A stretch of DNA of 64,000 nt from Peterkaempfera bronchialis (lineage in GTDB: Bacteria; Actinomycetota; Actinomycetes; Streptomycetales; Streptomycetaceae). Each line of letters begins with the position of its first letter. The stretch's first letter is position 1. A model generated the notes under the pieces. It made no database searches, was not told where the DNA came from, and worked only from the letters and a program-made list of their open reading frames with translations. The DNA lies in assembly GCF_003258605.2 (NCBI RefSeq), contig NZ_CP031264.1, forward strand, positions 4,216,001 to 4,280,000, written 5' to 3'. A program made the position numbers and the translations under genes. Positions 1 to 64,000 of the stretch are shown one piece after another.

Positions 1-539
1 TCGACGGCGTCCCCGGGCACAAGCACGGCGACCTGCCCGAGGGCCCGGACCACGCGGTCATCAAGGAGCTGCTGATCACCTCCTGGAACGGCGGCACCCG
101 GGACTGCACGGACAACGCGTCCCCGACCCCGAGCGAGTCCGCCCCGGAGACCGAGACCCCGACGCCGTCGGAGAGCGCGCCGGAGTCGGAGTCCCCGACC
201 CCGAGCGAGTCCGCTCCGGAGAGCGAGACCCCGACGCCGTCGGAGAGCGCGCCGGAGTCGGAGTCCCCGGCTCCGAGCGAGTCCGTGTCGCCCACCGACT
301 CCGTCTCCCCGACCGACTCCGGGGCGCCCGGCGAGTCCGCCTCGCCCAGTGAGTCCTCCTCGGAGGTCGCCCCGGTGGCGTCCGACTCCACCGCGCCCGT
401 GAGCGTCGCGCCCGGCACCTCGCTGGCGAACACCGGCAGCAGCGGCACCGGCATGCTGGCCGGGATCGCCGGAGCGCTGGCGGTGGCCGGCGGCGCGGCG
501 CTGTTCTTCGTCCGCCGCAGCCGTACGGCCCGCCACTGA
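1..539 (+). CDS. Sortase-anchored surface protein, C-terminal part (5' end outside window)
   Basis: The frame is open from the first bases and ends in TGA at 537-539. The visible C-terminus has a short globular stretch with one Cys, then a Ser/Pro/Glu/Thr-rich linker built from repeats of the type TPSESAPESE (about residues 40-125). It finishes with an LANTG sortase motif, a hydrophobic segment (GMLAGIAGALAVAGGAALFFV) and a basic tail RRSRTARH. LAxTG is the form recognised by class E sortases of high-GC actinobacteria, so the protein is probably covalently attached to peptidoglycan with the linker spanning the wall. The function of the exposed N-terminal domain cannot be told from this fragment. 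The linker repeats are nearly identical at DNA level, suggesting recent expansion. Confidence 0.85.
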   Translation, partial: DGVPGHKHGDLPEGPDHAVIKELLITSWNGGTRDCTDNASPTPSESAPETETPTPSESAPESESPTPSESAPESETPTPSESAPESESPAPSESVSPTDSVSPTDSGAPGESASPSESSSEVAPVASDSTAPVSVAPGTSLANTGSSGTGMLAGIAGALAVAGGAALFFVRRSRTARH

Positions 540-559
540 GGCGGCTGAGGCAGTCAGCC

Positions 560-604
560 GGAAGGCCCGCCCGCATCGCGTGAAGCGATGCGGGCGGGCC
601 TTCC
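560..604. terminator. Bidirectional terminator between wall protein and ppc
   Basis: A perfect 20-bp inverted repeat (arms 560-579 and 585-604, loop GTGAA) sits between two convergent genes. It ends 54 bases from the ppc stop. There is no U-tract, as is usual for Streptomyces terminators. Confidence 0.85.
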
Positions 605-657
605 GCCGTTCCGGGGCCGGGGCCAGGGTTAGGGCCAGGGTCCCGGCCGGGTGCGGG

Positions 658-3480
658 TCAGCCGGTGTTGCGCAGCCCCGCCGCGATGCCGTTGACGGTC
701 AGCAGCAGGGCGCGGGAGACCAGCGGGTCCTCCTCGGCGCCGCGTGCCGCGTCCTCGCGCTGCCGGCGCAGCAGCGCCACCTGGAGGTAGGAGATCGGGT
801 CCAGGTAGGCGTCGCGGACGGTGAAGGTCTGCTTGAGCACCGGGTTGTGCTCCAGCAGCTCGTTCTCGCCGGTGAGCCGCAGCACCTCCTTGAGGGTCAG
901 ATGGTGCTCGGCCTCGATCGCGGTGAAGACATGCCGCAGCTCCGCCGGGACCAGCTGCTCGACATAGTGGCGGGCGATCCGCAGGTCGGTCTTGGCCAGC
1001 GTCATCGCGACATTGGACAGGAAGTTGCGGAAGAAGTGCCAGGAGCCGTGCATCTCGTCCAGCACATCGCCCAGGCCCGCGTCGCGGGCTGCGGCCAGGC
1101 CGGAGCCGACCCCGTACCAGCCGGGGACGATCTGCCGGGACTGGGTCCAGCCGAAGACCCAGGGGATGGCCCGCAGGCCGTCCAGCCCCGCCCCGGAGTC
1201 CGGGCGGCGCGAGGGCCGGGAGCCCAGGTGCAGCGAGGCCAGCTGGTCGACCGGAGTGGCGGCGAAGAAGTACTTCGGCAGGTCCGGGTCCTCCACCAGA
1301 CGGCGGTAGGCGGTGTGGGACGCCTCGGAGACGGTGTCCATGCAGGCGTCCCAGCGGGCCAGCGCCTCGGCGGACTGCCGGGGCGCGGTGTGCAGCGCGG
1401 ACGCCTGGAGCGTGGCGGAGACGGTGAGCTCCAGGTTCTCCCGGGCCAGCGAGGGGATCAGGTACTTGTCGGAGATCACCTCGCCCTGCTCGGTGACCTT
1501 GATCTCGCCGTCCAGGGTGCCCCACGGCTGGGCCAGGATCGCCTCGTGCGAGGGGCCGCCGCCACGGCCGACGGTGCCGCCGCGGCCGTGGAAGAGGCGC
1601 AGCCGGATGCCGTACCGCTTGGCGACGTCGCGCAGCCTGCGCTGGGCGCGGTGGATCTCCCACTGGGAGGTGGTGATGCCGCCGAACTTGGAGGAGTCGG
1701 AGTAGCCGAGCATGACCTCCTGGACGTCGCCGCGCAGCGACACCAGCAGCCGGTAGGAGGGGTCGGCCAGCATCTCGTCGAGGATCCGGTCGGCCTGCTG
1801 GAGTTCGTCGGTGGTCTCCAGCAGCGGCACGATGCCGATCCTGGCGACGCCCGCGTGCAGGTCGATCAGCCCGGCCTCGCGGGCCAGCACGGCGGCGGCG
1901 AAGACGTCGTCGGCGCCCTGGCACATGGAGATGATGTAGCTCTCCACGATCTCGTCGCCGAACCGCTCGAAGCCCTCGCGTACGGTCTGGAAGACCCCGA
2001 GGGTCTTCTGCCCGGCCGCGTCGATCGGCGCCGGGGAGGGGGCCAGCGGGCGGCGTGACTTCAGCTCCCGGGCGAGCAGCCGCTGCCGGTAGTCGCGCGG
2101 CATGTCCTCGTACCGCCAGGCTTCCTCGCCGAGCCGGTCGAAGAGCTGGCCCAGGGCGTGGTGGTGGGCGTCGGCGTGCTCGCGGACGTCCATGGTGGCC
2201 AGCTGGAGGCCGAACGCCTCCACGGTGCGGATGGCGCGGGCCAGCCGGCCGTCGGCGATCAGGCCGCCCCGGTGGGCGCGCAGCGACTCCTGGATCAGCT
2301 TGAGGTCGGCCAGCAGCTCGCGGGTGCCCAGGTAGTCGCGGCCGGGCTGGTGCACGGTGCCGGCGGCGAGCCGCTTGCGGGTGTTGACCAGCTTCTCCCG
2401 GACGCAGGTGGCCTTGAGCCGGTAGGGCTCCTCCGCGTTCATCCGCTTGTAGCGGGGGGAGAGCTCGGGCAGCGCCTCCAGGTCGGCGGCGAGCGAGTCC
2501 AGCAGCTCCTGGGAGGCGCCGGCCAGCCGGACCGAGGTGGAGAGGGTGGCCCGCAGGTCGTCCACGGTCTCCAGGGCGTCCTTGATGCCGTACTCGTGCT
2601 GGAGGATCAGCACATCGCGAGTGACCGCCGGGGTGACATTGGGGTTGCCGTCCCGGTCGCCGCCGATCCAGGTGCCGAAGGTGAGCGGCCGTACGCCCTC
2701 CGGGATCGCCACGCCGATCCGGGCCAGCTCCTCGTGCAGCTCCTCCAGGACCTCCGGCACGGCCTCCCGGTACAGCTCGTCCAGGTAGTAGACGGCGTTG
2801 CGGGCCTCGTCGGCGGGCTCGGGGCGGGCGATCCGCAGTTCGTCGGTCTGCCAGAGCAGGTCGATGACCTCGGCCAGCCGCCGGTCGGCCTGGCGGCGGG
2901 CGGAGCCGTGCCGGGCCGGATCGGCCTCGGCGAGGCCGGAGACGGTCTGCTCGCGGTGGATCTTGTCCAGCAGCTCCGCGATGCGGCGCAGCTTGTTGAG
3001 GACGCTGCGGCGGGCGGCCTCGGTCGGGTGCGCGGTGAAGACCGGCCGTACGGAGAGATGGGCCAGGGTGTCCGCGAGGTGCTGCGGGTCGGCGTCGGCG
3101 AGCTGGTCGGCGGTCCGGGCGATCGTGGACCCCTCGCGGGTGCGCTGTACCGACAGCTCGTGGCCACGGTGCACCTGCTCGGTGACATTGGCGAGTTGGA
3201 AGTAGGTGGAGAAGGCGCGGACCAGCTTGGCCGCCGTCTCCAGTTCGGTCTGCTCCAGCAGGGCTGCGGCGGCCTTGCCGTCGCTGCGGGTGAGGCGGCG
3301 GACCTCCTCGACCAGGTCCAGCAGCTCCTGGCCCTCCTGGCGGACCAGGGTCTCGCCCAGCAGGTCGCCGAGGCGTCGGATGTCGGCGCGCAGCGCGGCA
3401 TTGGCGGCGAGTGCGGTCGGGTCGGCGGTGTCGTGCTCTGCCGCGGGGCGGTCGGCCGGGGTGGGGACCGGTGCGGTCAC
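658..3480 (-). CDS. ppc: Phosphoenolpyruvate carboxylase
   Basis: The enzyme carboxylates phosphoenolpyruvate to oxaloacetate, the main anaplerotic reaction replenishing the TCA cycle; it is cytosolic and tetrameric in this family. The product is 940 residues, the usual bacterial length. VFTAHPTE carries the catalytic His (H151). Further signatures are the substrate-binding stretch [17 protein letters not shown], the glycine-rich loop [13 protein letters not shown], and the invariant C-terminal NTG. The GTG start at 3480 is chosen because the family N-terminus begins there and AAGGGAG lies 6-12 bases upstream. The frame stays open far beyond this start, but that extension is antisense to the histidine kinase gene and has no homology. 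The gene is monocistronic, with a terminator on its 3' side. Confidence 0.97.
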
Positions 3481-3810
3481 GGCTGGCTCCCTTTGCTCAC
3501 GGTTACGGCTACGGGACGGTGCTTGGCACGGCCATGGCTCCGCGCGGAGGGCGGCAGACGCCGACCCGGAAGGGCGGCGCCCGCCCGGCGCGGGTCCTCG
3601 GCAGAGCCCGGTGGTGCGGGCCGGGGCGGTGAGTTCCGCCACAGCCGGTGCGGACCGCGCTGTCCGACGCGACCAGCATAGGTCGCCGGGTCCGTCCGCA
3701 GCCCCTGGCGGTCGTATGGCGGACAGGCCGTGCCCGGGTGTGCGCCGCGCGGGACGGGTAGCCGTCATGGGGGGGAGAGCCCGAGGCGGGTGGCGCCTAC
3801 GCTGGTGCCC
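3481..3810. promoter_or_regulatory. Divergent intergenic region ppc / histidine kinase, with leaderless promoter element
   Basis: This 330-bp stretch separates ppc (minus) from the kinase gene (plus). TACGCT at 3798-3803 lies 7 bases before the kinase ATG, the spacing of a -10 element for a leaderless transcript. No conserved small ORF is visible. A ppc promoter must lie here, but I cannot pick its elements with confidence. Confidence 0.5.
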
Positions 3811-5343
3811 ATGAGCATGTCGGCGGGGGAGAGCACGTCCCGGAGCGGGGTGTCGGGACCGGTGGCGGTGGCGGTGTCGGTACCACGGGCACCGGGCGCG
3901 GCGCGGGCGGAGGGCGGCCGGGGGAGGAGCGGCCCGCTCTGGTGGGCGCGGCGGCGCAGCATGGCACTGGATGTGCTGCTGGCCGCGGCGGCGGCGCTGG
4001 AGTGCGGGGCGGGCGCGGCCGGGTTCGCCTCCGGGTCGCTGCACTGGCATGGCGTGGTACCGGTCATCGCCTTTGTCCTGGGCTCGCTGGCCGGGGCCTC
4101 CCTGGTGGTGCGGCGGCGCTGGCCGGCGCTGCCGGTGGTGGCGGCGCTGGTCTTCGTGCCCGGCATGGTCGGCGTGGTGCTGCTGGTCGTCTCCCTCTAC
4201 ACGCTCGCCGCCTGCCGGGACTGGCGGGCCCGGCGCTCCACGGTGACCACGCTCTCCGCGCTGGTCTTCGTGGAGACGCTGGGCATGGTGCTGATCACCT
4301 TCTTCGGCGACCCGGAGTCCGGCGGCAGCGACTCGCCGCGCCTGCTGCTGGTCGTGCTGGCCGTCCTGGTCGCGGTCGGGCTGACGGTGCCGCCGGTCGT
4401 GGTCGGCCTGTACGTGGGGGCCCGGCGCCGACTGGTGGAGTCGCTGCGGGACCGCGCCGAGGGCCTGGAGACCGAGCTGGCCCTGCTGGCCGAGCAGGCC
4501 CATGAGCGGGCCCGGCGGGCCCGGATGGAGGAGCGCACCCGGATCGCCCGGGAGATGCACGATGTGGTGGCGCACCGGGTGAGCCTGATGGTGGTGCACG
4601 CCGGGGCGATGGAGCGGATCGTCGCCAAGGACCCGGACCGGGCGGCGGAGAGCGCCCGGCTGATGGGCGAGGTGGGCCGGCAGGCGCTGGACGAGTTGCG
4701 GCAGATCCTGGGCGTGCTGCGGATGTCCGAGGGGGAGACCGGTACCGCCGCGGCCCGGGCCGGTGCGGCTCCGTCCCCGGCGCGGAAGGCCGAGGACGGG
4801 GCGCCGGACGGCGGCGCGTTCGGCGGTGGCCGGGGCGGTGGCGGCCGGGCCGACGGGGGCGCGGGCGACGACGGTACGGCGGCCGGAGCGGACGGCGGCC
4901 CTGGGCTGGGCGATCTGGTGCGGCTGGTGGAGCAGTCCCGGTCGGCCGGGCTGCCGGTGCGGCTCGCGGTCAGCGGGGCCCGGCGGGCGTTCACCGCCCA
5001 GGCCGAGCACACCGCGTACCGGGTGGTGCAGGAGGCGCTGACCAATGCGTACAAGCATGCGCGGGGCGCGGACACGCTGGTGACCGTGGCCTATGTACCC
5101 AACGGGGTGCGGATCACGGTGGTCAACACCTGCCCCGCCGAGCGGCCGCAGCCTGGCGCCGACCGGCCGCTGCCGAGCGGCGGCAACGGGCTGGTGGGGA
5201 TGCGCGAGCGGGTCGCGGCGCTGGGCGGGACCTTCGCCGCCGGAGCGGCCGACGACGGCGGCTTCCAGGTGGAGGCGGTACTGCCGTCGCGGCTGGCGGT
5301 GAACGCGGTGCCGCTGCGGCGGGAGCCGGTCGAGCCCGCGTAG
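3811..5343 (+). CDS. Orphan NarL/DesK-type sensor histidine kinase
   Basis: This is a membrane sensor kinase of 510 residues. About 45 N-terminal residues are followed by four to five hydrophobic segments (about residues 50-205) and a coiled coil. A HisKA_3 dimerisation domain carries the phospho-acceptor His in [12 protein letters not shown] (H250). A Gly/Ala-rich linker of about 60 residues comes next, then an HATPase_c domain with N-box [10 protein letters not shown] and G-box [11 protein letters not shown]. The start at 3811 is supported by TACGCT seven bases upstream; 27 upstream codons are open but lack family features. Such kinases normally pair with an adjacent NarL-type response regulator. 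None lies next to it (ppc is divergent, the next gene is convergent), so its partner is elsewhere and the signal is unknown. The Gly-rich insertion between DHp and catalytic domains is unusually long. Confidence 0.9.
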
Positions 5344-5370
5344 GCGGTGCCGCTCGGGCGGGTCGGCGGT

Positions 5371-5410
5371 CAGACGGTCAGGCGGTCAGGCGGTCAGGCG
5401 GTCAGGCGCT
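5371..5410. repeat. 8-bp tandem repeat over the 3' end of the lipoprotein gene
   Basis: Five tandem copies of CAGGCGGT-like units (first copy CAGACGGT, last CAGGCGCT) run through the convergent intergenic gap. They overlap the final codons and TGA of the lipoprotein gene on the minus strand. Confidence 0.8.
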
Positions 5411-5977
5411 GGAGATGGTGCCGCCGACGCTCTGCTGGAGGGACCGCAGGGTGGCGCTGTCCGCGCCCACCGCCCAGCGGTCGCCCACCAGGAAGCTGCC
5501 GCCGCCGAGGGTGGCCTGGAGCCACTGCTGCTGGTCGGCCTGGCTGGTGAAGGTGGTGACCGCGAAGCGCGTCCCCTGCCGGTCGGTGCAGGTGGTCTGC
5601 TTCAGCTGCTGGCCCGCGTCGGGCGCGGCGGCAGTGCAGCCGGTGGCGGCGGCGAAGCCGCTGAGCGCCACCGGCGGCCTGCCCTGGTCCCCGGCGCCGG
5701 GCTGCTGCGCTCCCGGTGCCCCCTGCATGGTCTGCATCCCGGCCGGGAACTGCGGGCTGTCCGCGCCCGAAACCGCCCCCGGGTTGGCCTGGCTGGCGCT
5801 GCCCACATGGTTGCTGGCGGTACAGCCGACCACGGACATCAGCAGGGCGGCGACGGCGACGGCTCCGCCGACCGCAGCCTGCGGACGGACGGCGGGCGTG
5901 CGGCGCGGTGCGGTTGGATCGGTCGCGGTCGCGGTCGCGTCGGTCGCGGTCGGATCGGTCGCGGTCGCATCGGTCAT
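5402..5977 (-). CDS. Putative secreted lipoprotein, unknown function
   Basis: The 191-residue product opens with a low-complexity Thr/Ala/Asp stretch (TDATATDPTA repeats, about residues 2-24). A hydrophobic segment ends in the lipobox-like VVGC, followed by a Gln/Pro/Gly-rich linker and a small folded C-terminal domain with two further cysteines (about residues 117 and 134) that could form a disulfide. GGGAGG precedes the ATG by six bases. The N-terminal extension before the hydrophobic core is long for a lipoprotein signal, so anchoring as an N-in membrane protein is an alternative. I do not recognise the C-terminal domain family. The gene is convergent with the histidine kinase; nothing nearby reveals its role. 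Confidence 0.7.
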   Translation of the reverse strand: MTDATATDPTATDATATATDPTAPRRTPAVRPQAAVGGAVAVAALLMSVVGCTASNHVGSASQANPGAVSGADSPQFPAGMQTMQGAPGAQQPGAGDQGRPPVALSGFAAATGCTAAAPDAGQQLKQTTCTDRQGTRFAVTTFTSQADQQQWLQATLGGGSFLVGDRWAVGADSATLRSLQQSVGGTISSA

Positions 5978-6101
5978 GGGGGGTGCCTCCCGGGCGGGTG
6001 TGCTGCGGGCCGGTGGTGTCCGCAGACGGGTACGCGGGGAGGCGGTGGACGGTTCACCCGGAGGCGTGTGGCGGCGCGCGGGACGGTCGGAGCAGCCCGG
6101 G

Positions 6102-6593
6102 TCAGAGCAGCCCGGCGACGGTCCGCAGCCGCTCCGGGGCGGCGCCCGTGACCAGGGTCGTCACCGCCTGGTCGACGCTCGGGCCGAGGTACCACTCGCC
6201 GCTGTGGTCCAGGCTGTAGACCCGGCCCTGTGCGTCGATCGCCAGCAGGCCGAGCCCGCCGTTCTCCTCGCCGAGCGGGGCGACCGGGCTGTCCAGCGCC
6301 CGGCTGAGGTCGGCGAGGGTACGCGGCTGGTGCAGGCCGCGCATCGGGTCGATCAGGAAGGGGGTGCGGGCCAGCTGCTCGCCCGCCCCGGCCAGGTCGA
6401 CGCCGATGCCGCCGAACTCCGCCCAGGCGTCGACGGCGGCGGGGAAGACGCTGTGGCGGTGGCCGTCGGGGGAGTCGTGCGCGGCGAGGGCGTCCGCCCA
6501 CGCCTCGGCCTGGCGGATCTGCCAGCGGCCGGGATGCCAGCCGGCGTGCTTGAGCGCGGACGAGACCTCGGCGGGGAAGCGGGCGTTCAGCAG
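6102..6593 (-). CDS. SUKH-3 family immunity protein (probable CTG start)
   Basis: The 163-residue product has the SUKH-3 pattern: HAGWHPGRW near the N-terminus, an Ala-rich helix, then AEFGGIGVDLAG and a C-terminal YSLDHSGEWYLG strand region. SUKH proteins are immunity proteins that bind and neutralise nuclease or deaminase toxins. The only in-frame ATG is at 6344, inside the domain, and would remove the hallmark N-terminal half. Upstream there is no ATG, GTG or TTG; two consecutive CTG codons at 6593 and 6590 follow GAGGAG at good spacing, so a CTG start is the best reading. A sequencing indel is the alternative. It lies 58 bp downstream of the deaminase gene, the usual order for a toxin/immunity pair. 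Confidence 0.72.
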   Translation of the reverse strand: MLNARFPAEVSSALKHAGWHPGRWQIRQAEAWADALAAHDSPDGHRHSVFPAAVDAWAEFGGIGVDLAGAGEQLARTPFLIDPMRGLHQPRTLADLSRALDSPVAPLGEENGGLGLLAIDAQGRVYSLDHSGEWYLGPSVDQAVTTLVTGAAPERLRTVAGLL

Positions 6594-6651
6594 GGGGCTC
6601 CTCGGTTCGGGGACGGGGCCGTGGTGCGGTGCGGCGCGGGTGCGCGGCGGC

Positions 6652-7197
6652 TCAGCCGGCGTCGGCCGGCGGCGCCACCGCGACGCTGCGCACGCCGAAG
6701 TGGTCCAGCATCGGTTCGCAGGAGCGGCAGGGCGGCTGGTGGGTACCGTGCGCCGGGTCGCCCTCCTCGCGAATCCGCACCGTCGTCAACTTGGCGCCCT
6801 TGAGCGCCTTGCGGGCCTCGGAGAGCCCGAGTGGCTTACGCGAGGCACGCCGTGACCGGTTCGCCTCCGCGACGGTGAGGTACTGCGACAGCAGCACCGC
6901 CTCGGGGCAGCGCCCGGTGAACCGCTCCCGGCTCTCCAACGGCAGCCCGTCCAGGAAGGCGGCGACCAGTGGATGCAGCGCGGGCAGCGGGTCGTCCTTG
7001 TACCCGGGGTGGGTGTGGGTGGCACCCCGGACCGACAGGGCGGCGGCCACGGCGGGCAGCAGGCTGTCACGGTGGTGGCGGAGCAGCGGGGTGGCGGCCG
7101 GTGGGCGGGGGCCCGCCGGGTCGGGGTCGTCCGGCCGGGCGGAGGAGGTGGCGAGCGGCGGTCCGGCAGCGGCCGGCGTCCGTTCTCCGATGGTCAA
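6652..7197 (-). CDS. YwqJ-type deaminase-fold toxin
   Basis: This is a 181-residue protein of the YwqJ-related putative deaminase family, members of the cytidine-deaminase fold that serve as nucleic-acid-modifying toxin tips in polymorphic toxin systems. Zinc-site signatures are visible: C97-P-E99 in GRCPEAVLLSQYL, and P156-C157-x-x-C160 in PPCRSCEPML. The first 60 residues are Pro/Ala-rich and low in complexity. The TTG start at 7197 is preceded by GGAGGAGAG, a strong ribosome site. There is no signal peptide, no trafficking domain (WXG100, LXG, RHS, PT-HINT) and no secretion gene nearby, so this is a free-standing toxin domain acting on its own cytoplasm or exported by an unseen route. The downstream SUKH-3 gene is the presumed antidote. 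Confidence 0.78.
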   Translation of the reverse strand: MTIGERTPAAAGPPLATSSARPDDPDPAGPRPPAATPLLRHHRDSLLPAVAAALSVRGATHTHPGYKDDPLPALHPLVAAFLDGLPLESRERFTGRCPEAVLLSQYLTVAEANRSRRASRKPLGLSEARKALKGAKLTTVRIREEGDPAHGTHQPPCRSCEPMLDHFGVRSVAVAPPADAG

Positions 7198-7657
7198 GGT
7201 CTCTCCTCCCTCCCTCTGCGCCGGGCCGAGTGGTATCGGCGAAGTACAAGAGGTCAGACTGCCAAATCCTGGAGATGATCACGAATCCGGGGTGGGGGAC
7301 GCGGGATGGTTCACGGGGGACTGTCCTGTTTTATCGGCGGCGGGGGCATCGTCAGCAGCAGTGGAAATGACGTCAGTTGCCGACCGGCCGGGGGGCGTGG
7401 GCAAGTCGCAACTCCGCCGCCGTGGCCGATCCTCACAGCCCTTCCACAAGTCGTGGGCGGGGTTTCCGCATTCCGCCTCCCTGCGCCGGAGGGCGGCGGT
7501 AGCGTTCCAGCAGCGACACCGGAAGCGGTGCGCGCGGCACCGCCACCGCAGGGGAGAGCAGGCGGCTGCCGCGTCCCGTCCTCCGGTCGTCTCCGGCAGT
7601 GAGGGTGTCAGCCGCGCCGGTCGCAGCGCCGCGCGGCGAGCATGGGGGGTCGATGCC
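7198..7657. promoter_or_regulatory. Divergent 460-bp region, deaminase / sugar operon
   Basis: This noncoding gap is clearly richer in A/T around 7230-7380 than its surroundings and contains purine runs. Both the toxin/immunity pair and the sugar operon must be transcribed from it. I see no convincing ORF and no -10/-35 pair strong enough to name. The AT-rich patch would suit regulator binding. Confidence 0.4.
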
Positions 7658-8908
7658 ATGACGCATTCGCGGCGGAAGAGCGGCGAGAGCGGCCAGAGCG
7701 GTGGAAACGGCAGGAGCAGCGCAAGGGGCGTGACCGGGGCCGCCGAGGCCCATGAGGCGCCGGGTGAGCATGTGGAGACGCCGGGGCCGCCCACCGTACC
7801 GGCCGGCGGGCCGATCGGCCTGGCCGTCGTCGGCGCCGGGTACTGGGGGCCCAACCTGGTCCGCAACGCCCAGCAGACGCCCGCACTGCGGCTGCGCTGG
7901 CTCTGCGACCTGGACGAGTCCCGCTCCCGGCGGGTGCTCGGCGAGTACAGCACGGTGCGCGCCACCACCTCCTACGACGAGGTGCTGGCCGACGAGCGGG
8001 TGCAGGCCGTCGCCGTCGCCACCCCGGCCGCCAGCCACTACCGGCTGGTCCGGGCCGCCCTGGAGGCGGGCAAGCACGTCCTGGTGGAGAAGCCCATCAC
8101 CACCGACGCCGACGACGCCGCCGAGCTGGTCGCGGTCGCCGAGCGGCACGGCCGGGTGCTGATGTGCGACCACACCTTCTGCTACACCCCGGTGGTGCGC
8201 CGCATCCGCGAGCTGGTGCGCGGCGGCGACCTGGGCGAGGTGCAGTTCTTCGACTCGGTACGGATCAACCTCGGCCTGGTGCAGCCCGACGTCGACGTGC
8301 TGTGGGACCTCGCCCCGCATGACCTGTCCATCCTGGACTTCGTGCTGCCGCCGGGCGTGGAGCCGGTCGGGGTCTCCGCCCAGGGCGCCGACCCGATAGG
8401 CGCCGGCCGTGCCTGCGTCGCCTATCTGACCGTCCGGCTCAGCAGCGGCGCGCTCGCCCACTGCCACGTCAACTGGCTGTCGCCGACCAAGGTCCGCACC
8501 ACCATGATCGGCGGCTCGCGGCGCACCCTGGTCTGGGACGACCTCAATCCGCAGGCCCGGCTGGCCGTCTACGACCGTGGCGTGGACCTCACCCCGCCCG
8601 ACGAACTCACCGATGCCATCCGCCACCAGGCGCTGATCTCCTACCGGGTCGGCGAGATGGTCGCCCCCGCGCTGATGGAGCAGGAGGCGCTGCGCAATGT
8701 GATGGCCGAGTTCGCCGCCGCCATCGCCGAGGGGCGGGCGCCGCTCACCGACGGCCGGGCCGGCGTACGGGTGCTGCGGCTGCTGCACGCCGCCTCCCGC
8801 AGCCTGGAGCTCGGCGGCGCCACCGTACCGGTCGGCGCCGCCTCCGGCCCCGCCGCCGACCCCGACCTGATCACCGCCACCCTCCCGGAAAGGGCCGTCC
8901 CCCGATGA
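7658..8908 (+). CDS. Gfo/Idh/MocA-family nucleotide-sugar dehydrogenase
   Basis: This is an NAD(P)-dependent oxidoreductase of 416 residues that likely oxidises or reduces a ring hydroxyl of a nucleotide sugar. About 50 low-complexity residues precede the Rossmann fold (AVVGAGYWGPNLVRN, about residues 55-70). The family Lys is in EKPITTD, and LAPHD lies in the catalytic C-terminal domain. The ATG at 7658 is the last start before the fold; upstream frame is open but lacks family features. It is the first of four genes; its stop overlaps the next ATG (ATGA). With a DegT aminotransferase downstream it resembles WbpB/WbpE-type pairs that make 3-amino-3-deoxy sugars, or 3-ketoreductases of deoxysugar pathways. 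The substrate cannot be fixed. Confidence 0.85.
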   Translation: MTHSRRKSGESGQSGGNGRSSARGVTGAAEAHEAPGEHVETPGPPTVPAGGPIGLAVVGAGYWGPNLVRNAQQTPALRLRWLCDLDESRSRRVLGEYSTVRATTSYDEVLADERVQAVAVATPAASHYRLVRAALEAGKHVLVEKPITTDADDAAELVAVAERHGRVLMCDHTFCYTPVVRRIRELVRGGDLGEVQFFDSVRINLGLVQPDVDVLWDLAPHDLSILDFVLPPGVEPVGVSAQGADPIGAGRACVAYLTVRLSSGALAHCHVNWLSPTKVRTTMIGGSRRTLVWDDLNPQARLAVYDRGVDLTPPDELTDAIRHQALISYRVGEMVAPALMEQEALRNVMAEFAAAIAEGRAPLTDGRAGVRVLRLLHAASRSLELGGATVPVGAASGPAADPDLITATLPERAVPR

Positions 8909-9972
8909 CCGACACCACGCCCCCCGAACCCCGGTGCAGCGTCGACCTGCGGGGCGCCCGATGCGTCGTCACCGGCGGCGCCGGGACCATCGGCTCCACC
9001 GTCGTCGACCAGCTGCTGGAGGCCGGTGCGGGGGAGGTCGTCGTGCTCGACACCTTCGTCCGGGGCCGGATGGCCAACCTCGCCCGCGCCCAGCACCTCG
9101 CCGCCGCCGACGACCCCCGGCGGCTGCGGGTGGTGCACGGCGACATCCGCGACCGGGCGCTGCTCCGCGAACTGCTGGAGCCCGGCACCGATGTCCTCTT
9201 CCACCTCGCCGCCATCCGCATCACCCAGTGCGCCACCGAACCAAGGCTCGCCCTGGAGGTGCTGGTCGACGGCACCTTCGACGTCCTGGAGGCGGCGGTG
9301 GAGACCGGCGTGCGCAAGGTCGTCGCCTCCTCGTCGGCCTCCGTGTACGGCCTGGCGGACACCTTCCCCACCCCGGAGACCCAGCACCCGTACCACAACG
9401 ACACCTTCTACGGCGCCGCCAAGACCTTCAACGAGGGCATGCTGCGCAGCTTCCACGCCATGAGCGGCCTGGACTATGTCGCGCTGCGCTACTTCAACGT
9501 CTACGGCCCCCGGATGGACGTGCACGGCCGCTACACCGAGGTCTTCATCCGCTGGATGGAGCGGATCGCCGCCGGGCAGCCACCGCTGATCTTCGGCGAC
9601 GGCGCCCAGACCATGGACTTCGTCTACACCGACGACATCGCCCGGGCCAATCTGCTGGCCGCCCGGGCCCCCGTCACCGACCGCGTCTACAACATCGCCA
9701 GCGCGAGCGAGGTGTCGCTGCGCGGCCTCGCCGACGCCCTGCTGGCCGCCATGGACCGTACCGACCTCGGCGTCGAGCACGGGCCCGCCCGGGACACCGC
9801 CGGCGGCGTCACCCGCCGCCTCGCCGACATCACCGCCGCCGAGCGCGACCTGGGCTGGAAGCCGGAGCTCGGGCTGGAGGAGGGCCTGCGCCGACTGGTC
9901 GGCTGGTGGCGGGAGACCACGGCTGCCGAGACCGAGGCCGCTGCCGAGAGCGCTGCCGGGAGTGCCCTGTGA
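8905..9972 (+). CDS. NAD-dependent epimerase/dehydratase (extended SDR)
   Basis: This 355-residue extended SDR acts on a nucleotide sugar. It has GGAGTIG (residues 24-30) for NAD, the catalytic pair Y169-x-x-x-K173 in TFYGAAKTFNEG, SSSASVYG as the serine strand, and RYFNVYGPRMD in the substrate domain, the pattern of UDP-glucose 4-epimerase-like enzymes. The start overlaps the upstream stop by 4 bp and the stop overlaps the next GTG, so translation is coupled. C4 epimerisation or 4,6-dehydration are both possible; GalE-like features favour epimerase. Confidence 0.87.
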   Translation: MTDTTPPEPRCSVDLRGARCVVTGGAGTIGSTVVDQLLEAGAGEVVVLDTFVRGRMANLARAQHLAAADDPRRLRVVHGDIRDRALLRELLEPGTDVLFHLAAIRITQCATEPRLALEVLVDGTFDVLEAAVETGVRKVVASSSASVYGLADTFPTPETQHPYHNDTFYGAAKTFNEGMLRSFHAMSGLDYVALRYFNVYGPRMDVHGRYTEVFIRWMERIAAGQPPLIFGDGAQTMDFVYTDDIARANLLAARAPVTDRVYNIASASEVSLRGLADALLAAMDRTDLGVEHGPARDTAGGVTRRLADITAAERDLGWKPELGLEEGLRRLVGWWRETTAAETEAAAESAAGSAL

Positions 9973-11114
9973 CCATCCCCGTGATGATCCCCTGGCTCGG
10001 CGAGGAGGAGGCCGAGGCCGCCGCCGAGGCGGTCCGCTCCGGCTGGGTCGCCCAGGGCCCCCGGGTCGCCGCCTTCGAGCGGGCCTTCGCCGACCACCTC
10101 GGCGTACCGCACGCCGTTGCCGTCTCCTCCTGCACCGCCGCCCTCCACCTCGCCCTGATCGGCGCCGGAGTCGGCCCCGGCGACGAGGTCGTGGTCCCCT
10201 CCCTCTCCTTCATCGCCACCGCCAACGCCGCCACCTACGTCGGCGCCGTCCCCGTCTTCGCCGACGTCGACCCGGCCACCGGCAACCTCACCGCCGAGAC
10301 CGTCGCCCCGCTGCTCACCGACCGCACCCGGGCCGTGGTCGCCGTCGACCAGGGCGGCGTACCGGTCGACCTCGACGCCCTGCGGGCACTGGCCGACCCG
10401 CGCGGCATCACCGTGGTCGAGGACGCCGCCTGCGCCGCCGGCTCCACCTACCGGGGCGCCCCCGCCGGACAGGGCGCCACCCTGGCCGCGTTCTCCTTCC
10501 ACCCGCGCAAGCTGCTCACCACCGGCGAGGGCGGCATGGTCACCTGCCAGGACGCCGCCACCGCCGCCCGGCTGCGGCGGCTGCGCGAGCACGGCATGAG
10601 CGTCTCCGCCGCCGACCGGCACGCCGCCACCGCCGGGGCCACCGTGCTGGAGACCTACGACGAGATCGGCTTCAACCACCGGATGACCGACATCCAGGCC
10701 GCCGTGGGCCTGGTCCAACTCGGCAAGCTGCCCGCCATGGTGGAGCGCCGCCGCGCCCTCGCCGAGCGCTACCGCGCCCTGCTGGCCCCGCTGCTCACCG
10801 CGTACCAGGGCGCCCGGCTGGTCGCCGACCCGCCGCACGGCACCACCAACTACCAGTCCTGCTGGCTGCTGCTGCCGGACGGCTTCCCGGTGGGCCGGGC
10901 CGACCTGCTGGGCAAGCTCGCCGCCGCCGGGGTCTCCGCCCGGCGCGGCATCATGGCCGCCCATCTGGAGGCCCCGTACGCGGGCACCGCCAGGGTGCCG
11001 CTGCCCGCCACCGAGCACCTCACCCGCAACTCCCTGGTCCTGCCGCTGCACCACTTCCTGACCGAGCCGCAGCAGGACCAGGTCGTCGCCGCCCTGCTGG
11101 GCGCGGCGGGCTGA
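9969..11114 (+). CDS. DegT/DnrJ/EryC1/StrS aminotransferase (first copy)
   Basis: This PLP-dependent sugar aminotransferase of 381 residues transfers an amino group to a keto nucleotide sugar. The PLP lysine is K181 in FSFHPRKLLTTGEGG, and FNHRMTDIQAAVGL is a family signature. The GTG start overlaps the epimerase stop (GTGA). The N-terminus IPVMIPWLGEEEAEAA is typical of the PseC/ArnB-like branch. It is only a distant paralogue of the next gene, so the two probably aminate different sugars or positions rather than being a recent duplication. Confidence 0.9.
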   Translation: MTIPVMIPWLGEEEAEAAAEAVRSGWVAQGPRVAAFERAFADHLGVPHAVAVSSCTAALHLALIGAGVGPGDEVVVPSLSFIATANAATYVGAVPVFADVDPATGNLTAETVAPLLTDRTRAVVAVDQGGVPVDLDALRALADPRGITVVEDAACAAGSTYRGAPAGQGATLAAFSFHPRKLLTTGEGGMVTCQDAATAARLRRLREHGMSVSAADRHAATAGATVLETYDEIGFNHRMTDIQAAVGLVQLGKLPAMVERRRALAERYRALLAPLLTAYQGARLVADPPHGTTNYQSCWLLLPDGFPVGRADLLGKLAAAGVSARRGIMAAHLEAPYAGTARVPLPATEHLTRNSLVLPLHHFLTEPQQDQVVAALLGAAG

Positions 11115-11149
11115 GACAGACCGACCACACCGAATCGGGGGACCGCACC

Positions 11150-12346
11150 ATGACCACCGGTACACCGGCCGACGACCCCATCCCGCTGGTGGACCTGCGG
11201 GCCGCCCACGCGGAGGTCGCCGAGCAGGTACGCGAGGGGTTCGACCGGGTCCTCGCCACCGGCGCGTACATCAAGGGGCCGGACGTCGGCGCCTTCGAGC
11301 AGGAGTACGCCGCCTTCTCCGGCACCCGCCACTGCGTGGGCACCGCCAATGGCACCGACGCCGTGGAACTGGCCCTGCGCGCCCTGGAACTGCCGCCCGG
11401 CGGCGGCGTGGTGCTGCCCGCCAACACCTTTGTGGCCACCGCCGAGGCCGTGGTCCGGGCCGGGCTGCGGCCGGTCCTGGTGGACGCCGACCCCGAGCAC
11501 CTGCTGATCGACCCGGCCCGGGTCGCCGAGACCCTGGAGGCCGACGGCGGCGCCGTCGCCGCTGCCGCCGCAGGCCGCGACGGCCGCCCCGGCCGGATCA
11601 CCGCCCTGCTGCCGGTCCACCTCAACGGCCAGCTCGCCCCGATGCGCCCGCTGCTCGACCTGGCCGCCGAGTACGGCCTGCCGGTCGTCGAGGACGCCGC
11701 CCAGTCGCAGGGCGCCACCCAGCACGGCCGCCCCTCCGGCTCCTGGGGCCGGGTCGCCGCCACCAGCTTCTACCCGGGCAAGAACCTCGGCGCCTACGGC
11801 GACGCCGGCGCCGTCACCACCTCCCACGACGCCCTCGCCGACGCCGTCCGGCTGATCGGCGACCATGGGTCGGGCCGCAAGTACCTCCACGACCGGTTCG
11901 GCTTCAACTCCCGGATGGACACCCTCCAGGCCGTGGTGCTGCGCGCCAAACTCCGCCGCCTGCCCGCCTGGAACGCGGCCCGCCGCGCCGCCGCCGCCCG
12001 CTACCACGCCCTCCTCGCCGACCTGGACACCCTCACCCTGCCCCGCACCCTGCCGGGCAATGAGCACGTCTGGCACCTCTACGCCGTCCGCATCCACCCC
12101 GGCCGCTCCCGCGACGCCATACTGGCCGCGCTGCACGAGGCGGGTATCGGCGCGGGCATCCACTACCCGGTGCCGGTCCACCTCCAGCCCGCCTTCCGCT
12201 CCCTCGGCCACGGCCCCGGCTCCTTCCCCGCCGCCGAGCAGGCCGCCCGCGAACTGCTCACCCTGCCGCTCTTCCCGCAGATCACCGAGGCCCAGCAGAC
12301 CCGCGTCGCCGAAACCCTCGCCAAAGCCCTGACCCGCACATCCTGA
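11150..12346 (+). CDS. DegT/DnrJ/EryC1/StrS aminotransferase (second copy)
   Basis: This is a second sugar aminotransferase of 398 residues. N-terminal PLVDLRAAHAEV, then GTANGTDAVELALRAL and the PLP lysine K211 in SFYPGKNLGAYGDAG place it in the branch containing WbpE, FdtB and DesV-type enzymes, which act at C3. It follows the first aminotransferase by 35 bp. The operon has no acetyltransferase, thymidylyltransferase, 4,6-dehydratase or glycosyltransferase, so it supplies only part of a pathway. The nucleotide-sugar dehydrogenase gene at 39.9-41.2 kb could be a partner. Confidence 0.9.
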   Translation: MTTGTPADDPIPLVDLRAAHAEVAEQVREGFDRVLATGAYIKGPDVGAFEQEYAAFSGTRHCVGTANGTDAVELALRALELPPGGGVVLPANTFVATAEAVVRAGLRPVLVDADPEHLLIDPARVAETLEADGGAVAAAAAGRDGRPGRITALLPVHLNGQLAPMRPLLDLAAEYGLPVVEDAAQSQGATQHGRPSGSWGRVAATSFYPGKNLGAYGDAGAVTTSHDALADAVRLIGDHGSGRKYLHDRFGFNSRMDTLQAVVLRAKLRRLPAWNAARRAAAARYHALLADLDTLTLPRTLPGNEHVWHLYAVRIHPGRSRDAILAALHEAGIGAGIHYPVPVHLQPAFRSLGHGPGSFPAAEQAARELLTLPLFPQITEAQQTRVAETLAKALTRTS

Positions 12347-12426
12347 CCGGTCGCGGACCCCGGCTTCAGGCCCATCGCACCCGGTGTCCGGCGGCGACGA
12401 TCCAGCGAGCAGTGAGAGGCTCCGAG

Positions 12427-12645
12427 ATGACCGGTACACACGCACCCAGCGCGGACCAGGTGCCTGCGGCGCGTTGGCGCAAGTCCAGCTTCAGCGGCGG
12501 CGGCAATGACTGCGTCGAGGTGGCCGAGGGCGTCCCGGGCCTGGTGCCGGTGCGGGACAGCAAGGACCCGCACGGCCCGGCGCTGCTCTTCACCCACCGG
12601 GCCTTCGCCGACTTCCTGGCCGGGCTGAAGGCAGGCGAGTACTGA
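12427..12645 (+). CDS. DUF397 protein
   Basis: This small protein of 72 residues has the DUF397 hallmarks: WRKSSFSGGGNDCVEVA and VPVRDSKDPHGPALLF, ending in a helix. DUF397 proteins are abundant in Streptomyces, usually beside an XRE-type regulator with which they form a BldB-like or toxin-antitoxin-like pair. No helix-turn-helix partner is present here. The ATG at 12427 is preferred over an in-frame ATG 15 bases upstream, because GAGAGG is spaced for it. A strong terminator follows. Confidence 0.85.
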   Translation: MTGTHAPSADQVPAARWRKSSFSGGGNDCVEVAEGVPGLVPVRDSKDPHGPALLFTHRAFADFLAGLKAGEY

Positions 12646-12647
12646 CC

Positions 12648-12678
12648 GGACGGCCCCGGACCCCCTCCGGGGCCGTCC
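12648..12678 (+). terminator. Terminator after the DUF397 gene
   Basis: Perfect 13-bp inverted repeat (12648-12660 and 12666-12678) with a C5 loop, 3 bases after the stop codon. Confidence 0.85.
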
Positions 12679-12760
12679 CCACCTCACCCCGCCCCGGCTC
12701 AGCCGACGGGCCGCGCCTGATGCTCGGCGGCGAGGGCGGTGACAGGGAAGGCGCAGGCCG

Positions 12761-13936
12761 ATGAAGGACAGCAGCACCGCCCGCGCGCTGCGGGCCCAAC
12801 TCGTCGCCGAGTTGGAGCAGGACGGCTCGATCCGGACTGAGCCGTGGCGGCGGGCGGTGTCGGACGTGCCTCGGCACCTCTTTGTGCCCGCCTTCTGCAC
12901 CGACGGGCCCGGCCCGGACGGCATCACCCGCTACACCCCCGTACCGCAGGGCACCGGCGAGTGGCTGACTCTGGCTTACCGCAACCGCACCTGGGTCACC
13001 CAGCTCGACCACGGGGCCACTTCCACCACCGACGGCCCGGTGACCGGCACCCCGACCAGTTCGTCCACGCTGCCGGGCGTCGTGGTGCGCATGCTGGAGG
13101 ACTTGGAGGTCGGCGACGACAGCCGGGTGCTCGAAGTCGGCACCGGGACCGGGTACTCCACCGCCCTGCTCTGCGCCCGCGTCGGTCCGGAGCGGGTGGC
13201 GAGCGTGGAATTCGACCCCGGGCTGTCGCGGGCGGCCCGAGACCGCCTGGAATCCCTCGGCTACCGGCCCCGCCTGATGGTCGGCGACGGCGCCCTCGGT
13301 GCTCCCGCGCACGCACCCTTTGAGCGGATCATCGCCACCTACTCGCCCGGCCGCATCCCGGCCGCCTGGCTGGAGCAGAGCGTCCCGGGGGCGGTCATCC
13401 TCGCCTCACTCGCCGGCAGCCTGGACGCCTACGGCTATGTACGCCTGGATGTCCGGACCCCGGAGAGGGCGGAGGGGCGGTTCATCGACGGCCGGGTGTC
13501 GTTCATGCTCTCCCGTGGAACCCGTCGCCCCGCCCTCGGACCTCTCCTGCGGGCGGCCCTGGATGCTCGCAGGCACACCGCCGCCGCCGACACCGCCGTG
13601 CACCCGGCGGTACTGGACGAGACGGGTCTGCTGTGGGCCGTCCAACTCGCGCTGCCCGGGGTCACCCGGCTCACCCTTGCCACCAACGGCGGTACGGGCT
13701 GCTGGCTCCTCCACCCCGACGGGTCGTGGGCCGTCCTGGAGAGCGCTCCGGGTGGCGGGGTGCGGGTCTGCCAGGGCGGTCCCCGGGCGTTGTGGTCCAC
13801 GGTCGAAGCGGTGGTGTCCCGCTGGCTCGGGGACGGGCGTCCGGGGTTGGGCCGGTATGGGCTGACCGTCACGCCGGAGGCGAACTCCGTCTGGCTGGAC
13901 ACCCCCGACCGGCCCGTCGGAGTCCTCGCCGGGTGA
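12761..13936 (+). CDS. TgmC-like / PCMT-fold peptide methyltransferase
   Basis: This SAM-dependent methyltransferase of 391 residues is related to protein-L-isoaspartate O-methyltransferase. The N-terminal part (WRRAVSDVPRHLFVP, then EWLTLAYRNRTWVTQLD) and the SAM site VLEVGTGTGYSTALL (about residues 123-137) fit the methyltransferases of ATP-grasp peptide maturase systems (TgmC), which methylate Asp/Glu side chains of graspetide-type peptides. A C-terminal extension of about 150 residues is also typical. No ATP-grasp ligase (TgmB) or precursor (TgmA) lies beside it, and no precursor-like ORF is visible in the flanking gaps. It could be a solitary remnant, act in trans, or repair isoaspartate. 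The family call rests on remembered pattern, not an alignment. Confidence 0.72.
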   Translation: MKDSSTARALRAQLVAELEQDGSIRTEPWRRAVSDVPRHLFVPAFCTDGPGPDGITRYTPVPQGTGEWLTLAYRNRTWVTQLDHGATSTTDGPVTGTPTSSSTLPGVVVRMLEDLEVGDDSRVLEVGTGTGYSTALLCARVGPERVASVEFDPGLSRAARDRLESLGYRPRLMVGDGALGAPAHAPFERIIATYSPGRIPAAWLEQSVPGAVILASLAGSLDAYGYVRLDVRTPERAEGRFIDGRVSFMLSRGTRRPALGPLLRAALDARRHTAAADTAVHPAVLDETGLLWAVQLALPGVTRLTLATNGGTGCWLLHPDGSWAVLESAPGGGVRVCQGGPRALWSTVEAVVSRWLGDGRPGLGRYGLTVTPEANSVWLDTPDRPVGVLAG

Positions 13937-14129
13937 GCCGGGGGCGTGCCGTGGCCGGGGGGTGACGGGTGGGGCAACGGGGGCTCAACCGGGTTGGGCG
14001 GGATGGGGTTTCGGCAGGGAAAGTGCTCGGCCTGTCTTCCGTGGTGGGGTCCGCGTCCCTACAGTCTTGACTGTCATGGGCACTACAAGTCGCCATGACG
14101 CTCATCGTCCGACACCCCTGGGGACAGCC

Positions 14130-15413
14130 ATGCCCACAGTCGGCAGAACCTCCGGCCGCCGACCATTCGCCTACGCGGCCGGACTCCTGGTCACCTCACT
14201 TGCCCTCCTCCTCTCGCTGCCCGGCGCCGCCACCGCGCAATCCGCCGCGGGCCGGGGAACTCCGCCGCCGATCACCCACCCCGATGCCGACCACGCCGGA
14301 TCGGGCCTGCAACGTCAGGGCGGAAGCGGCGTACTCGCGCAGCCCTCCGTCGCCGCAGCGGCCGCCGGCACCCTGGCCGGGCTGGATGTGAGCAGCTACC
14401 AGGGCGTTGTGGACTGGGCGGCGGTCAGAAGCAACGGCGCCGCCTTCGCCTACGTCAAGGCCACCGAGGGGACCACCTACACCAGCCCCTCCTACAGCGG
14501 GCAGTACACGGGCTCGTACAACGCCGGGCTGATCCGCGGCGCCTACCACTTCGCCCTGCCGGACCGCTCCAACGGCACCGCCCAGGCCGACTGGTTCGTG
14601 GGCCACGGCGGCGGCTGGTCCGCCGACGGCAGGACGCTGCCGCCCGCCCTGGACATCGAGTACAACCCCTACGGCGCCACCTGCTACGGCCTCGGCCAGA
14701 GCGCGATGGTCTCCTGGATACGCGCCTTCAGCGACGAGGTGCGGGCCAAGACCGGTCGCTACCCGATGATCTACACCACCACCGACTGGTGGACCACCTG
14801 CACGGGCAACAACGGCAGCTTCGGCGCGACCAACCCGCTCTGGATCGCCCGCTATGCCGGCAGCCCGGGCACCCTGCCCGCCGGTTGGTCGGCGCAGACC
14901 ATCTGGCAGTACGCCGACTCCGGGGTCTTCCCCGGCGACCAGGACCGCTTCAACGGCTCCCTCGCCGACCTCCAGGCGCTCGCCCTCGGCAACGGCGGCA
15001 CACCGCCGCCGAGCGCCGGGTGGCCCACCGTGCAGCAGGGGCAGAGCGGCCGGCAGGTGACCACCGTGCAGTACCTGCTCAATGCGCATGGTGCGTCGCT
15101 GGCGGTGGACGGTGTCTTCGGCTCGGGTACCGGCAGTGCGGTGCGTTCCTTCCAGTCCTCGCACGGTCTGGCGGCCGATGGCGTCGTCGGCCCCGCGACC
15201 TGGCAGGCACTGCTGGTCACCGTGCAGCAGGGCAGCACCGGCCCTGCGGTCTCCGCCGTGCAGGCGGAACTCAATGCGCATGGTGCGTCGGTGGCGGTGG
15301 ACGGTGTCTTCGGCTCGGGTACCGGCAGTGCGGTGCGTTCCTTCCAGTCCTCGCACGGTCTGGCGGTCGACGGCGTCGTCGGCCCCGCGACCTGGCAGGC
15401 ACTGGTCTCCTAG
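14130..15413 (+). CDS. Secreted GH25 muramidase with two peptidoglycan-binding repeats
   Basis: This lysozyme of 427 residues cleaves MurNAc-GlcNAc bonds of peptidoglycan outside the cell. A Sec signal peptide (residues 1-36, cleavage near GAATA-QS) is followed by a linker, a GH25 domain (about 83-290) with catalytic-type acids D86 in GLDVSSYQG and D175/E177 in ALDIEYNP, and two PG_binding_1 modules (about 295-427). ATG 14130 is chosen for its GGGGACA site and signal peptide; an in-frame ATG at 14076, 10 bases after TACAGT, is possible. The two C-terminal modules are almost identical in DNA. It forms an operon with the M15 peptidase 28 bp downstream. Confidence 0.92.
   Translation: MPTVGRTSGRRPFAYAAGLLVTSLALLLSLPGAATAQSAAGRGTPPPITHPDADHAGSGLQRQGGSGVLAQPSVAAAAAGTLAGLDVSSYQGVVDWAAVRSNGAAFAYVKATEGTTYTSPSYSGQYTGSYNAGLIRGAYHFALPDRSNGTAQADWFVGHGGGWSADGRTLPPALDIEYNPYGATCYGLGQSAMVSWIRAFSDEVRAKTGRYPMIYTTTDWWTTCTGNNGSFGATNPLWIARYAGSPGTLPAGWSAQTIWQYADSGVFPGDQDRFNGSLADLQALALGNGGTPPPSAGWPTVQQGQSGRQVTTVQYLLNAHGASLAVDGVFGSGTGSAVRSFQSSHGLAADGVVGPATWQALLVTVQQGSTGPAVSAVQAELNAHGASVAVDGVFGSGTGSAVRSFQSSHGLAVDGVVGPATWQALVS
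15079..15404 (+). repeat. Near-identical 134-bp direct repeat (peptidoglycan-binding modules)
   Basis: 15079-15212 and 15271-15404 match at all but about four positions, 192 bp apart and in frame. The near identity, including third positions, points to recent duplication or gene conversion. Such repeats can drive loss or gain of a module by recombination. Confidence 0.95.
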
Positions 15414-15441
15414 CCCGTCCCCCTCAAGGAGAGGTTCAGCC

Positions 15442-16218
15442 ATGAACACAGAGCACAGCACGGGCCGGGACGTGAGCCGGCGCACCCTGCTCAGAGGCGC
15501 GGCCGGTCTGGCGGGCGCGCTGGGCGCGGCGGCTGCCCTGAACATCGGGCTGGCCGGCCGGGCGTCGGCGTACGGGTGGTCCCGTACGCTCCAGCAGGGC
15601 GCCAGCGGCTCGGATGTCACCGAATTGCAGATCCGGGTCGCGGGCTGGGCGGCGGCCGGGGCGCAGCAGACCTATGTGGCCGTGGACGGCTCGTTCGGGC
15701 CGGGTACGGCGGCGGCGGTCAAGCGGTTCCAGTCCGCCTACGGGCTGGCCTCGGACGGCGTGGTGGGGCCGCAGACCCAGCAGACGCTCAACGGGCTGGA
15801 GGCTTCGGACGGATCGACGTCGCACTTCGGCTGGAACGAGTTCACCTCCCATGACGGCGCCGGGTTCACCGGGGGCAAGGTGGGCTCCGCCCAGGTCAAG
15901 GAGAATGTGCGGCGGCTGATGTACAAGTTGGAGGCCCTGCGCAGGAAGGCCGGGGACCGTCCCATCACCATCAACTCCGGCTTCCGCAGCATCTCCTACA
16001 ACGCCCAGGTGGGCGGCGCCTCCAACAGCATGCACGCCTATGGCGTCGCGGCGGACCTGGCCGTGTCGGGGCTCTCCACGCTCAGCGTGTACCGGATCGC
16101 GGAGACCTGCGGCTTCTCCGGCCTGGAGACCTACACGGTGTCATGGCAGCACGTGGACAGCCGGATCGAGTACCCGTATGGCTCGCAGTTCTGGTGGTGG
16201 GAGGACGGCGTCGCCTGA
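15442..16218 (+). CDS. Tat-exported M15 D-Ala-D-Ala carboxypeptidase with peptidoglycan-binding domain
   Basis: This is a zinc peptidase of 258 residues acting on peptidoglycan cross-bridges or stem peptides. A twin-arginine signal (SRRTLLRG, residues 13-20, then an Ala-rich segment) is followed by PG_binding_1 (about 45-110) and an M15 domain (about 130-258). Zinc ligands are visible as H198 and D205 in MHAYGVAADL and H237 in WQHVDS. The layout matches the Streptomyces albus G type DD-carboxypeptidase. AAGGAGAGG precedes the ATG. Co-transcription with the muramidase gives a pair cutting both glycan and peptide bonds, for growth, sporulation or lysis of other cells. Confidence 0.92.
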   Translation: MNTEHSTGRDVSRRTLLRGAAGLAGALGAAAALNIGLAGRASAYGWSRTLQQGASGSDVTELQIRVAGWAAAGAQQTYVAVDGSFGPGTAAAVKRFQSAYGLASDGVVGPQTQQTLNGLEASDGSTSHFGWNEFTSHDGAGFTGGKVGSAQVKENVRRLMYKLEALRRKAGDRPITINSGFRSISYNAQVGGASNSMHAYGVAADLAVSGLSTLSVYRIAETCGFSGLETYTVSWQHVDSRIEYPYGSQFWWWEDGVA

Positions 16219-16232
16219 CGCGAGACCGGGCT

Positions 16233-16264
16233 GACCCGGGCGGCCCTGAGTGGCCGCCCGGGTC
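16233..16264. terminator. Terminator after the cell-wall hydrolase operon
   Basis: 13-bp perfect stem (16233-16245 / 16252-16264) with a 6-base loop, between convergent transcription units. Confidence 0.85.
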
Positions 16265-16273
16265 GGGCCGGTG

Positions 16274-16850
16274 TCAGCCGGTGCGCTGGGCGAGGTGGCG
16301 CGGGTACTCCTGGCGGTTGAGCGGGTTGCCGTCGGGCCGCTCCCGGGTCGGGGCGGGGCCGCTGACCGGCCGGTCCCCGGACGGCTGGGACCACCAGACG
16401 CCCTCGCCGTGGGAGAGGCCGGGGAGCTGCCGGGTGAACCGGTCCACCCGGCGGGCCGGGAGGTCTCCGGCGAGCAGCCAGGAGGAGTCCTCCCGGACGG
16501 GGTCGCGGAGGTGTGCGCCGAGGGCGGCCGGTCGGGCGGTGACCGGGCCGAGGACGTCCGCCGGGATCTCGCGCTCCAGGCAGACGACGCGGCTCGGCGC
16601 AAAGACGGCCTCCACGCCGAAGTCGTCACGCAGGACCGCCGCGATGACCTCCTTCTGCACCTCCCCGTACGGCAGCACCGACGTCCGCCGCCGACGGCGG
16701 GGCGGGTGCTGATCAGCGGGTCCTGCTCGGCCAGGGCGAGCAGCGCGGTGTGCAGCCGGGCCGCCTGGTCGGGCCGCCGCGCCCGGACGACGGTCTCCAG
16801 GGTCGGCGGCGGGAAGCGGGGGCGTCCATGCAGCCCGTCGGCCGTCACGG
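16274..16850 (-). pseudogene. Remnant of a TetM/OtrA-family ribosomal protection (EF-G-like) gene
   Basis: Two reading frames together give the C-terminal part of an EF-G-like tetracycline-resistance protein. Near 16840-16700, one frame reads PPPTLETVVRARRPDQ and ALAEQDPLISTRPA, as in domain III. At about 16690 the homology jumps frame to LPYGEVQKEVIAAVLRDDFG, consistent with loss of one base in a GGCGGCGG run. After VVCLER the sequence passes directly to the terminal domain (EIPADVLGPV, RQLPGLSHGEGV, RPDGNPLNRQEY), so roughly 110 residues of domain IV are missing compared with the family. The GTP-binding half is absent altogether; the fragment starts beside the stop of the next gene. This cannot encode a working protein. 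Confidence 0.8.
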
Positions 16851-16856
16851 TATTTC

Positions 16857-17486
16857 TCAGCCCTGATACCCCGGACCGGGGCCGGGGTCGGGACCGGGCT
16901 CGGCCCGGCGGATCGCCTGGTCGCGCACCAGGCGGGCCACCAGCGCGCCGATCAGCAGCCCGGCCACGACAGCCGCGGTGAGCAGGTCCCACCACGAGGG
17001 ACCGACGGCCACCCCGGCCCGATTGACCCCGAGCCCGCCCAGCACTCGGACGGCCGCCACCCAGAGCGCGAGGCGGAGCAGGTTGCCGGGGCTGAGGTGG
17101 GTGCGCCACGGGGGGATCGCCACCTGGGGCAGCTCCTGTCCGTCCGGCAGGATCGGCCCGTAGCCGGGCGGCCGGCCGGGAGGCGTCCACAGCAGCGGCC
17201 ACCGCCCCGGTTGGTTCGCGCCCCAGAGGACGGGGGCCGGCACACCCGGGCGGAGGTCGGGCGCGCGCATCCACGCGGCCCGCTGCCGCGCGGCGGGGTC
17301 GGTGTCCACCGCCAGATGGAGCCGGGGACCGGCCAGACCGGGCAGCCGTCCACCGTCGAACCGTTCGAACCGGTAGCCGTAGAGATGCGCCACCCAGATC
17401 TCCTGGGACAGCTCCGCACCCCGGTGGAAGCCGGGCGAATGGGTGGACGGCTGGGCCTGGGACCGGTCTGGCATCGACTCCCCCAT
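16857..17486 (-). CDS. Membrane protein of unknown function
   Basis: The 209-residue protein has a soluble N-terminal half (about residues 20-120, rich in W, P and R; motif EIWVAHLYGYRFERF) and two hydrophobic segments (about 135-155 and 165-190), ending in a PGPDPGPGPG tail. No family is recognised. An ATG at 17474 is an alternative start; the ribosome site GGGGGAG is only three bases from it, which favours 17486. A promoter with TGACCC and TACAAT lies inside the end of the SARP gene, so it can be transcribed independently of that gene. Its position between a broken resistance gene and a regulator says nothing firm about function. Confidence 0.7.
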   Translation of the reverse strand: MGESMPDRSQAQPSTHSPGFHRGAELSQEIWVAHLYGYRFERFDGGRLPGLAGPRLHLAVDTDPAARQRAAWMRAPDLRPGVPAPVLWGANQPGRWPLLWTPPGRPPGYGPILPDGQELPQVAIPPWRTHLSPGNLLRLALWVAAVRVLGGLGVNRAGVAVGPSWWDLLTAAVVAGLLIGALVARLVRDQAIRRAEPGPDPGPGPGYQG

Positions 17487-17505
17487 CGGGGAGAACGGTC
17501 CGGCG

Positions 17506-17533
17506 ATTGTATCGGGATGGCAAAGGCGGGTCA
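17506..17533 (-). promoter_or_regulatory. Housekeeping-type promoter for the membrane protein gene
   Basis: On the minus strand, TGACCC (17533-17528) and TACAAT (17511-17506) are 16 bp apart. The -35 element overlaps the SARP stop codon. Confidence 0.55.
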
Positions 17534-19411
17534 GGGTTGTTCGCGGGCGAAGAGGTGGGTGAGGCGGGGGAGTTCGTAGAGGACGGCGTGGGCGGTGACC
17601 TCGCTGGAGGGGGAGGCGACGACGCATGCCTCGATCAGGGACTCCAGGGCCTGGCGGGTGCGGTGCAGGCCGAGGCCGAGGGCGGCGGTGGCCTCTTCGA
17701 GGGTGAAGAGCGGGGCGGGGAGTGAGCCGAGGATGCGCAGGATGTCGCGGGCGGGCTCGGGGAGGTCGCGCCAACATCGGGCCAGGCGGGGGCGGACGGC
17801 GGTGTCCCCGACGGAGAGTTCGTCGAGGGCGGTGAGCGGGTCGGCGAGCCGGGCGGCGTACTCGTCCAGCGGCAGGTGGCGCAGGACGGCGAGCTTGGTC
17901 GCGGCGACCCGTACGGCGAGCGGCAGCAGCCCGGCGGCGGAGACGATCCGTTCGGCGGCGGGCCGGTCCGCCGTGACCCGGCCGAACCCGATGATGCGGC
18001 CGAGCAGTTCGAGGGCTTCGGCGGGGGTGTACGGGCCGACCTCGACGCGGTGGGCCGACTCCAGCCCGGCCAGTCCGGTGCGGGCGGTGACCAGGACCTG
18101 GCCCGGGCCGGAGGCGGGCAGCAGCGGCCGTACGCTGGCCTCGTCCGGCGCGTCGTCCAGGAGCAGCAGCACCCGGCGCCCGGCCAGCCGCCCCCGCCAC
18201 TCGGCGGCGGCTTCGGCGGTCTCGGCGGTCTCGGCGGGGTCGTCGCCGAGCGGCGGCGCGGGCAGTCCGGCGGCGCGGTGGAGTTCGGCGAGTACCGCGC
18301 CGGTCGGCCGGGGGGAGCCGTCCGGGGTGCGCATCCGGACCAGCAGCCGGCCGTCCGGGAAGGCGTCCCGCAGCCGGTGCGCCACATGCAGCGCCAACGA
18401 GCTCTTGCCCGCGCCCACCGGGCCGGTCAGCGCCACCGGCTGCCCGCTGTCGCGGCCGAGCACCTTGAGCAGCCGGTGGACGTGCTCCTTGCGGCCGGTG
18501 AAGTCCGCCAGGTCGCGGGGGAGCAGGGGGCCCGCAGCGCCGGAGGGGCGGCGGCGGGCCGGTGCGGCGGCCGAGGGCGGGCCGGGCGGGTCGGTGAGCA
18601 GGGCGCGGTACCGGGCCTCCAGGGTGGGGCTCGGCGGCAGGCCCAGTTCCCGGGCCAGCAGTCTGCGGTACTCGTCGTAGACGGCGAACGCCTCGCTCTG
18701 CCGCCCGCAGCGGTGCAGCGCGGTCATCTGGGAGACCCGCAGCCGCTCCCGGAACGGGTGCTCACGGGTCAGCTCGCCGATCGTCTCGGCGACGGCGCCC
18801 GGGTCGCCCGCCTGGCCGGAGCCGCCCGCATGACCAGGCCCGCCCGCATGACCGGGGCCGTCAGGCCCGCGCGGGTCGAGCTCCGCCTCGGCCCAGTCCT
18901 CGTACACGGCCACCCGGAGCAGGGCCAGCCGCTCGGCCTCGGCCCGGATCGCCTCCGGTCCGGCCAGGTCGGCGAGGACCGGCCCGCGCCACAGGGCCAG
19001 CGCCTCGCGCAGCAGCCGGGCGGCGGCGGCGCCCTGGGCGGCCTGCCGCCCGGCCCGGGACAGCTGGTCGAAGCGGAGTGCGTCGAGTTCGCCGGGGCCG
19101 ACCCGCAGCAGGTAGCCGCCGTGCCCGTGGACCAGCCGGTCGCCGTGCCCGGCGGTGGAGAGCAGCTTGCGCAGCGCGCAGATGTACACCTGGAGGTTCT
19201 TCCGGGCGGTGCGCGGCGGACTGCCCTCCCAGAGGGCGTCGGCCAGCAGCTCCAGCGGGACGGTGCTGTTGGCGCGGCAGAGCAGCAGGCCCAGCACGGT
19301 GCGCTGCTTGTGCGGGCCGAGCGGCAGCGGTCGGCCGTCCAGGGCGGCGGTGAGCGGGCCCAGGATCCCGAAGTGGAGCCGGCCGGGCCGTTGCGGCTGG
19401 TCGTGTCCCAA
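17531..19411 (-). CDS. AfsR-like SARP transcriptional regulator with NB-ARC ATPase
   Basis: This 626-residue regulator has an OmpR-type winged helix (about residues 12-105; FGILGPLTAALDG, HKQRTVLGLLLCRA), a bacterial transcriptional activation domain (about 110-270) and an NB-ARC module with P-loop GPVGAGKS (about 330-337) and Walker B LLLLDDA. Unlike AfsR it lacks the TPR tail. SARPs activate antibiotic clusters by binding heptameric repeats near the -35 region. The TTG start follows GGGAGGAG. It faces away from the LuxR gene across a 400-bp gap and lies at the left edge of the candidate RiPP cluster, so it is the likely pathway activator, though this is inferred from position. Confidence 0.9.
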   Translation of the reverse strand: MGHDQPQRPGRLHFGILGPLTAALDGRPLPLGPHKQRTVLGLLLCRANSTVPLELLADALWEGSPPRTARKNLQVYICALRKLLSTAGHGDRLVHGHGGYLLRVGPGELDALRFDQLSRAGRQAAQGAAAARLLREALALWRGPVLADLAGPEAIRAEAERLALLRVAVYEDWAEAELDPRGPDGPGHAGGPGHAGGSGQAGDPGAVAETIGELTREHPFRERLRVSQMTALHRCGRQSEAFAVYDEYRRLLARELGLPPSPTLEARYRALLTDPPGPPSAAAPARRRPSGAAGPLLPRDLADFTGRKEHVHRLLKVLGRDSGQPVALTGPVGAGKSSLALHVAHRLRDAFPDGRLLVRMRTPDGSPRPTGAVLAELHRAAGLPAPPLGDDPAETAETAEAAAEWRGRLAGRRVLLLLDDAPDEASVRPLLPASGPGQVLVTARTGLAGLESAHRVEVGPYTPAEALELLGRIIGFGRVTADRPAAERIVSAAGLLPLAVRVAATKLAVLRHLPLDEYAARLADPLTALDELSVGDTAVRPRLARCWRDLPEPARDILRILGSLPAPLFTLEEATAALGLGLHRTRQALESLIEACVVASPSSEVTAHAVLYELPRLTHLFAREQP

Positions 19412-19813
19412 TCGTCTTCTCCTCCCGGCCGGGGGCAGCCGTGAGCGGCGGTCGGCGGGTCGCGCCGACCGTCCGCTCGGTGACGGTGACGGTGACGGTG
19501 ACGGGTGACGGGTGGCGGCGGCGGATGCTGTGAGGCGGCCGTCAGCGGTCGGGCGGGGGCGGCCTGCCGCCCCAGGCGGTGTCGTCGGCGGCGCGGTGTT
19601 CTCCCGCAGTCCTGGGGGCGACCTGCATCGTGATGGGCTCCGTGGTCGTCGGTCCGTCCGTCGGCGGTTCCGGGGCAGCCCTCACCACGGCCTCATGCGT
19701 TCTTGACCGCTTCTCCACCCCTCGGTTACAAGACTGAGATGTCACCGTCCGTGCCGTCCAGATGACCCACATCGCACTATCGTGCGCCGCAACAACCTGC
19801 AAGGAGAGACGAG
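19412..19813. promoter_or_regulatory. Divergent SARP/LuxR control region with GGTGAC repeats and a promoter
   Basis: This 402-bp region lies between two regulator genes. Four tandem GGTGAC units (19479-19502) plus GGGTGAC sit about 70-90 bp upstream of the SARP start. For the LuxR gene, TTGACC (19703-19708) and TACAAG (19727-19732) form a -35/-10 pair with 18-bp spacing. Tandem hexamers are a plausible SARP operator, but the period is 6 rather than the 11 bp typical of SARP boxes. No ORF is convincing. Confidence 0.5.
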
Positions 19814-20967
19814 TTGGCGATCAGTCGCTTATCGGGAGTCCCGGTGGCCTCGGCCACCCTCGGAGCGGACGAGGTCCAGGTCTATGCCTGGGCGGTCGAG
19901 CGGGGCCGGCTGGTGGTCGAGGAGGCGGAGGCCGACCTGGGCATGCGGCCGGAGCGGCTGCGGGCCGCGGTCCATGTACTGGCGGGGCTGGAGCTGCTCC
20001 GGCCCGACCGGCCCGACCGCCCCGACAGTGCCGACGGCCCCGACCGGCCCGACGGCCCCGACAGACCCGACAGACCGGACCGGCCGAGGGAGGCCGAGGA
20101 GCCCGGGTCCACCGAGGAGCCCGGGTCCACCGGGGAGTGGCTGGTCGCCAGCCCGATGACCGCCAGCGCCGGAGCCGCCGTCGCCGAGGCGAAGCTGCGC
20201 CGCAGCCTGGCCGACCTGGACCGGCTGCGCGACTCGCTGGCCGCCCTGGGGACGCTCTACGCGGCAGCCGGGCGCAACGCCGAGGCGGCGGGCAGGCCGC
20301 TGGCGGAGGTGGAGTCGCTGGACACCGTGGTCGCCATGATCGAGGAGGCCAGCGAACGGGCGGCGACCGAGGTGATGACCTGTCAGCCCGGCGGCGGACG
20401 CCCCGCGCACCTGCTGGAGCAGGCCGTGGAGCGCGATCTGCGCACGGTGCGGCGCGGGGTGCGGATGCGGGTGCTGTACCAGCACACGGCGCGCGGCCAC
20501 GGCCCCACCCGCGCCTATGTGGACCGGATCACCTCGGTCGGGGCGGAGGTGCGCACCCTGGGCGAACTGGTCGGCCAGATGGTCGCCTTCGACCGCCGGG
20601 TGGTCTTTCTGCCGCTGCACCGCGACCCGGACGGCGCGGTGGTGCTGCGCGACCCTTCGGTGGTGGCCTTCCTCTGCCGGACGTTCGACCGGATGTGGGG
20701 CCTGGCGTCGCCGTTCGCCCCGGACCGCCGCGACGCCGTCGTCCTGGACGACCTCAAGCGGGCGATCCTGCGGCTGCTCGCCGAGGGGCTGCGGGACGAG
20801 ACCATCGCCCGCCGACTGGGCATGTCGCTGCGCACCTGCCGCAAGCACATCGCGGAGATGCTGGAGCAGTTGGGCGCGGAGAGCCGCTTCCAGGCGGGCC
20901 ATCTGGCGCACGCCGCCGGGCTGCTGCGGGTCGGCGGCGAGGGGTCCGGCCCTCCCCCCGGGGGTGA
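19814..20967 (+). CDS. LuxR-type regulator with a TTA (bldA) codon; true stop uncertain
   Basis: The N-terminal part resembles a TrmB/HTH-like domain (about residues 10-65). It is followed by a PDRPDRPD linker, a central domain with helical HLLEQAVERDLRTVRRGVRMR, and a C-terminal LuxR helix-turn-helix (LRLLAEGLRDETIARRLGMS, RTCRKHIAEML; about residues 318-372). The TTG start is set by AAGGAG nine bases upstream. Codon 6 is TTA (19829-19831), readable only by the bldA tRNA. The frame as given does not close after the domain: it runs antisense through the next two genes to 23629. A TGA at 20965 in another frame suggests an indel in the C6/G5 run at 20954-20964, so the end given is an estimate. 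Confidence 0.75.
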
Positions 20968-20971
20968 GGGC
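20949..20971. terminator. Hairpin between LuxR gene and MFS gene
   Basis: GCCCTC (20949-20954) and GAGGGC (20966-20971) flank a C5/G5 run between two convergent genes. It is probably a bidirectional terminator, and a likely spot for sequencing or replication slippage. Confidence 0.5.
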
Positions 20972-20986
20972 GGACGCCGCCCGCCG

Positions 20987-22315
20987 TCAGCGCCCCGCCT
21001 CGCCCACGGGGGTGCCCGCCGCCGCCGGGTCCTGGGCGGACCCCGCCGCGCCCTCCGGTTCCGCCGCCGTCCCCGGTTTGGTCTGCGGCTGGGCCTCGGA
21101 CGGCTGCGGCCGGACCGTGAGCAGCCCCCGGGTACGGAGCAGCGGCCCGGCCGAGACCAGGGTGATGACCAGGGCCAGGCCGCCCAGCAGCAGCCAGGTC
21201 CAGGAGACGCCGAGTGCCTGGAGCGCGGCGCCGGCCAGGACCGGGCCGGTCGCCGCCAACCCGGCCGTCACCATGCCGGACGCGGTGCTCACCCGCCCGA
21301 TCAGCTCCCGGGGGGCCAGGGTGAGCACCGCCCGGCCCACCACGATCCCGGCAGGCGGCGAGAGCAGCACCAGCACCACCAGCACCGGGCCCAGCACCCA
21401 CGGGCTGGACGTGGTGGCGAAGAGCGTCAGACCCGCCGCCCACACCGTGCCGACCAGCAGGAACAGCGGCCCCGGATCGAGCCGCCGGACGATCCACGGC
21501 GCCGCCGCCGAACCCAGCACCCCGCCCACCCCGGCGCAGGCCATCACCAGCCCGATACCGGACGGGCTGGTGCCGCCCAACCGCAGCGCCAGCACAAACG
21601 CCACCTCGGCGGAGGCCGTCACCAGGTTGAGCAGTCCGGCAAAGGCCAGCGCCCGCAGCAGCATCGGCTGCCGCCCCAGCCAGCGCAGCCCCGCGACCGG
21701 GCTGCGGTCCGCCGTGCCCGAGGCCGGAGCCGCCTCCGGCCGGGCGGTGATCCGCGCCACCAGCACCGCCGAGACCGCGTACGAGGCCGAGTCCACGACA
21801 AACGGCAGCACCCGGTCCACGGTGAAGAGCCAGCCGCCCACGAACGGCCCGATCAGCGACGCCGTCGCCGCAGCGGCCTGGCTGCGCCCCAGCGCCTCGG
21901 GCAGATGCTCCTCGGGCACCACGTCCCGGACGGCGATGGTGCTCGCCGGGGAGAAGAGCGCGGTGGCCACGCCCTCCACGGCGGCGACGATCAGCAGCTG
22001 CGGGTAGCCGAGCACGCCGATGGCGGCGGCGACCGGGATGGAGCCCACGCCGACCGCCCGCACCACATCGGTGGCGAACATCACCCGCCGCCGGTCCCAG
22101 CCGTCCACCAGGTGGCCGGCCGGCAGCCGGAAGATCAGCCGGGCGGCCATGGCGCAGGTGGCCACCGCCCCGGCCTCCGCCGGGCTGCCGCCCAGCGACA
22201 GGACCAGCAGCGGATAGGCGATGTACGAGACATAGGAGCCGAGGGTGGACAGCGTCTCGCTGGTCCAGTACCGCCGGAAGTCCGCGTTGCCCCGCAGCGC
22301 GCCGGATCTCGCCAT
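20987..22315 (-). CDS. MFS exporter
   Basis: This 442-residue transporter has about twelve hydrophobic segments. LVDGWDRRRVMFATD is the loop 2-3 motif of the EntS-like/MFS_3 family, whose members export siderophores and macrolides. A hydrophilic C-terminal tail follows the last helix. GGAGG lies six bases before the ATG. It follows the radical SAM gene by 42 bp on the same strand and likely belongs to the precursor-rSAM-exporter operon, exporting the mature product or giving self-protection. Confidence 0.88.
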   Translation of the reverse strand: MARSGALRGNADFRRYWTSETLSTLGSYVSYIAYPLLVLSLGGSPAEAGAVATCAMAARLIFRLPAGHLVDGWDRRRVMFATDVVRAVGVGSIPVAAAIGVLGYPQLLIVAAVEGVATALFSPASTIAVRDVVPEEHLPEALGRSQAAAATASLIGPFVGGWLFTVDRVLPFVVDSASYAVSAVLVARITARPEAAPASGTADRSPVAGLRWLGRQPMLLRALAFAGLLNLVTASAEVAFVLALRLGGTSPSGIGLVMACAGVGGVLGSAAAPWIVRRLDPGPLFLLVGTVWAAGLTLFATTSSPWVLGPVLVVLVLLSPPAGIVVGRAVLTLAPRELIGRVSTASGMVTAGLAATGPVLAGAALQALGVSWTWLLLGGLALVITLVSAGPLLRTRGLLTVRPQPSEAQPQTKPGTAAEPEGAAGSAQDPAAAGTPVGEAGR

Positions 22316-22357
22316 ACCGCACCTCCGTGGCCGGGTGGCCGCTCGGTGCCGGGCCGC

Positions 22358-23548
22358 TCAGAGGCGTCCGGCCGCGTTCAGTCGGTCCAGCAGCGCCGCG
22401 TCCACCTGGTCCTGGAAGGCGGTGAGCGCGGCGGCCTCCTCGCTCTGCCGGTACAGGTCGCCGCAGGAGACCCAGCGGCCCTCGGCCTGCTCGTCCGGCA
22501 GATAGCCGTCGTCGAGCGTGCCGACCTGCCACTCCGGCCGCCCGGCGGTGTCCCAGCAGCTGGAGAGGGTGCCGTCGGCGCTGATCACGGCGCCGTACCG
22601 GCCGTCCCGGAAGGAGCAGGACTGGCACGGCGTGTGGGCGCTCGGCCGGGGCACGCTGAAGCCCCGGTCCAGGGCGGCGGCGTACCAGCGGGTGAAGTCG
22701 GCGGCCAGGGTGCCGTTGTGCAGCAGGTCGTTGCGGTAGCCCACGCCCACGTCGCCGACCATCGCGAAGTAGAGGGAGCAGCGGGTCGGGTCCAGCCGCT
22801 CGGCCAGCCGGTCGACCAACTCGTCCATGCCGGGCCGGCTGCGGTGCGAGACATTGACCCGCAACTGCCAGCGGAGCGTGGTGGCCTCGGTGGCGCGGGC
22901 CAGGTTGGCGGTGATCCGGTCGAAGGTGCCGCCGCCGGAGCGCCGGACCCTGATCCGGTCGTGCTCCTCCCGGTCGCCGTCGAAGGTCACCTGGACCGAG
23001 CCGAGCCCGGCGGCGTTCAGCTCCTTGGCGATCAGCGGGGTGAGCAGGGTGGCGTTGGAGGTCATGGCGGCCCCCGCCAGGCCCAGGTCGGCGGCCCTGG
23101 CCAGCAGCTCCCGGGCGCCGCGCGGGTTCAGCAGCGGCTCGCCGCCGAAGAGCAGCAGCGAGAGGCGGTCAAGGTCGGCGTCGGCCATCCGGCGGCGGGT
23201 GAAGTCCAGCACCGCGCCGATGGTCTCGGAGGTCAGCCGGGCGTGCCTGATCCTCGGCGGGCGGCTGCCCCCGGCCGGGTCCTGCCCGGTGTTCTGGAAG
23301 CAGTAGTCGCAGCCGAGGTTGCAGTCGGTGCTGGTCAGCACGGTCAGGGCGTAGACGCGGTAGGGCGGCGCCGTGTACAGGCCCGCCTTGCGCAGATAGC
23401 GCTCGGCGGAGGGCCGCGGTACGCCCTCCGGTGTGACCTGCTCGGGGCGGAGCAGCGCGCAGCCGCCGCCGCCGAGGAACCACCATCCCCGGGCGGAGCG
23501 GATCAGCCGCGCGCCGGTCTCCGAGACGGCGGGCAGGGTGCTGTGCAT
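22358..23548 (-). CDS. Radical SAM/SPASM peptide-modifying enzyme
   Basis: This 396-residue enzyme has an N-terminal extension of about 65 residues, a radical SAM core with C76-x3-C80-x2-C83 (TDCNLGCDYCFQ) for the SAM-binding 4Fe-4S cluster, LLLFGGEPLLN as the GGE motif, and a SPASM-type C-terminus with clustered cysteines (TPCQSCSF, LSSCWD, VSCGD) for auxiliary clusters. This architecture is that of RiPP maturases making C-S, C-C or C-O links. GGGAGGAAGC sits directly before the ATG. It lies 73 bp downstream of the small peptide gene, which ends in a Trp-Cys-containing segment, and is the natural enzyme for that peptide. Confidence 0.9.
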   Translation of the reverse strand: MHSTLPAVSETGARLIRSARGWWFLGGGGCALLRPEQVTPEGVPRPSAERYLRKAGLYTAPPYRVYALTVLTSTDCNLGCDYCFQNTGQDPAGGSRPPRIRHARLTSETIGAVLDFTRRRMADADLDRLSLLLFGGEPLLNPRGARELLARAADLGLAGAAMTSNATLLTPLIAKELNAAGLGSVQVTFDGDREEHDRIRVRRSGGGTFDRITANLARATEATTLRWQLRVNVSHRSRPGMDELVDRLAERLDPTRCSLYFAMVGDVGVGYRNDLLHNGTLAADFTRWYAAALDRGFSVPRPSAHTPCQSCSFRDGRYGAVISADGTLSSCWDTAGRPEWQVGTLDDGYLPDEQAEGRWVSCGDLYRQSEEAAALTAFQDQVDAALLDRLNAAGRL

Positions 23549-23586
23549 GCTTCCTCCCAGGAGCGGGCGCGGCGGTTGACCGGGCC

Positions 23587-23614
23587 GCCGGGCCGACCCG
23601 GGGGTCGGCCCGGC
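23587..23614 (-). terminator. Hairpin between precursor peptide and radical SAM gene
   Basis: Perfect 12-bp inverted repeat (23587-23598 / 23603-23614) with a 4-base loop, 7 bases after the peptide stop codon. In RiPP operons such a hairpin often lets most transcripts end after the precursor, so peptide exceeds enzyme. Confidence 0.75.
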
Positions 23615-23621
23615 GGGTGGA

Positions 23622-23774
23622 TCAGTTGACCTTCTCCTGGTGGACGCCGCACCAGCCGGCCACGTCGGAGATGCCCTGCTCGTCGTCGACGTCGGCGGTG
23701 TGCGCGACGACCTCGGGAGCGTCCTCGCTGCCGGTCTCGATCTCTTCGGGGGTCGGCTCGGTGTTCTCGGCCAT
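23622..23774 (-). CDS. Candidate RiPP precursor peptide
   Basis: This 50-residue peptide has an acidic leader-like N-terminal two thirds rich in E, D, T and P, followed by the C-terminal segment ISDVAGWCGVHQEKVN (residues 35-50) with the only Trp (W41) and Cys (C42). It starts at ATG 23774 with AGGAG seven bases upstream and ends with TGA at 23622. Small size, acidic leader, Gly and Cys-Trp core, a strong ribosome site, a hairpin after the stop and a SPASM radical SAM gene next in line all fit a precursor. CGVH recalls the CGVY end of mycofactocin precursors, but the tail continues and no mycofactocin genes are present. I know no described family with this core. There is no direct proof that it is modified. 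Confidence 0.8.
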   Translation of the reverse strand: MAENTEPTPEEIETGSEDAPEVVAHTADVDDEQGISDVAGWCGVHQEKVN

Positions 23775-24172
23775 GGCGGACTCCTGTTCTGGGAGTGGCA
23801 GATGCTGGGAGTGGCGGACGGAGACGGGCTGTCCGCCCCGGACCGGGCGCCGACGGGGTACGGCCGACCGCTCGGACGGAGGCGGGCCGACGGTCGTCCG
23901 CCGGCCCTCCAGAAGCTAGGCGGCCCGGGTTCGGCAGCGGTTGGACGCCGGTATGCGGGCGGTGAACGCGCAGGCGGCGACGGGTGCACCGGGTCGGCCG
24001 CCGCCCCCCGCCGCCGCTCGGCCGACCCCCGGCAACCCCGCTGAGCAGCGGCCATACCGTCCCCGAACCGGCACCCAACCGGCAGCCAACCGCGCCGCGT
24101 CACCGTGGTCCCCGTACGGCGGCGGCCCGGCGGCCCGGAGCCGCGCCGACCAGCCGGAGGGAGGGTGTGCCG
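23775..24172. promoter_or_regulatory. Divergent promoter region at the centre of the RiPP-like cluster
   Basis: This 398-bp gap lies between the precursor (minus) and the second radical SAM gene (plus). On the minus strand TAGCTT (23919-23914) is a fair -10 for the precursor operon, giving a leader of about 130 bases. On the plus strand TAGGCG (23917-23922) overlaps it. No further small ORF with a ribosome site was found. Both arms are probably controlled from here. Confidence 0.45.
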
Positions 24173-25276
24173 ATGCGGCTGGCCGACCTGCTCGCGCTGC
24201 GCCCGGTGCCCGGCGCCGGCCTGCTCCTCACCCTGACCCGGCGCTGCCCGCTGCGCTGTGCGCACTGCTCGACCGCCTCCACCATGGCGGCGGAGCAGGT
24301 GGACGGGGCCGCGCTGCTGCGGTTCGTCCGCTCCTTCACCGCCGCCGACCGGCCCGAGGTGGTGCTGCTGACCGGCGGCGAGCCGCTGCTGCGGCCGGAG
24401 CTGGCCGCCGACCTCGCCGCCGCCGCCCGGACGGCCGGGACCCGCAGCGCCCTGCTCAGCGGCCTCTTCTTCGCCCGGGAGGACCGCATCCCGGCCCGGA
24501 TCCTGCGTGCGGTCACCGCCGTCGACCACTTCTCGGCCAGCCTGGACGCCTTCCATGAGCGGGAGGTGCCCAGGGCGGCGGCCTTCCGCGCGGTGCACCA
24601 GGTGCTGGACGCGGGCGTACCGGCCAGCTTCCACCTCACCGGGACGGGCGCCGACGACCCGTACCTGGCGGACGCCACCGCCGCCGTCCGCCGCGAGTTC
24701 GGCGACCGGGCGCCGATGCTGGTCAACGAGGTGCGCGCGGTGGGCCGGGCCGCAGGCTGGGCCGCGACCGCCCGTACGGGGGCGGCCGACCCGGGCGCGG
24801 TGCAGCCCTGCGCCATGGCCGCCTGGCCGGTGGTCGCCTTCGACGGCGCCGTCGTCGCCTGCTGCAACCAGGACGTGGTGGACCGCCGCCCCGCCCCCGC
24901 CCATCTGCTGCTGGGCCGGATCGCCGACGACCCTTGGCCGGTGGTCCGCGCCCGCGCCGCCGGCTCACCGCTGCTGCGGATGGTCCGGGCCGTCGGGCCC
25001 GACCACCTGTACGCCCGCTACGGCGGCGACCCGGCACCCAACGCCGCCGAGGACTGCTGCACGGGCTGCCGCAGGCTCTCCGAGCGGCCCGCCGTCGCGG
25101 ACGCCGCCCGCCGGGCCGGGGCCGGACCGGTCGGCGAGCTGCTGGACCGCGAGGCCGCCCGACTCCAGTACCAGGCCGGGCCGGTGGCGCTGGCCCGCCG
25201 CTGGGGCTGCGCCGGGTACGCCGACCTGGTCGCGCCGGGGCACCCACTGCCCGAGACCGCCGGGGCGACGCGGTGA
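24173..25276 (+). CDS. Second radical SAM enzyme of the cluster
   Basis: This 367-residue enzyme has C25-x3-C29-x2-C32 (RRCPLRCAHCS) close to the N-terminus, VVLLTGGEPLLRPEL, and a C-terminal region with extra cysteines (QPCAMAAWPV, VVACCNQDV, AEDCCTGCRRL) that could hold one or more auxiliary clusters as in SPASM/twitch enzymes. ATG 24173 lies eight bases after GGAGGGAGG; an in-frame GTG six bases earlier is too close. The stop overlaps the next gene's GTG. It is not a close relative of the first radical SAM enzyme, so the two probably catalyse different steps or act on different peptides. Confidence 0.87.
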   Translation: MRLADLLALRPVPGAGLLLTLTRRCPLRCAHCSTASTMAAEQVDGAALLRFVRSFTAADRPEVVLLTGGEPLLRPELAADLAAAARTAGTRSALLSGLFFAREDRIPARILRAVTAVDHFSASLDAFHEREVPRAAAFRAVHQVLDAGVPASFHLTGTGADDPYLADATAAVRREFGDRAPMLVNEVRAVGRAAGWAATARTGAADPGAVQPCAMAAWPVVAFDGAVVACCNQDVVDRRPAPAHLLLGRIADDPWPVVRARAAGSPLLRMVRAVGPDHLYARYGGDPAPNAAEDCCTGCRRLSERPAVADAARRAGAGPVGELLDREAARLQYQAGPVALARRWGCAGYADLVAPGHPLPETAGATR

Positions 25277-25989
25277 CCGCTCCCGCCCCCGCCGCCGCAT
25301 CCGGCGCGGCGCGGCGGCTGGCGGTCAAGCTGGAACCGGCCTCCGCCGCGCTGCACGCCGCGCTCTCCGCGCTCTGGCGGCTGCCCGACCCGGCCGACCG
25401 CTACCGGGCCTATCTGCGGACCATGCACACGGTGATCCGGGCCTCCGTACCGCTGATGGAGACCGCCGCCCGGCGGTGCGCCGACCTGGGCCCGGCCGAC
25501 CCGGTCGCCGGGCCGCTCGGCCGCTACCTCACCGCACACATCGAGGAGGAACGCCACCACGACGCCTGGCTGCTGGCCGACCTCGCCCTCGCCGGCGGGG
25601 ACCCCGCCGAGCCGCTGCGGCAGCTGCCGCCGCCGGAGGCCGCCCGGCTGGTCGGCGCGCAGTTCTACTGGGTGCTGCACCACCACCCGGTCTGCCTGCT
25701 GGGCTACATCGCCGTCCTGGAGGGCCACGCCCCCGCACCCTGGCTGGCCGACCGGCTGGCGCGGACCACCGGCCTGCCCGACGCGGCCTTCCGCACGGTA
25801 CGGGAGCACGCGGTGCTGGACGCCGGCCACGGCGCCGACCTGGACGCGCTGCTGGACCGGCTGCCGCTGACCCCGGAGCAGGAGAGCTGGGTCGCGGTCA
25901 GCGCGCTGCACACCGTCGCCGCCGCCGTGGAACTGCTCCGGCGCCCGGACCCGACCGTCCCCCACGCGCCGCCAGGAGGAGCCCCATGA
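25273..25989 (+). CDS. Haem-oxygenase-like diiron (iron-containing redox) enzyme
   Basis: The 238-residue, largely helical protein has the HDO-type pattern HIEEERHHDAW (E92/E93, H95/H96) and later conserved His/Asp helices (REHAVLDAGHGADLD). Proteins of this fold (PqqC/TenA-like, haem_oxygenase_2) use a diiron or cofactorless site for oxidations such as N-oxygenation, decarboxylation, desaturation or C-C cleavage. The GTG start and the stop overlap both neighbours by 4 bp, so expression is tightly coupled to the radical SAM enzyme and the acidic peptide. An oxidative tailoring role in peptide maturation is inferred from this setting. The exact metal ligands need a structural alignment. Confidence 0.78.
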   Translation: MTAPAPAAASGAARRLAVKLEPASAALHAALSALWRLPDPADRYRAYLRTMHTVIRASVPLMETAARRCADLGPADPVAGPLGRYLTAHIEEERHHDAWLLADLALAGGDPAEPLRQLPPPEAARLVGAQFYWVLHHHPVCLLGYIAVLEGHAPAPWLADRLARTTGLPDAAFRTVREHAVLDAGHGADLDALLDRLPLTPEQESWVAVSALHTVAAAVELLRRPDPTVPHAPPGGAP

Positions 25990-26237
25990 CCGACGGCCAC
26001 GACGACCAGGCAGCCGTCATAGACGACATAGACGACATAGACGACGTGGACGACGTACTGGAGGTGCTGGAGGCCGCGGGCATCGTGGTCGACGGCTTCA
26101 CCGAGGAGCAGCGGCAGGTCTTCCGCTCGCTCTCCGCCGAGGAGTTGGCGCTGCTGCTGGAGATCAAGGGACGGCTTGACGCGGTCGAGCCGGAGGTGCA
26201 GGCGCACGGCGTGGTGGCGGGCGGCGCCCTGTTCTGA
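25986..26237 (+). CDS. Acidic 83-residue peptide, possible second precursor or carrier
   Basis: This is a small protein with a strongly acidic N-terminus made of IDDIDDIDDVDD (residues 12-23, encoded by 9-bp DNA repeats), a predicted helical middle (FTEEQRQVFRSLSAEELALL, then LEIKGRLDAVEPEVQAHG) and a hydrophobic end VVAGGALF. AGGAGGAG precedes the ATG, which overlaps the stop of the diiron enzyme gene. The leader-like helix followed by a short small-residue tail ending in Phe fits a RiPP precursor whose core is the last 8-12 residues. Alternatively it could be a binding or scaffold protein. I do not recognise the family with certainty. Confidence 0.7.
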   Translation: MTDGHDDQAAVIDDIDDIDDVDDVLEVLEAAGIVVDGFTEEQRQVFRSLSAEELALLLEIKGRLDAVEPEVQAHGVVAGGALF

Positions 26238-26303
26238 ACGGCCCAGCTCCGAACGGACCTGTTCGTGAACGGCCGCCCGTCCGCCGAGAGGGAGGACTCC
26301 ACG

Positions 26304-29300
26304 ATGCACTGCTCCTCGTGCCGGACGCCGCTGGTCGCGGGCGCCCGGTTCTGCTCCGGCTGCGGGACGCCCTGCGCCCCGGCCGCTCCGGCCGACCCGG
26401 CCACCGAGGAGCGCAAGGTGGTCACCGTCGTCTTCTGCGACCTGGTGGGCTCCACCGCGATCTCCGGCCGGCTCGACCCCGAGGCACTGCGCGCCGTCAC
26501 CCTGCGCTACTTCGAGGTGATGAGACGTCAGATCGAGGCGCACGGCGGCACGGTGGAGAAGTTCATCGGCGACGCCGTGATGGCGGTCTTCGGCGTCCCG
26601 GTGATGCACGAGGACGACGCCCGGCGGGCGCTGGCCGCCGCCCTGGACATGCTCACCGCCCTGGACCGCCTCAACACGGAACTCGCCGCCGCGCCCGGCG
26701 TCCGGCTGGACGTCAGGATCGGGGTCAACACCGGTGAGGTGGTGGCCGGTTCCGATGCCTCCGCCCGGCAGGCGCTGGTCTCCGGCGAGGTGGTCAATGT
26801 CGCCGCCCGGCTGGAGCAGAACGCCGCCGCCGGGCAGATCCTGATCGGCCCGGACACCCTGCGGGCCGCCGGCGCCGCCGCCGTCGCCGAGGACGCCGGA
26901 CCGCTGCGGCTCAAGGGCAAGGCGGACCCGGTCCGCGCCCACCGGCTGCTGGCCGTCCGCAACGACGACCCGGAGCTGCTGCGCCGCTTCGACATCCCGT
27001 TCGTCGGCCGCGAGCAGGAGCTGGCGCAGCTGCACCTGGTCCTGGAGAAGACCACCGGGACGCTCGGCTGCCACCTGGCGACCCTGTACGGCGAGGCCGG
27101 CATCGGCAAGACCCGCCTGGTCCGCGAATGGCTCGACCGGCTCGACCGGACCGGTACCGCCGTGGCCCACGGCACCGGCCGCTGCCGCCCGTACGGGGAC
27201 GGCGGCACACTCAGCCCGCTCGCCGACGCACTCCGCCACCTGCTGGAGGCCGCCCCTGAGCACCCCGCCGCGCTTCAGCCGGACGCCGACCCCGGCGAAC
27301 TCGCCGACCAGGCCGAGGCGTTGGCCCTGCTCCGCAGCGGCCTGCTGCTCGACGGCACCCCCAACCCGTCGGTGGAGGACACCTGCGCGGCGGCGGCCTG
27401 CCTGCTGGGCGGCCTCGCCCGGCGGCGGCCCCTGCTGCTGGTACTGGACGACTGCCACTGGGCCGACGCCCTGCTGCTGGGCGTCCTGGACCGGCTCTGC
27501 GAGGACCTGGACCGGTCACCGGTACTGCTGGTCTGCACCGCCCGCCCCGAACTGCTGGACCGCCACCCCGGCTGGGGCAGCGGACGGCTCAAGGCGGTCT
27601 CGCTGATGCTGCCCGGCCTCTCCGCCGAGGAGTCCGCCCGGCTGGCTGCCGGGCTGGAGGAGGTCGGCGCCCACCTGGCCGACCCGGAGTCGGCCCGGGT
27701 GCTGGAACGCGCCGAGGGCAACCCGCTGCACCTGGAGCAGCTGCTGGCGATGCTGGCCGACGGCGGCCCACCGGAGGAACTGCCGCCCACCGTGCACGCC
27801 CTGCTGGGGTCGCGGATCGACGCCCTCGGCCCGGCCGAGCGCACCGTACTCGACCTCGCCGCCGTGGTGGGCCGGGAGTTCGACCTCGACCGGCTGGCGG
27901 CCCTGGCCCGCTCCGGCCCCGAGGGGCGGCCCGGCGGCTCCCTGCCGCCGGACGGCACCGAGGGAGACACCGTGCGCGCCGCCCTGCGGCGGCTCATCCG
28001 CAGGCGGCTGGTCGAACCGGCCCGCCGCGCGCCCGGCGGCGGCCCGGCCTTCCGGTTCAGCAGCGGCCTGGTCCATGAGGTCGCCTACCAGGGCATGGCC
28101 AAGCGGGTACGCGCCGAGCGGCACGAAAGGGCCGCCGCACTGCCCGGCGGCGCCACCGACGGCACGGTGGGCCTCCACCTGGAGCAGGCCCACCGCTACC
28201 GCACCGAACTCGGCCTGCTGGACGCCCGTACCGAACGGCTGCGCCGCCACGCCGCCGACCGGCTGGCCGCCGCCGGAGCCCAGGCACTCGCCCGCGCCGA
28301 CCTCCGCTGGGCCGACGACCTGCTGCGCCGGGCGGTGGCCGTCAGCCGCCCCGGCGAACCATGCTGGGCACCGGCCGCCCGCAGGCTGGCCGAGGCGGCG
28401 TTGGCCCGAGGGCGTACCGAGGAGGGCGCGGCGCTGCTGCGGCAGGTGGTCTCCGCTGCCACCGCCTCCGGCGACCCCGTCAGCGCCGCCCACGCCCGCC
28501 TCACCCTCGCCGCCACCCAACCCGCCGCCGACCCGGAGGTCGCCGACCCGACGGCTGGGCCGGACGTGGAGCCTGCTGTCGCCGGGGCGGCCGCCGCTGG
28601 GCCGGCTGCCGGGTCGGGCGTGGCTGGGCCGGTCGCCGATCCGGTCGCTGAGTTCGGGACTGCCGCTGGACCGGTGGCGGGGCCGGGCGTTGCCGGTTCG
28701 GTGGCCGAAATCGGGGTTGCCGCTGGGCTGGTCGCCGGGCCGGGGGTGGATGCCGAGGCCGGGGTGGTGGGTGGGTCGCCGACGGCCGTTGCGCGGGCTG
28801 TGCTGCCCGTCTTCCAGGCCGCCGGGGACCTGCTGGGGCTGGCCCGGGCCGAGATCCGGATCGCCCAGGACGAGCAGCGCCGGGGCCTGCACACCGAGGC
28901 CGACCGGCGGCTCACCCGGGCTCTGGACCACGCGGTACGGGCCGACGCCGAGCCCGAGCGGGCGCTCGCCCTCGGCGCGGTCGGCGTCTCGCTCTGGCTC
29001 GGACCGGAGCCCGTACCGTCCGCCGTCGCCCGCTGCCGCGCCCTGCTGGCCGAGCACGGCGCCGGCCGCCGCACCGTCGGAGTGACCCTCAACTGCCCGC
29101 TGGCCGTGCTGCTGGCCCTGGACGACCGGCCCGAGGAGGCCCGGGCCTGCCTCGCCGCCGCAGCCCGGCTCGCCCGGGAACTGGGCTACGCCGAGGCGGC
29201 CGTCTTCCTGCCGGTCTTCGCCGCCGCCGTGGAGGTCCCGGCAGGCCGCCCGGAACGGGCCGAGGAACTGCTGCTGGAGGCCGAGCGGGCGGGCCGGGAA

Positions 29301-29741
29301 CTCGGCGGCAGCCTGCCCGCCGCCGTCTCCCGGGAACTGGCCCGGCTGCTGCTGGCCCGAGGCGAGTGGCGGCGCGCGCTGTGCCGGGTCGAACCCGACG
29401 ACCGGGGCCTGCCGCTCTCCGAGGCGGCCGACCGCGACGGCCTGCTCGCCCGGATCGCCGCACTGCGCGGCGACCACGCCGAGGCGGAACGGCTGGCCGA
29501 GCGGGCCTGCGACCGGGCGGGCCGCACCGATTCGCCGGTGGCCCGGGCGGTGGCCGCGCTCGACCGGGCGCACACCCTGCTGCTGACCGGCAGCCCCGCC
29601 CGCGCCGCCGACGCCGCCGCCGAGGCGGGCCTCGGCTTCACGGAGAAGGGGCACCGGCCCGGGGCGCGGTGGGCGGCGCGGCTCTCCGCCCGCGCCGCCG
29701 CCACCGGACCGGACGCGCCGTACGGGGAGGCCGCCCGATGA
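26304..29741 (+). CDS. Nucleotidyl cyclase-STAND ATPase fusion regulator
   Basis: This 1145-residue protein begins with a zinc ribbon (C3, C6, C17, C20). A class III adenylate/guanylate cyclase domain follows (about 38-200) with metal-binding Asp residues in FCDLVGST and KFIGDAVMAVFG. A STAND ATPase module has P-loop GEAGIGKT (about 263-270) and Walker B LLLVLDDCHWAD. The C-terminus is helical and TPR-like. Around 28537-28790 it holds a Val/Ala/Gly/Pro low-complexity insert with VAGPGVAG repeats. No DNA-binding domain is seen. It presumably senses a ligand through the helical repeats and signals by conformational change or cyclic nucleotide. It sits inside the operon, and the stop overlaps the protease ATG. 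ATG 26304 follows GGGAGGA. Confidence 0.87.
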   Translation: MHCSSCRTPLVAGARFCSGCGTPCAPAAPADPATEERKVVTVVFCDLVGSTAISGRLDPEALRAVTLRYFEVMRRQIEAHGGTVEKFIGDAVMAVFGVPVMHEDDARRALAAALDMLTALDRLNTELAAAPGVRLDVRIGVNTGEVVAGSDASARQALVSGEVVNVAARLEQNAAAGQILIGPDTLRAAGAAAVAEDAGPLRLKGKADPVRAHRLLAVRNDDPELLRRFDIPFVGREQELAQLHLVLEKTTGTLGCHLATLYGEAGIGKTRLVREWLDRLDRTGTAVAHGTGRCRPYGDGGTLSPLADALRHLLEAAPEHPAALQPDADPGELADQAEALALLRSGLLLDGTPNPSVEDTCAAAACLLGGLARRRPLLLVLDDCHWADALLLGVLDRLCEDLDRSPVLLVCTARPELLDRHPGWGSGRLKAVSLMLPGLSAEESARLAAGLEEVGAHLADPESARVLERAEGNPLHLEQLLAMLADGGPPEELPPTVHALLGSRIDALGPAERTVLDLAAVVGREFDLDRLAALARSGPEGRPGGSLPPDGTEGDTVRAALRRLIRRRLVEPARRAPGGGPAFRFSSGLVHEVAYQGMAKRVRAERHERAAALPGGATDGTVGLHLEQAHRYRTELGLLDARTERLRRHAADRLAAAGAQALARADLRWADDLLRRAVAVSRPGEPCWAPAARRLAEAALARGRTEEGAALLRQVVSAATASGDPVSAAHARLTLAATQPAADPEVADPTAGPDVEPAVAGAAAAGPAAGSGVAGPVADPVAEFGTAAGPVAGPGVAGSVAEIGVAAGLVAGPGVDAEAGVVGGSPTAVARAVLPVFQAAGDLLGLARAEIRIAQDEQRRGLHTEADRRLTRALDHAVRADAEPERALALGAVGVSLWLGPEPVPSAVARCRALLAEHGAGRRTVGVTLNCPLAVLLALDDRPEEARACLAAAARLARELGYAEAAVFLPVFAAAVEVPAGRPERAEELLLEAERAGRELGGSLPAAVSRELARLLLARGEWRRALCRVEPDDRGLPLSEAADRDGLLARIAALRGDHAEAERLAERACDRAGRTDSPVARAVAALDRAHTLLLTGSPARAADAAAEAGLGFTEKGHRPGARWAARLSARAAATGPDAPYGEAAR

Positions 29742-30577
29742 CCACCCAGCCCGCTCCCCGCCCCCCGCTCACCTGGAGCCTGCGCGGCCGGGGCCCGCAG
29801 GACATCCCCGTGGACGCCGACGGCGAGCGGATCACCGCCGGCTGGTCCTGGGGCGGCTCCACCGGCCATGGCGTACGGGTCTGCGTGGTGGACAGCGGGG
29901 TGGAACGCGACCACCCGCTGGTCGGCCCGGTGCAGGGCTCCTACGCCGTGGTGCAGGGCGACGACGGGCTCACCGTCGAGGAGACCTCCACCGGGGACAC
30001 CTGCGGACACGGCACCGCCTGCGCGGGCATCATCCGCCGCACCGCGCCCGACTGCGAGCTGTACAGCGTCCGGGTCCTCGGCGAGCGGTTCGCCGGCACC
30101 GGCGACGCCCTGCTCACCGGGCTCCGCTGGGCCGTCCGGCAGCGCTTCGACGTGGTGAACATGAGCCTGTCCACCACCCGCCCGCACTTCGCCGAGGCGC
30201 TGCGGGTGCTCGCCGACGACGCCTACTTCGGCCGCACCGCGATCGTGGCCTCCGCGCACAACACCCAGGTGGAGAGCTACCCCTGGCGGTTCTCCTCGGT
30301 GATCTCGGTCGGCAGCCACCAGGAGGACGACCCCGACCTGTACCTGTACAACCCCCGGCCACCGGTGGAGTTCTTCGCCCCCGGCCAGAACGTCACCGTG
30401 CCCTGGCTGGGCGGCGCGACCATCCGCACCACCGGCAACAGCTTCGCCACCCCGTATGTCGCCGGGCTCTGCGCCCGCATCCTGGCCAAGCACCCGGCGA
30501 TGACGACCTTCCAGCTGAAGAACGCGCTCTACCTATCCGCGGCCAATGTCCGGACCGGCAGCAGAGGTGCCCAATGA
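29738..30577 (+). CDS. Cytoplasmic subtilisin-like (S8) protease, likely leader peptidase
   Basis: This 279-residue serine protease has the full catalytic set: D52 in VVDSGVERDHP, H91 in CGHGTACAG, oxyanion N175 in SAHNTQ, and S235 in GNSFATPYVAG. It has neither signal peptide nor propeptide, so it should act inside the cell and be active as made. In RiPP clusters such S8 enzymes remove leaders (as LanP does). It overlaps the upstream cyclase gene (ATGA) and the downstream GAF gene by 4 bp. Its natural substrates would be the two small peptides of this cluster; that is inference. Confidence 0.9.
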   Translation: MTTQPAPRPPLTWSLRGRGPQDIPVDADGERITAGWSWGGSTGHGVRVCVVDSGVERDHPLVGPVQGSYAVVQGDDGLTVEETSTGDTCGHGTACAGIIRRTAPDCELYSVRVLGERFAGTGDALLTGLRWAVRQRFDVVNMSLSTTRPHFAEALRVLADDAYFGRTAIVASAHNTQVESYPWRFSSVISVGSHQEDDPDLYLYNPRPPVEFFAPGQNVTVPWLGGATIRTTGNSFATPYVAGLCARILAKHPAMTTFQLKNALYLSAANVRTGSRGAQ

Positions 30578-31143
30578 CCGAGAGCAGAGACCCCGTCGCG
30601 CGGGAACTCCTCCAGTCGATCGTCGGGGTGGCACAGGCCATCTTCGGCGCTCAGGCCAGCTCCATCTTCCTGCTCGACGAGCGGGCCGACGAGCTGGTCT
30701 TCGAGGCCGTCTCCGGCCGGGGCGAGGAGTTCCTGGTCGGCATGCGCTTCCCGGCCGACCGGGGGATCGCCGGCTGGGTGGCGACCTCCGGCGAGCCGAT
30801 GGTGGTGGACGACCTCGCGCACGACCCGTCCTTCGCCCGCGACCTCGCCGAGTCCACCCGCTATGTCCCCGACGCGCTGATGGCCGCGCCGCTCATCCAC
30901 GGCACCCGCATCCTCGGGGTGCTGGAGGTGCTGGACCCGGTGCAGCAGTCCCGGTCCAGCCTGGGCGAACTCGACCTGCTGGCGCTCTTCGCCCGGCAGG
31001 CCGCCGCCGCGCTCCGCATCGTGCTGGAACGCCGCGCCGCCGACCTGCCGCCCGTCGACCGGCCGGACCTGGACGCCGGGCAGCGGGCCACCGGGCTGCG
31101 GCTGGTCGAGGAGCTGAAGGAGCTGCTGCGCCATGCCGGCTGA
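30574..31143 (+). CDS. GAF-domain sensory protein
   Basis: This 189-residue protein consists of one GAF domain (about residues 8-155). Hallmarks include SSIFLLDERADELVFEA, the central GIAGWVATSGEPMVV, and a C-terminal strand GVLEVL. GAF domains bind cyclic nucleotides, haem, flavin or other small ligands. No output domain is attached; about 35 C-terminal residues form an amphipathic helix that could contact a partner. The gene is coupled to the protease gene and overlaps the P450 start by 11 bp. With a cyclase in the same operon, cyclic nucleotide binding is an attractive but untested idea. Confidence 0.85.
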   Translation: MTESRDPVARELLQSIVGVAQAIFGAQASSIFLLDERADELVFEAVSGRGEEFLVGMRFPADRGIAGWVATSGEPMVVDDLAHDPSFARDLAESTRYVPDALMAAPLIHGTRILGVLEVLDPVQQSRSSLGELDLLALFARQAAAALRIVLERRAADLPPVDRPDLDAGQRATGLRLVEELKELLRHAG

Positions 31144-32347
31144 CGACCGCCGCCCCGCCCCCTCACCGCTCGGCCGGGCGTTCGTCCAGCACCCCCACCC
31201 GGTCCTCGCCGAGCTGCGGGAGGGCTGCCCGGTGGCCAGGGTGGACGACCCCCGGGGTCGGCCGGTCTGGGTCGTCACCCGCGCCGAGGACGTCCGGGCC
31301 GGGCTGCTCGACCCCCGGCTGTCGCTCCAGCACCCGCCGCCCGCGCCCGGCGCCCGCCCGTACCGCGCGCTGGAGCTGAGCCTGGTCGACTACGACCCGC
31401 CGCACCACACCCGCATCCGCAGACTGGCCGCACCCGCCTTCGCCCCGCAGCGGGTGGAGCGCTACCGGCAGGCCGCCGAGACCACCGCCGCCGCGCTGCT
31501 GGCGCCGCTGCCCGCCGACCGGCCCGCCGACCTGATGAGCGCCTTCGCCCGCCCCTTCTCCTTCCGCGTCCTCTGCGAGGCGTTCGCGACCCCCGAGGCG
31601 GCCCGCGCCGACCTCCTCGGCTGGATGACCGCCCTCTTCGACCGCCGAGGCCGCACCCCCGCCGACATCCAGGCCGCCACCGACGGCATCGAACGGCACG
31701 TCAGGGATGAGATCGCGGCCCGCCGCCGCGCCCCCGGCAGCGACCTGCTCTCCGCCATCGCCACCGCCTGGCAGCCGGACGGCGACGTCACCGAGGACGA
31801 ACTGGTCTCGCTCTGCGCCATGGTGCTGCTCGCCGGATTCGACTCCACCGCGCAGATGATCGGCCTCTGCGTACGGGCCCTGCTCACCCACCCTGACCTG
31901 TACGCCCGGCTCCGCGCCGACCCCGCTCTGGTCCCCGCCGCCGTGGACGAGCTGCTGCGCTGGGACACCCCCGCGCCGTTCAGCACCCGCCGCCGGGCCC
32001 TGGCCGACATCACCCTCGGCGACACCGTCATCCCGGCCGGCAGCGGCGTACTGCTCGCCATGGCCGCCGCCAACCGCGACCCCCGCCACCACCCCGACCC
32101 GGACACCCTGGACCTCGACCGGCCGGGCGCCGCCCGCCACCTGGCCTTCGGACTCGGGCCGCACTACTGCCTCGGCTCCGCCCTGGCCCGGCTGGAACTC
32201 TGCACCGCCCTCACCGCGCTGCTGCGCCACCGCCCCGCCGCCCGGCTCGCCGTCCCCGCCGCAGAGCTCTCCTGGCGCGGCGGCTGCCAGCACCGCGTGC
32301 TGGCCGCACTGCCCGTCCTGCTCGGTACAGGGGTGGATCCCCGGTGA
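31133..32347 (+). CDS. Cytochrome P450 of the RiPP-like cluster
   Basis: This 404-residue bacterial class I P450 has the I-helix LLAGFDSTA (residues 232-240; T239 in the oxygen-activation position), ExxR as E273-L-L-R276, and the haem loop AFGLGPHYCLGSA with axial C346. It needs ferredoxin and a reductase, which are not encoded here. P450s in peptide clusters hydroxylate residues or cross-link aromatic side chains (biarylitides, cittilins), and the Trp or His of the precursor core are conceivable targets. The start overlaps the GAF gene and the stop overlaps the next GTG. Confidence 0.9.
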   Translation: MPADDRRPAPSPLGRAFVQHPHPVLAELREGCPVARVDDPRGRPVWVVTRAEDVRAGLLDPRLSLQHPPPAPGARPYRALELSLVDYDPPHHTRIRRLAAPAFAPQRVERYRQAAETTAAALLAPLPADRPADLMSAFARPFSFRVLCEAFATPEAARADLLGWMTALFDRRGRTPADIQAATDGIERHVRDEIAARRRAPGSDLLSAIATAWQPDGDVTEDELVSLCAMVLLAGFDSTAQMIGLCVRALLTHPDLYARLRADPALVPAAVDELLRWDTPAPFSTRRRALADITLGDTVIPAGSGVLLAMAAANRDPRHHPDPDTLDLDRPGAARHLAFGLGPHYCLGSALARLELCTALTALLRHRPAARLAVPAAELSWRGGCQHRVLAALPVLLGTGVDPR

Positions 32348-33534
32348 ACGTGCTGCTCTGCCCGCTGAGCGACCCCGGATTCCGCTACCCCGCCCTCGCC
32401 GTCGGCCTGGAACTGCGGCGGCGCGGCCACACCGTACGGGTGCTCGCCCCCGGCGGCGCCGCCGGACCCCTGCCGCCCGGCCTGGACCCGGCCGCGACCG
32501 CCGGACCCGAGGACGCGACGGCCTTCCGGGTCGGCAACTGGTTCCGGTACGGCGCCGCCCAGTACCGCGCCGTACGCGAAGCCGCCCGGCGGACCCGCGC
32601 CGACGCCCTGGTCACCTCCGTGCTCTGCCACGGCGCCCTGCTGGCCGCCGAGACCCTGGACCTGCCGGTCGCCGTCCTCGGCCTGGCCGCCCACCTCTGG
32701 CCGTACGCGGCCGGCGGCCAGGGCGAGCCCGAACGGCCCGCGCTCCGCGCCTGGCGGCTGCACGAGACCCTCGGCCACTACGCCCGCGCCCGGGAGGACG
32801 CCGGACTCCCGCCCCGCCGCGACCGCGCCCCGGAACGCCCGCTGACCGGCGACGCCCTGCTGCTGCGCGGCCACCCGGCGTTCGAGTACCCCGGCGCGGA
32901 GCTGCCGGAACGCATCCACCGGGTCGGCCCCTGCTGGTGGGAACCGGCCCCCGACCCCGCCGACCTCGCCACCCTCGCGGACCTCGACGCCCGCATCGCC
33001 CGGTGCGGCAAACCCCTGGTCTATGTCCACCATGGGCGCAGCTTCGGCGGCAGCAGCCTCTGGCCCTGGCTGAACGCGGCCTTCACCGGCGGCCCGTACC
33101 AGGCCGTCGTCGAGACCGGCCGCTCCGGCCCGGCCCGACCCGCCCCCGGCGCCGACCTGCTGCCGGTACGCCACCCCTGGATGACCCCCCTGATCACCCG
33201 GGCCACCGCCGTCGTCGCCAGCGGTACCACCGCCCCCGTCCTGGCCGCCCTGCTCACCGCGCGCCCGCTGCTGCTCCACCCCGCCGGCGGCGAACAGCCC
33301 CTGCTCACCGAGGCCTGCCTACGGGCCGGAGTCGCCCACCGCGCCCCGGCCGACCCCGCCGCGGCCCCGACCGCCCTGGACGCGGCCCGCACCGACCCCG
33401 CCCTACGCGCCCGCACCACCGCCGTCGGCGACTGGCTCCGCCGCTCCCCCGGCCCACCCGCCGCCGCCACCCTGATCGAATCCCTCTCCCACCCGACCCC
33501 CGCCGTCAGCCCCGCCGGCACCCTCACCGGGTGA
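32344..33534 (+). CDS. UGT/MGT-like glycosyltransferase (GT-B fold)
   Basis: This 396-residue protein has the two-domain GT-B layout. The N-terminal Rossmann half starts VNVLLCPLSDPGFRYPALAV with the charged helix LELRRRGHTVRVLAP. The C-terminal donor domain contains AVVASGTTAPVLAALLTARP and LLHPAGGEQPLLTEACL, equivalent to the MGT/PSPG donor motif but with the usual HGG replaced by a serine-glycine stretch. It would attach a sugar to the cluster product; the loss of the HGG histidine makes donor choice uncertain. GTG start overlaps the P450 stop. This is the last gene of the operon and is followed by a convergent gene after 55 bp. Confidence 0.8.
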   Translation: MNVLLCPLSDPGFRYPALAVGLELRRRGHTVRVLAPGGAAGPLPPGLDPAATAGPEDATAFRVGNWFRYGAAQYRAVREAARRTRADALVTSVLCHGALLAAETLDLPVAVLGLAAHLWPYAAGGQGEPERPALRAWRLHETLGHYARAREDAGLPPRRDRAPERPLTGDALLLRGHPAFEYPGAELPERIHRVGPCWWEPAPDPADLATLADLDARIARCGKPLVYVHHGRSFGGSSLWPWLNAAFTGGPYQAVVETGRSGPARPAPGADLLPVRHPWMTPLITRATAVVASGTTAPVLAALLTARPLLLHPAGGEQPLLTEACLRAGVAHRAPADPAAAPTALDAARTDPALRARTTAVGDWLRRSPGPPAAATLIESLSHPTPAVSPAGTLTG

Positions 33535-33589
33535 CCCACCGTCAGCCCAGGCCGGTCACCGCCCCCCGGCCGTGCCGTGCCTGCCGGGC

Positions 33590-34231
33590 TCAGCTGCCGT
33601 CGCGCAGGTCCTTCGGCGCCTCCCGCTGGAAGGCGATCCGGTCGAAGACCGCCGTACAGCCCTCGCCCAGCGGCGACTGCGCCATAAAGCCGATCTTCAC
33701 CCGGTTCGCCGCCTCCGGGCCCAGCGTGAAGTAGCGGAGCAACTGCCACCAGCGGCCGTCGGCGGAGGCGTGGAAGGCGAAGGCGGCGCCGCTGCGGGTG
33801 ATCCGCAGCCAGAGCCGGTCACCCATCACCTCATGGGCGTTGGCGTCGTCGGAGGTGCCCCGGGTCACCACCGTCACCGCGGTCGGCCGGTGCTGCGGCG
33901 AGTACTCGAAGCAGAGCTTCGCCCAGACCCGCTCGCCCGCGTGCAGCAGCAGCACCCCGGCGTCATAGGTGCTGCGGAACCCCACGGCCACCCGCGCGGC
34001 AAGCGTGAAGTCGCCCTCCGGCGGACTCCCCACCAGCCGCCCCGCGTCGGGAAGTTGCTCGCCCTCCCGGCTCATCGGGTCGATGAACAGGTCCGTACTC
34101 GGGGCGGACGTCATCGTCAGCGTCCCGCCGTCGATGGCCCAGGAGCCGCCGAGCGGCCCCTCCTCGGCGAGTGCGATCAGCAGACCCTGGATGATGTACC
34201 CCTCCGCTTCGGGTTCCACAGGTCCGGCCAC
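33590..34231 (-). CDS. DUF1349 (concanavalin A-like) protein
   Basis: The 213-residue beta-sandwich protein matches the DUF1349 family: DAGVLLLHAGERVWAKLCFE, LWLRITRSGAAFAFHASADG, and KIGFMAQSPLGEGCTAVFD. Family members are often annotated from a yeast enolase-regulation study, but the fold suggests carbohydrate or ligand binding. There is no signal peptide. GTG 34231 follows AGGGGGA; the frame is open further upstream without homology. It converges on the glycosyltransferase gene and is divergent from the toxin fusion gene. No role in the RiPP-like cluster is evident. Confidence 0.8.
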   Translation of the reverse strand: MAGPVEPEAEGYIIQGLLIALAEEGPLGGSWAIDGGTLTMTSAPSTDLFIDPMSREGEQLPDAGRLVGSPPEGDFTLAARVAVGFRSTYDAGVLLLHAGERVWAKLCFEYSPQHRPTAVTVVTRGTSDDANAHEVMGDRLWLRITRSGAAFAFHASADGRWWQLLRYFTLGPEAANRVKIGFMAQSPLGEGCTAVFDRIAFQREAPKDLRDGS

Positions 34232-34387
34232 AGTGGCGTCCCCCTCGTCTTGTCGCCGCACCGTTTGCGCTGCCGGTGCGGGCGCTGCCGTCCATCCTGC
34301 TGGGCGGCGGCGCAGCGCGCCAGAGGAGTCGGGGGACCGCCCCCAGAGGGCCGCCACCGGGGATGGGGAGCGGCACCCCCCACCCCC

Positions 34388-34393
34388 TAGGCT
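34388..34393 (+). promoter_or_regulatory. TAGGCT -10 element for the toxin-immunity operon
   Basis: TAGGCT 41 bases before the ATG at 34435 is the common Streptomyces housekeeping -10; transcription would start near 34400. Confidence 0.55.
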
Positions 34394-34434
34394 GGGGACG
34401 GAGCAGTAGGAGCCGAGCCAGTGGGGGCATCGCG

Positions 34435-35463
34435 ATGACGACAGGTCGGCCCGGGGCGCCTGCCGGACCCGGTAGCGCACAGGCGCCTGGCGCCGCCTAC
34501 GCGGGGCAGGCCGTGCACTTCCCCGACCCGCTGCGGGCGGAGAAGTACCCCGCCGGGGTGCGGGTGGACGCCCATGGCTACCCGGACTTCGGCCCCTTCG
34601 CGGCTGCCGCCGCCGAGGTCGCCGACCCGCCCGACGGCTTCGGCGTGGACGAACTGCGGCTCACCGACTACGTCTCGGCCAACGCCGCCCTGTACACCCA
34701 GGGCCACGCCCTCTGGGCCGACCTGGACTGCGCCGTGGCCACCCCGCAGGGCTGGACCTGGCACCACGCCGTCGGCGGCGCCCCGACCGGCAGCCGCCGC
34801 CTGGAACTGGTCCCGGTCGAGGTCAAGGCGCTGCTGCGGCACCACGGCGGCCTGGCCCTGTCCAGCGCCGACCACGCCCGGCGCGGCACCCGCCCGCTCC
34901 AGGAGCACCGGCCCACCCACTTCTCCCTCACCGAGGACGGCGGCGACCCGGTGACGGTGACCGAGGATCAGCTCCAGCGGGTCGAGGAGCGGCTCGGCTA
35001 CCGGCTGCCCGGCGCCTACCGGGGCTTCCTCAAGCTCGCCGGCGGCCGGGCGCCGGTCGGCGTGGCCCTCGACACCGAGCTGGGACTCCTGCTCGACCAG
35101 CCGTTCTTCGGCGTCCACGACAGCCACCGGCTGGACGACCTGGTCTACGTCAACAAGTGCGTACGCGACCACCTCACCAAGGACTACCTGGCCGTCGCCT
35201 ACGCCCAGGGCGGGCTGCTGGCGCTCAAGGTGCGCGGCCCGCGCACCGGCTCGGTCTGGTTCTGCCCGTACGACGACGCCCGCGACACGGGCGCGCAGGA
35301 ACCGCCGGACCAGCGCTGCGAACGGCTGCTGCTGCCCTGCGGGGACGACTTCGACGCGTTCCTGCTGCGGCTGGCGGGCAGCCCGCCCGAACTGGAGACG
35401 GTGGCCGAGCTGATGGTGGACGGCGGGTTCGCCCGCGCCGTCCCCGCGAAGGGGCAGGGGTGA
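34435..35463 (+). CDS. HNH/Endo VII-type toxin fused to SUKH-1 (SMI1/KNR4) domain
   Basis: This 342-residue protein has two parts. Residues about 35-140 contain GYPDFGPFA, a D-rich middle and the pair GWTWHHAVGG and LVPVEVKALLRHHGGLALS. That is the pattern (WHH, LVP, HxxGG) of the HNH/Endonuclease VII superfamily nucleases found as tips of polymorphic toxins. Residues about 174-340 form a SUKH-1 domain (VTEDQLQRVEERLGYRLPGA, YRGFLKLAGGRAPVG). SUKH-1 proteins are normally immunity proteins, so toxin and antidote appear to be one chain. There is no signal peptide or trafficking domain. The next gene, another fusion, begins 8 bp downstream. Confidence 0.75.
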   Translation: MTTGRPGAPAGPGSAQAPGAAYAGQAVHFPDPLRAEKYPAGVRVDAHGYPDFGPFAAAAAEVADPPDGFGVDELRLTDYVSANAALYTQGHALWADLDCAVATPQGWTWHHAVGGAPTGSRRLELVPVEVKALLRHHGGLALSSADHARRGTRPLQEHRPTHFSLTEDGGDPVTVTEDQLQRVEERLGYRLPGAYRGFLKLAGGRAPVGVALDTELGLLLDQPFFGVHDSHRLDDLVYVNKCVRDHLTKDYLAVAYAQGGLLALKVRGPRTGSVWFCPYDDARDTGAQEPPDQRCERLLLPCGDDFDAFLLRLAGSPPELETVAELMVDGGFARAVPAKGQG

Positions 35464-35470
35464 TCCGGCC

Positions 35471-38554
<3,084 letters not shown>

Positions 38555-38809
38555 CACCCGATACCCGGCCACCGCCCCGGCCGACCCGGACCACTCCGAG
38601 TCGCCCGGGGCGGTGTCTTCAGGCCACGTTCGACGCGCGAAGCCGGTGCCATCCATGAGGCATCGGCCGCTACCGCATGTCCGCGTGGCGCGGATCGCAG
38701 GGGGTGGTTCGGGTACGAGACGGTCTTAAGCAGGTAGCTTAGTGGTCAAAACGGATCAAAAGTGATCAGGTGGTCTGCCTGATCGCGAGCGACGAGGGGA
38801 GCAGCATCC
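38555..38809 (+). promoter_or_regulatory. Upstream region of the FilP-like gene
   Basis: The 255-bp gap becomes AT-richer towards the gene. TAGCTT (38735-38740) preceded by CTTAAG is a possible -10. GATCAAAAGTGATC (38754-38767) and TGATCAGG nearby form a small dyad cluster. The first 100 bases hold nothing recognisable. Confidence 0.4.
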
Positions 38810-39847
38810 ATGCGCGACGCCGTCTCTGCGTACGACTTCACCACGGCCCGGCGCGGCTACGCGCCCGAACAGGTCGAGCGTGCGGTCACGGCGCTGGTCA
38901 GCCAGCGGGACGAGGCATGGGAGCGGCTCAGCGCCCTCGGGTCCAGGCTCCGCGACCTGGAGGCCGAACTGGCCGCGGCGGTACAGGCCGTCGCGGAGGC
39001 CCCGCCGCCCGACTACTCGGTGCTCAGCCCGAGGGCCGCCGGGCTGCTCGCCTCGGCCGAGGCGGAGGCGGATGCGGTGCTCCAGGAGGCGCGGCAGGCC
39101 GCCGACGAGCTGCGGCAGCTGGCGCTCCAGCAGGCCCGGCAGCAGGCGGAGTTCACCGCGCAGATCGCCGAGACCACGCGCGGTGAGGCGGACCGGGACG
39201 CCGAGCAGGTGCTGGAGCAGGCCCGCGCCGAGGCCGGGAAGGTGCGCGAGGAAGCCGAGCGGGAGAGCCGGGAGGTCCGGGAGGCCGCTGCCGAGGAGGC
39301 CGCCCGGCTGTCGGAGCAGGTCGCGCAGGAGCGCGAGCGGACCGAGGCCGAACTCACCGCCCGGCGGCGGGTCGCCGACGAGGAGACCGCCGCAGCCCTG
39401 GCCCGCGAGCAGGAGGTCGAGGACCGGATCACCGCCATCGGCGAGCGCCGGGACCGCGAGTCGGCGCAGCACCGCGAGACCGTGCTGGCCCGGGTCGAGG
39501 AGATCGACCACGAGGCCCGGACCCGCGCCGACCGGGTGCTGGAGCGGGCCCACCAGGAGGCCGAGCGGATCACTGCGGCGGCGGAGCGGGAGCAGCGGAC
39601 GTACGAGGAGCGCCAGGAGCTGGTCCAGGTGCACCTGGACCACATTCGGCAGACCCTGGCGGCGCTGACCAATATGCCGACCGCCGCCGGCGCCGGCACC
39701 GCCACGTTCTCCGTACCGGCTCCCGCGACCGAGCCCATGCCGGTCGCCGACGCCGACGCGGACACCGCCGAGGTGGCGCTGCCGATCGCGCCGCCGCCCC
39801 CGGCGCAGCGGACCGGCCCGACCGGCGACGAGCGCCGCTCCGGCTGA
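38810..39847 (+). CDS. FilP/Scy-like coiled-coil cytoskeletal protein
   Basis: This 345-residue protein is almost entirely coiled coil (about residues 30-285, E/R/A/Q-rich heptads). Its DivIVA-like N-terminus YDFTTARRGYAPEQVERAV, then LVSQRDEAWERLSAL, matches the start of Streptomyces FilP and Scy (older name cellulose-binding protein). These proteins form filaments at hyphal tips and organise polar growth with DivIVA. An Ala/Pro-rich tail follows. GAGGGGAG precedes the ATG. It is shorter than Scy and close in size to FilP; whether it is FilP itself or a paralogue cannot be decided. The gene is convergent with the sugar dehydrogenase gene. Confidence 0.82.
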   Translation: MRDAVSAYDFTTARRGYAPEQVERAVTALVSQRDEAWERLSALGSRLRDLEAELAAAVQAVAEAPPPDYSVLSPRAAGLLASAEAEADAVLQEARQAADELRQLALQQARQQAEFTAQIAETTRGEADRDAEQVLEQARAEAGKVREEAERESREVREAAAEEAARLSEQVAQERERTEAELTARRRVADEETAAALAREQEVEDRITAIGERRDRESAQHRETVLARVEEIDHEARTRADRVLERAHQEAERITAAAEREQRTYEERQELVQVHLDHIRQTLAALTNMPTAAGAGTATFSVPAPATEPMPVADADADTAEVALPIAPPPPAQRTGPTGDERRSG

Positions 39848-39870
39848 CCCTGCCGACCCGCAGGGGAACG

Positions 39871-41190
39871 TCACAGCACCTCGACGGCGGCCCCGCTCAA
39901 CCGGCGGCGGCAGTCCAGCACATAGCGGGCATGCTCGGTGACGGCCGCGTAGTCGAACTCGTCGTGGTCCGCGAGCAGGACCACCGCGTCCGCCGCCGCC
40001 AGCTCCTCGGGCGTGGCCTCCACCCGCCGGACCGAGGCGAGCGCGTCCCCGTGCCCGCCGTCGGCGGCGGAGGCCGCCCGGGGGCCCGGCGGCACCGGCT
40101 CGGCCACATGCACGCCCGCCACCACATGCGGGTCCGCCGCCCGGACCTCCGCGCCCATCCGGGTCAGCAGCTCCGCGACCCGGGCGGCGGGGGTCTCCCG
40201 GGCGTCGCCGGTGTTCTTCTTGTACGCCAGGCCCAGCAGCAGCACCCGGGAGCCCTTCACCGACCGCTGCCGCTCGTTCAGCGCCTCCACCAGCCGCCGC
40301 ACCACATAGTCCGGCATATGGCTGTTGACGTCATTGGCCAGCTCCACAAACCGGAACGGGTGGCCCAGCGCCCGTTCCACCCGCCACGACAGATACGACG
40401 GGTCGATCGGCAGGCAGTGCCCGCCCACCCCCGGGCCGGGGGTGAACCGCAGATAGCCGAAGGGCTTGGTGGAGGCGGCGTCGATCGCCTCCCAGACGTC
40501 GATCCCCAGGTCGTGGGCGAACATCGCCAGCTCGTTGACCAGCGCGATGTTCACATGCCGGAAGGTGTTCTCCAGGAGCTTGGTCAGCTCCGCCTCCTTG
40601 CAGGAGGAGACCGGTACGGTCCGCTCCACCAGCTGCCCGTAGAACCCCTCGACGGCCGCCAGCGACTCCGCGTCCAGACCGGAGACCACCTTGGGCGTGT
40701 TCTCCAGCCGCCAGGTCGGGTTGCCCGGGTCGATCCGCTCGGGGCTGTAGCCGAGGTGGAAGTCCCGGCCCGCGACCAGCCCCGAACCCTCCTCCAGCAG
40801 CGGCGCCAGCAGTTCCTCCGTCGTCCCCGGGTAGGTCGTGGACTCCAGCACCACCGTCGCCCCCGGCCGCAGGAAGCGGGCCAGCATCCGGGCCGACGCC
40901 TCGATGTACGACAGGTCGGGCGCACCGTCGCGCAGCGGCGTCGGCACGGTGATCACCGCGATGTCGAACCCCGCCGCGTCCCGGGGGTCGGTGGACGGCA
41001 GATACGAGCCCGCCTCCAGCAGCGGCCGCAGCCGCTCCGCCGGGATGTCCTCCACATAGGACTCGCCCACCGCGAGCCGCTTGATCCGCCGCTCGTCGAC
41101 GTCGTACCCGACGACCTCGTGCCCCACCTCGGCAGCCCGGACCGCCAGCGGCAACCCCACATATCCCTGGCCTGCGATCACCACGCGCAT
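39871..41190 (-). CDS. Nucleotide-sugar dehydrogenase (UDP-ManNAc/UDP-Glc type)
   Basis: This enzyme oxidises C6 of a UDP-sugar twice to give a uronic acid. Its 439 residues contain the NAD site VIAGQGYVGLPLA, the WecC/WbpA-like ESTTYPGTTEELL, the catalytic C259 in GPGVGGHCLPIDP, and LGLAYKKNTGDARETPA in the C-terminal domain. ATG 41190 gives the canonical N-terminus. However, a TAGGCT (41250-41245) lies six bases before an in-frame GTG at 41238, the geometry of a leaderless start that would add 16 residues; either may be real. It is unlinked to glycosyltransferases here. Together with the operon at 7.7-12.3 kb it could make amino-uronic sugars for a wall polymer. Confidence 0.9.
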   Translation of the reverse strand: MRVVIAGQGYVGLPLAVRAAEVGHEVVGYDVDERRIKRLAVGESYVEDIPAERLRPLLEAGSYLPSTDPRDAAGFDIAVITVPTPLRDGAPDLSYIEASARMLARFLRPGATVVLESTTYPGTTEELLAPLLEEGSGLVAGRDFHLGYSPERIDPGNPTWRLENTPKVVSGLDAESLAAVEGFYGQLVERTVPVSSCKEAELTKLLENTFRHVNIALVNELAMFAHDLGIDVWEAIDAASTKPFGYLRFTPGPGVGGHCLPIDPSYLSWRVERALGHPFRFVELANDVNSHMPDYVVRRLVEALNERQRSVKGSRVLLLGLAYKKNTGDARETPAARVAELLTRMGAEVRAADPHVVAGVHVAEPVPPGPRAASAADGGHGDALASVRRVEATPEELAAADAVVLLADHDEFDYAAVTEHARYVLDCRRRLSGAAVEVL

Positions 41191-41244
41191 CGTGGTCCCC
41201 ACCCCCCTCGGGGCGGCGCCATCCCCACGCCGCCTCACAAATCC

Positions 41245-41250
41245 AGCCTA
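41245..41250 (-). promoter_or_regulatory. TAGGCT -10 element of the sugar dehydrogenase gene
   Basis: TAGGCT on the minus strand with GGATTT then GTG (41238). Transcription should begin at or next to that GTG, 48 bases before the ATG at 41190. Confidence 0.6.
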
Positions 41251-41438
41251 GAGAGCGGCGCCGCCCGGCGGAGGCGTTTCCCCAACGCGGCCGCCCACCC
41301 GGCCCGGCCGCCCCCGGGCCACCCCGCCGGACGGCGGGTTGCCGGGCCCGGGCGTACCCTGGAACCCCCGGCCCGCACCGCGTGCCGGGCGGTTCGCGTT
41401 GCGCGCCGCCGCCCCCGGCCTGCCCACCCCCATGCGCT

Positions 41439-41495
41439 CGCGTACACCACCGACACACGCGTACACCACCGATACACGCGCACACCACCGACACA
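41439..41495 (+). repeat. Three 19-bp direct repeats upstream of mfd
   Basis: Three copies of CGCG(T/C)ACACCACCGA(C/T)ACA start at 41439, 41458 and 41477 with exact 19-bp period, 40 bases before the mfd start, in the 345-bp gap 41191-41535. The rest of the gap is C-rich with no ORF or clear -10. The repeats may be an operator or part of the leader. Confidence 0.85.
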
Positions 41496-41535
41496 GCCGC
41501 CACCCCTGACCGGAAGCACGGGACAAGAAGACCCC

Positions 41536-45189
<3,654 letters not shown>

Positions 45190-45211
45190 CCCTCCCCACC
45201 CGCACCTCCCT

Positions 45212-45244
45212 GGCAGCAGCCCGCCCCTGTGGCGGGCTGCTGCC
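45212..45244 (+). terminator. mfd terminator
   Basis: Perfect 14-bp stem (45212-45225 / 45231-45244) with a 5-base loop, 22 bases after the stop codon. Confidence 0.9.
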
Positions 45245-45383
45245 GGTTGTGCGCCGGTGTGTGATCGCGGGCCGACTCAGCGCGTCCCGGGTGTGAGCTC
45301 GGCGCCGGTGAGGTCGGCCTGGCGGAGGCCGGCTGTGGCGGTCGGTGATCTGACCGACGGCGGCGGCTGAGTAGGCTCGGGGG

Positions 45384-46253
45384 GTGCTCATCGGTCTTGT
45401 GGCGGCGCTGGTTGCCGCGGTCTGCTTCGGCGTGGCGACGGTGCTTCAGGCGCTGGGTGCCCGTGCGTCGGATGCCCGTGGTTCGGAGGCCCATGGCGCC
45501 GCGTCGGGGGGTGTGGGCGGGACGGTCAGGGCGATGGTGAACCTGCCGTTCGCGGCCGGGCTGGGGCTGGATGGGCTGGGGTTTCTGGCGCAGTTGGTGG
45601 CGTTGCGTTCGCTGCCGCTCTATGTGGTGCAGGCGGCGCTGGCCGGGGCGCTGGCGGTGACGGCGGTGACCGGGGCGCTGCTGCTGGGGATGCGGCTGGG
45701 CCGGGCCGAGTGGCTGGGCGTGGCCGGGGTGTGCTGCGGGTTGGCGGTGCTGGGGGCGACGGCCGGGGCCGAGGGGCATCGGCAGCCGGGCGGCGGCTTC
45801 CACTGGGCGCTGCTGGCGGCTGCGGCTGCGCTGGGGGTGGCCGGTGGCGCGGCCTGGCGGCTGCGCGGGCCGGTCCGGGCGGCGCTGCTGGGGCTGCTGT
45901 GCGGGTTCGGGTTCGGGTTGGTGGGGCTGGCCGTACGGGTGCTGCCCGCCGTGGAGCTGCCGCAGGTGGCGCCGCTGCTGCGGGATCCGGCGCTGTACGC
46001 CCTGGTCGGCGGCGGGGCGGTGGCGTTCCTCTTCCTCACCGAGGCGGTGCGCGGTGGTTCGGTGACCACGGCCACCGCCGGGATGGTGCTCGGGGAGACC
46101 GGTGTCCCGGCCGTGCTGGGGGTGCTGCTGCTGGGCGACGGGACCCGCCATGGCATGGTCCCGCTGGCGGTGGCGGGGTTCGCCGTGGCGGTGGCGGGCG
46201 CGCTGGCGCTGGCCCGCTTCGGGGAGGTCGGCGGGGTGGAGCCGTCCCGTTAG
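45384..46253 (+). CDS. DMT-superfamily-like membrane protein
   Basis: The 289-residue integral membrane protein has about nine hydrophobic segments and little else. It opens with MLIGLVAALVAAVCFGVATVLQALGARA and has an internal EamA-like repeat (LPLYVVQAALAGALAVTAVTG; VTTATAGMVLGETGVPAVLG). It resembles the DMT/NIPA-like family of metabolite or cation transporters; the substrate is unknown. The GTG start is supported by TAGGCT at 45372-45377, exactly six bases upstream and with no ribosome site, so the mRNA is likely leaderless. Confidence 0.82.
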   Translation: MLIGLVAALVAAVCFGVATVLQALGARASDARGSEAHGAASGGVGGTVRAMVNLPFAAGLGLDGLGFLAQLVALRSLPLYVVQAALAGALAVTAVTGALLLGMRLGRAEWLGVAGVCCGLAVLGATAGAEGHRQPGGGFHWALLAAAAALGVAGGAAWRLRGPVRAALLGLLCGFGFGLVGLAVRVLPAVELPQVAPLLRDPALYALVGGGAVAFLFLTEAVRGGSVTTATAGMVLGETGVPAVLGVLLLGDGTRHGMVPLAVAGFAVAVAGALALARFGEVGGVEPSR

Positions 46254-46509
46254 CGGGCGTCCCACCGGCCGGTCCGGCCCCCGCCCGTCGGGCCGGTGAC
46301 TGCGGCAAGGACCGTCCCCGGCCTCCCTTTCGAGGCCGGAATGGCTGCTTTTCGGGTGATCGCGCCGACGCGATCAGGTGAAGGCATGGCCCTGGAGGCG
46401 CAACCGTCCCTATCCTGCCTCCCGGCAGCACACGCACCAGCAGTCCCGTCCAGGCGGGGCAGACCACCGGACACCAGGACACACAGCACGCCACCGCCGG
46501 GAGGCTTCA
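46254..46509. promoter_or_regulatory. Intergenic region before the SurA-like lipoprotein gene
   Basis: Two inverted repeats are visible: CGGCCTC/GAGGCCG (46319-46338), a weak terminator for the membrane protein gene, and GATCGCG-CCGA-CGCGATC (46359-46376), a perfect 7-bp dyad that could be an operator. TATCCT near 46413 is a possible -10. Confidence 0.4.
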
Positions 46510-47169
46510 GTGATCCGCATCCCCGTCCCCGACCGCACCGCGGCGCCCGTCCGCAGGCGGGCCATCGCCGCCGCCGGGGCGGTGCTGGCCACAGTCGCGC
46601 TCACCGCCTGCGGGAACACCGCGCGCCCCGGCTCGGCCGCCGTGGTCGGCGACCACCGGATCACCACCTCCGCCGTGCAGGCGCAGGTGGTGGCGTACCG
46701 CGACGCGGTGGCCGAGGAGAGCCAGGGCATCCCCCAGCCGGAGAACGCGGGCCTGGCCCGCAACACCGTGCGCGAGATGATCCTCTCCGACCTGGTCGCG
46801 CACGCCCTGACCCAGCAGGGGCTGACCGTCACCCCCGGCGAGATCCAGCAGGCCCGTGCGGCCGACGCCCGCCAGCTCGGCGGGGAGGCCGGGCTGCGAC
46901 GGGCCCTGCTGGAGCAGAAGGGCGTGGCCCCCAACGCGGCCGACGACTTCTACCGGCGGATCCTGGGCATGCAGAAGCTCGCCCAGCACTCCGGCGAGGA
47001 CCCCGACACCCAGCAGGGCACCGAGGCGATCCGCAAGGCGCTGATCGAGTCGTCCGGCTCCATCAAGGTGGAGCTCAACCCGCGCTACGGCAGCTGGGAC
47101 CCGAAGACGATCAGCTTCTCCGAGGGCGGCGACGACTGGCTGCACGCCCCGCGTACAGAACCCTCCTGA
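46510..47169 (+). CDS. SurA N-terminal domain lipoprotein
   Basis: This is an exported lipoprotein of 219 residues with a basic N-region, a hydrophobic stretch and lipobox LTAC (Cys about 34). It is followed by an all-helical SurA/PrsA-type chaperone domain (ITTSAVQAQVVAYRDAV, then NTVREMILSDLVAHAL, LTVTPGEIQQARAAD). The peptidyl-prolyl isomerase domain is absent, as in the actinobacterial form. It probably assists folding of exported proteins at the outer face of the membrane. GTG 46510 follows GGGAGG. It precedes mazG, a conserved neighbourhood in Streptomyces. Confidence 0.87.
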   Translation: MIRIPVPDRTAAPVRRRAIAAAGAVLATVALTACGNTARPGSAAVVGDHRITTSAVQAQVVAYRDAVAEESQGIPQPENAGLARNTVREMILSDLVAHALTQQGLTVTPGEIQQARAADARQLGGEAGLRRALLEQKGVAPNAADDFYRRILGMQKLAQHSGEDPDTQQGTEAIRKALIESSGSIKVELNPRYGSWDPKTISFSEGGDDWLHAPRTEPS

Positions 47170-47178
47170 CCTGCACCG

Positions 47179-47220
47179 GGGCCGCGCACACCGGGGGACA
47201 CCACCTGGTGTGCGCGGCCC
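47179..47220 (+). terminator. Terminator after the SurA-like gene
   Basis: 14-bp perfect inverted repeat (47179-47192 / 47207-47220) with a 14-base loop, 10 bases after the stop codon. Confidence 0.8.
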
Positions 47221-47241
47221 GGGCACGGGTAGGCGCCGCCC

Positions 47242-47544
47242 ATGCCGATGGAAGCAGCAGTGGTCAGCACGGTGAAGCCGGCCGTCGTCGTGATCATCGT
47301 GATCGGGGTCCTGATCGTGGTGGGCCTGGTCGCGGCGTTCATCGCGGGCTACCGCCGCAAGCAGGACGAGCCCCCGCCGCGGGTCTCGCACGCCCCGGGC
47401 AGCGACTCCTGGGAGACCCGGGAGCAGCATGAGCAGCACCGGCAGCAGCGGCCCGGGGAGCACACCCCCGGGGAGCACACCGGCGGACAGACCGGCGGAC
47501 AGACCGGCGGGGACCGGCAGCCGCCCGGCCCGCCGCCGCACTGA
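47242..47544 (+). CDS. Small single-span membrane protein
   Basis: The 100-residue protein has one hydrophobic helix (about residues 13-35, PAVVVIIVIGVLIVVGLVAA), the basic stop-transfer GYRRK and a hydrophilic tail rich in H, Q, E, G and P (GEHTGGQTGGQTGGD). TAGGCG at 47230-47235 lies six bases before the ATG, indicating a leaderless mRNA. No family is recognised; the tail is probably disordered. Confidence 0.7.
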   Translation: MPMEAAVVSTVKPAVVVIIVIGVLIVVGLVAAFIAGYRRKQDEPPPRVSHAPGSDSWETREQHEQHRQQRPGEHTPGEHTGGQTGGQTGGDRQPPGPPPH

Positions 47545-47577
47545 GACCCGCCGCCCCGCCGGCGGTAGGTTCATGCC

Positions 47578-48696
47578 GTGGCATCGATCAGTGAGCACCC
47601 CCAGCACCCCCAGCACCCCCAGTCGGCCGAGCCGTCCCAGCACCCCGAGCCGCTGCCGGCCCCGACCGGCCGGCTCGTCCTGCTGACCACCACCCACCGG
47701 ATCGCCCCCGGGCTGCTCTCCTGGCCGGCCTGGGAGACGCTGCGCGGCGCCGACCTGGTCCTGGTCGGCGACCCCGCCCATCCGCAGCTGCCCGCCGTAC
47801 GGCAGGCCGGTGTCCGGGTCGAGCCGCAGACCGCCGACACCGTGCCCGCGCTGGCCCGCCGCCTCGCCGAGACCGCCGCCGTACCCGGCCGCACCGTGGT
47901 CTGGATCGGCGGCGCCGACGGCGACCCCGGCCTCACCGACGCCCTGGCCCGGCTCGCCGTCGAGGGCGGCCTGGACCCGGCCCCGGAGATCGAACTCCTC
48001 CCCGGCTCCTATGACCTGCCCGGCGCCCGGCTGCTCGACCTGGTCGCCGTGATGGACCGGATGCGCTCGCCCGGCGGCTGCCCGTGGGACGCCCAGCAGA
48101 CCCATGCGTCGCTGGTGAAGTACCTGGTGGAGGAGGCGTTCGAGCTGGTGGAGGCGATCGAGGAGGGCGACCGGGAGTCGCTGCGCGAGGAGCTGGGCGA
48201 TGTGCTCTTCCAGGTGGCCTTCCACGCCCGCATCGCCGAGGAGCACGCCGAGGAGCCCTTCACCATCGACGATGTGGCCGCCGACCTGGTGGAGAAGCTG
48301 ATGTACCGGCACCCGCATGTCTTCGGCGACGCGGAGGCCGGCACCCCGGAGCAGGTCGAGGCCAACTGGGAGCTGCTCAAGGCCGCCGAGAAGCAGCGCG
48401 GCTCGGCCGTGGACGGCGTCCCGCTGGCGCAGCCCGCCCTCGCCCTGGCGGCCAAGCTGGTCTCCCGCGCCCGCAAGGCCGGACTGGATGTCCCGGCGGG
48501 TACCCCCGCGCCGCCGCCCGGCGGTGAGACCCCCGAAACGGCCGAGACGGCCGAGACGACCGAGGCGGCAGTCGGCGAGGCGCTGCTCGGCCTGGCCGCC
48601 CGGGCGCAGGCCGAGGGCATCGACCCGGAGGCGGCGCTGCGCGCAGCGGCCCGCCGCTACCGCGATGCCGTACAGGCGGCGGAGCGGCAGTCCTGA
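47578..48696 (+). CDS. mazG: Nucleoside triphosphate pyrophosphohydrolase MazG
   Basis: The enzyme hydrolyses aberrant or canonical NTPs to NMP and pyrophosphate for pool sanitation. The protein is 372 residues. An N-terminal domain (about 30-150) of unknown activity precedes the MazG core with SPGGCPWDAQQTH, the metal-binding helix EEAFELVEAIEEGD and REELGDVLFQV, then a DUF-like C-terminus with a ETAETAETTEA repeat. The GTG start has TAGGTT (47566-47571) six bases upstream, so it should be leaderless. Short HPQHPQHPQ repeats occur just after the start. Confidence 0.93.
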   Translation: MASISEHPQHPQHPQSAEPSQHPEPLPAPTGRLVLLTTTHRIAPGLLSWPAWETLRGADLVLVGDPAHPQLPAVRQAGVRVEPQTADTVPALARRLAETAAVPGRTVVWIGGADGDPGLTDALARLAVEGGLDPAPEIELLPGSYDLPGARLLDLVAVMDRMRSPGGCPWDAQQTHASLVKYLVEEAFELVEAIEEGDRESLREELGDVLFQVAFHARIAEEHAEEPFTIDDVAADLVEKLMYRHPHVFGDAEAGTPEQVEANWELLKAAEKQRGSAVDGVPLAQPALALAAKLVSRARKAGLDVPAGTPAPPPGGETPETAETAETTEAAVGEALLGLAARAQAEGIDPEAALRAAARRYRDAVQAAERQS

Positions 48697-48712
48697 CGCC
48701 CGCCGCTCCCGG

Positions 48713-49558
48713 CTACACCGCCGACCCGGCGGGCTCCTCCCCGGCGGGCTGCCCGGGCCCGCCGGGCACGTCCGCCTGAGCGATGCCCTGGACGGCCTTG
48801 CGCATCCCGGCCAGCCAGGCGTCGCGGTCGGTGGCCCGGCCCTGCTCGTACCGCGCCACCTCCGGGTGCGGCAGGATCAGGAACCGCTCGTCGGCCAGCC
48901 CGGCGACGACGGCGTCAGCCACCTCGGCCGGCTCCAGCATCGGGCCGAAGGCGCCGAGTACGGCCGCCACCCCGGGGTCGGTGGTCAGCTTGGTGTGCAC
49001 GCCCTGCGGGCAGAGCACGCTCACCCCGATGCCGCGCCCGCCATAGGTCACCGCCAGCCACTCGGCGAACGCCACCGCCGCATGCTTGGTGGCGCTGTAC
49101 GGCGCGTCCCCCGGCATGGTGAGCAGCCCCGCCGCCGAGGCGGTGTTCAGCAGCCAGCCCCGGCCCCGGGCGAGCATCCCGGGGACCACGGCCCTGGCCG
49201 CGTACACCTGCGCCATGACATTGACGTCCCAGCACGCCTGCCAGAGCGCGTCGGGGGCGTCGATGCCCTGGGCGGTGCCGACCCCGGCGTTGCTACAGAA
49301 GAGGTCGATCGGGCCGAGGTGCTTCTCGGCGGTGTGCACCAGGGTCCGTACATCGCCCTCGTGGGAGACGTCGCTCCCCACGCCGACCGCCCGGCAGCCG
49401 TCCCGGTCGAGTTCGCCCGCCAGGTCCTCCACGGCGTCCGCGTCCAGGTCGGCCAGGAGCAGCCCGGCCGCGCCCTCCGCCGCGAAGCGCCGCGCGAGCG
49501 CCGCACCGATTCCGCCCGCCGCCCCGGTGACGACCACCACCGCACCGCGTACCCGCAT
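48713..49558 (-). CDS. Short-chain dehydrogenase/reductase
   Basis: This classical SDR of 281 residues has the cofactor loop TGAAGGIG, the NAG motif (SNAGVGTAQG), catalytic S-Y-K (NTASAAGLL; YSATKHAAVAF) and a C-terminal extension of about 40 residues rich in Gly/Pro. NADP/NAD choice and substrate are unknown. GGGGAGGAG precedes the ATG. It is convergent with mazG and divergent from the P450 gene; a joint role with that P450 in oxidising a small molecule is possible. Confidence 0.88.
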   Translation of the reverse strand: MRVRGAVVVVTGAAGGIGAALARRFAAEGAAGLLLADLDADAVEDLAGELDRDGCRAVGVGSDVSHEGDVRTLVHTAEKHLGPIDLFCSNAGVGTAQGIDAPDALWQACWDVNVMAQVYAARAVVPGMLARGRGWLLNTASAAGLLTMPGDAPYSATKHAAVAFAEWLAVTYGGRGIGVSVLCPQGVHTKLTTDPGVAAVLGAFGPMLEPAEVADAVVAGLADERFLILPHPEVARYEQGRATDRDAWLAGMRKAVQGIAQADVPGGPGQPAGEEPAGSAV

Positions 49559-49820
49559 GGACCGCTCCTCCCCGGGGCCGCATTCGCCCTGCGCGGCCCG
49601 CTGAATCGCACTGCCCGGGATCGTAGGTCACCGCCACCCAGCGCAACAGGGCATGTCCGCCAAGTGGCCAGCTCGCCGCCCTGGCACGCACAGCTGCCGC
49701 GTCGGCGAACCACCCCCGTGCAAACCCGGGGCGAGGGCCGGCCGCCGCCTGGCAGCCGCACGCACCAGGACGCCTCGCTCCCGGGCAGACGTCGGCGGGC
49801 GAGGCACTAGGTTGGCCGGT

Positions 49821-51101
49821 ATGCCCGTTCCGCCCGCCCCCGCCCTCTTCACCTTCGAGTTCGCCGCCGATCCCTACCCGGCGTACGCCTGGCTGCGCGA
49901 GCACTCCCCGGTGCACCGCACCACCCTTCCCAGCGGCGTGGAGGCATGGCTGGTCACCCGGTACGCGGACGCCCGGCAGGCGCTCGCCGACACCCGGCTC
50001 TCCAAGAACCCGGCGCACCACAGCGAGCAGGCGCACCGCAGCGGGCGGGTCGGCATCCCCGGGGAACGCAGTGCCGAGCTGATGACCCACCTCCTCAACA
50101 TCGACCCTCCCGACCACACCCGGCTGCGCAGGCTGGTCTCCAAGGCGTTTACGCCGCGCAGGGTCGCCGAGTTCGAACCCCGGGTGCAGCAGCTCACCGA
50201 CCGGCTGATCGACTCCTTCGCCGAGCGGGGCAGCGCCGACCTGATCCATGAGTTCGCCTTCCCGCTGCCCATCTACGCCATCTGCGACCTGCTGGGCGTA
50301 CCGGCCGAGGACCAGGACGACTTCCGCGACTGGGCCGGGATGATGGTGCGGCACGCCGGGGGCAAGCGCGGTGGGGTGGGCCGCGCGGTGAAGCGGATGC
50401 GCACTTATCTGGCCGAGCTGATCCACCGCAAGCGGGCCGAGCTCACCGCCCAGCCGCTGCCCGGCGAGGACCTGATCTCCGGCCTGATCCGGGCCAGCGA
50501 CCACGGCGAGCACCTCACCGAGAACGAGGCCGCCGCGATGGCCTTCATCCTGCTCTTCGCGGGCTTCGAGACCACCGTCAACCTGATCGGCAACGGCCTC
50601 TACGCACTGCTGCGCAACCCCGACCAGCGGGCGCTGCTCCAGGACGCCCTGCGCCGTGGCGACTCCGCTCTGCTCGCCGGCGCGGTGGAGGAACTGCTGC
50701 GCTACGACGGCCCGGTGGAGCTGGCCACCTGGCGGTTCGCCACCGCCCCGGTCACCATCGGCGGCACGGAGATCCCGGCCGGGGACCCGGTGCTGGTGGT
50801 GCTGGCCGCCGCCGACCGGGACCCGGACCGCTTCGACGGCCCCGACACCCTGGACCTGGCCCGCCGCGACAACCCGCACCTCGGCTTCGGCCATGGCATC
50901 CACTACTGCCTGGGCGCCCCGCTGGCCCGGCTGGAGGGCCAGATCGCCCTGGCCACCCTGCTCACCCGCCTGCCTGACCTGGAACTCGCCGCCGACCCCG
51001 ACGACCTGCGCTGGCGCGGCGGGCTCATCATGCGCGGCCTGCGCGACCTCCCGGTCCGCTTCACCCCCGGTTCGACACGGTCGGGAAGCGACCCGGAGTA
51101 G
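49821..51101 (+). CDS. Cytochrome P450 (CYP107-like)
   Basis: This 426-residue soluble P450 has the I-helix LLFAGFETTVN (residues 244-254), E-L-L-R near 291-294, RHAGG-type variable regions and the haem loop GFGHGIHYCLGAP with axial C363. TAGGTT at 49808-49813 lies seven bases before the ATG, so the transcript is probably leaderless. No ferredoxin is adjacent. It is unrelated in sequence detail to the P450 of the RiPP-like cluster. Broad xenobiotic or secondary-metabolite hydroxylation is the usual role. Confidence 0.9.
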   Translation: MPVPPAPALFTFEFAADPYPAYAWLREHSPVHRTTLPSGVEAWLVTRYADARQALADTRLSKNPAHHSEQAHRSGRVGIPGERSAELMTHLLNIDPPDHTRLRRLVSKAFTPRRVAEFEPRVQQLTDRLIDSFAERGSADLIHEFAFPLPIYAICDLLGVPAEDQDDFRDWAGMMVRHAGGKRGGVGRAVKRMRTYLAELIHRKRAELTAQPLPGEDLISGLIRASDHGEHLTENEAAAMAFILLFAGFETTVNLIGNGLYALLRNPDQRALLQDALRRGDSALLAGAVEELLRYDGPVELATWRFATAPVTIGGTEIPAGDPVLVVLAAADRDPDRFDGPDTLDLARRDNPHLGFGHGIHYCLGAPLARLEGQIALATLLTRLPDLELAADPDDLRWRGGLIMRGLRDLPVRFTPGSTRSGSDPE

Positions 51102-51118
51102 GCATCCGGCGACGGTGA

Positions 51119-52345
<1,227 letters not shown>

Positions 52346-52464
52346 CCGGCCCGGGGTCTGACGGCACCGCAGCCCGCACCTGACAGGGCCCGATACCAGC
52401 CGGTAGAGGTGTTCGACCGGCGAGACAGGGCCCGGGCAGCGACGGCCGCGGCCTCCGGTGCGGT

Positions 52465-52470
52465 TAGGCT
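52465..52470 (+). promoter_or_regulatory. TAGGCT -10 element for eno
   Basis: TAGGCT 41 bases before the GTG start of enolase; AAAGGAG then serves as ribosome site. Confidence 0.6.
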
Positions 52471-52480
52471 CAGGTCGTAA

Positions 52481-53797
<1,317 letters not shown>

Positions 53798-53814
53798 GAC
53801 GCGGCTTTCCCGGT

Positions 53815-53850
53815 GCCCCGCCGTCCGCCCTCTAGGGTGGGCGGCGGGGC
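53815..53850 (+). terminator. eno terminator overlapping the next promoter
   Basis: Imperfect inverted repeat (GCCCCG..CCGCCC / GGGCGG.CGGGGC). Its loop contains TAGGGT (53833-53838), a possible -10 for the septum protein gene. Confidence 0.6.
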
Positions 53851-53880
53851 ACCCGCGCGACCACGGAGGGGACGGAGCAG

Positions 53881-54336
53881 ATGGCGACACGGAAGACGGC
53901 CGCACGGCCGCGCGGATCCGCGACCAGGCCCCGCTCGCGCCCCCGCTTCACCGGCCGGGCCGCCGTGCTCGCGCTGGTGCTCTGTTCGCTGATCGCGGCG
54001 CTGGCCTACCCCACCCGGCAGTTCATCGCCCAGCGGGCCGACATCGCCGCCCAGCGGGCCAAGGCCGAGCAGGCCCGGGCCCGGGTCGAGGAGCTGCGCC
54101 GGGAGAAGGCCCGCTGGCAGGACCCCGCCTATGTCCGGGCGCAGGCCCGGGCGCGGCTGCACTACGCGATGCCCGGGGAGACCCCGTACATCTCGGTGGA
54201 CCCCGGCGCCGCGCAGTCCTCCGCCGCCTCCGCCCCCGCCGCCCGAGGCGCGGCCCGGCAGCCCTGGTACGCCGGCGTCTGGGACTCCGTGGACGCCGCC
54301 GACCGGGCCGCCCCCGCCGCCCCACCCCGGCCCTGA
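53881..54336 (+). CDS. FtsB/DivIC-family septum formation protein
   Basis: This is a bitopic divisome protein of 151 residues with a basic N-terminus, a single membrane helix (about residues 28-46), a coiled coil (about 50-80, QRADIAAQRAKAEQARARVE) and the DivIC signature WQDPAYVRAQARARLHYAMPGE. It connects FtsL and FtsQ in septum assembly; in Streptomyces it supports sporulation septation. GGAGGGGACGGAG precedes the ATG. It follows eno, as in other actinomycetes. Confidence 0.92.
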   Translation: MATRKTAARPRGSATRPRSRPRFTGRAAVLALVLCSLIAALAYPTRQFIAQRADIAAQRAKAEQARARVEELRREKARWQDPAYVRAQARARLHYAMPGETPYISVDPGAAQSSAASAPAARGAARQPWYAGVWDSVDAADRAAPAAPPRP

Positions 54337-54389
54337 CCGGACCCCGCTCCACCTTCCAGCCTTCCCCACGCACGAGACAGCGCCCCCAC

Positions 54390-54989
54390 ATGACTTCTGC
54401 CGAACACCCCGCCACCCCGGCCGCCGCCGATGCCGCGCCCGCCGATGCCGCCCCCGCCACCCCGGCCGCCGCCGCCGGTGTCGCCCCCGCCGATATCGCC
54501 GCCGTTGCCGAGCAGCTCGGCCGCGTCCCGCGCGGGCTGCGCGCCGTCGCCCACCGGTGCCCCTGCGGCCTGCCCGACGTGGTGGAGACCGCGCCCCGGC
54601 TGGAGGACGGCACGCCGTTCCCCACCCTGTACTACCTGACCTGCCCGCGTGCCGCCTCGCTGATCGGCACCCTGGAGGCCGACGGCGTGATGAAGGAGAT
54701 GACCGCCCGGCTCGGCGAGGACGAGCAGCTCGCCGCCGGCTACCGCGCGGCCCATGAGGACTACCTCGCCCGGCGCGACGCGATCGAGGTGCTGGAGAAC
54801 TTCCCCAGCGCCGGCGGGATGCCGGACCGGGTGAAGTGCCTGCACGTCCTGGTCGGGCACTCGCTGGCGGCCGGCCGGGGCGTCAACCCGCTGGGCGACG
54901 AGGCGCTGGACATGCTGCCCGAGTGGTGGCGCAAGGGCCCCTGCGTCTGCGCCGCCACGGAGGACGGCGAGAAGGAGAAGGACAAGTGA
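54390..54989 (+). CDS. DUF501 protein
   Basis: The 199-residue protein has an Ala/Pro-rich N-terminus, then a conserved DUF501 domain (about 38-190) with HRCPCGLPDVVETAPRL, FPTLYYLTCPRAASLIG and RVKCLHVLVGHSLAAG, holding paired cysteines that could bind metal. Its function is unknown. It is nearly always found between divIC/ftsB and ppx in actinobacteria; the stop overlaps the ppx GTG, so the two are translationally coupled. Confidence 0.92.
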   Translation: MTSAEHPATPAAADAAPADAAPATPAAAAGVAPADIAAVAEQLGRVPRGLRAVAHRCPCGLPDVVETAPRLEDGTPFPTLYYLTCPRAASLIGTLEADGVMKEMTARLGEDEQLAAGYRAAHEDYLARRDAIEVLENFPSAGGMPDRVKCLHVLVGHSLAAGRGVNPLGDEALDMLPEWWRKGPCVCAATEDGEKEKDK

Positions 54990-55978
54990 CCGCCACCCGC
55001 GTCGCCGCCGTCGACTGCGGCACCAACTCCATCCGGCTGCTGGTCGCCGATCTGGACCCGCACACCGGCGAGGTGACCGAGCTGGACCGCCGGATGACCA
55101 TCGTCCGGCTGGGCCAGGACGTCGACCGCACCGGCCGGCTCGCCCCGGAGGCGCTGGAGCGCACCTTCGCGGCCTGCAAGGAGTACGCCGAGCTGATCCA
55201 CGGCCATGGCGTCGGCCCCGACCGCACCCGCTTTGTGGCCACCAGCGCCTCGCGGGACGCCGAGAACCGCGATGACTTCGTCCGGGGCGTGGTGGAGATC
55301 CTGGGCGTCGAACCCGAGGTGATCAGCGGGGACGAGGAGGCGCGGCTCTCCTTCACCGGCGCCACCCGGGAGCTGGCCGCCGCCGGGCTGCACCTGGAGC
55401 AGCCCTATCTGGTGGTCGACATCGGCGGCGGCTCCACCGAGTTCGTGCTGGGCGACGGGGAGGTCCGTGCGGCCCGCTCGGTGGACGTGGGCTGCGTACG
55501 GATGACCGAGCGCCACTTCACCACCGCCGATCCCTCCACTGCCGATCCCTCCACTGCCGATCCCTTCAGCGCCGATCCCTTCAGCGCCGAGCAGATCGCG
55601 GCGGCCCGGGCCGACATCGAGCGCGCCCTGGACACCGCCGCCGAGGTGGTGCCGCTGGACCAGGCCCGCACCCTGGTCGGGCTGGCCGGGTCGGTCACCA
55701 CGGTCGCCGCCATCGCGCTGGGCCTGACCGCGTACGACTCCACCCGCATCCACCATGCGCGCATCCCGGTGGCCCAGGTCCGGGAGGTCACCGAACGGCT
55801 GCTCGCCGCCACCCATGAGGAGCGCGCCGCCAACCCGGTGATCCACCCGGGGCGGGTGGATGTGATCGGCGCGGGCGCGCTGGTGCTGCTGGCCCTGATG
55901 GAGCGGACGGGGGCCGCCGAAGTGGTCGTCAGCGAGCACGACATCCTGGACGGAATCGCCTGGAGCATCGCCGGCTGA
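54986..55978 (+). CDS. Exopolyphosphatase/pppGpp phosphohydrolase
   Basis: This member of the actin/Hsp70-like ASKHA superfamily degrades polyphosphate and/or pppGpp. Its 330 residues have phosphate-1 loop AVDCGTNSIRLLVAD and phosphate-2 loop VVDIGGGSTEFVLG, with the GLAGSVTTVAA adenosine-type motif, which is the single-domain actinobacterial Ppx. The GTG start overlaps the DUF501 stop. A run of DPSTA/DPFSA units (four copies) is inserted after MTERHF, where relatives carry a short DPPT segment. Confidence 0.9.
   Translation: MTATRVAAVDCGTNSIRLLVADLDPHTGEVTELDRRMTIVRLGQDVDRTGRLAPEALERTFAACKEYAELIHGHGVGPDRTRFVATSASRDAENRDDFVRGVVEILGVEPEVISGDEEARLSFTGATRELAAAGLHLEQPYLVVDIGGGSTEFVLGDGEVRAARSVDVGCVRMTERHFTTADPSTADPSTADPFSADPFSAEQIAAARADIERALDTAAEVVPLDQARTLVGLAGSVTTVAAIALGLTAYDSTRIHHARIPVAQVREVTERLLAATHEERAANPVIHPGRVDVIGAGALVLLALMERTGAAEVVVSEHDILDGIAWSIAG
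55526..55585 (+). repeat. 15-bp coding minisatellite in ppx
   Basis: Four tandem 15-bp units: two of GCCGATCCCTCCACT and two of GCCGATCCCTTCAGC. In-frame copy number can vary without breaking the gene. Confidence 0.95.
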
Positions 55979-56374
55979 GGCCCACACGCCCGGGGCGCCG
56001 GACGAACTTCGTGAATTTCTTCACATGGAGTTCCGGCCCTTCCCTGCCGTCTGCCAGACAGGCCGTCCGATATGTGGGACGAAGGTCTCCGGGCGCCCTG
56101 GCGTGGGGATCCCAGGCCCAGCCCGCCATCCGCACCTGGAATCGAATGACAGTGCCGGGAACCACCGTCTGCCGGCATCGTCGCCGGGATCGTCGCTGCT
56201 CACAAGCGGTGCCCGGTCGGCCCCCGGCGCCGGGCCCGTACGGCCCTTCCACGCGGGCCCGTCGGCCGTTCCGCCCGGCCCGAAGCGAGGGCCGCGAAAT
56301 ATAGCACACCGTGTCCAGGGGTACATGACCGGCCTCGCGAGGGACCCCCCGATCCGTGCTGGATACTTTCGGAT
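55979..56374 (+). promoter_or_regulatory. Regulatory region of ndh with putative Rex operator
   Basis: Within this 396-bp gap, 56009-56026 reads TCGTGAATTTCTTCACAT. It contains a perfect dyad GTGAA-N4-TTCAC and matches the Rex consensus TTGTGAA-N4-TTCACAA at all but two flanking positions. Rex senses NADH/NAD+ and represses respiratory genes, ndh among them in Streptomyces. The site is about 350 bp upstream of the start codon, so either the main promoter is distal or Rex acts on a second promoter. Close to the gene, GATACT (56362-56367) lies seven bases before the ATG and could give a leaderless transcript. The rest of the gap shows no ORF. Confidence 0.65.
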
Positions 56375-57733
56375 ATGAGCACCACGGAGCGTCCTCGCAT
56401 CCTCATCGTCGGCGGTGGATACGTCGGCCTGTATGCCGCGATGCGCATCCTCAAGAAGATGCGCTACGGCGAGGCGACCGTCACGGTCGTCGACCCGCGG
56501 TCGTACATGACGTACCTGCCTTTCCTCCCGGAGGCCGCGGGCGGCAACGTTGCCCCCCGCAACCTCGTCGCGCCGCTGCGCCGCGTCCTGAAGAAGGCCG
56601 AGGTGCTGACCGGTCATGTCACCCGGGTCGACCACGGCCGCAAGGTCGCGACCATCAGCCCGCTGGCCGGCGACGCGTACGAGCTGCCCTTCGACTACCT
56701 GGTGGTGGCGGCCGGATCGGTCTCCCGCACCTTCCCGATCCCCGGTCTGGCCGAGCACGGCATCGGCATGAAGACCGTGGAGGAGGCCATCGGCCTGCGC
56801 AACCACGTGATGGCGCAGCTCGACAAGGCCGAGTCGACCACGGACAAGGACGTCCGCCGCCAGGCCCTCACCTTTGTCTTCATCGGCGGCGGCTTCGCCG
56901 GGGTGGAGACCATCGCCGAGGTCGAGGACATGGCCCGCGACGCGGCGAAGATCTACAACACCGTCAGCCGCGAGGACATGCGCTTCATCCTCGTCGAGGC
57001 GTCCAACCGGATCCTCCCCGAGATGGGCCCGGACCTGGGCGTCTGGACCAAGGAGCGGCTGGAGGAGCGGGGCATCGAGGTCTTCCTGGAGACCTCCATG
57101 GAGTCCTGCGTCGACAAGCACGTGGTGCTGAAGAACGGTGTCGAGGCGGACGCCTCCACCATCGTGTGGACCGCCGGCGTCAAGCCCAACCCGGTGCTCG
57201 CCGACTTCGGCCTGCCGCTGGGCCCGCGCGGCCACGTGGACACCGCCCCGACCCTCCAGGTCAAGGGCTTCGACTACGTCTGGGCGGCCGGCGACAACGC
57301 CCAGGTGCCGGACCTCGCCGCCGGTGAGGGTGCCTGGTGCCCGCCGAACGCGCAGCACGCCGTCCGCCAGGCCATCGCGCTGGGCGACAACGTGATCTCC
57401 GGGATGCGCGGCTTCCCGCAGTCCGACTACAAGCACAAGAACCTCGGTGCGGTGGCCGGCCTCGGCCTGCACAAGGGCGTGGCGATCCTCTTCGGCAAGT
57501 ACAAGCTGAAGGGCCGCCCGGCCTGGTGGTTCCACCGCCTGTACCACGGCAGCCGGGTGCCGACCATGAACCGCAAGGTCCGGGTCTTCACCGACTGGAC
57601 GCTGGCGATGTTCCTCAAGCGGGAGACCGTGGGCCTGTCCCAGATGGAGAACCCGCGCGAGGCGTTCTACGAGGCCGCCGTCCCGGTGCCCGCCCCCCGC
57701 AGCGAGAAGGCACTGGCCGACCGGGTCTCCTGA
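56375..57733 (+). CDS. ndh: Type II NADH dehydrogenase
   Basis: This is a membrane-associated, non-proton-pumping NADH:menaquinone oxidoreductase of 452 residues. It has FAD-binding IVGGGYVGLYAA (about 11-22), NAD-binding VFIGGGFAGVETIAE (about 168-182), the AAGDNAQVPD second FAD motif, and an amphipathic C-terminus. PRSYMTYLPFLPEAAGG and WCPPNAQHAVRQA are typical of the actinobacterial branch. It follows ppx after a long regulatory region and has a strong terminator behind it. A Rex-type operator upstream supports redox control. Confidence 0.93.
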   Translation: MSTTERPRILIVGGGYVGLYAAMRILKKMRYGEATVTVVDPRSYMTYLPFLPEAAGGNVAPRNLVAPLRRVLKKAEVLTGHVTRVDHGRKVATISPLAGDAYELPFDYLVVAAGSVSRTFPIPGLAEHGIGMKTVEEAIGLRNHVMAQLDKAESTTDKDVRRQALTFVFIGGGFAGVETIAEVEDMARDAAKIYNTVSREDMRFILVEASNRILPEMGPDLGVWTKERLEERGIEVFLETSMESCVDKHVVLKNGVEADASTIVWTAGVKPNPVLADFGLPLGPRGHVDTAPTLQVKGFDYVWAAGDNAQVPDLAAGEGAWCPPNAQHAVRQAIALGDNVISGMRGFPQSDYKHKNLGAVAGLGLHKGVAILFGKYKLKGRPAWWFHRLYHGSRVPTMNRKVRVFTDWTLAMFLKRETVGLSQMENPREAFYEAAVPVPAPRSEKALADRVS

Positions 57734-57858
57734 TCCCGCGCTGGTGCGGCATCAGTTCGGAGGCTCTCCGCCCGGCGGCGTTGCCGGACCACGACCTCCG
57801 TGGTGCTCAGCCGGCCCTGGTGCCGGGCGGAGCCGCCCCCGCGCAACGCGGGTGTGCA

Positions 57859-57904
57859 CACAGAGCCCCCTCGGCCGACTCCCGTCGGCCGAGGGGGCTC
57901 TGTG
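57859..57904. terminator. Bidirectional terminator between ndh and the ABC permease gene
   Basis: Perfect 21-bp inverted repeat (57859-57879 / 57884-57904) with a TCCC loop between convergent genes. Confidence 0.92.
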
Positions 57905-57936
57905 CTGTGCTGTCCCGGCAGGTGATGTCCAGGGCG

Positions 57937-60492
57937 TCAGTCGCCCTTGATGGCCTCCAGCACGTTGATCCGGGAGGCCCGGCGGGCCGGCCAGACCGCC
58001 GCCAGCAGGCCGATCACCGCGGCGCCCGCCAGCAGGTACGCCACCTGCGTGAGCGGCACCACCGTGGTGAGACCGGACAGGTTCTCCTTGAGGGTGCCGT
58101 TCACCGCCCAGGCGAGGAAGATGCCGAGGCCGATCCCCAGCACCGCGCCGAAGAGCGAGATCACCAGCGACTCCAGCCGGACCATCCGCTTCACCCCGGC
58201 CCGGTCCAGGCCGATCGCCCGCAGCATGCCGATCTCCCGGCGGCGCTCGAAGACCGACATCGCCAGGGTGTTCACCACGCCGAGCACCGCGATCAGCACG
58301 GCCATCGCCAGCAGCCCGTACAGCAGATTGAGCAGAAAGCTGATCACCTGGCTGAAGCCCGCCCGGATCTCGTCCTGGTTCTGCACCTTGATCAGCGGGT
58401 TGTCACCGGTGGCCGCCTTGACCGCGCGTTGCAGGGAGTCGCTCTCCCCATGCGCGCCCTTGAGCAGCACCTGGCTGACGCCGGACTCCTTCCTGTGCCG
58501 GTCCAGTACCCGGTTGTCCAGCACCAGCGACGAGACCATGCCGTTCTTCTCATAGACGCCCCCCACCGTCAGCCGCGCCGTGGACCCGTCCGGGTAGCGC
58601 GCCTGCACGGTGGAGCCGGTGTGCCAGCCCCGTTCGGCGGCCACATCGGCCCGGACCAGCAGCTGCCCCTGGGCCAGGGCGGCGGTGGAGCCGCTGCGCA
58701 GGCGCAGCGCGACCAGCCGGTCGAAGGCCGCCGCGTCCACCCCGGAGAGCGGGCGGGTACGGCCGCCCAGGTCGAGCTGGGCGGACGTCATGGCGCCGAC
58801 GGCGGAGACATCCGGCACCTTGGCGATCTCCCTGGCGACCTCGGGGGAGAGGTCGGAGTAGTTCGCCATGGAGACCAGGTAGTCGGCCTTGAGGTCACCG
58901 GTGACGGCCTTGTCCACCGCGTGGTTCACCGAGCTGCCGATCACCGACAGCGCGCTGATCAGGGTGATGCCGATGGTCAGCGCCGAGGCGGTGGCGGCGG
59001 TGCGGCGCGGGTTGCGTACCGCGTTCTGCCGGGCGAGCCGGCCGGAGACCCCGAAGGCCCCGCTGAGCAGCGGCGTGGCGAGCGCGATCACCGGGCGGGA
59101 GAGCAGCGGGGTGAGGACGAAGACGCCGATCAGGGTGAGGAACGCGCCTGCGGCGATCGGCATCCGGCCGTCGCTGCCGCCGGTGGACGCGCCGTACACG
59201 ATGGCGGCCACGCCCAGCGCGGTCATCGCCGCGCCGATGGAGTTGCGGACCAGCAGGCTCTTCTGGGTGGCGGGCAGCTCGGCGCTGCTCATCGCCGCCA
59301 CCGGCGGGATCCTGGATGCGCGACGGGCGGGCAGCCAGGCCGCGAGCAGTGTGACCAGGGTGCCGACGGCCAGCGAGACCAGCACCGTGGCCGGGGTGAC
59401 GACCAGCGGCCCGTCGGGCAGCGGGGCGTCCAGGGCGCCCATCACCGCGCGCATGGCCGCCGCGATGCCGATGCCCGCCGCAAGACCGGCCAGCGAGGCG
59501 GCGGCGCCCACCGCGAATGCCTCGGCCAGCACCGAGCGGGTCACCTGGCGGCGGCTGGCGCCGACCGCGCGGAGCAGCGCCAGCTCCCGGGTGCGCTGGG
59601 CGACCAGCATGGTGAAGGTGTTGGCGATGATGAAGACGCCGACGAAGAGCGCGATCCCGGCGAAGGCGAGCAGCGCGGTGGAGAGCGAGTCGGTCGAGCG
59701 GGCGATCTGCTCGGCCTGGTCGTCGGCGAGCTGCTGCCCGGTCTCGGCCCGGATGGTGTGGCTCTTGGGCAGCAGCTTCTCGACCCGGGTGAGCAGTGCG
59801 GCCTGGGAGGTGCCAGGGGCGGCGGCGACGTCGATCTCGCCGAAGCGGCCGGGGGAGAGGTAGAGCCGCTGCGCGGTGGCGGTGTCGAAGAGGACCAGGG
59901 AGCCGCCGGAGGAGACCCGGGGGTCGTCGGTGTGGAAGACACCGGTCAGCCTGAGCCGCATCACCGGCCCGTTGACGGCGACCCGCACGGTGTCGCCGAC
60001 CTGGAGTCCGCCCTTCTCGGCGGTCCTGGTGTCCAACGCGATCTCGCCCGGGCCCGACGGGCCGTGGCCCTCGGCCATGGGGTAGCGGGAGTCCCGGCCG
60101 CCGTCGCCGGGCACGAAGTTGGTACCGGTGGTCGACCAGCCGTCGCCTATCAGGTCGCCCTTGCGGTCGGCGACCCCGGCGAAGCCGTCGACCACGCCCC
60201 GGGCGCGGGCCACGCCCTCGGTGGCGGTGATCCGCTTCAGGGTGTCGGCGGTGAGCGTGGCGCCGCTGCGGTTCTTCTCGGCGGAGTCGGCGTAGGCGGA
60301 GGCCGAGCGGTCGGTGATGGCGACGGAGACGTCGGAGAAGCTCTTGGAGGCGCTGTTCCTCAGCGCCTGGCCGAGGGTGTCGGTGAAGACCAGGGTGCCG
60401 GCCACGAAGGCGATGCCGAGCAGTACGGCGAGCGCCGTCATCAGCAGTCTGGTCTTGTGCGCGAGGACATTGCGCAGTGCGGTGCGGAGCAT
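57937..60492 (-). CDS. FtsX/MacB-family ABC transporter permease
   Basis: This large permease of 851 residues has a first membrane helix (about 15-38), an extracytoplasmic MacB_PCD domain (about 40-245), an FtsX core of three or four helices (about 260-480), then a second extracytoplasmic domain and a second FtsX core (about 710-845). It is a fused tandem of two half permeases, typical of actinobacteria. MacB-type systems act as mechanotransmitters exporting peptides, lipoproteins or antibiotics from the outer leaflet, or as bacitracin-type sensors. The ATPase gene is 66 bp upstream on the same strand. ATG start has AGGATCC as a modest ribosome site. Confidence 0.92.
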   Translation of the reverse strand: MLRTALRNVLAHKTRLLMTALAVLLGIAFVAGTLVFTDTLGQALRNSASKSFSDVSVAITDRSASAYADSAEKNRSGATLTADTLKRITATEGVARARGVVDGFAGVADRKGDLIGDGWSTTGTNFVPGDGGRDSRYPMAEGHGPSGPGEIALDTRTAEKGGLQVGDTVRVAVNGPVMRLRLTGVFHTDDPRVSSGGSLVLFDTATAQRLYLSPGRFGEIDVAAAPGTSQAALLTRVEKLLPKSHTIRAETGQQLADDQAEQIARSTDSLSTALLAFAGIALFVGVFIIANTFTMLVAQRTRELALLRAVGASRRQVTRSVLAEAFAVGAAASLAGLAAGIGIAAAMRAVMGALDAPLPDGPLVVTPATVLVSLAVGTLVTLLAAWLPARRASRIPPVAAMSSAELPATQKSLLVRNSIGAAMTALGVAAIVYGASTGGSDGRMPIAAGAFLTLIGVFVLTPLLSRPVIALATPLLSGAFGVSGRLARQNAVRNPRRTAATASALTIGITLISALSVIGSSVNHAVDKAVTGDLKADYLVSMANYSDLSPEVAREIAKVPDVSAVGAMTSAQLDLGGRTRPLSGVDAAAFDRLVALRLRSGSTAALAQGQLLVRADVAAERGWHTGSTVQARYPDGSTARLTVGGVYEKNGMVSSLVLDNRVLDRHRKESGVSQVLLKGAHGESDSLQRAVKAATGDNPLIKVQNQDEIRAGFSQVISFLLNLLYGLLAMAVLIAVLGVVNTLAMSVFERRREIGMLRAIGLDRAGVKRMVRLESLVISLFGAVLGIGLGIFLAWAVNGTLKENLSGLTTVVPLTQVAYLLAGAAVIGLLAAVWPARRASRINVLEAIKGD

Positions 60493-60558
60493 GGGTGCGG
60501 ATCCTGTCGGTGCGGGTCCTGGTCGGTGCCGGCCCTGTCGGCGCGGTACCGGCGGCGG

Positions 60559-61329
60559 TCAGCTGGTGCGGCCCTTGGCGTCGAAACGCCGCATGCGGTC
60601 GAGCACGCCGTCGGCGGTGGGGCGGTCGAGCTCGTCCACGATCCGGCCGTCGGCCAGGAAGACCACCCGGTCCGCGTAGGAGGCGGCCACCGGGTCGTGA
60701 GTGACCATCACCACGGTCTGGCCCAGCTCGCGGACCGAGTTCCGCAGAAAGGCGAGGATCTCGGCACCGGAGCGGGAGTCCAGGTTGCCGGTGGGCTCGT
60801 CGGCGAAGACGATCTCCGGTCGACCGGCCAGCGCGCGGGCGCAGGCCACCCGCTGCTGCTGGCCGCCGGAGAGCTGGGAGGGGCGGTGGGAGAGCCGGCC
60901 GGAGAGGCCCACGGTCTCGATCACCCGGTCCAGCCACTCCTTGTCGGGCTTGCGGCCGGCGATGTCCATGGGGAGGGTGATGTTCTCCAGCGCGGTCAGG
61001 GTGGGCAGCAAATTGAACGCCTGGAAGACGAACCCGACATGGTCGCGGCGGAGCCGGGTCAGGTCCTTGTCCTTCAGCCCGACCAGCTCGGTGTCGCCGA
61101 TGGTGGTGGACCCGCCGGAGACCGTGTCCAGACCGGCCATGCAGTGCATCAGGGTCGACTTGCCGGAGCCGGAGGGGCCCATGATCGCGGTGAACTCACC
61201 ACGGTGGAACTCCACGCTCACCTGGTCCAGCGCGACGACGCGGGTCTCGCCCTCGCCGTACACCTTGCTGAGCGCGGTGGCGCGGGCGGCGGCCCGCCCG
61301 GTGATGACGGGGGCGGCGGTCGTGGTCAC
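60559..61329 (-). CDS. ABC transporter ATP-binding protein (MacB/LolD type)
   Basis: This 256-residue ATPase has Walker A GPSGSGKST, signature LSGGQQQR and Walker B IVFADEPTGNLDS, and the D/H loops are intact. TALSKVYGEGETRVVALDQV is the standard MacB-type start. GTG 61329 follows AGGAG; a longer open frame upstream lacks homology. It drives the downstream permease. The substrate is unknown. Confidence 0.94.
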   Translation of the reverse strand: MTTTAAPVITGRAAARATALSKVYGEGETRVVALDQVSVEFHRGEFTAIMGPSGSGKSTLMHCMAGLDTVSGGSTTIGDTELVGLKDKDLTRLRRDHVGFVFQAFNLLPTLTALENITLPMDIAGRKPDKEWLDRVIETVGLSGRLSHRPSQLSGGQQQRVACARALAGRPEIVFADEPTGNLDSRSGAEILAFLRNSVRELGQTVVMVTHDPVAASYADRVVFLADGRIVDELDRPTADGVLDRMRRFDAKGRTS

Positions 61330-61525
61330 GGAGGGCTCCTGGAGGTGGGTGGATTCCGGGTCACTCCATGCTCCGGTGCGCCACCCCCGCCAACCGTCGC
61401 CCGGGCGGAGGGTTGGCCCCACCGCCTCGCGGCGTAGAGGGTCGTACACGGCCTCCTCCCCCGGGATGACACGGCCCCGAGAGACCAGGTCGTGCGGTGG
61501 AGGCCCGGGGGCGTCCAAGACAGGC

Positions 61526-61554
61526 TAATGATGCGTCAGATCACATGAAAACAA
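61526..61554 (-). promoter_or_regulatory. Promoter of the ABC transporter operon
   Basis: On the minus strand TTGTTT (61554-61549) and TCATTA (61531-61526) are 17 bp apart in a locally AT-rich patch, about 195 bases upstream of the ATPase GTG. The remaining leader holds no clear ORF. Confidence 0.55.
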
Positions 61555-61573
61555 GACAACTTCGGCTGCTGTG

Positions 61574-61605
61574 TGCATGCAGTGCATGCCCCACCCCACT
61601 AGGCT
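61574..61605 (+). promoter_or_regulatory. Promoter region of the tRNA-Leu(UAA) gene
   Basis: TAGGCT (61600-61605) is placed 35 bases before the mature tRNA 5' end. Just upstream two GCATGC palindromes (61575-61580 and 61584-61589) are separated by AGT, forming a repeated dyad around the -35 position that could bind a regulator. Confidence 0.6.
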
Positions 61606-61640
61606 CGGAAGTGCCCCCGCGAGGGGGGAGTGGGGTGTGT

Positions 61641-61722
61641 GCCCGGATGGTGGAATGCAGACACGGGCAGCTTAAAACTGCTTGGCCGAGAGGTCGTGCC
61701 GGTTCGAATCCGGCTCCGGGCA
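61641..61722 (+). tRNA. bldA: tRNA-Leu(UAA), bldA
   Basis: The cloverleaf is complete. The acceptor GCCCGGA pairs with TCCGGGC, followed by discriminator A. The D-arm is TGGTGGAATGCAGACAC-like, the anticodon loop CTTAAAA gives anticodon TAA at 61673-61675, a class II variable arm follows, and the T-loop GGTTCGAATCC is normal. CCA is not encoded. In Streptomyces the leucine tRNA reading UUA is bldA, the developmental and antibiotic switch, because TTA codons are confined to a few regulatory and accessory genes. The 5' half matches the well-known bldA sequence start GCCCGGATGGTGGAATGCAG. Confidence 0.95.
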
Positions 61723-61808
61723 CCCCCGCCGTGACCGGCATTCCGTCATGGCGTGCATCGTGGGGAGGCCAGGTCCGGTGAGGTCTCCGGCTGTGTCCGG
61801 GCGCCGAC

Positions 61809-62342
61809 CTACGACGGCAGGGCGGCCAGTGCCGCATCCCACGGGAACCCGTCCGGCTGCCCCTGCCCCGGCGCGTTCGGCACGAACCCGCCCTCGCCCA
61901 GCAGCACCCGCACCCCGACCCCGCGCAGCGCCTCGACGCTGCGGTCGAACTGCGGGTGCGCGAGGAACGCGGAGTTCACGCAGGGCATGGTCACCAGCGG
62001 GATCCGCTTCCCGATCGCCTCGGCCGCGAAGCCCACGACGAAGTGGTCCGTGATCCCCAGCGCCCACTGGTTCAGCGTGTTGAAGGTCGCCGGAGCCACC
62101 AGCGCCGCATCGGCCGGTGGCCATACGTCCGGCTCGCCCGGCAGCTTGTACTGCGAACGCACCGGGTGCCCGGTGTGATCCGCCAGGGCAGGGATGTCCC
62201 GCTCCAACCAGCGCGCCGCCGTCGGCGTGAGCCCCACGCACACCTCCCACCCGTCCTCCTGCGCGCGCCGTACGACGTCGGGCAGTTGGAACACCGGCGG
62301 GGCGGCGCAGCCGATCAGGTACAGCACACGAGTCACCGTCAT
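61809..62342 (-). CDS. Flavoprotein (phosphopantothenoylcysteine decarboxylase-like)
   Basis: This 177-residue protein of the flavoprotein/HFCD family starts TRVLYLIGCAAPPVF and has DAALVAPATFNTLNQWALG and VTMPCVNSAF, the FMN-binding patterns of PPC decarboxylase, EpiD/MrsD-type cysteine decarboxylases and UbiX-like enzymes. It is a stand-alone domain, shorter than CoaBC. A ribosome site is not obvious; the ATG at 62342 gives the canonical N-terminus. Its substrate is unknown; it has no lanthipeptide genes around it. Confidence 0.83.
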   Translation of the reverse strand: MTVTRVLYLIGCAAPPVFQLPDVVRRAQEDGWEVCVGLTPTAARWLERDIPALADHTGHPVRSQYKLPGEPDVWPPADAALVAPATFNTLNQWALGITDHFVVGFAAEAIGKRIPLVTMPCVNSAFLAHPQFDRSVEALRGVGVRVLLGEGGFVPNAPGQGQPDGFPWDAALAALPS

Positions 62343-62421
62343 GTCGCCCAGCCAACCCGGCCCCGGGCCGACCGTGCAACCGCATGTCTTCGGGTTGGCC
62401 CAGGGCGTGGACGGCGGCGGC

Positions 62422-62643
62422 TGGGAGGACGAGGCGTCGTGGAACAAGCCGATGAAGGCGGGCGCCAGCGAGGCCCTGCGTGACGCTCGCGCCGAGCTGG
62501 CCGGCGTCGCGGACTGGCGGGCGGACGACCTGAAGGCCGTCCTGCTCGCCATCGGTGAGAAGCACGGGCTGAAGCTGGGCAAGGCCCAGGCGCCCATCCG
62601 GGTCGCGGTCACCGGCCGGACGCTCGGACTGCCGCTGCTCGAG
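62422..62643 (+). pseudogene. 3' fragment of glutamyl-tRNA synthetase (gltX)
   Basis: The plus-strand frame reads ASWNKPMKAGASEALRDARA, then WRADDLKAVLLAIGEKHGLK and APIRVAVTGRTLGLPLLE. This is the anticodon-binding C-terminus of actinobacterial GltX, ending just before the usual final SLEVLGRERTL segment. The catalytic N-terminal four fifths are missing and the frame merges into unrelated sequence at about 62643. No start or promoter is evident. The intact gltX must be elsewhere in the genome. Confidence 0.85.
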
Positions 62644-62841
62644 GGTCACCTGCTCGGTGGCCGGGGCGAGCGCGGCCAGCATGGTCAGCGCCTCGACGCG
62701 GGGGCCGAGCAGCGAGTCGTTGACGAAGAGCGAGTCGAATCCCAGGCGTTCGGCCCGGCGGCCGAAGGCGACCAGCTCGCGAGGGTCGTCACCTGGGCCC
62801 CACTGGGCGGCGCCGGTCGGAAGCAGTACACCGATGTCCAT
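62641..62841 (-). pseudogene. 5' fragment of an LLM-class F420-dependent oxidoreductase
   Basis: From ATG 62841, the minus strand encodes MDIGVLLPTGAAQWGPGDDP, AFGRRAERLGFDSLFVNDSL and LTMLAALAPATEQVTL, the first about 67 residues of a luciferase-like (bacterial luciferase/F420) oxidoreductase. Homology stops at about 62641 and the frame runs on into antisense gltX. It therefore lacks the rest of its TIM barrel. It meets the gltX fragment tail to tail within a few bases. Confidence 0.85.
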
Positions 62842-63047
62842 GCCGACGAGCCTCACGGCCGGCGCGAAGGGCGGCAATTCCCCGCTGGGAATAGGCGTTC
62901 AGCTGCTCACCCCCGCCCCAGCCCCGCGCCGCTGCCCGCCGTCCGCCGCGACACCGCGTCGGACTGCCCCGGGGTGCATGGCCTGCCCTTTACCAGGGCA
63001 TTACCATTGCCGTGCGGGCAGCACCGAGCCGCCCTGGGAGGAAACAC

Positions 63048-63920
63048 ATGAGGAGCAGCAACCCGGTCTTCTCGCGGCAGGGAGCCTTCACCCGCGACAC
63101 CGGATACGCGGGCTTCGGGCCGTCGCAGTCCACCGGGCCGCAGCCGCAGAGCCCGTCCGGCGGCAACCCGTACGCCAACAACCCCTACGACCAGCAGCAG
63201 CCGCTCACCGACGAGCAGTTGCAGCAGATGTACCAGGCACCCCCGGCCGGTCCGCTGGAGACCGGGCGGATGACCATGGACGACGTGGTGGCCCGTACGG
63301 CCATGACGCTGCTCACCCTGGTCGCGGGCGGTGCGGTGGCCTGGTTCGCCATCCCGGTCGGCAGCTACGGCATCGCCATGGGCGCGGCGCTGGCCGCCTT
63401 TGTGGTCGCCATGGTGATCAACTTCCGGCGCTCCATCAGCCCGGCGCTGGTGCTCACCTACGCGGGACTGGAGGGGGTCTTCCTCGGGGCGATCAGCAAG
63501 GCGCTCAACACCTACTTCTCGGGCATCGCCATCCAGGCGGTGCTGGGCACCGCAGCCGTCTTCGCCGGCATGCTGCTCGCCTACCGCTCCGGGCGGATCC
63601 GGGTGACCGCGCGCTACCAGCGGATCGGCATGGCCGTGGCCCTGGGGTTCGTGCTGCTGATGGTGGTCAACATGGTGGCGGCCATGTTCGGCGCCGACAT
63701 GGGTCTGCGCTCCGGCCCGCTGGGCATCCTGGTGGGCGTGCTCGGGATCGGGCTCGGCGCCTTCTTCCTCTCGCTGGACTTCCACGAGATCGAGCAGGGC
63801 ATCCGGGGCGGCGCCCCGGAGCGCGAGGCGTGGCGGGCCGCCTTCGGCCTGACCCTCTCGCTGGTCTGGATCTACCTGGAGATGCTGCGGCTGATCGCCA
63901 TCCTGCGCGGAGACGACTGA
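63048..63920 (+). CDS. Bax inhibitor-1/YccA-family membrane protein
   Basis: The 290-residue protein has a hydrophilic Pro/Gln/Asn-rich N-terminus (about 75 residues) and seven hydrophobic segments (about 85-285). Its motifs include LVLTYAGLEGVFLGAISK and the family-typical LSLDFHEIEQGIRGGAPE with acidic residues near the last helices, which in BI-1 relatives form a pH-sensitive Ca2+ leak channel. GGGAGGAAACAC precedes the ATG. The gene is monocistronic and followed by a terminator. The physiological role in actinomycetes is unknown. Confidence 0.92.
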   Translation: MRSSNPVFSRQGAFTRDTGYAGFGPSQSTGPQPQSPSGGNPYANNPYDQQQPLTDEQLQQMYQAPPAGPLETGRMTMDDVVARTAMTLLTLVAGGAVAWFAIPVGSYGIAMGAALAAFVVAMVINFRRSISPALVLTYAGLEGVFLGAISKALNTYFSGIAIQAVLGTAAVFAGMLLAYRSGRIRVTARYQRIGMAVALGFVLLMVVNMVAAMFGADMGLRSGPLGILVGVLGIGLGAFFLSLDFHEIEQGIRGGAPEREAWRAAFGLTLSLVWIYLEMLRLIAILRGDD

Positions 63921-63936
63921 GCCGTCCGGCAGCGCG

Positions 63937-63969
63937 GAGGGCCTGGGAGCCGATGGCTCCCGGGCCCTC
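63937..63969 (+). terminator. Terminator after the BI-1 family gene
   Basis: 15-base arms (63937-63951 / 63955-63969) pairing at nearly every position with a 3-base loop, 16 bases after the stop codon. Confidence 0.8.
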
Positions 63970-64000
63970 TGGCGTATGGGGGTGAGGGTGATGGTTCGCG

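Follow-up and report, generated by a model that had tools for sequence, protein, structure and literature searches.

A 64-kb stretch of Peterkaempfera bronchialis DNA, referred to here in its full length as the window, carries two small peptide genes together with two radical SAM enzymes, an HDO-type diiron protein, an S8 subtilase, a cytochrome P450 and a glycosyltransferase (GT). The original prediction read these genes as a single candidate new class of RiPP, and the question this raises is whether all of the enzymes act on one peptide or whether the locus joins pathways that are separable elsewhere.

Gene content and layout

A hexamer-based gene finder, with the window and related loci as its training set, supplied the gene calls, and identities were assigned with the Pfam and NCBIfam HMM libraries (Table 1). 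By these means every gene listed in the original prediction was found to be present and coding. The proposed two-arm layout was also recovered, with pepA, the SPASM radical SAM enzyme and the MFS exporter on the minus strand (left arm) and the genes from rSAM2 to the GT on the plus strand (right arm). Nearly every junction of the right arm was said to overlap, and six of the seven do so, by 4 or 11 bp; the only gap lies between pepB and the cyclase gene, for which an alternative start exists at 26265. The start given for the locus, 19814, is where a conserved LuxR-HTH regulator begins; this gene was absent from that description, and its reading frame has no stop codon where the homology ends. 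Locus maps showed that homologues of the SARP-type regulator again adjoin the core at other loci.

Table 1. Features of the locus, in window coordinates, with the basis for each assignment
Feature	Position	Strand	Basis
SARP/AfsR-type regulator (BTAD + NB-ARC)	17531..19411	-	Pfam PF03704, PF00931
LuxR-HTH regulator	19814..~20915	+	46-61% identity to regulators beside other core loci
MFS exporter (wing)	20987..22315	-	PF07690; again beside wing enzymes in other loci
SPASM-type radical SAM maturase (wing)	22358..23548	-	Pfam/NCBIfam
pepA, wing precursor, 50 aa	23622..23774	-	coding score, AGGAG ribosome site, homologues
EVVAH motif of pepA, proposed S8 site	23700..23714	-	motif enrichment, subsite profile
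rSAM2, EpeE-like radical SAM	24173..25276	+	motif and Cys conservation, profile/fold matches
HDO-type diiron protein	25273..25989	+	PF14518
pepB, 83 aa, aroma-sacti domain	25986..26237	+	NF045560, alignment, tail profile
EVQAH motif of pepB, proposed S8 site	26193..26207	+	alignment, tail and subsite profiles
pepB core GVVAGGALF, proposed rSAM2/HDO substrate	26208..26234	+	tail near-fixed with rSAM2/HDO, different without
Class III nucleotidyl cyclase + AAA_16 (STAND-like) + TPR protein (platform)	26304..29741	+	Pfam
Cytoplasmic S8 subtilase (platform)	29738..30577	+	Pfam/NCBIfam, triad conservation
GAF-domain protein (platform)	30574..31143	+	PF01590; conserved across loci
Cytochrome P450 (wing; in only part of SPASM loci)	31133..32347	+	Pfam/NCBIfam
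GT-B glycosyltransferase (wing; in only part of SPASM loci)	32344..33534	+	weak Pfam; CalG2/OleD-like among PDB sequences

Three linked modules

Homologues of rSAM2 were found in 57 of the 299 genomes of the family and in 80 named loci of Streptomyces, Kitasatospora, Streptacidiphilus, Wenjunlia and Actinacidiphila and of MAGs assigned to Catenulispora/Amycolatopsis; with S8 as the query instead, 84 of the 299 genomes gave a match. When the whole phylum was scanned with NF045560, carriers outside the family were few. Annotation covered 140 stretches (124 distinct), and the counts that follow refer to the 100 distinct loci with a length of 19 kb or more. Outside the window the gene calls are our own, and some contigs were cut. 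rSAM2, HDO, pepB, cyclase, S8 and GAF occurred together in 83 of these 100 loci and in one further locus, L070, where pepB was missed by the gene finder and recovered by a frame search (...DVEGHGIEGGALLW). Conserved synteny had been suggested as a check, and the arrangement recurs in more than 100 actinomycete loci; it is therefore not the product of chance.

The locus consists of three linked modules, a near-invariant platform (cyclase/STAND, cytoplasmic S8 protease and GAF protein), a conserved rSAM2-HDO-pepB trio and a swappable wing. The cyclase/STAND gene was kept in nearly all complete loci. rSAM2, HDO and pepB were jointly missing in 11 of the 100 loci, with cyclase-S8-GAF and a wing retained; L219-L223 and L226-L231, which the search with S8 added, have the complete platform, a wing and tagged peptides without the trio. 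In a tree of the S8 proteins, the groups represented by L219/L222 and L226/L228 branched apart from each other, both amid relatives that have rSAM2, a pattern that suggests more than one loss of the trio as a unit. Some intact loci carried pepB with no wing enzyme within the stretch read, so the function of pepB need not depend on the wing. No tagged wing peptide was found within the stretch read in 16 of the 100 loci, and no homologous locus devoid of any peptide gene was seen among the intact stretches. The assignment as a RiPP locus was borne out, and both small peptides look like precursors.

The wing in the window comprises the SPASM radical SAM enzyme, the MFS exporter, pepA, the P450 and the GT; elsewhere its place is taken by a class III lanthipeptide synthetase or LanB. 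The SPASM enzymes of clearly matching wings were 44-70% identical to that of the window, and the P450, the GT and a prolyl oligopeptidase were variable companions of this type of wing. The three LanKC wings tested all scored above the NCBIfam cut-off. S. griseus carries the locus in a LanKC-type version (L198). No full LanKC, as present at other core loci, was found in the P. bronchialis genome; the wing of the window is therefore of the SPASM type, and the locus in this organism is not a lanthipeptide cluster.

A motif shared by unrelated precursors

pepA, pepB and otherwise unrelated wing precursors have in common the motif (D/E)-V-x-A-H, which was found with LanKC, SPASM and LanB wings. Among class III precursors linked to the core, 74 of 83 contained [VI]x[AG]H, compared to none of 32 whose LanKC loci lie apart from the core (Fisher 1e-20, although the loci are related by descent and such P-values overstate their independence); residue shuffling would give about 2 of the 83. 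LxLQ was present in both of these class III sets. The LanKC control loci rule out that the motif is a general feature of class III leaders, and its retention where rSAM2 and HDO are absent rules out that it is a signature of these two enzymes.

In multicore precursors (2-13 cores) there was one motif per core at a spacing of 23-29 aa, and 90 of the 98 segments contained exactly one Cys; about 13 cores lie in a 314-aa gene of L047, and three in each of L077 and L078. The motif lay upstream of LxLQ in 59 of the 74 class III precursors. After a cut at that point the product would still carry some of the usual leader, so a second trimming step would be needed.

The S8 protease as the likely reader of the motif

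Because the motif persists in loci without rSAM2, HDO and pepB, and S8 is the only protease of the platform, S8 is the likely reader of the motif and would cut after its His. This agrees with the original prediction, which listed an S8 protease without signal peptide and predicted leader removal; we judge the cytoplasmic S8 to be the likely leader protease. Its triad, D52/H91/S235, was invariant (41/41). Aligned sites gave a subsite profile of Glu/Asp at P5, Val at P4, any residue at P3, Ala/Gly at P2 and His or, in a minority, Gln at P1. Such a (D/E)-V-x-A-H profile is compatible with the subsites of subtilisin. ElxP is a cytoplasmic S8 leader protease with the recognition motif (D/E-5)(L/V-4)X2(Q-1) (PMC10885120). 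The profile seen here is in the same register, and its minority P1 Gln is the residue found in ElxP sites. Of 120 loci with P1 His, 116 had Glu beside the S1 pocket, and the four loci with P1 Gln, of perhaps one or two origins, had Leu, Leu, Ala and Pro. The position was located in an alignment with subtilisin BPN' as reference, in which a gap near the pocket leaves one position of doubt. The best NCBIfam match of S8 was QhpE, below the QhpE cut-off (111 versus 165 bits).

pepB and its two proposed enzymes

pepB scored 74.6 bits against the aroma-sacti domain model NF045560 (cut-off 30), pepB and its relatives together ranging over 70-83 bits, and 34.3 bits against the StsA equivalog, below the cut-off of 75. 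Cys was absent from 98 of 102 distinct pepB sequences. This lack of a thioether donor rules out that pepB is a sactipeptide, despite the name of the domain, and the thioether of the original prediction does not hold for pepB; with one Cys per core, it stays plausible for pepA. In most loci the pepB tail reads (G/S/A)-(E/D)-(I/V)-A-G-G-A-L-F, the window having GVVAGGALF. The C-terminal residue was aromatic (Phe or Trp) in 106 of 106 sequences accompanied by rSAM2 and in none of the five without it, which end in Leu or Cys. Some lineages (L064-L067, L074) have two pepB copies with different tails, and in L069 no aroma-sacti peptide was found, an NHLP-type peptide ending in VEAHGATPAYY being present instead.

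rSAM2 has a CX3CX2C core, invariant C213, C230, C296 and C299, and a near-invariant C231. The closest solved relative was EpeE (profile E 9e-10; fold E 4e-11, TM 0.57-0.66) at ~15% identity. The hydrogen donor of EpeE is Cys223 (PMC8326336). We aligned this residue with C231 of rSAM2, fixing the register via the entry of the D210A mutant. Some divergent rSAM2 proteins have Gly or Thr instead of C231, and a reading of rSAM2 as an epimerase would therefore not be general. The AlphaFold model of HDO (pLDDT 92) matched HDO and heme-oxygenase-like folds, among them CADD, UndA and TenA-like folds, and its 3-His/3-carboxylate diiron ligands (E92/E93, H96, E150, H179, D183, H186) were conserved in 38-39 of 40 sequences. 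These features point to C-alpha chemistry by rSAM2 and an O2-dependent oxidation by HDO on the pepB tail, which S8 would then release.

pepA and the wing chemistry

pepA has one Cys, and its EVVAH is followed by TADVDDEQGISDVAGWCGVHQEKVN. The core sequence WCGVHQE recurs in the three-core homologues of L077 and L078. The best NCBIfam relatives of the SPASM enzyme, all below cut-off, were TIGR04463, CefB and the geopeptide maturase. A SPASM-type radical SAM enzyme and a Cys in the core thus occur together here, as they do in ranthi-/sactipeptide-type systems, and make a thioether plausible for pepA. Since the rSAM2-HDO-pepB trio is separable and other loci have LanKC or LanB in place of this wing, the chemistry of SPASM, P450 and GT most likely acts on pepA and that of rSAM2 and HDO on pepB.

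Relation to known systems

Several described systems resemble parts of the locus. As in the aroma-sacti/StsA sactipeptides, a peptide passing NF045560 lies near a radical SAM gene, but pepB lacks Cys and falls short of the StsA model, and the locus adds HDO and the protease platform. The EpeE/YydG epimerases of epipeptides share with rSAM2 the correspondence of the catalytic Cys to C231, whereas rSAM2 reaches 35 bits against a YydG NCBIfam cut-off of 300, has an extra C-terminal Cys pair and is partnered by HDO; the locus does not look like a canonical epipeptide system. From QhpD/QhpE quinohemoprotein maturation it shares a SPASM radical SAM enzyme with a cytoplasmic subtilase and a small-protein substrate, but its S8 is sub-cutoff for QhpE, genes for amine dehydrogenase are missing, and the substrates are others. 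Mycofactocin loci likewise have a short precursor tail ending in an aliphatic and an aromatic residue, a radical SAM enzyme, a dedicated peptidase and a glycosyltransferase. They differ in that the matches listed for rSAM2 included no mycofactocin family, HDO is present here, pepB ends in Phe or Trp rather than Tyr, and the GT belongs to the wing, outside the conserved core.

Closest on the side of the protease are ElxP of epilancin 15X, also reported as an S8 subtilase without signal peptide and with acidic-Val-x-x-P1 recognition, and AmyP, the S8 leader protease of a class III lanthipeptide, whose motif is (T/S/A)EVE (PMC10885120). The motif of AmyP, a Bacillus protease, resembles EVEAH. Unlike in these two systems, P1 is His here and one S8 appears to serve several RiPP classes. 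A literature search for the domain name, the peptide strings and HDO with radical SAM and RiPP, covering few subscription journals, returned no description of the locus. The new element would be one platform serving several RiPP classes together with a constant second peptide.

A proposed maturation of two peptides by one protease

Taken together, the genes, modules, motif and motif association, as they can be read from the sequence, make it probable that this is a modular RiPP locus with two peptides, both matured by one protease, and from them we infer the reactions and their order, the cut position, products, export and regulation. The SPASM enzyme would act on pepA, most likely by linking its single Cys in a thioether, and the P450 and the GT would perhaps follow. 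On the pepB tail, rSAM2 would abstract a C-alpha hydrogen, with epimerisation as the first guess, and the site of HDO action would probably be the C-terminal aromatic residue or one close to it. S8 would cleave both peptides C-terminal to the His of the (D/E)-V-x-A-H motif; the MFS protein would be the exporter of the wing product. Sensing or timing of the process is most likely the task of the cyclase/STAND and GAF proteins together with the SARP and LuxR regulators.

More tentatively, and as a possibility short of an even chance, the platform may serve several RiPP classes through a portable EVxAH tag while each locus also makes a near-universal small peptide, through an EpeE-like radical SAM enzyme paired with a diiron enzyme of the heme-oxygenase-like kind. 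Such a pair acting on a ribosomal peptide is not known to have been described, and in Streptomycetaceae its product would serve as a conserved signal or cofactor. If so, leader cleavage would be a shared platform and not part of each RiPP class, and lanthipeptide, radical SAM and LanB peptides would have joined one protease through one short tag. Core peptides could then be predicted by rule, even where as many as 13 cores form an array, and the conserved peptide would come with a testable rSAM2/HDO enzyme pair. The platform would also supply a ready protease for the class III lanthipeptides of actinomycetes, whose clusters are usually without one of their own (PMC7268733).

Other readings of the locus were weighed against the modular one. 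The tight clustering of the genes, with overlap at nearly every junction of the right arm, would suit a single pathway in which one peptide receives all the listed modifications. Such a pathway is very improbable, and we rejected it because the modules assort independently among relatives; the claim of a single new class thus stood as to RiPP but not as to one peptide meeting both radical SAM enzymes, HDO, P450 and GT. It is conceivable, if unlikely, that pepB is an accessory protein or internal signal which, once modified by rSAM2 and HDO, activates the cyclase/GAF regulators or aids the wing maturases. Its tail is near-invariant across hosts with wholly different wing products, unlike a diversifying antibiotic, it shares an operon with putative sensors, and the trio can be missing while the wing is kept. 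The EVxAH site and short tail that pepB shares with wing precursors, and the two copies with different tails in some lineages, argue against this reading.

Alternatively, a modifying enzyme may dock at the motif or modify it, with S8 cutting elsewhere or having another substrate. For a final cut, a place ahead of LxLQ, as in most class III precursors, is odd, yet the motif is kept with three kinds of wing and in loci without rSAM2/HDO, and its profile fits both the S8 subsites and the ElxP motif, so that we rate this as quite unlikely. A very unlikely reading takes cyclase/STAND-S8-GAF as a regulated protease module that serves in stress or conflict, with the peptides as its triggers or targets and not as natural products. 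These proteins do resemble sensor-effector modules, and a caspase/EACC1-type gene adjoins one relative (L072), but the platform is repeatedly linked to RiPP synthetases, exporters and multicore precursors.

Variation among related loci

In the related actinomycete locus L047, the genes for the SPASM enzyme and for rSAM2, the EpeE-like radical SAM enzyme, flank a 314-aa gene that encodes a RiPP precursor with about thirteen cores in tandem, each with a single Cys and following the pattern EVVAHSGEDTP(G/S)WCI.... In other loci (L064-L067, L069-L072 and L074), rSAM2 is followed by a second radical SAM gene, and the second enzyme carries a CC motif in those loci whose rSAM2 lacks the EpeE-like donor Cys.

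The aroma-sacti domain peptides of L236, L237 and L238 end in ...VVC, ...VLC, ...TVC or ...DLKLL, and a VxGQ-type sequence replaces EVxAH, the proposed S8 protease site. A divergent radical SAM enzyme adjoins the peptide in these loci, and HDO is absent. In L040, L041, L042, L045 and L140, the core is adjoined by an additional class III lanthipeptide cluster, whose precursors are LALQ-type and do not carry the tag.

Genes flanking the window locus

No DUF1349 protein was seen among the conserved core genes. The WHH/SUKH protein may belong to a polymorphic toxin system. The LuxR regulator gene has no stop codon at the end point of its homologues; a lost stop or a frameshift near 20915 is possible.

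Features at the edges of the window locus
Feature	Position	Strand	Remark
LuxR regulator frame	19814-23629		continues open, antisense, across MFS and SPASM genes
DUF1349 protein	33590-34219	-	directly after glycosyltransferase gene
Protein combining a WHH nuclease-like domain with an immunity-type SUKH (SMI1/KNR4) domain	34513-35463		downstream

Follow-up and report, generated by a model that had tools for sequence, protein, structure and literature searches.

The window, a 64,000-nucleotide stretch of the Peterkaempfera bronchialis genome, contains a short open reading frame that runs on the minus strand from 23774 to 23622 (ATG, 50 codons, TGA). The encoded peptide, MAENTEPTPEEIETGSEDAPEVVAHTADVDDEQGISDVAGWCGVHQEKVN, has one Trp and one Cys. 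A radical SAM gene, referred to here as the maturase gene, follows on the same strand after a gap of 73 bp (77 nt as folded), and a complete aroma-sacti module (24173-31143) is transcribed divergently from the peptide gene. The features of the locus are listed in Table 1. Elsewhere in the window, the reading frame at 13962-15413 translates into a protein predicted to be lysozyme-like, whose C-terminus has two near-identical peptidoglycan-binding repeats in tandem.

Table 1. Features of the locus, in window coordinates.
Feature	Position	Strand	Evidence
Precursor peptide, 50 aa	23622..23774	-	peptide homologues at related loci; purifying selection; search with family profile
Ribosome binding site AGGAG	23781..23785	-	sequence reading; 6 nt 5' of precursor ATG
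E-V-V-A-H-T, residues 21-26, family motif E-V-x-A-H	23697..23714	-	V 36/36, A 35/36, H 35/36
Core W-C-G-V-H-Q-E, residues 41-47	23634..23654	-	Cys 36/36; tandem homologues
Attenuator-like hairpin in the precursor-maturase spacer, 14-bp stem	23585..23616	-	fold of spacer
Radical SAM maturase, 396 aa, 4 conserved C-terminal Cys	22358..23548	-	PF04055 1.5e-13; NCBIfam below cut-off; alignments
MFS transporter, proposed exporter	20987..22315	-	PF07690 3e-35; same position across Trp clade
SARP-type (BTAD/NB-ARC) regulator	17531..19411	-	52% identity to L032 BTAD/NB-ARC protein
Second radical SAM protein, aroma-sacti module	24173..25276	+	PF04055 1.5e-12; linkage at many loci
Haem-oxygenase-like iron-containing redox enzyme	25273..25989	+	PF14518 5.7e-11
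Aroma-sacti domain peptide, end PEVQAHGVVAGGALF	25986..26237	+	NF045560 74.6 bits, cut-off 30; relatives
Cyclase/AAA ATPase protein, probably regulatory	26304..29741	+	PF00211 and PF13191; conserved neighbour
S8 subtilase, QhpE-like, candidate leader protease	29738..30577	+	PF00082 4.8e-27; NF049966 111 bits, cut-off 165
GAF-domain protein	30574..31143	+	62-70% identity to related-locus GAF proteins; L033 relative = PF01590
Cytochrome P450, heme motif FGLGPHYCLG	31133..32347	+	PF00067 1e-26; tracks core Trp
MGT-like glycosyltransferase	32344..33534	+	TIGR01426 1.5e-6, below cut-off; relatives at many loci

The peptide gene is under coding-type selection

The reading frame has the composition of a coding frame, with GC fractions of 0.72, 0.40 and 0.96 at codon positions 1, 2 and 3. 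When a profile was built from the relatives with the window left out, this frame ranked first among the 897 open reading frames of the window (E 3.3e-6); the runner-up had an E of 0.07 and the top reversed decoy an E of 2. Pooled pN/pS was 0.41 over 15 homologous pairs, indicating purifying selection, and dN/dS was 0.10-0.15 in the pairs L031-L144 and L031-L141 (L numbers denote related loci). The frame is very short and has no family match in Pfam, NCBIfam or PHROGs, which would suit a frame open by chance, or a small peptide with a regulatory role that is no precursor. We consider this very improbable, as the codon-position GC, the ribosome site and the purifying selection argue against it, and so do tandem-repeat homologues fixed next to the same maturase. 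A chance frame was rejected on the coding-type selection and the relatives-only profile search, and the frame is confirmed as a genuine gene. The first-pass annotation, made from the sequence alone, had proposed the gene, its ribosome site and the sole Trp and sole Cys, all of which hold.

No second copy of the precursor was found in the genome, and a plasmid search gave no match. The relatives of the precursor have no credible match in NCBIfam, and our literature searches did not find the motifs or the cluster described.

The precursor family shares two conserved elements

Of the 391 genomes of the order, 33 carry a relative of the maturase (E 1e-90 or better). Close relatives of the maturase are found in Streptomycetaceae, Catenulisporaceae, Micromonosporaceae, Pseudonocardiaceae and Streptosporangiaceae, and nearly all of them are preceded by a matching small peptide. 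The precursor profile finds a peptide at 44 of 57 loci; at those without a match the maturases are mostly just 42-54% identical to that of the window, and L169 ends just upstream.

Counted over 36 nonredundant first units, the motif E-V-x-A-H has E or D before V in 36/36, V in 36/36, and A and H in 35/36 each. The core Cys, 6-18 residues after this motif, is present in all 36 units, mostly in the context C-x-[V/I/T]-[N/H/Q], and the leader and spacer positions are variable yet acidic. Among 60 unique Cys contexts, position Cys+2 is V or I in 46 and one of V/I/T/L/F/A in 56, and position Cys+3 is N, H or Q in 46 and one of N/H/Q/Y/F in 50. An earlier suggestion was that W41, C42, H45 and the last residues might be conserved more than the leader. 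C42 is indeed invariant; H45 is kept only as a member of the N/H/Q class, W41 is specific to a clade rather than family-wide, and conservation does not extend to the last residues. The region then labelled leader contains E-V-x-A-H, the strongest conservation besides the Cys, which had been overlooked.

The window precursor has one unit (EVVAHT...WCGVHQE), with a motif-to-Cys spacer of 15 residues that is among the longest in the family. Some relatives carry 2-5 repeats of the unit within one precursor, and 42 of 47 precursors have as many motifs as Cys. The WCGVHQE core, of which the window has a single-unit member, occurs threefold per precursor in L031, L140-L142 and L144 (L144 is MAENVEPNEETTETPAEETPEVVAHSASNVAWCGVHQETAADEPEVVAHAASNVAWCGVHQESAVDEPEVVAHSEEGEDTPWCGVHQEHNA, three units). 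The L147 precursor has four units of the type EPEVVAHSGEDTPWCGVNVGTAAT, the L037 precursor is MPENTNPKPVEDEDIEVVAHGEAEEDEAGCIINNSSDIS, and L146 has four separate paralogues, each with a single unit. Homologues, tandem cores, purifying selection and conserved synteny together support the earlier view that the gene encodes the precursor of a radical SAM system. As with RiPP precursors in general, it is a short conserved peptide gene with leader and core beside a peptide-modifying enzyme. We conclude that the family is real and apparently an unnamed one of actinobacterial RiPP precursors, and that its peptides are probably converted to a natural product by the neighbouring radical SAM enzyme.

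Several other peptides were also seen. L015 (238-1369) and locus L165 are distant relatives with repeated FTGTEVICGVFDKDLANSDDVIAHS units in several adjacent precursors, in which the order of core and motif is seemingly reversed. The L047 precursor (7521-7868) has three cores, CGIQIGA or CGVQIGA, and a weak VLANRS-type motif, not VVAHS. Upstream of distant maturases in L016 (1230-1328) and L017 (1219-1317, both in reverse-complement coordinates of the locus) lies a 32-residue peptide, MNENTITNDVEIEIYVDEATSDQAAPCDVCRW, that ends in C-D-V-C-R-W and is possibly another precursor type.

The maturase leans towards Cys-thioether chemistry

The radical SAM signature C-x3-C-x2-C is present as C76-C80-C83 in 56 of 57 sequences, the remaining one being gapped, and the Cys residues of the CNLGCDYC type are universal among the aligned maturases. 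In the same alignment C308, C311, C331 and C362 are conserved or nearly so, and C257 is mostly conserved. The neighbour had been annotated as a SPASM radical SAM gene; its radical SAM identity, strand and downstream position are borne out, but it has four C-terminal Cys and not the seven auxiliary-cluster Cys of a canonical SPASM domain. Judged by this arrangement, it appears closer to a shortened, Twitch-like form.

By profile score, the nearest named families are TIGR04463 (119 bits, cut-off 525), the CefB family NF038107 (96, cut-off 600) and the geopeptide family TIGR04280 (94, cut-off 400). Judged by their names, these also act on small Cys-bearing peptides, but their cores are Cys-rich whereas those of the window family have a single Cys. 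Among solved structures, the closest relative is 5wgg, which we take to be CteB, a thioether-forming SCIFF maturase, and this relationship leans towards Cys-thioether chemistry. With SCIFF and the PapB ranthipeptides the window system shares a radical SAM enzyme with auxiliary-cluster Cys and a Cys-containing core. The PapB pattern is C-x3-[D/E], in contrast to the C-x-[V/I/T]-[N/H/Q] of the family with one Cys per unit; the window core has Q at Cys+4, and its maturase scores 78 bits against NF047865 (cut-off 340).

The system also recalls mycofactocin (MftA/MftC) through C-G-V with an aromatic or amide residue directly after it, as the first-pass annotation had hinted for CGVH. However, mycofactocin has its C-G-V-Y at the C-terminus, while the window core is internal, with H for Y and five residues trailing, and the partner genes differ. 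Membership was rejected on the position of the core and because MftC lies outside the best 25 family matches of the maturase; the resemblance is superficial. It is also conceivable that the radical SAM enzyme forms a bond without the Cys sulfur, for example by a mycofactocin-like reaction on V-[Y/F/H/N] of C-G-V-x or by epimerisation, and that the Cys of the same RiPP precursor serves in binding or later chemistry. C-G-V-[H/N/Q/Y/F] does recur, with C-G-V-Y in the distant member L166, but the Cys is the sole invariant core residue, Gly and Val vary, and the internal core differs from the C-terminal V-Y of mycofactocin, so that we regard this alternative as unlikely. A single acceptor for the Cys is not proven, since Cys+3 is not fixed (N/H/Q in 46/60, then Y/F and others).

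The spacer between precursor and maturase folds with -46.1 kcal/mol (z -2.7). Stems of 12-19 bp that differ in sequence follow the precursors at at least 12 related loci (L032, L033, L034, L044, L048, L056, L140, L141, L144, L145, L146 and L151). The hairpin would fit an attenuator that keeps the mRNA of the precursor more abundant than that of the maturase.

Linked proteases and the aroma-sacti module

The MFS gene is a partner in the window and its clade, and an S9 prolyl oligopeptidase gene adjoins the maturase gene at most loci. Further conserved partners are the MGT-like glycosyltransferase (often), the SARP regulator and the genes of the aroma-sacti module. Prolyl oligopeptidases have precedents in bacterial RiPPs, namely FlaP, MpcP and ProTM32 (PMC12951456). 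The window cluster has no local copy; a relative with 57% identity is encoded about 2.1 Mb away in the genome. Pro or Ala lies within three residues before the Cys at 29 of 30 loci with the oligopeptidase versus 5 of 9 without (p 0.007, kinship ignored), a loose fit to its presence. A strict Pro at the cut site was rejected (Pro alone, p 1).

The aroma-sacti domain is over the cut-off in 79 of 391 genomes, and by coordinate comparison 23 of the 33 genomes with the maturase have it no more than about 12 kb from the maturase gene, so that we regard aroma-sacti as a separate module in strong linkage. The window precursor differs from this StsA-related system (NF045560, NF045559) in lacking the 52-aa aroma-sacti domain and in having its own maturase; it has no match to NF045560, for which the divergent neighbour scores above the cut-off. 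Nearly all aroma-sacti peptides of the 17 loci listed end in E-V-x-[A/G]-H and a short tail (D-V in one), and the window pair has E-V-x-A-H in common. The simplest reading of the shared motif is a common docking or processing signal. Loci without a nearby S8 gene retain the motif, which is therefore not established as a pure S8 site. At L033 (2621-2833), L035 (2663-3382), L044 (1732-2619) and L045 (3385-3789), proteins with the aroma-sacti domain end in EVEGHDLKLV or alike; the aroma-sacti radical SAM gene is absent there, the cyclase/AAA, S8 and GAF genes are present, and EVxGH persists.

Partner enzymes follow the core residues

A P450 gene is linked at 13 of 14 loci with a Trp core and at 0 of 24 loci without. 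An artefact of flank length was checked by extending several loci, not every non-Trp locus: L036 and L056 gained a P450, and the extended non-Trp loci G182, G426, G283, G020, G030 and G241 had none beyond GAF. The exception is L045 with its near relative L149. The tree places the Trp cores in a single main clade and, apart from it, at L051 and L151, which corresponds to about three independent Trp-P450 pairings.

In the window, the aroma-sacti operon has the P450 gene in its terminal part, where it and the glycosyltransferase gene come after S8 and GAF, and in the L034 genome the P450 lies within an unlinked aroma-sacti module. Both enzymes might thus serve the aroma-sacti peptide, leaving the radical SAM enzyme alone to modify the window precursor. 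This is a possibility that we take seriously and yet find doubtful: the distribution of the P450 over Trp and other loci argues against it, as do the operons beside non-Trp precursors, which have no P450 where flanks were extended, and the distance of 2 kb between P450 and maturase in L031 and L140-L144.

A second partner, DUF6895, accompanies C-x-x-N-[N/H/G]-S cores at 17 of 17 loci and other cores at 0 of 21. The Fisher p value for this association adds no independent support, since these loci fall into essentially one clade on the tree. The title of a reference cited in PMC13352647 describes DUF6895 as a lasso-peptide epimerase family.

Discussion

We consider it fairly probable that the peptide is a RiPP precursor whose pathway comprises a Cys-modifying radical SAM enzyme, a P450 acting on Trp, a protease and MFS export. 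Pathway enzymes would recognise the leader and E-V-x-A-H, and the adjacent radical SAM enzyme would modify the core at the invariant Cys, whose sulfur would most likely be bonded to a residue at Cys+2 or Cys+3 of C-x-[V/I/T]-[N/H/Q]. The window precursor belongs to the Trp clade, in which the P450 may then act on the core Trp. A protease would free the core near the Cys, presumably the prolyl oligopeptidase in most clusters and, in the window, either the S8 subtilase or an enzyme that is not linked to the cluster, and the MFS pump would export the product.

This pathway builds on direct observation of the precursor gene and the family it belongs to, of the conserved elements, and of partner genes that are clade-specific. 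In its favour are homologous precursors with the invariant Cys and EVxAH beside homologous maturases, the repeats of 2-5 units, purifying selection, conserved partner genes, the Trp-P450 pairing and 5wgg as best solved relative. We count against it the variable residue at Cys+3, the small number of C-terminal Cys in the maturase (four), the lack of a local prolyl oligopeptidase and the position of the P450 in the aroma-sacti operon. More speculatively, and with little confidence, the locus may be a composite two-peptide system, in which a pair of unrelated precursors, served by separate radical SAM enzymes, have E-V-x-A-H and a processing set in common and yield a two-component product; a new short thioether from Cys to +3 would be decorated per clade by P450 at Trp, DUF6895 epimerisation or glycosylation.

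The analysis defines an apparently undescribed family of actinobacterial peptide natural products. Its natural multi-core precursors ease testing, as one substrate offers 3-5 near-identical cores, and the clade-specific partners (P450 with Trp, DUF6895 with NNS) make the assignment of enzymes to residues directly testable. The occurrence of E-V-x-A-H in two adjacent systems raises the testable question of whether they have recognition or processing in common.
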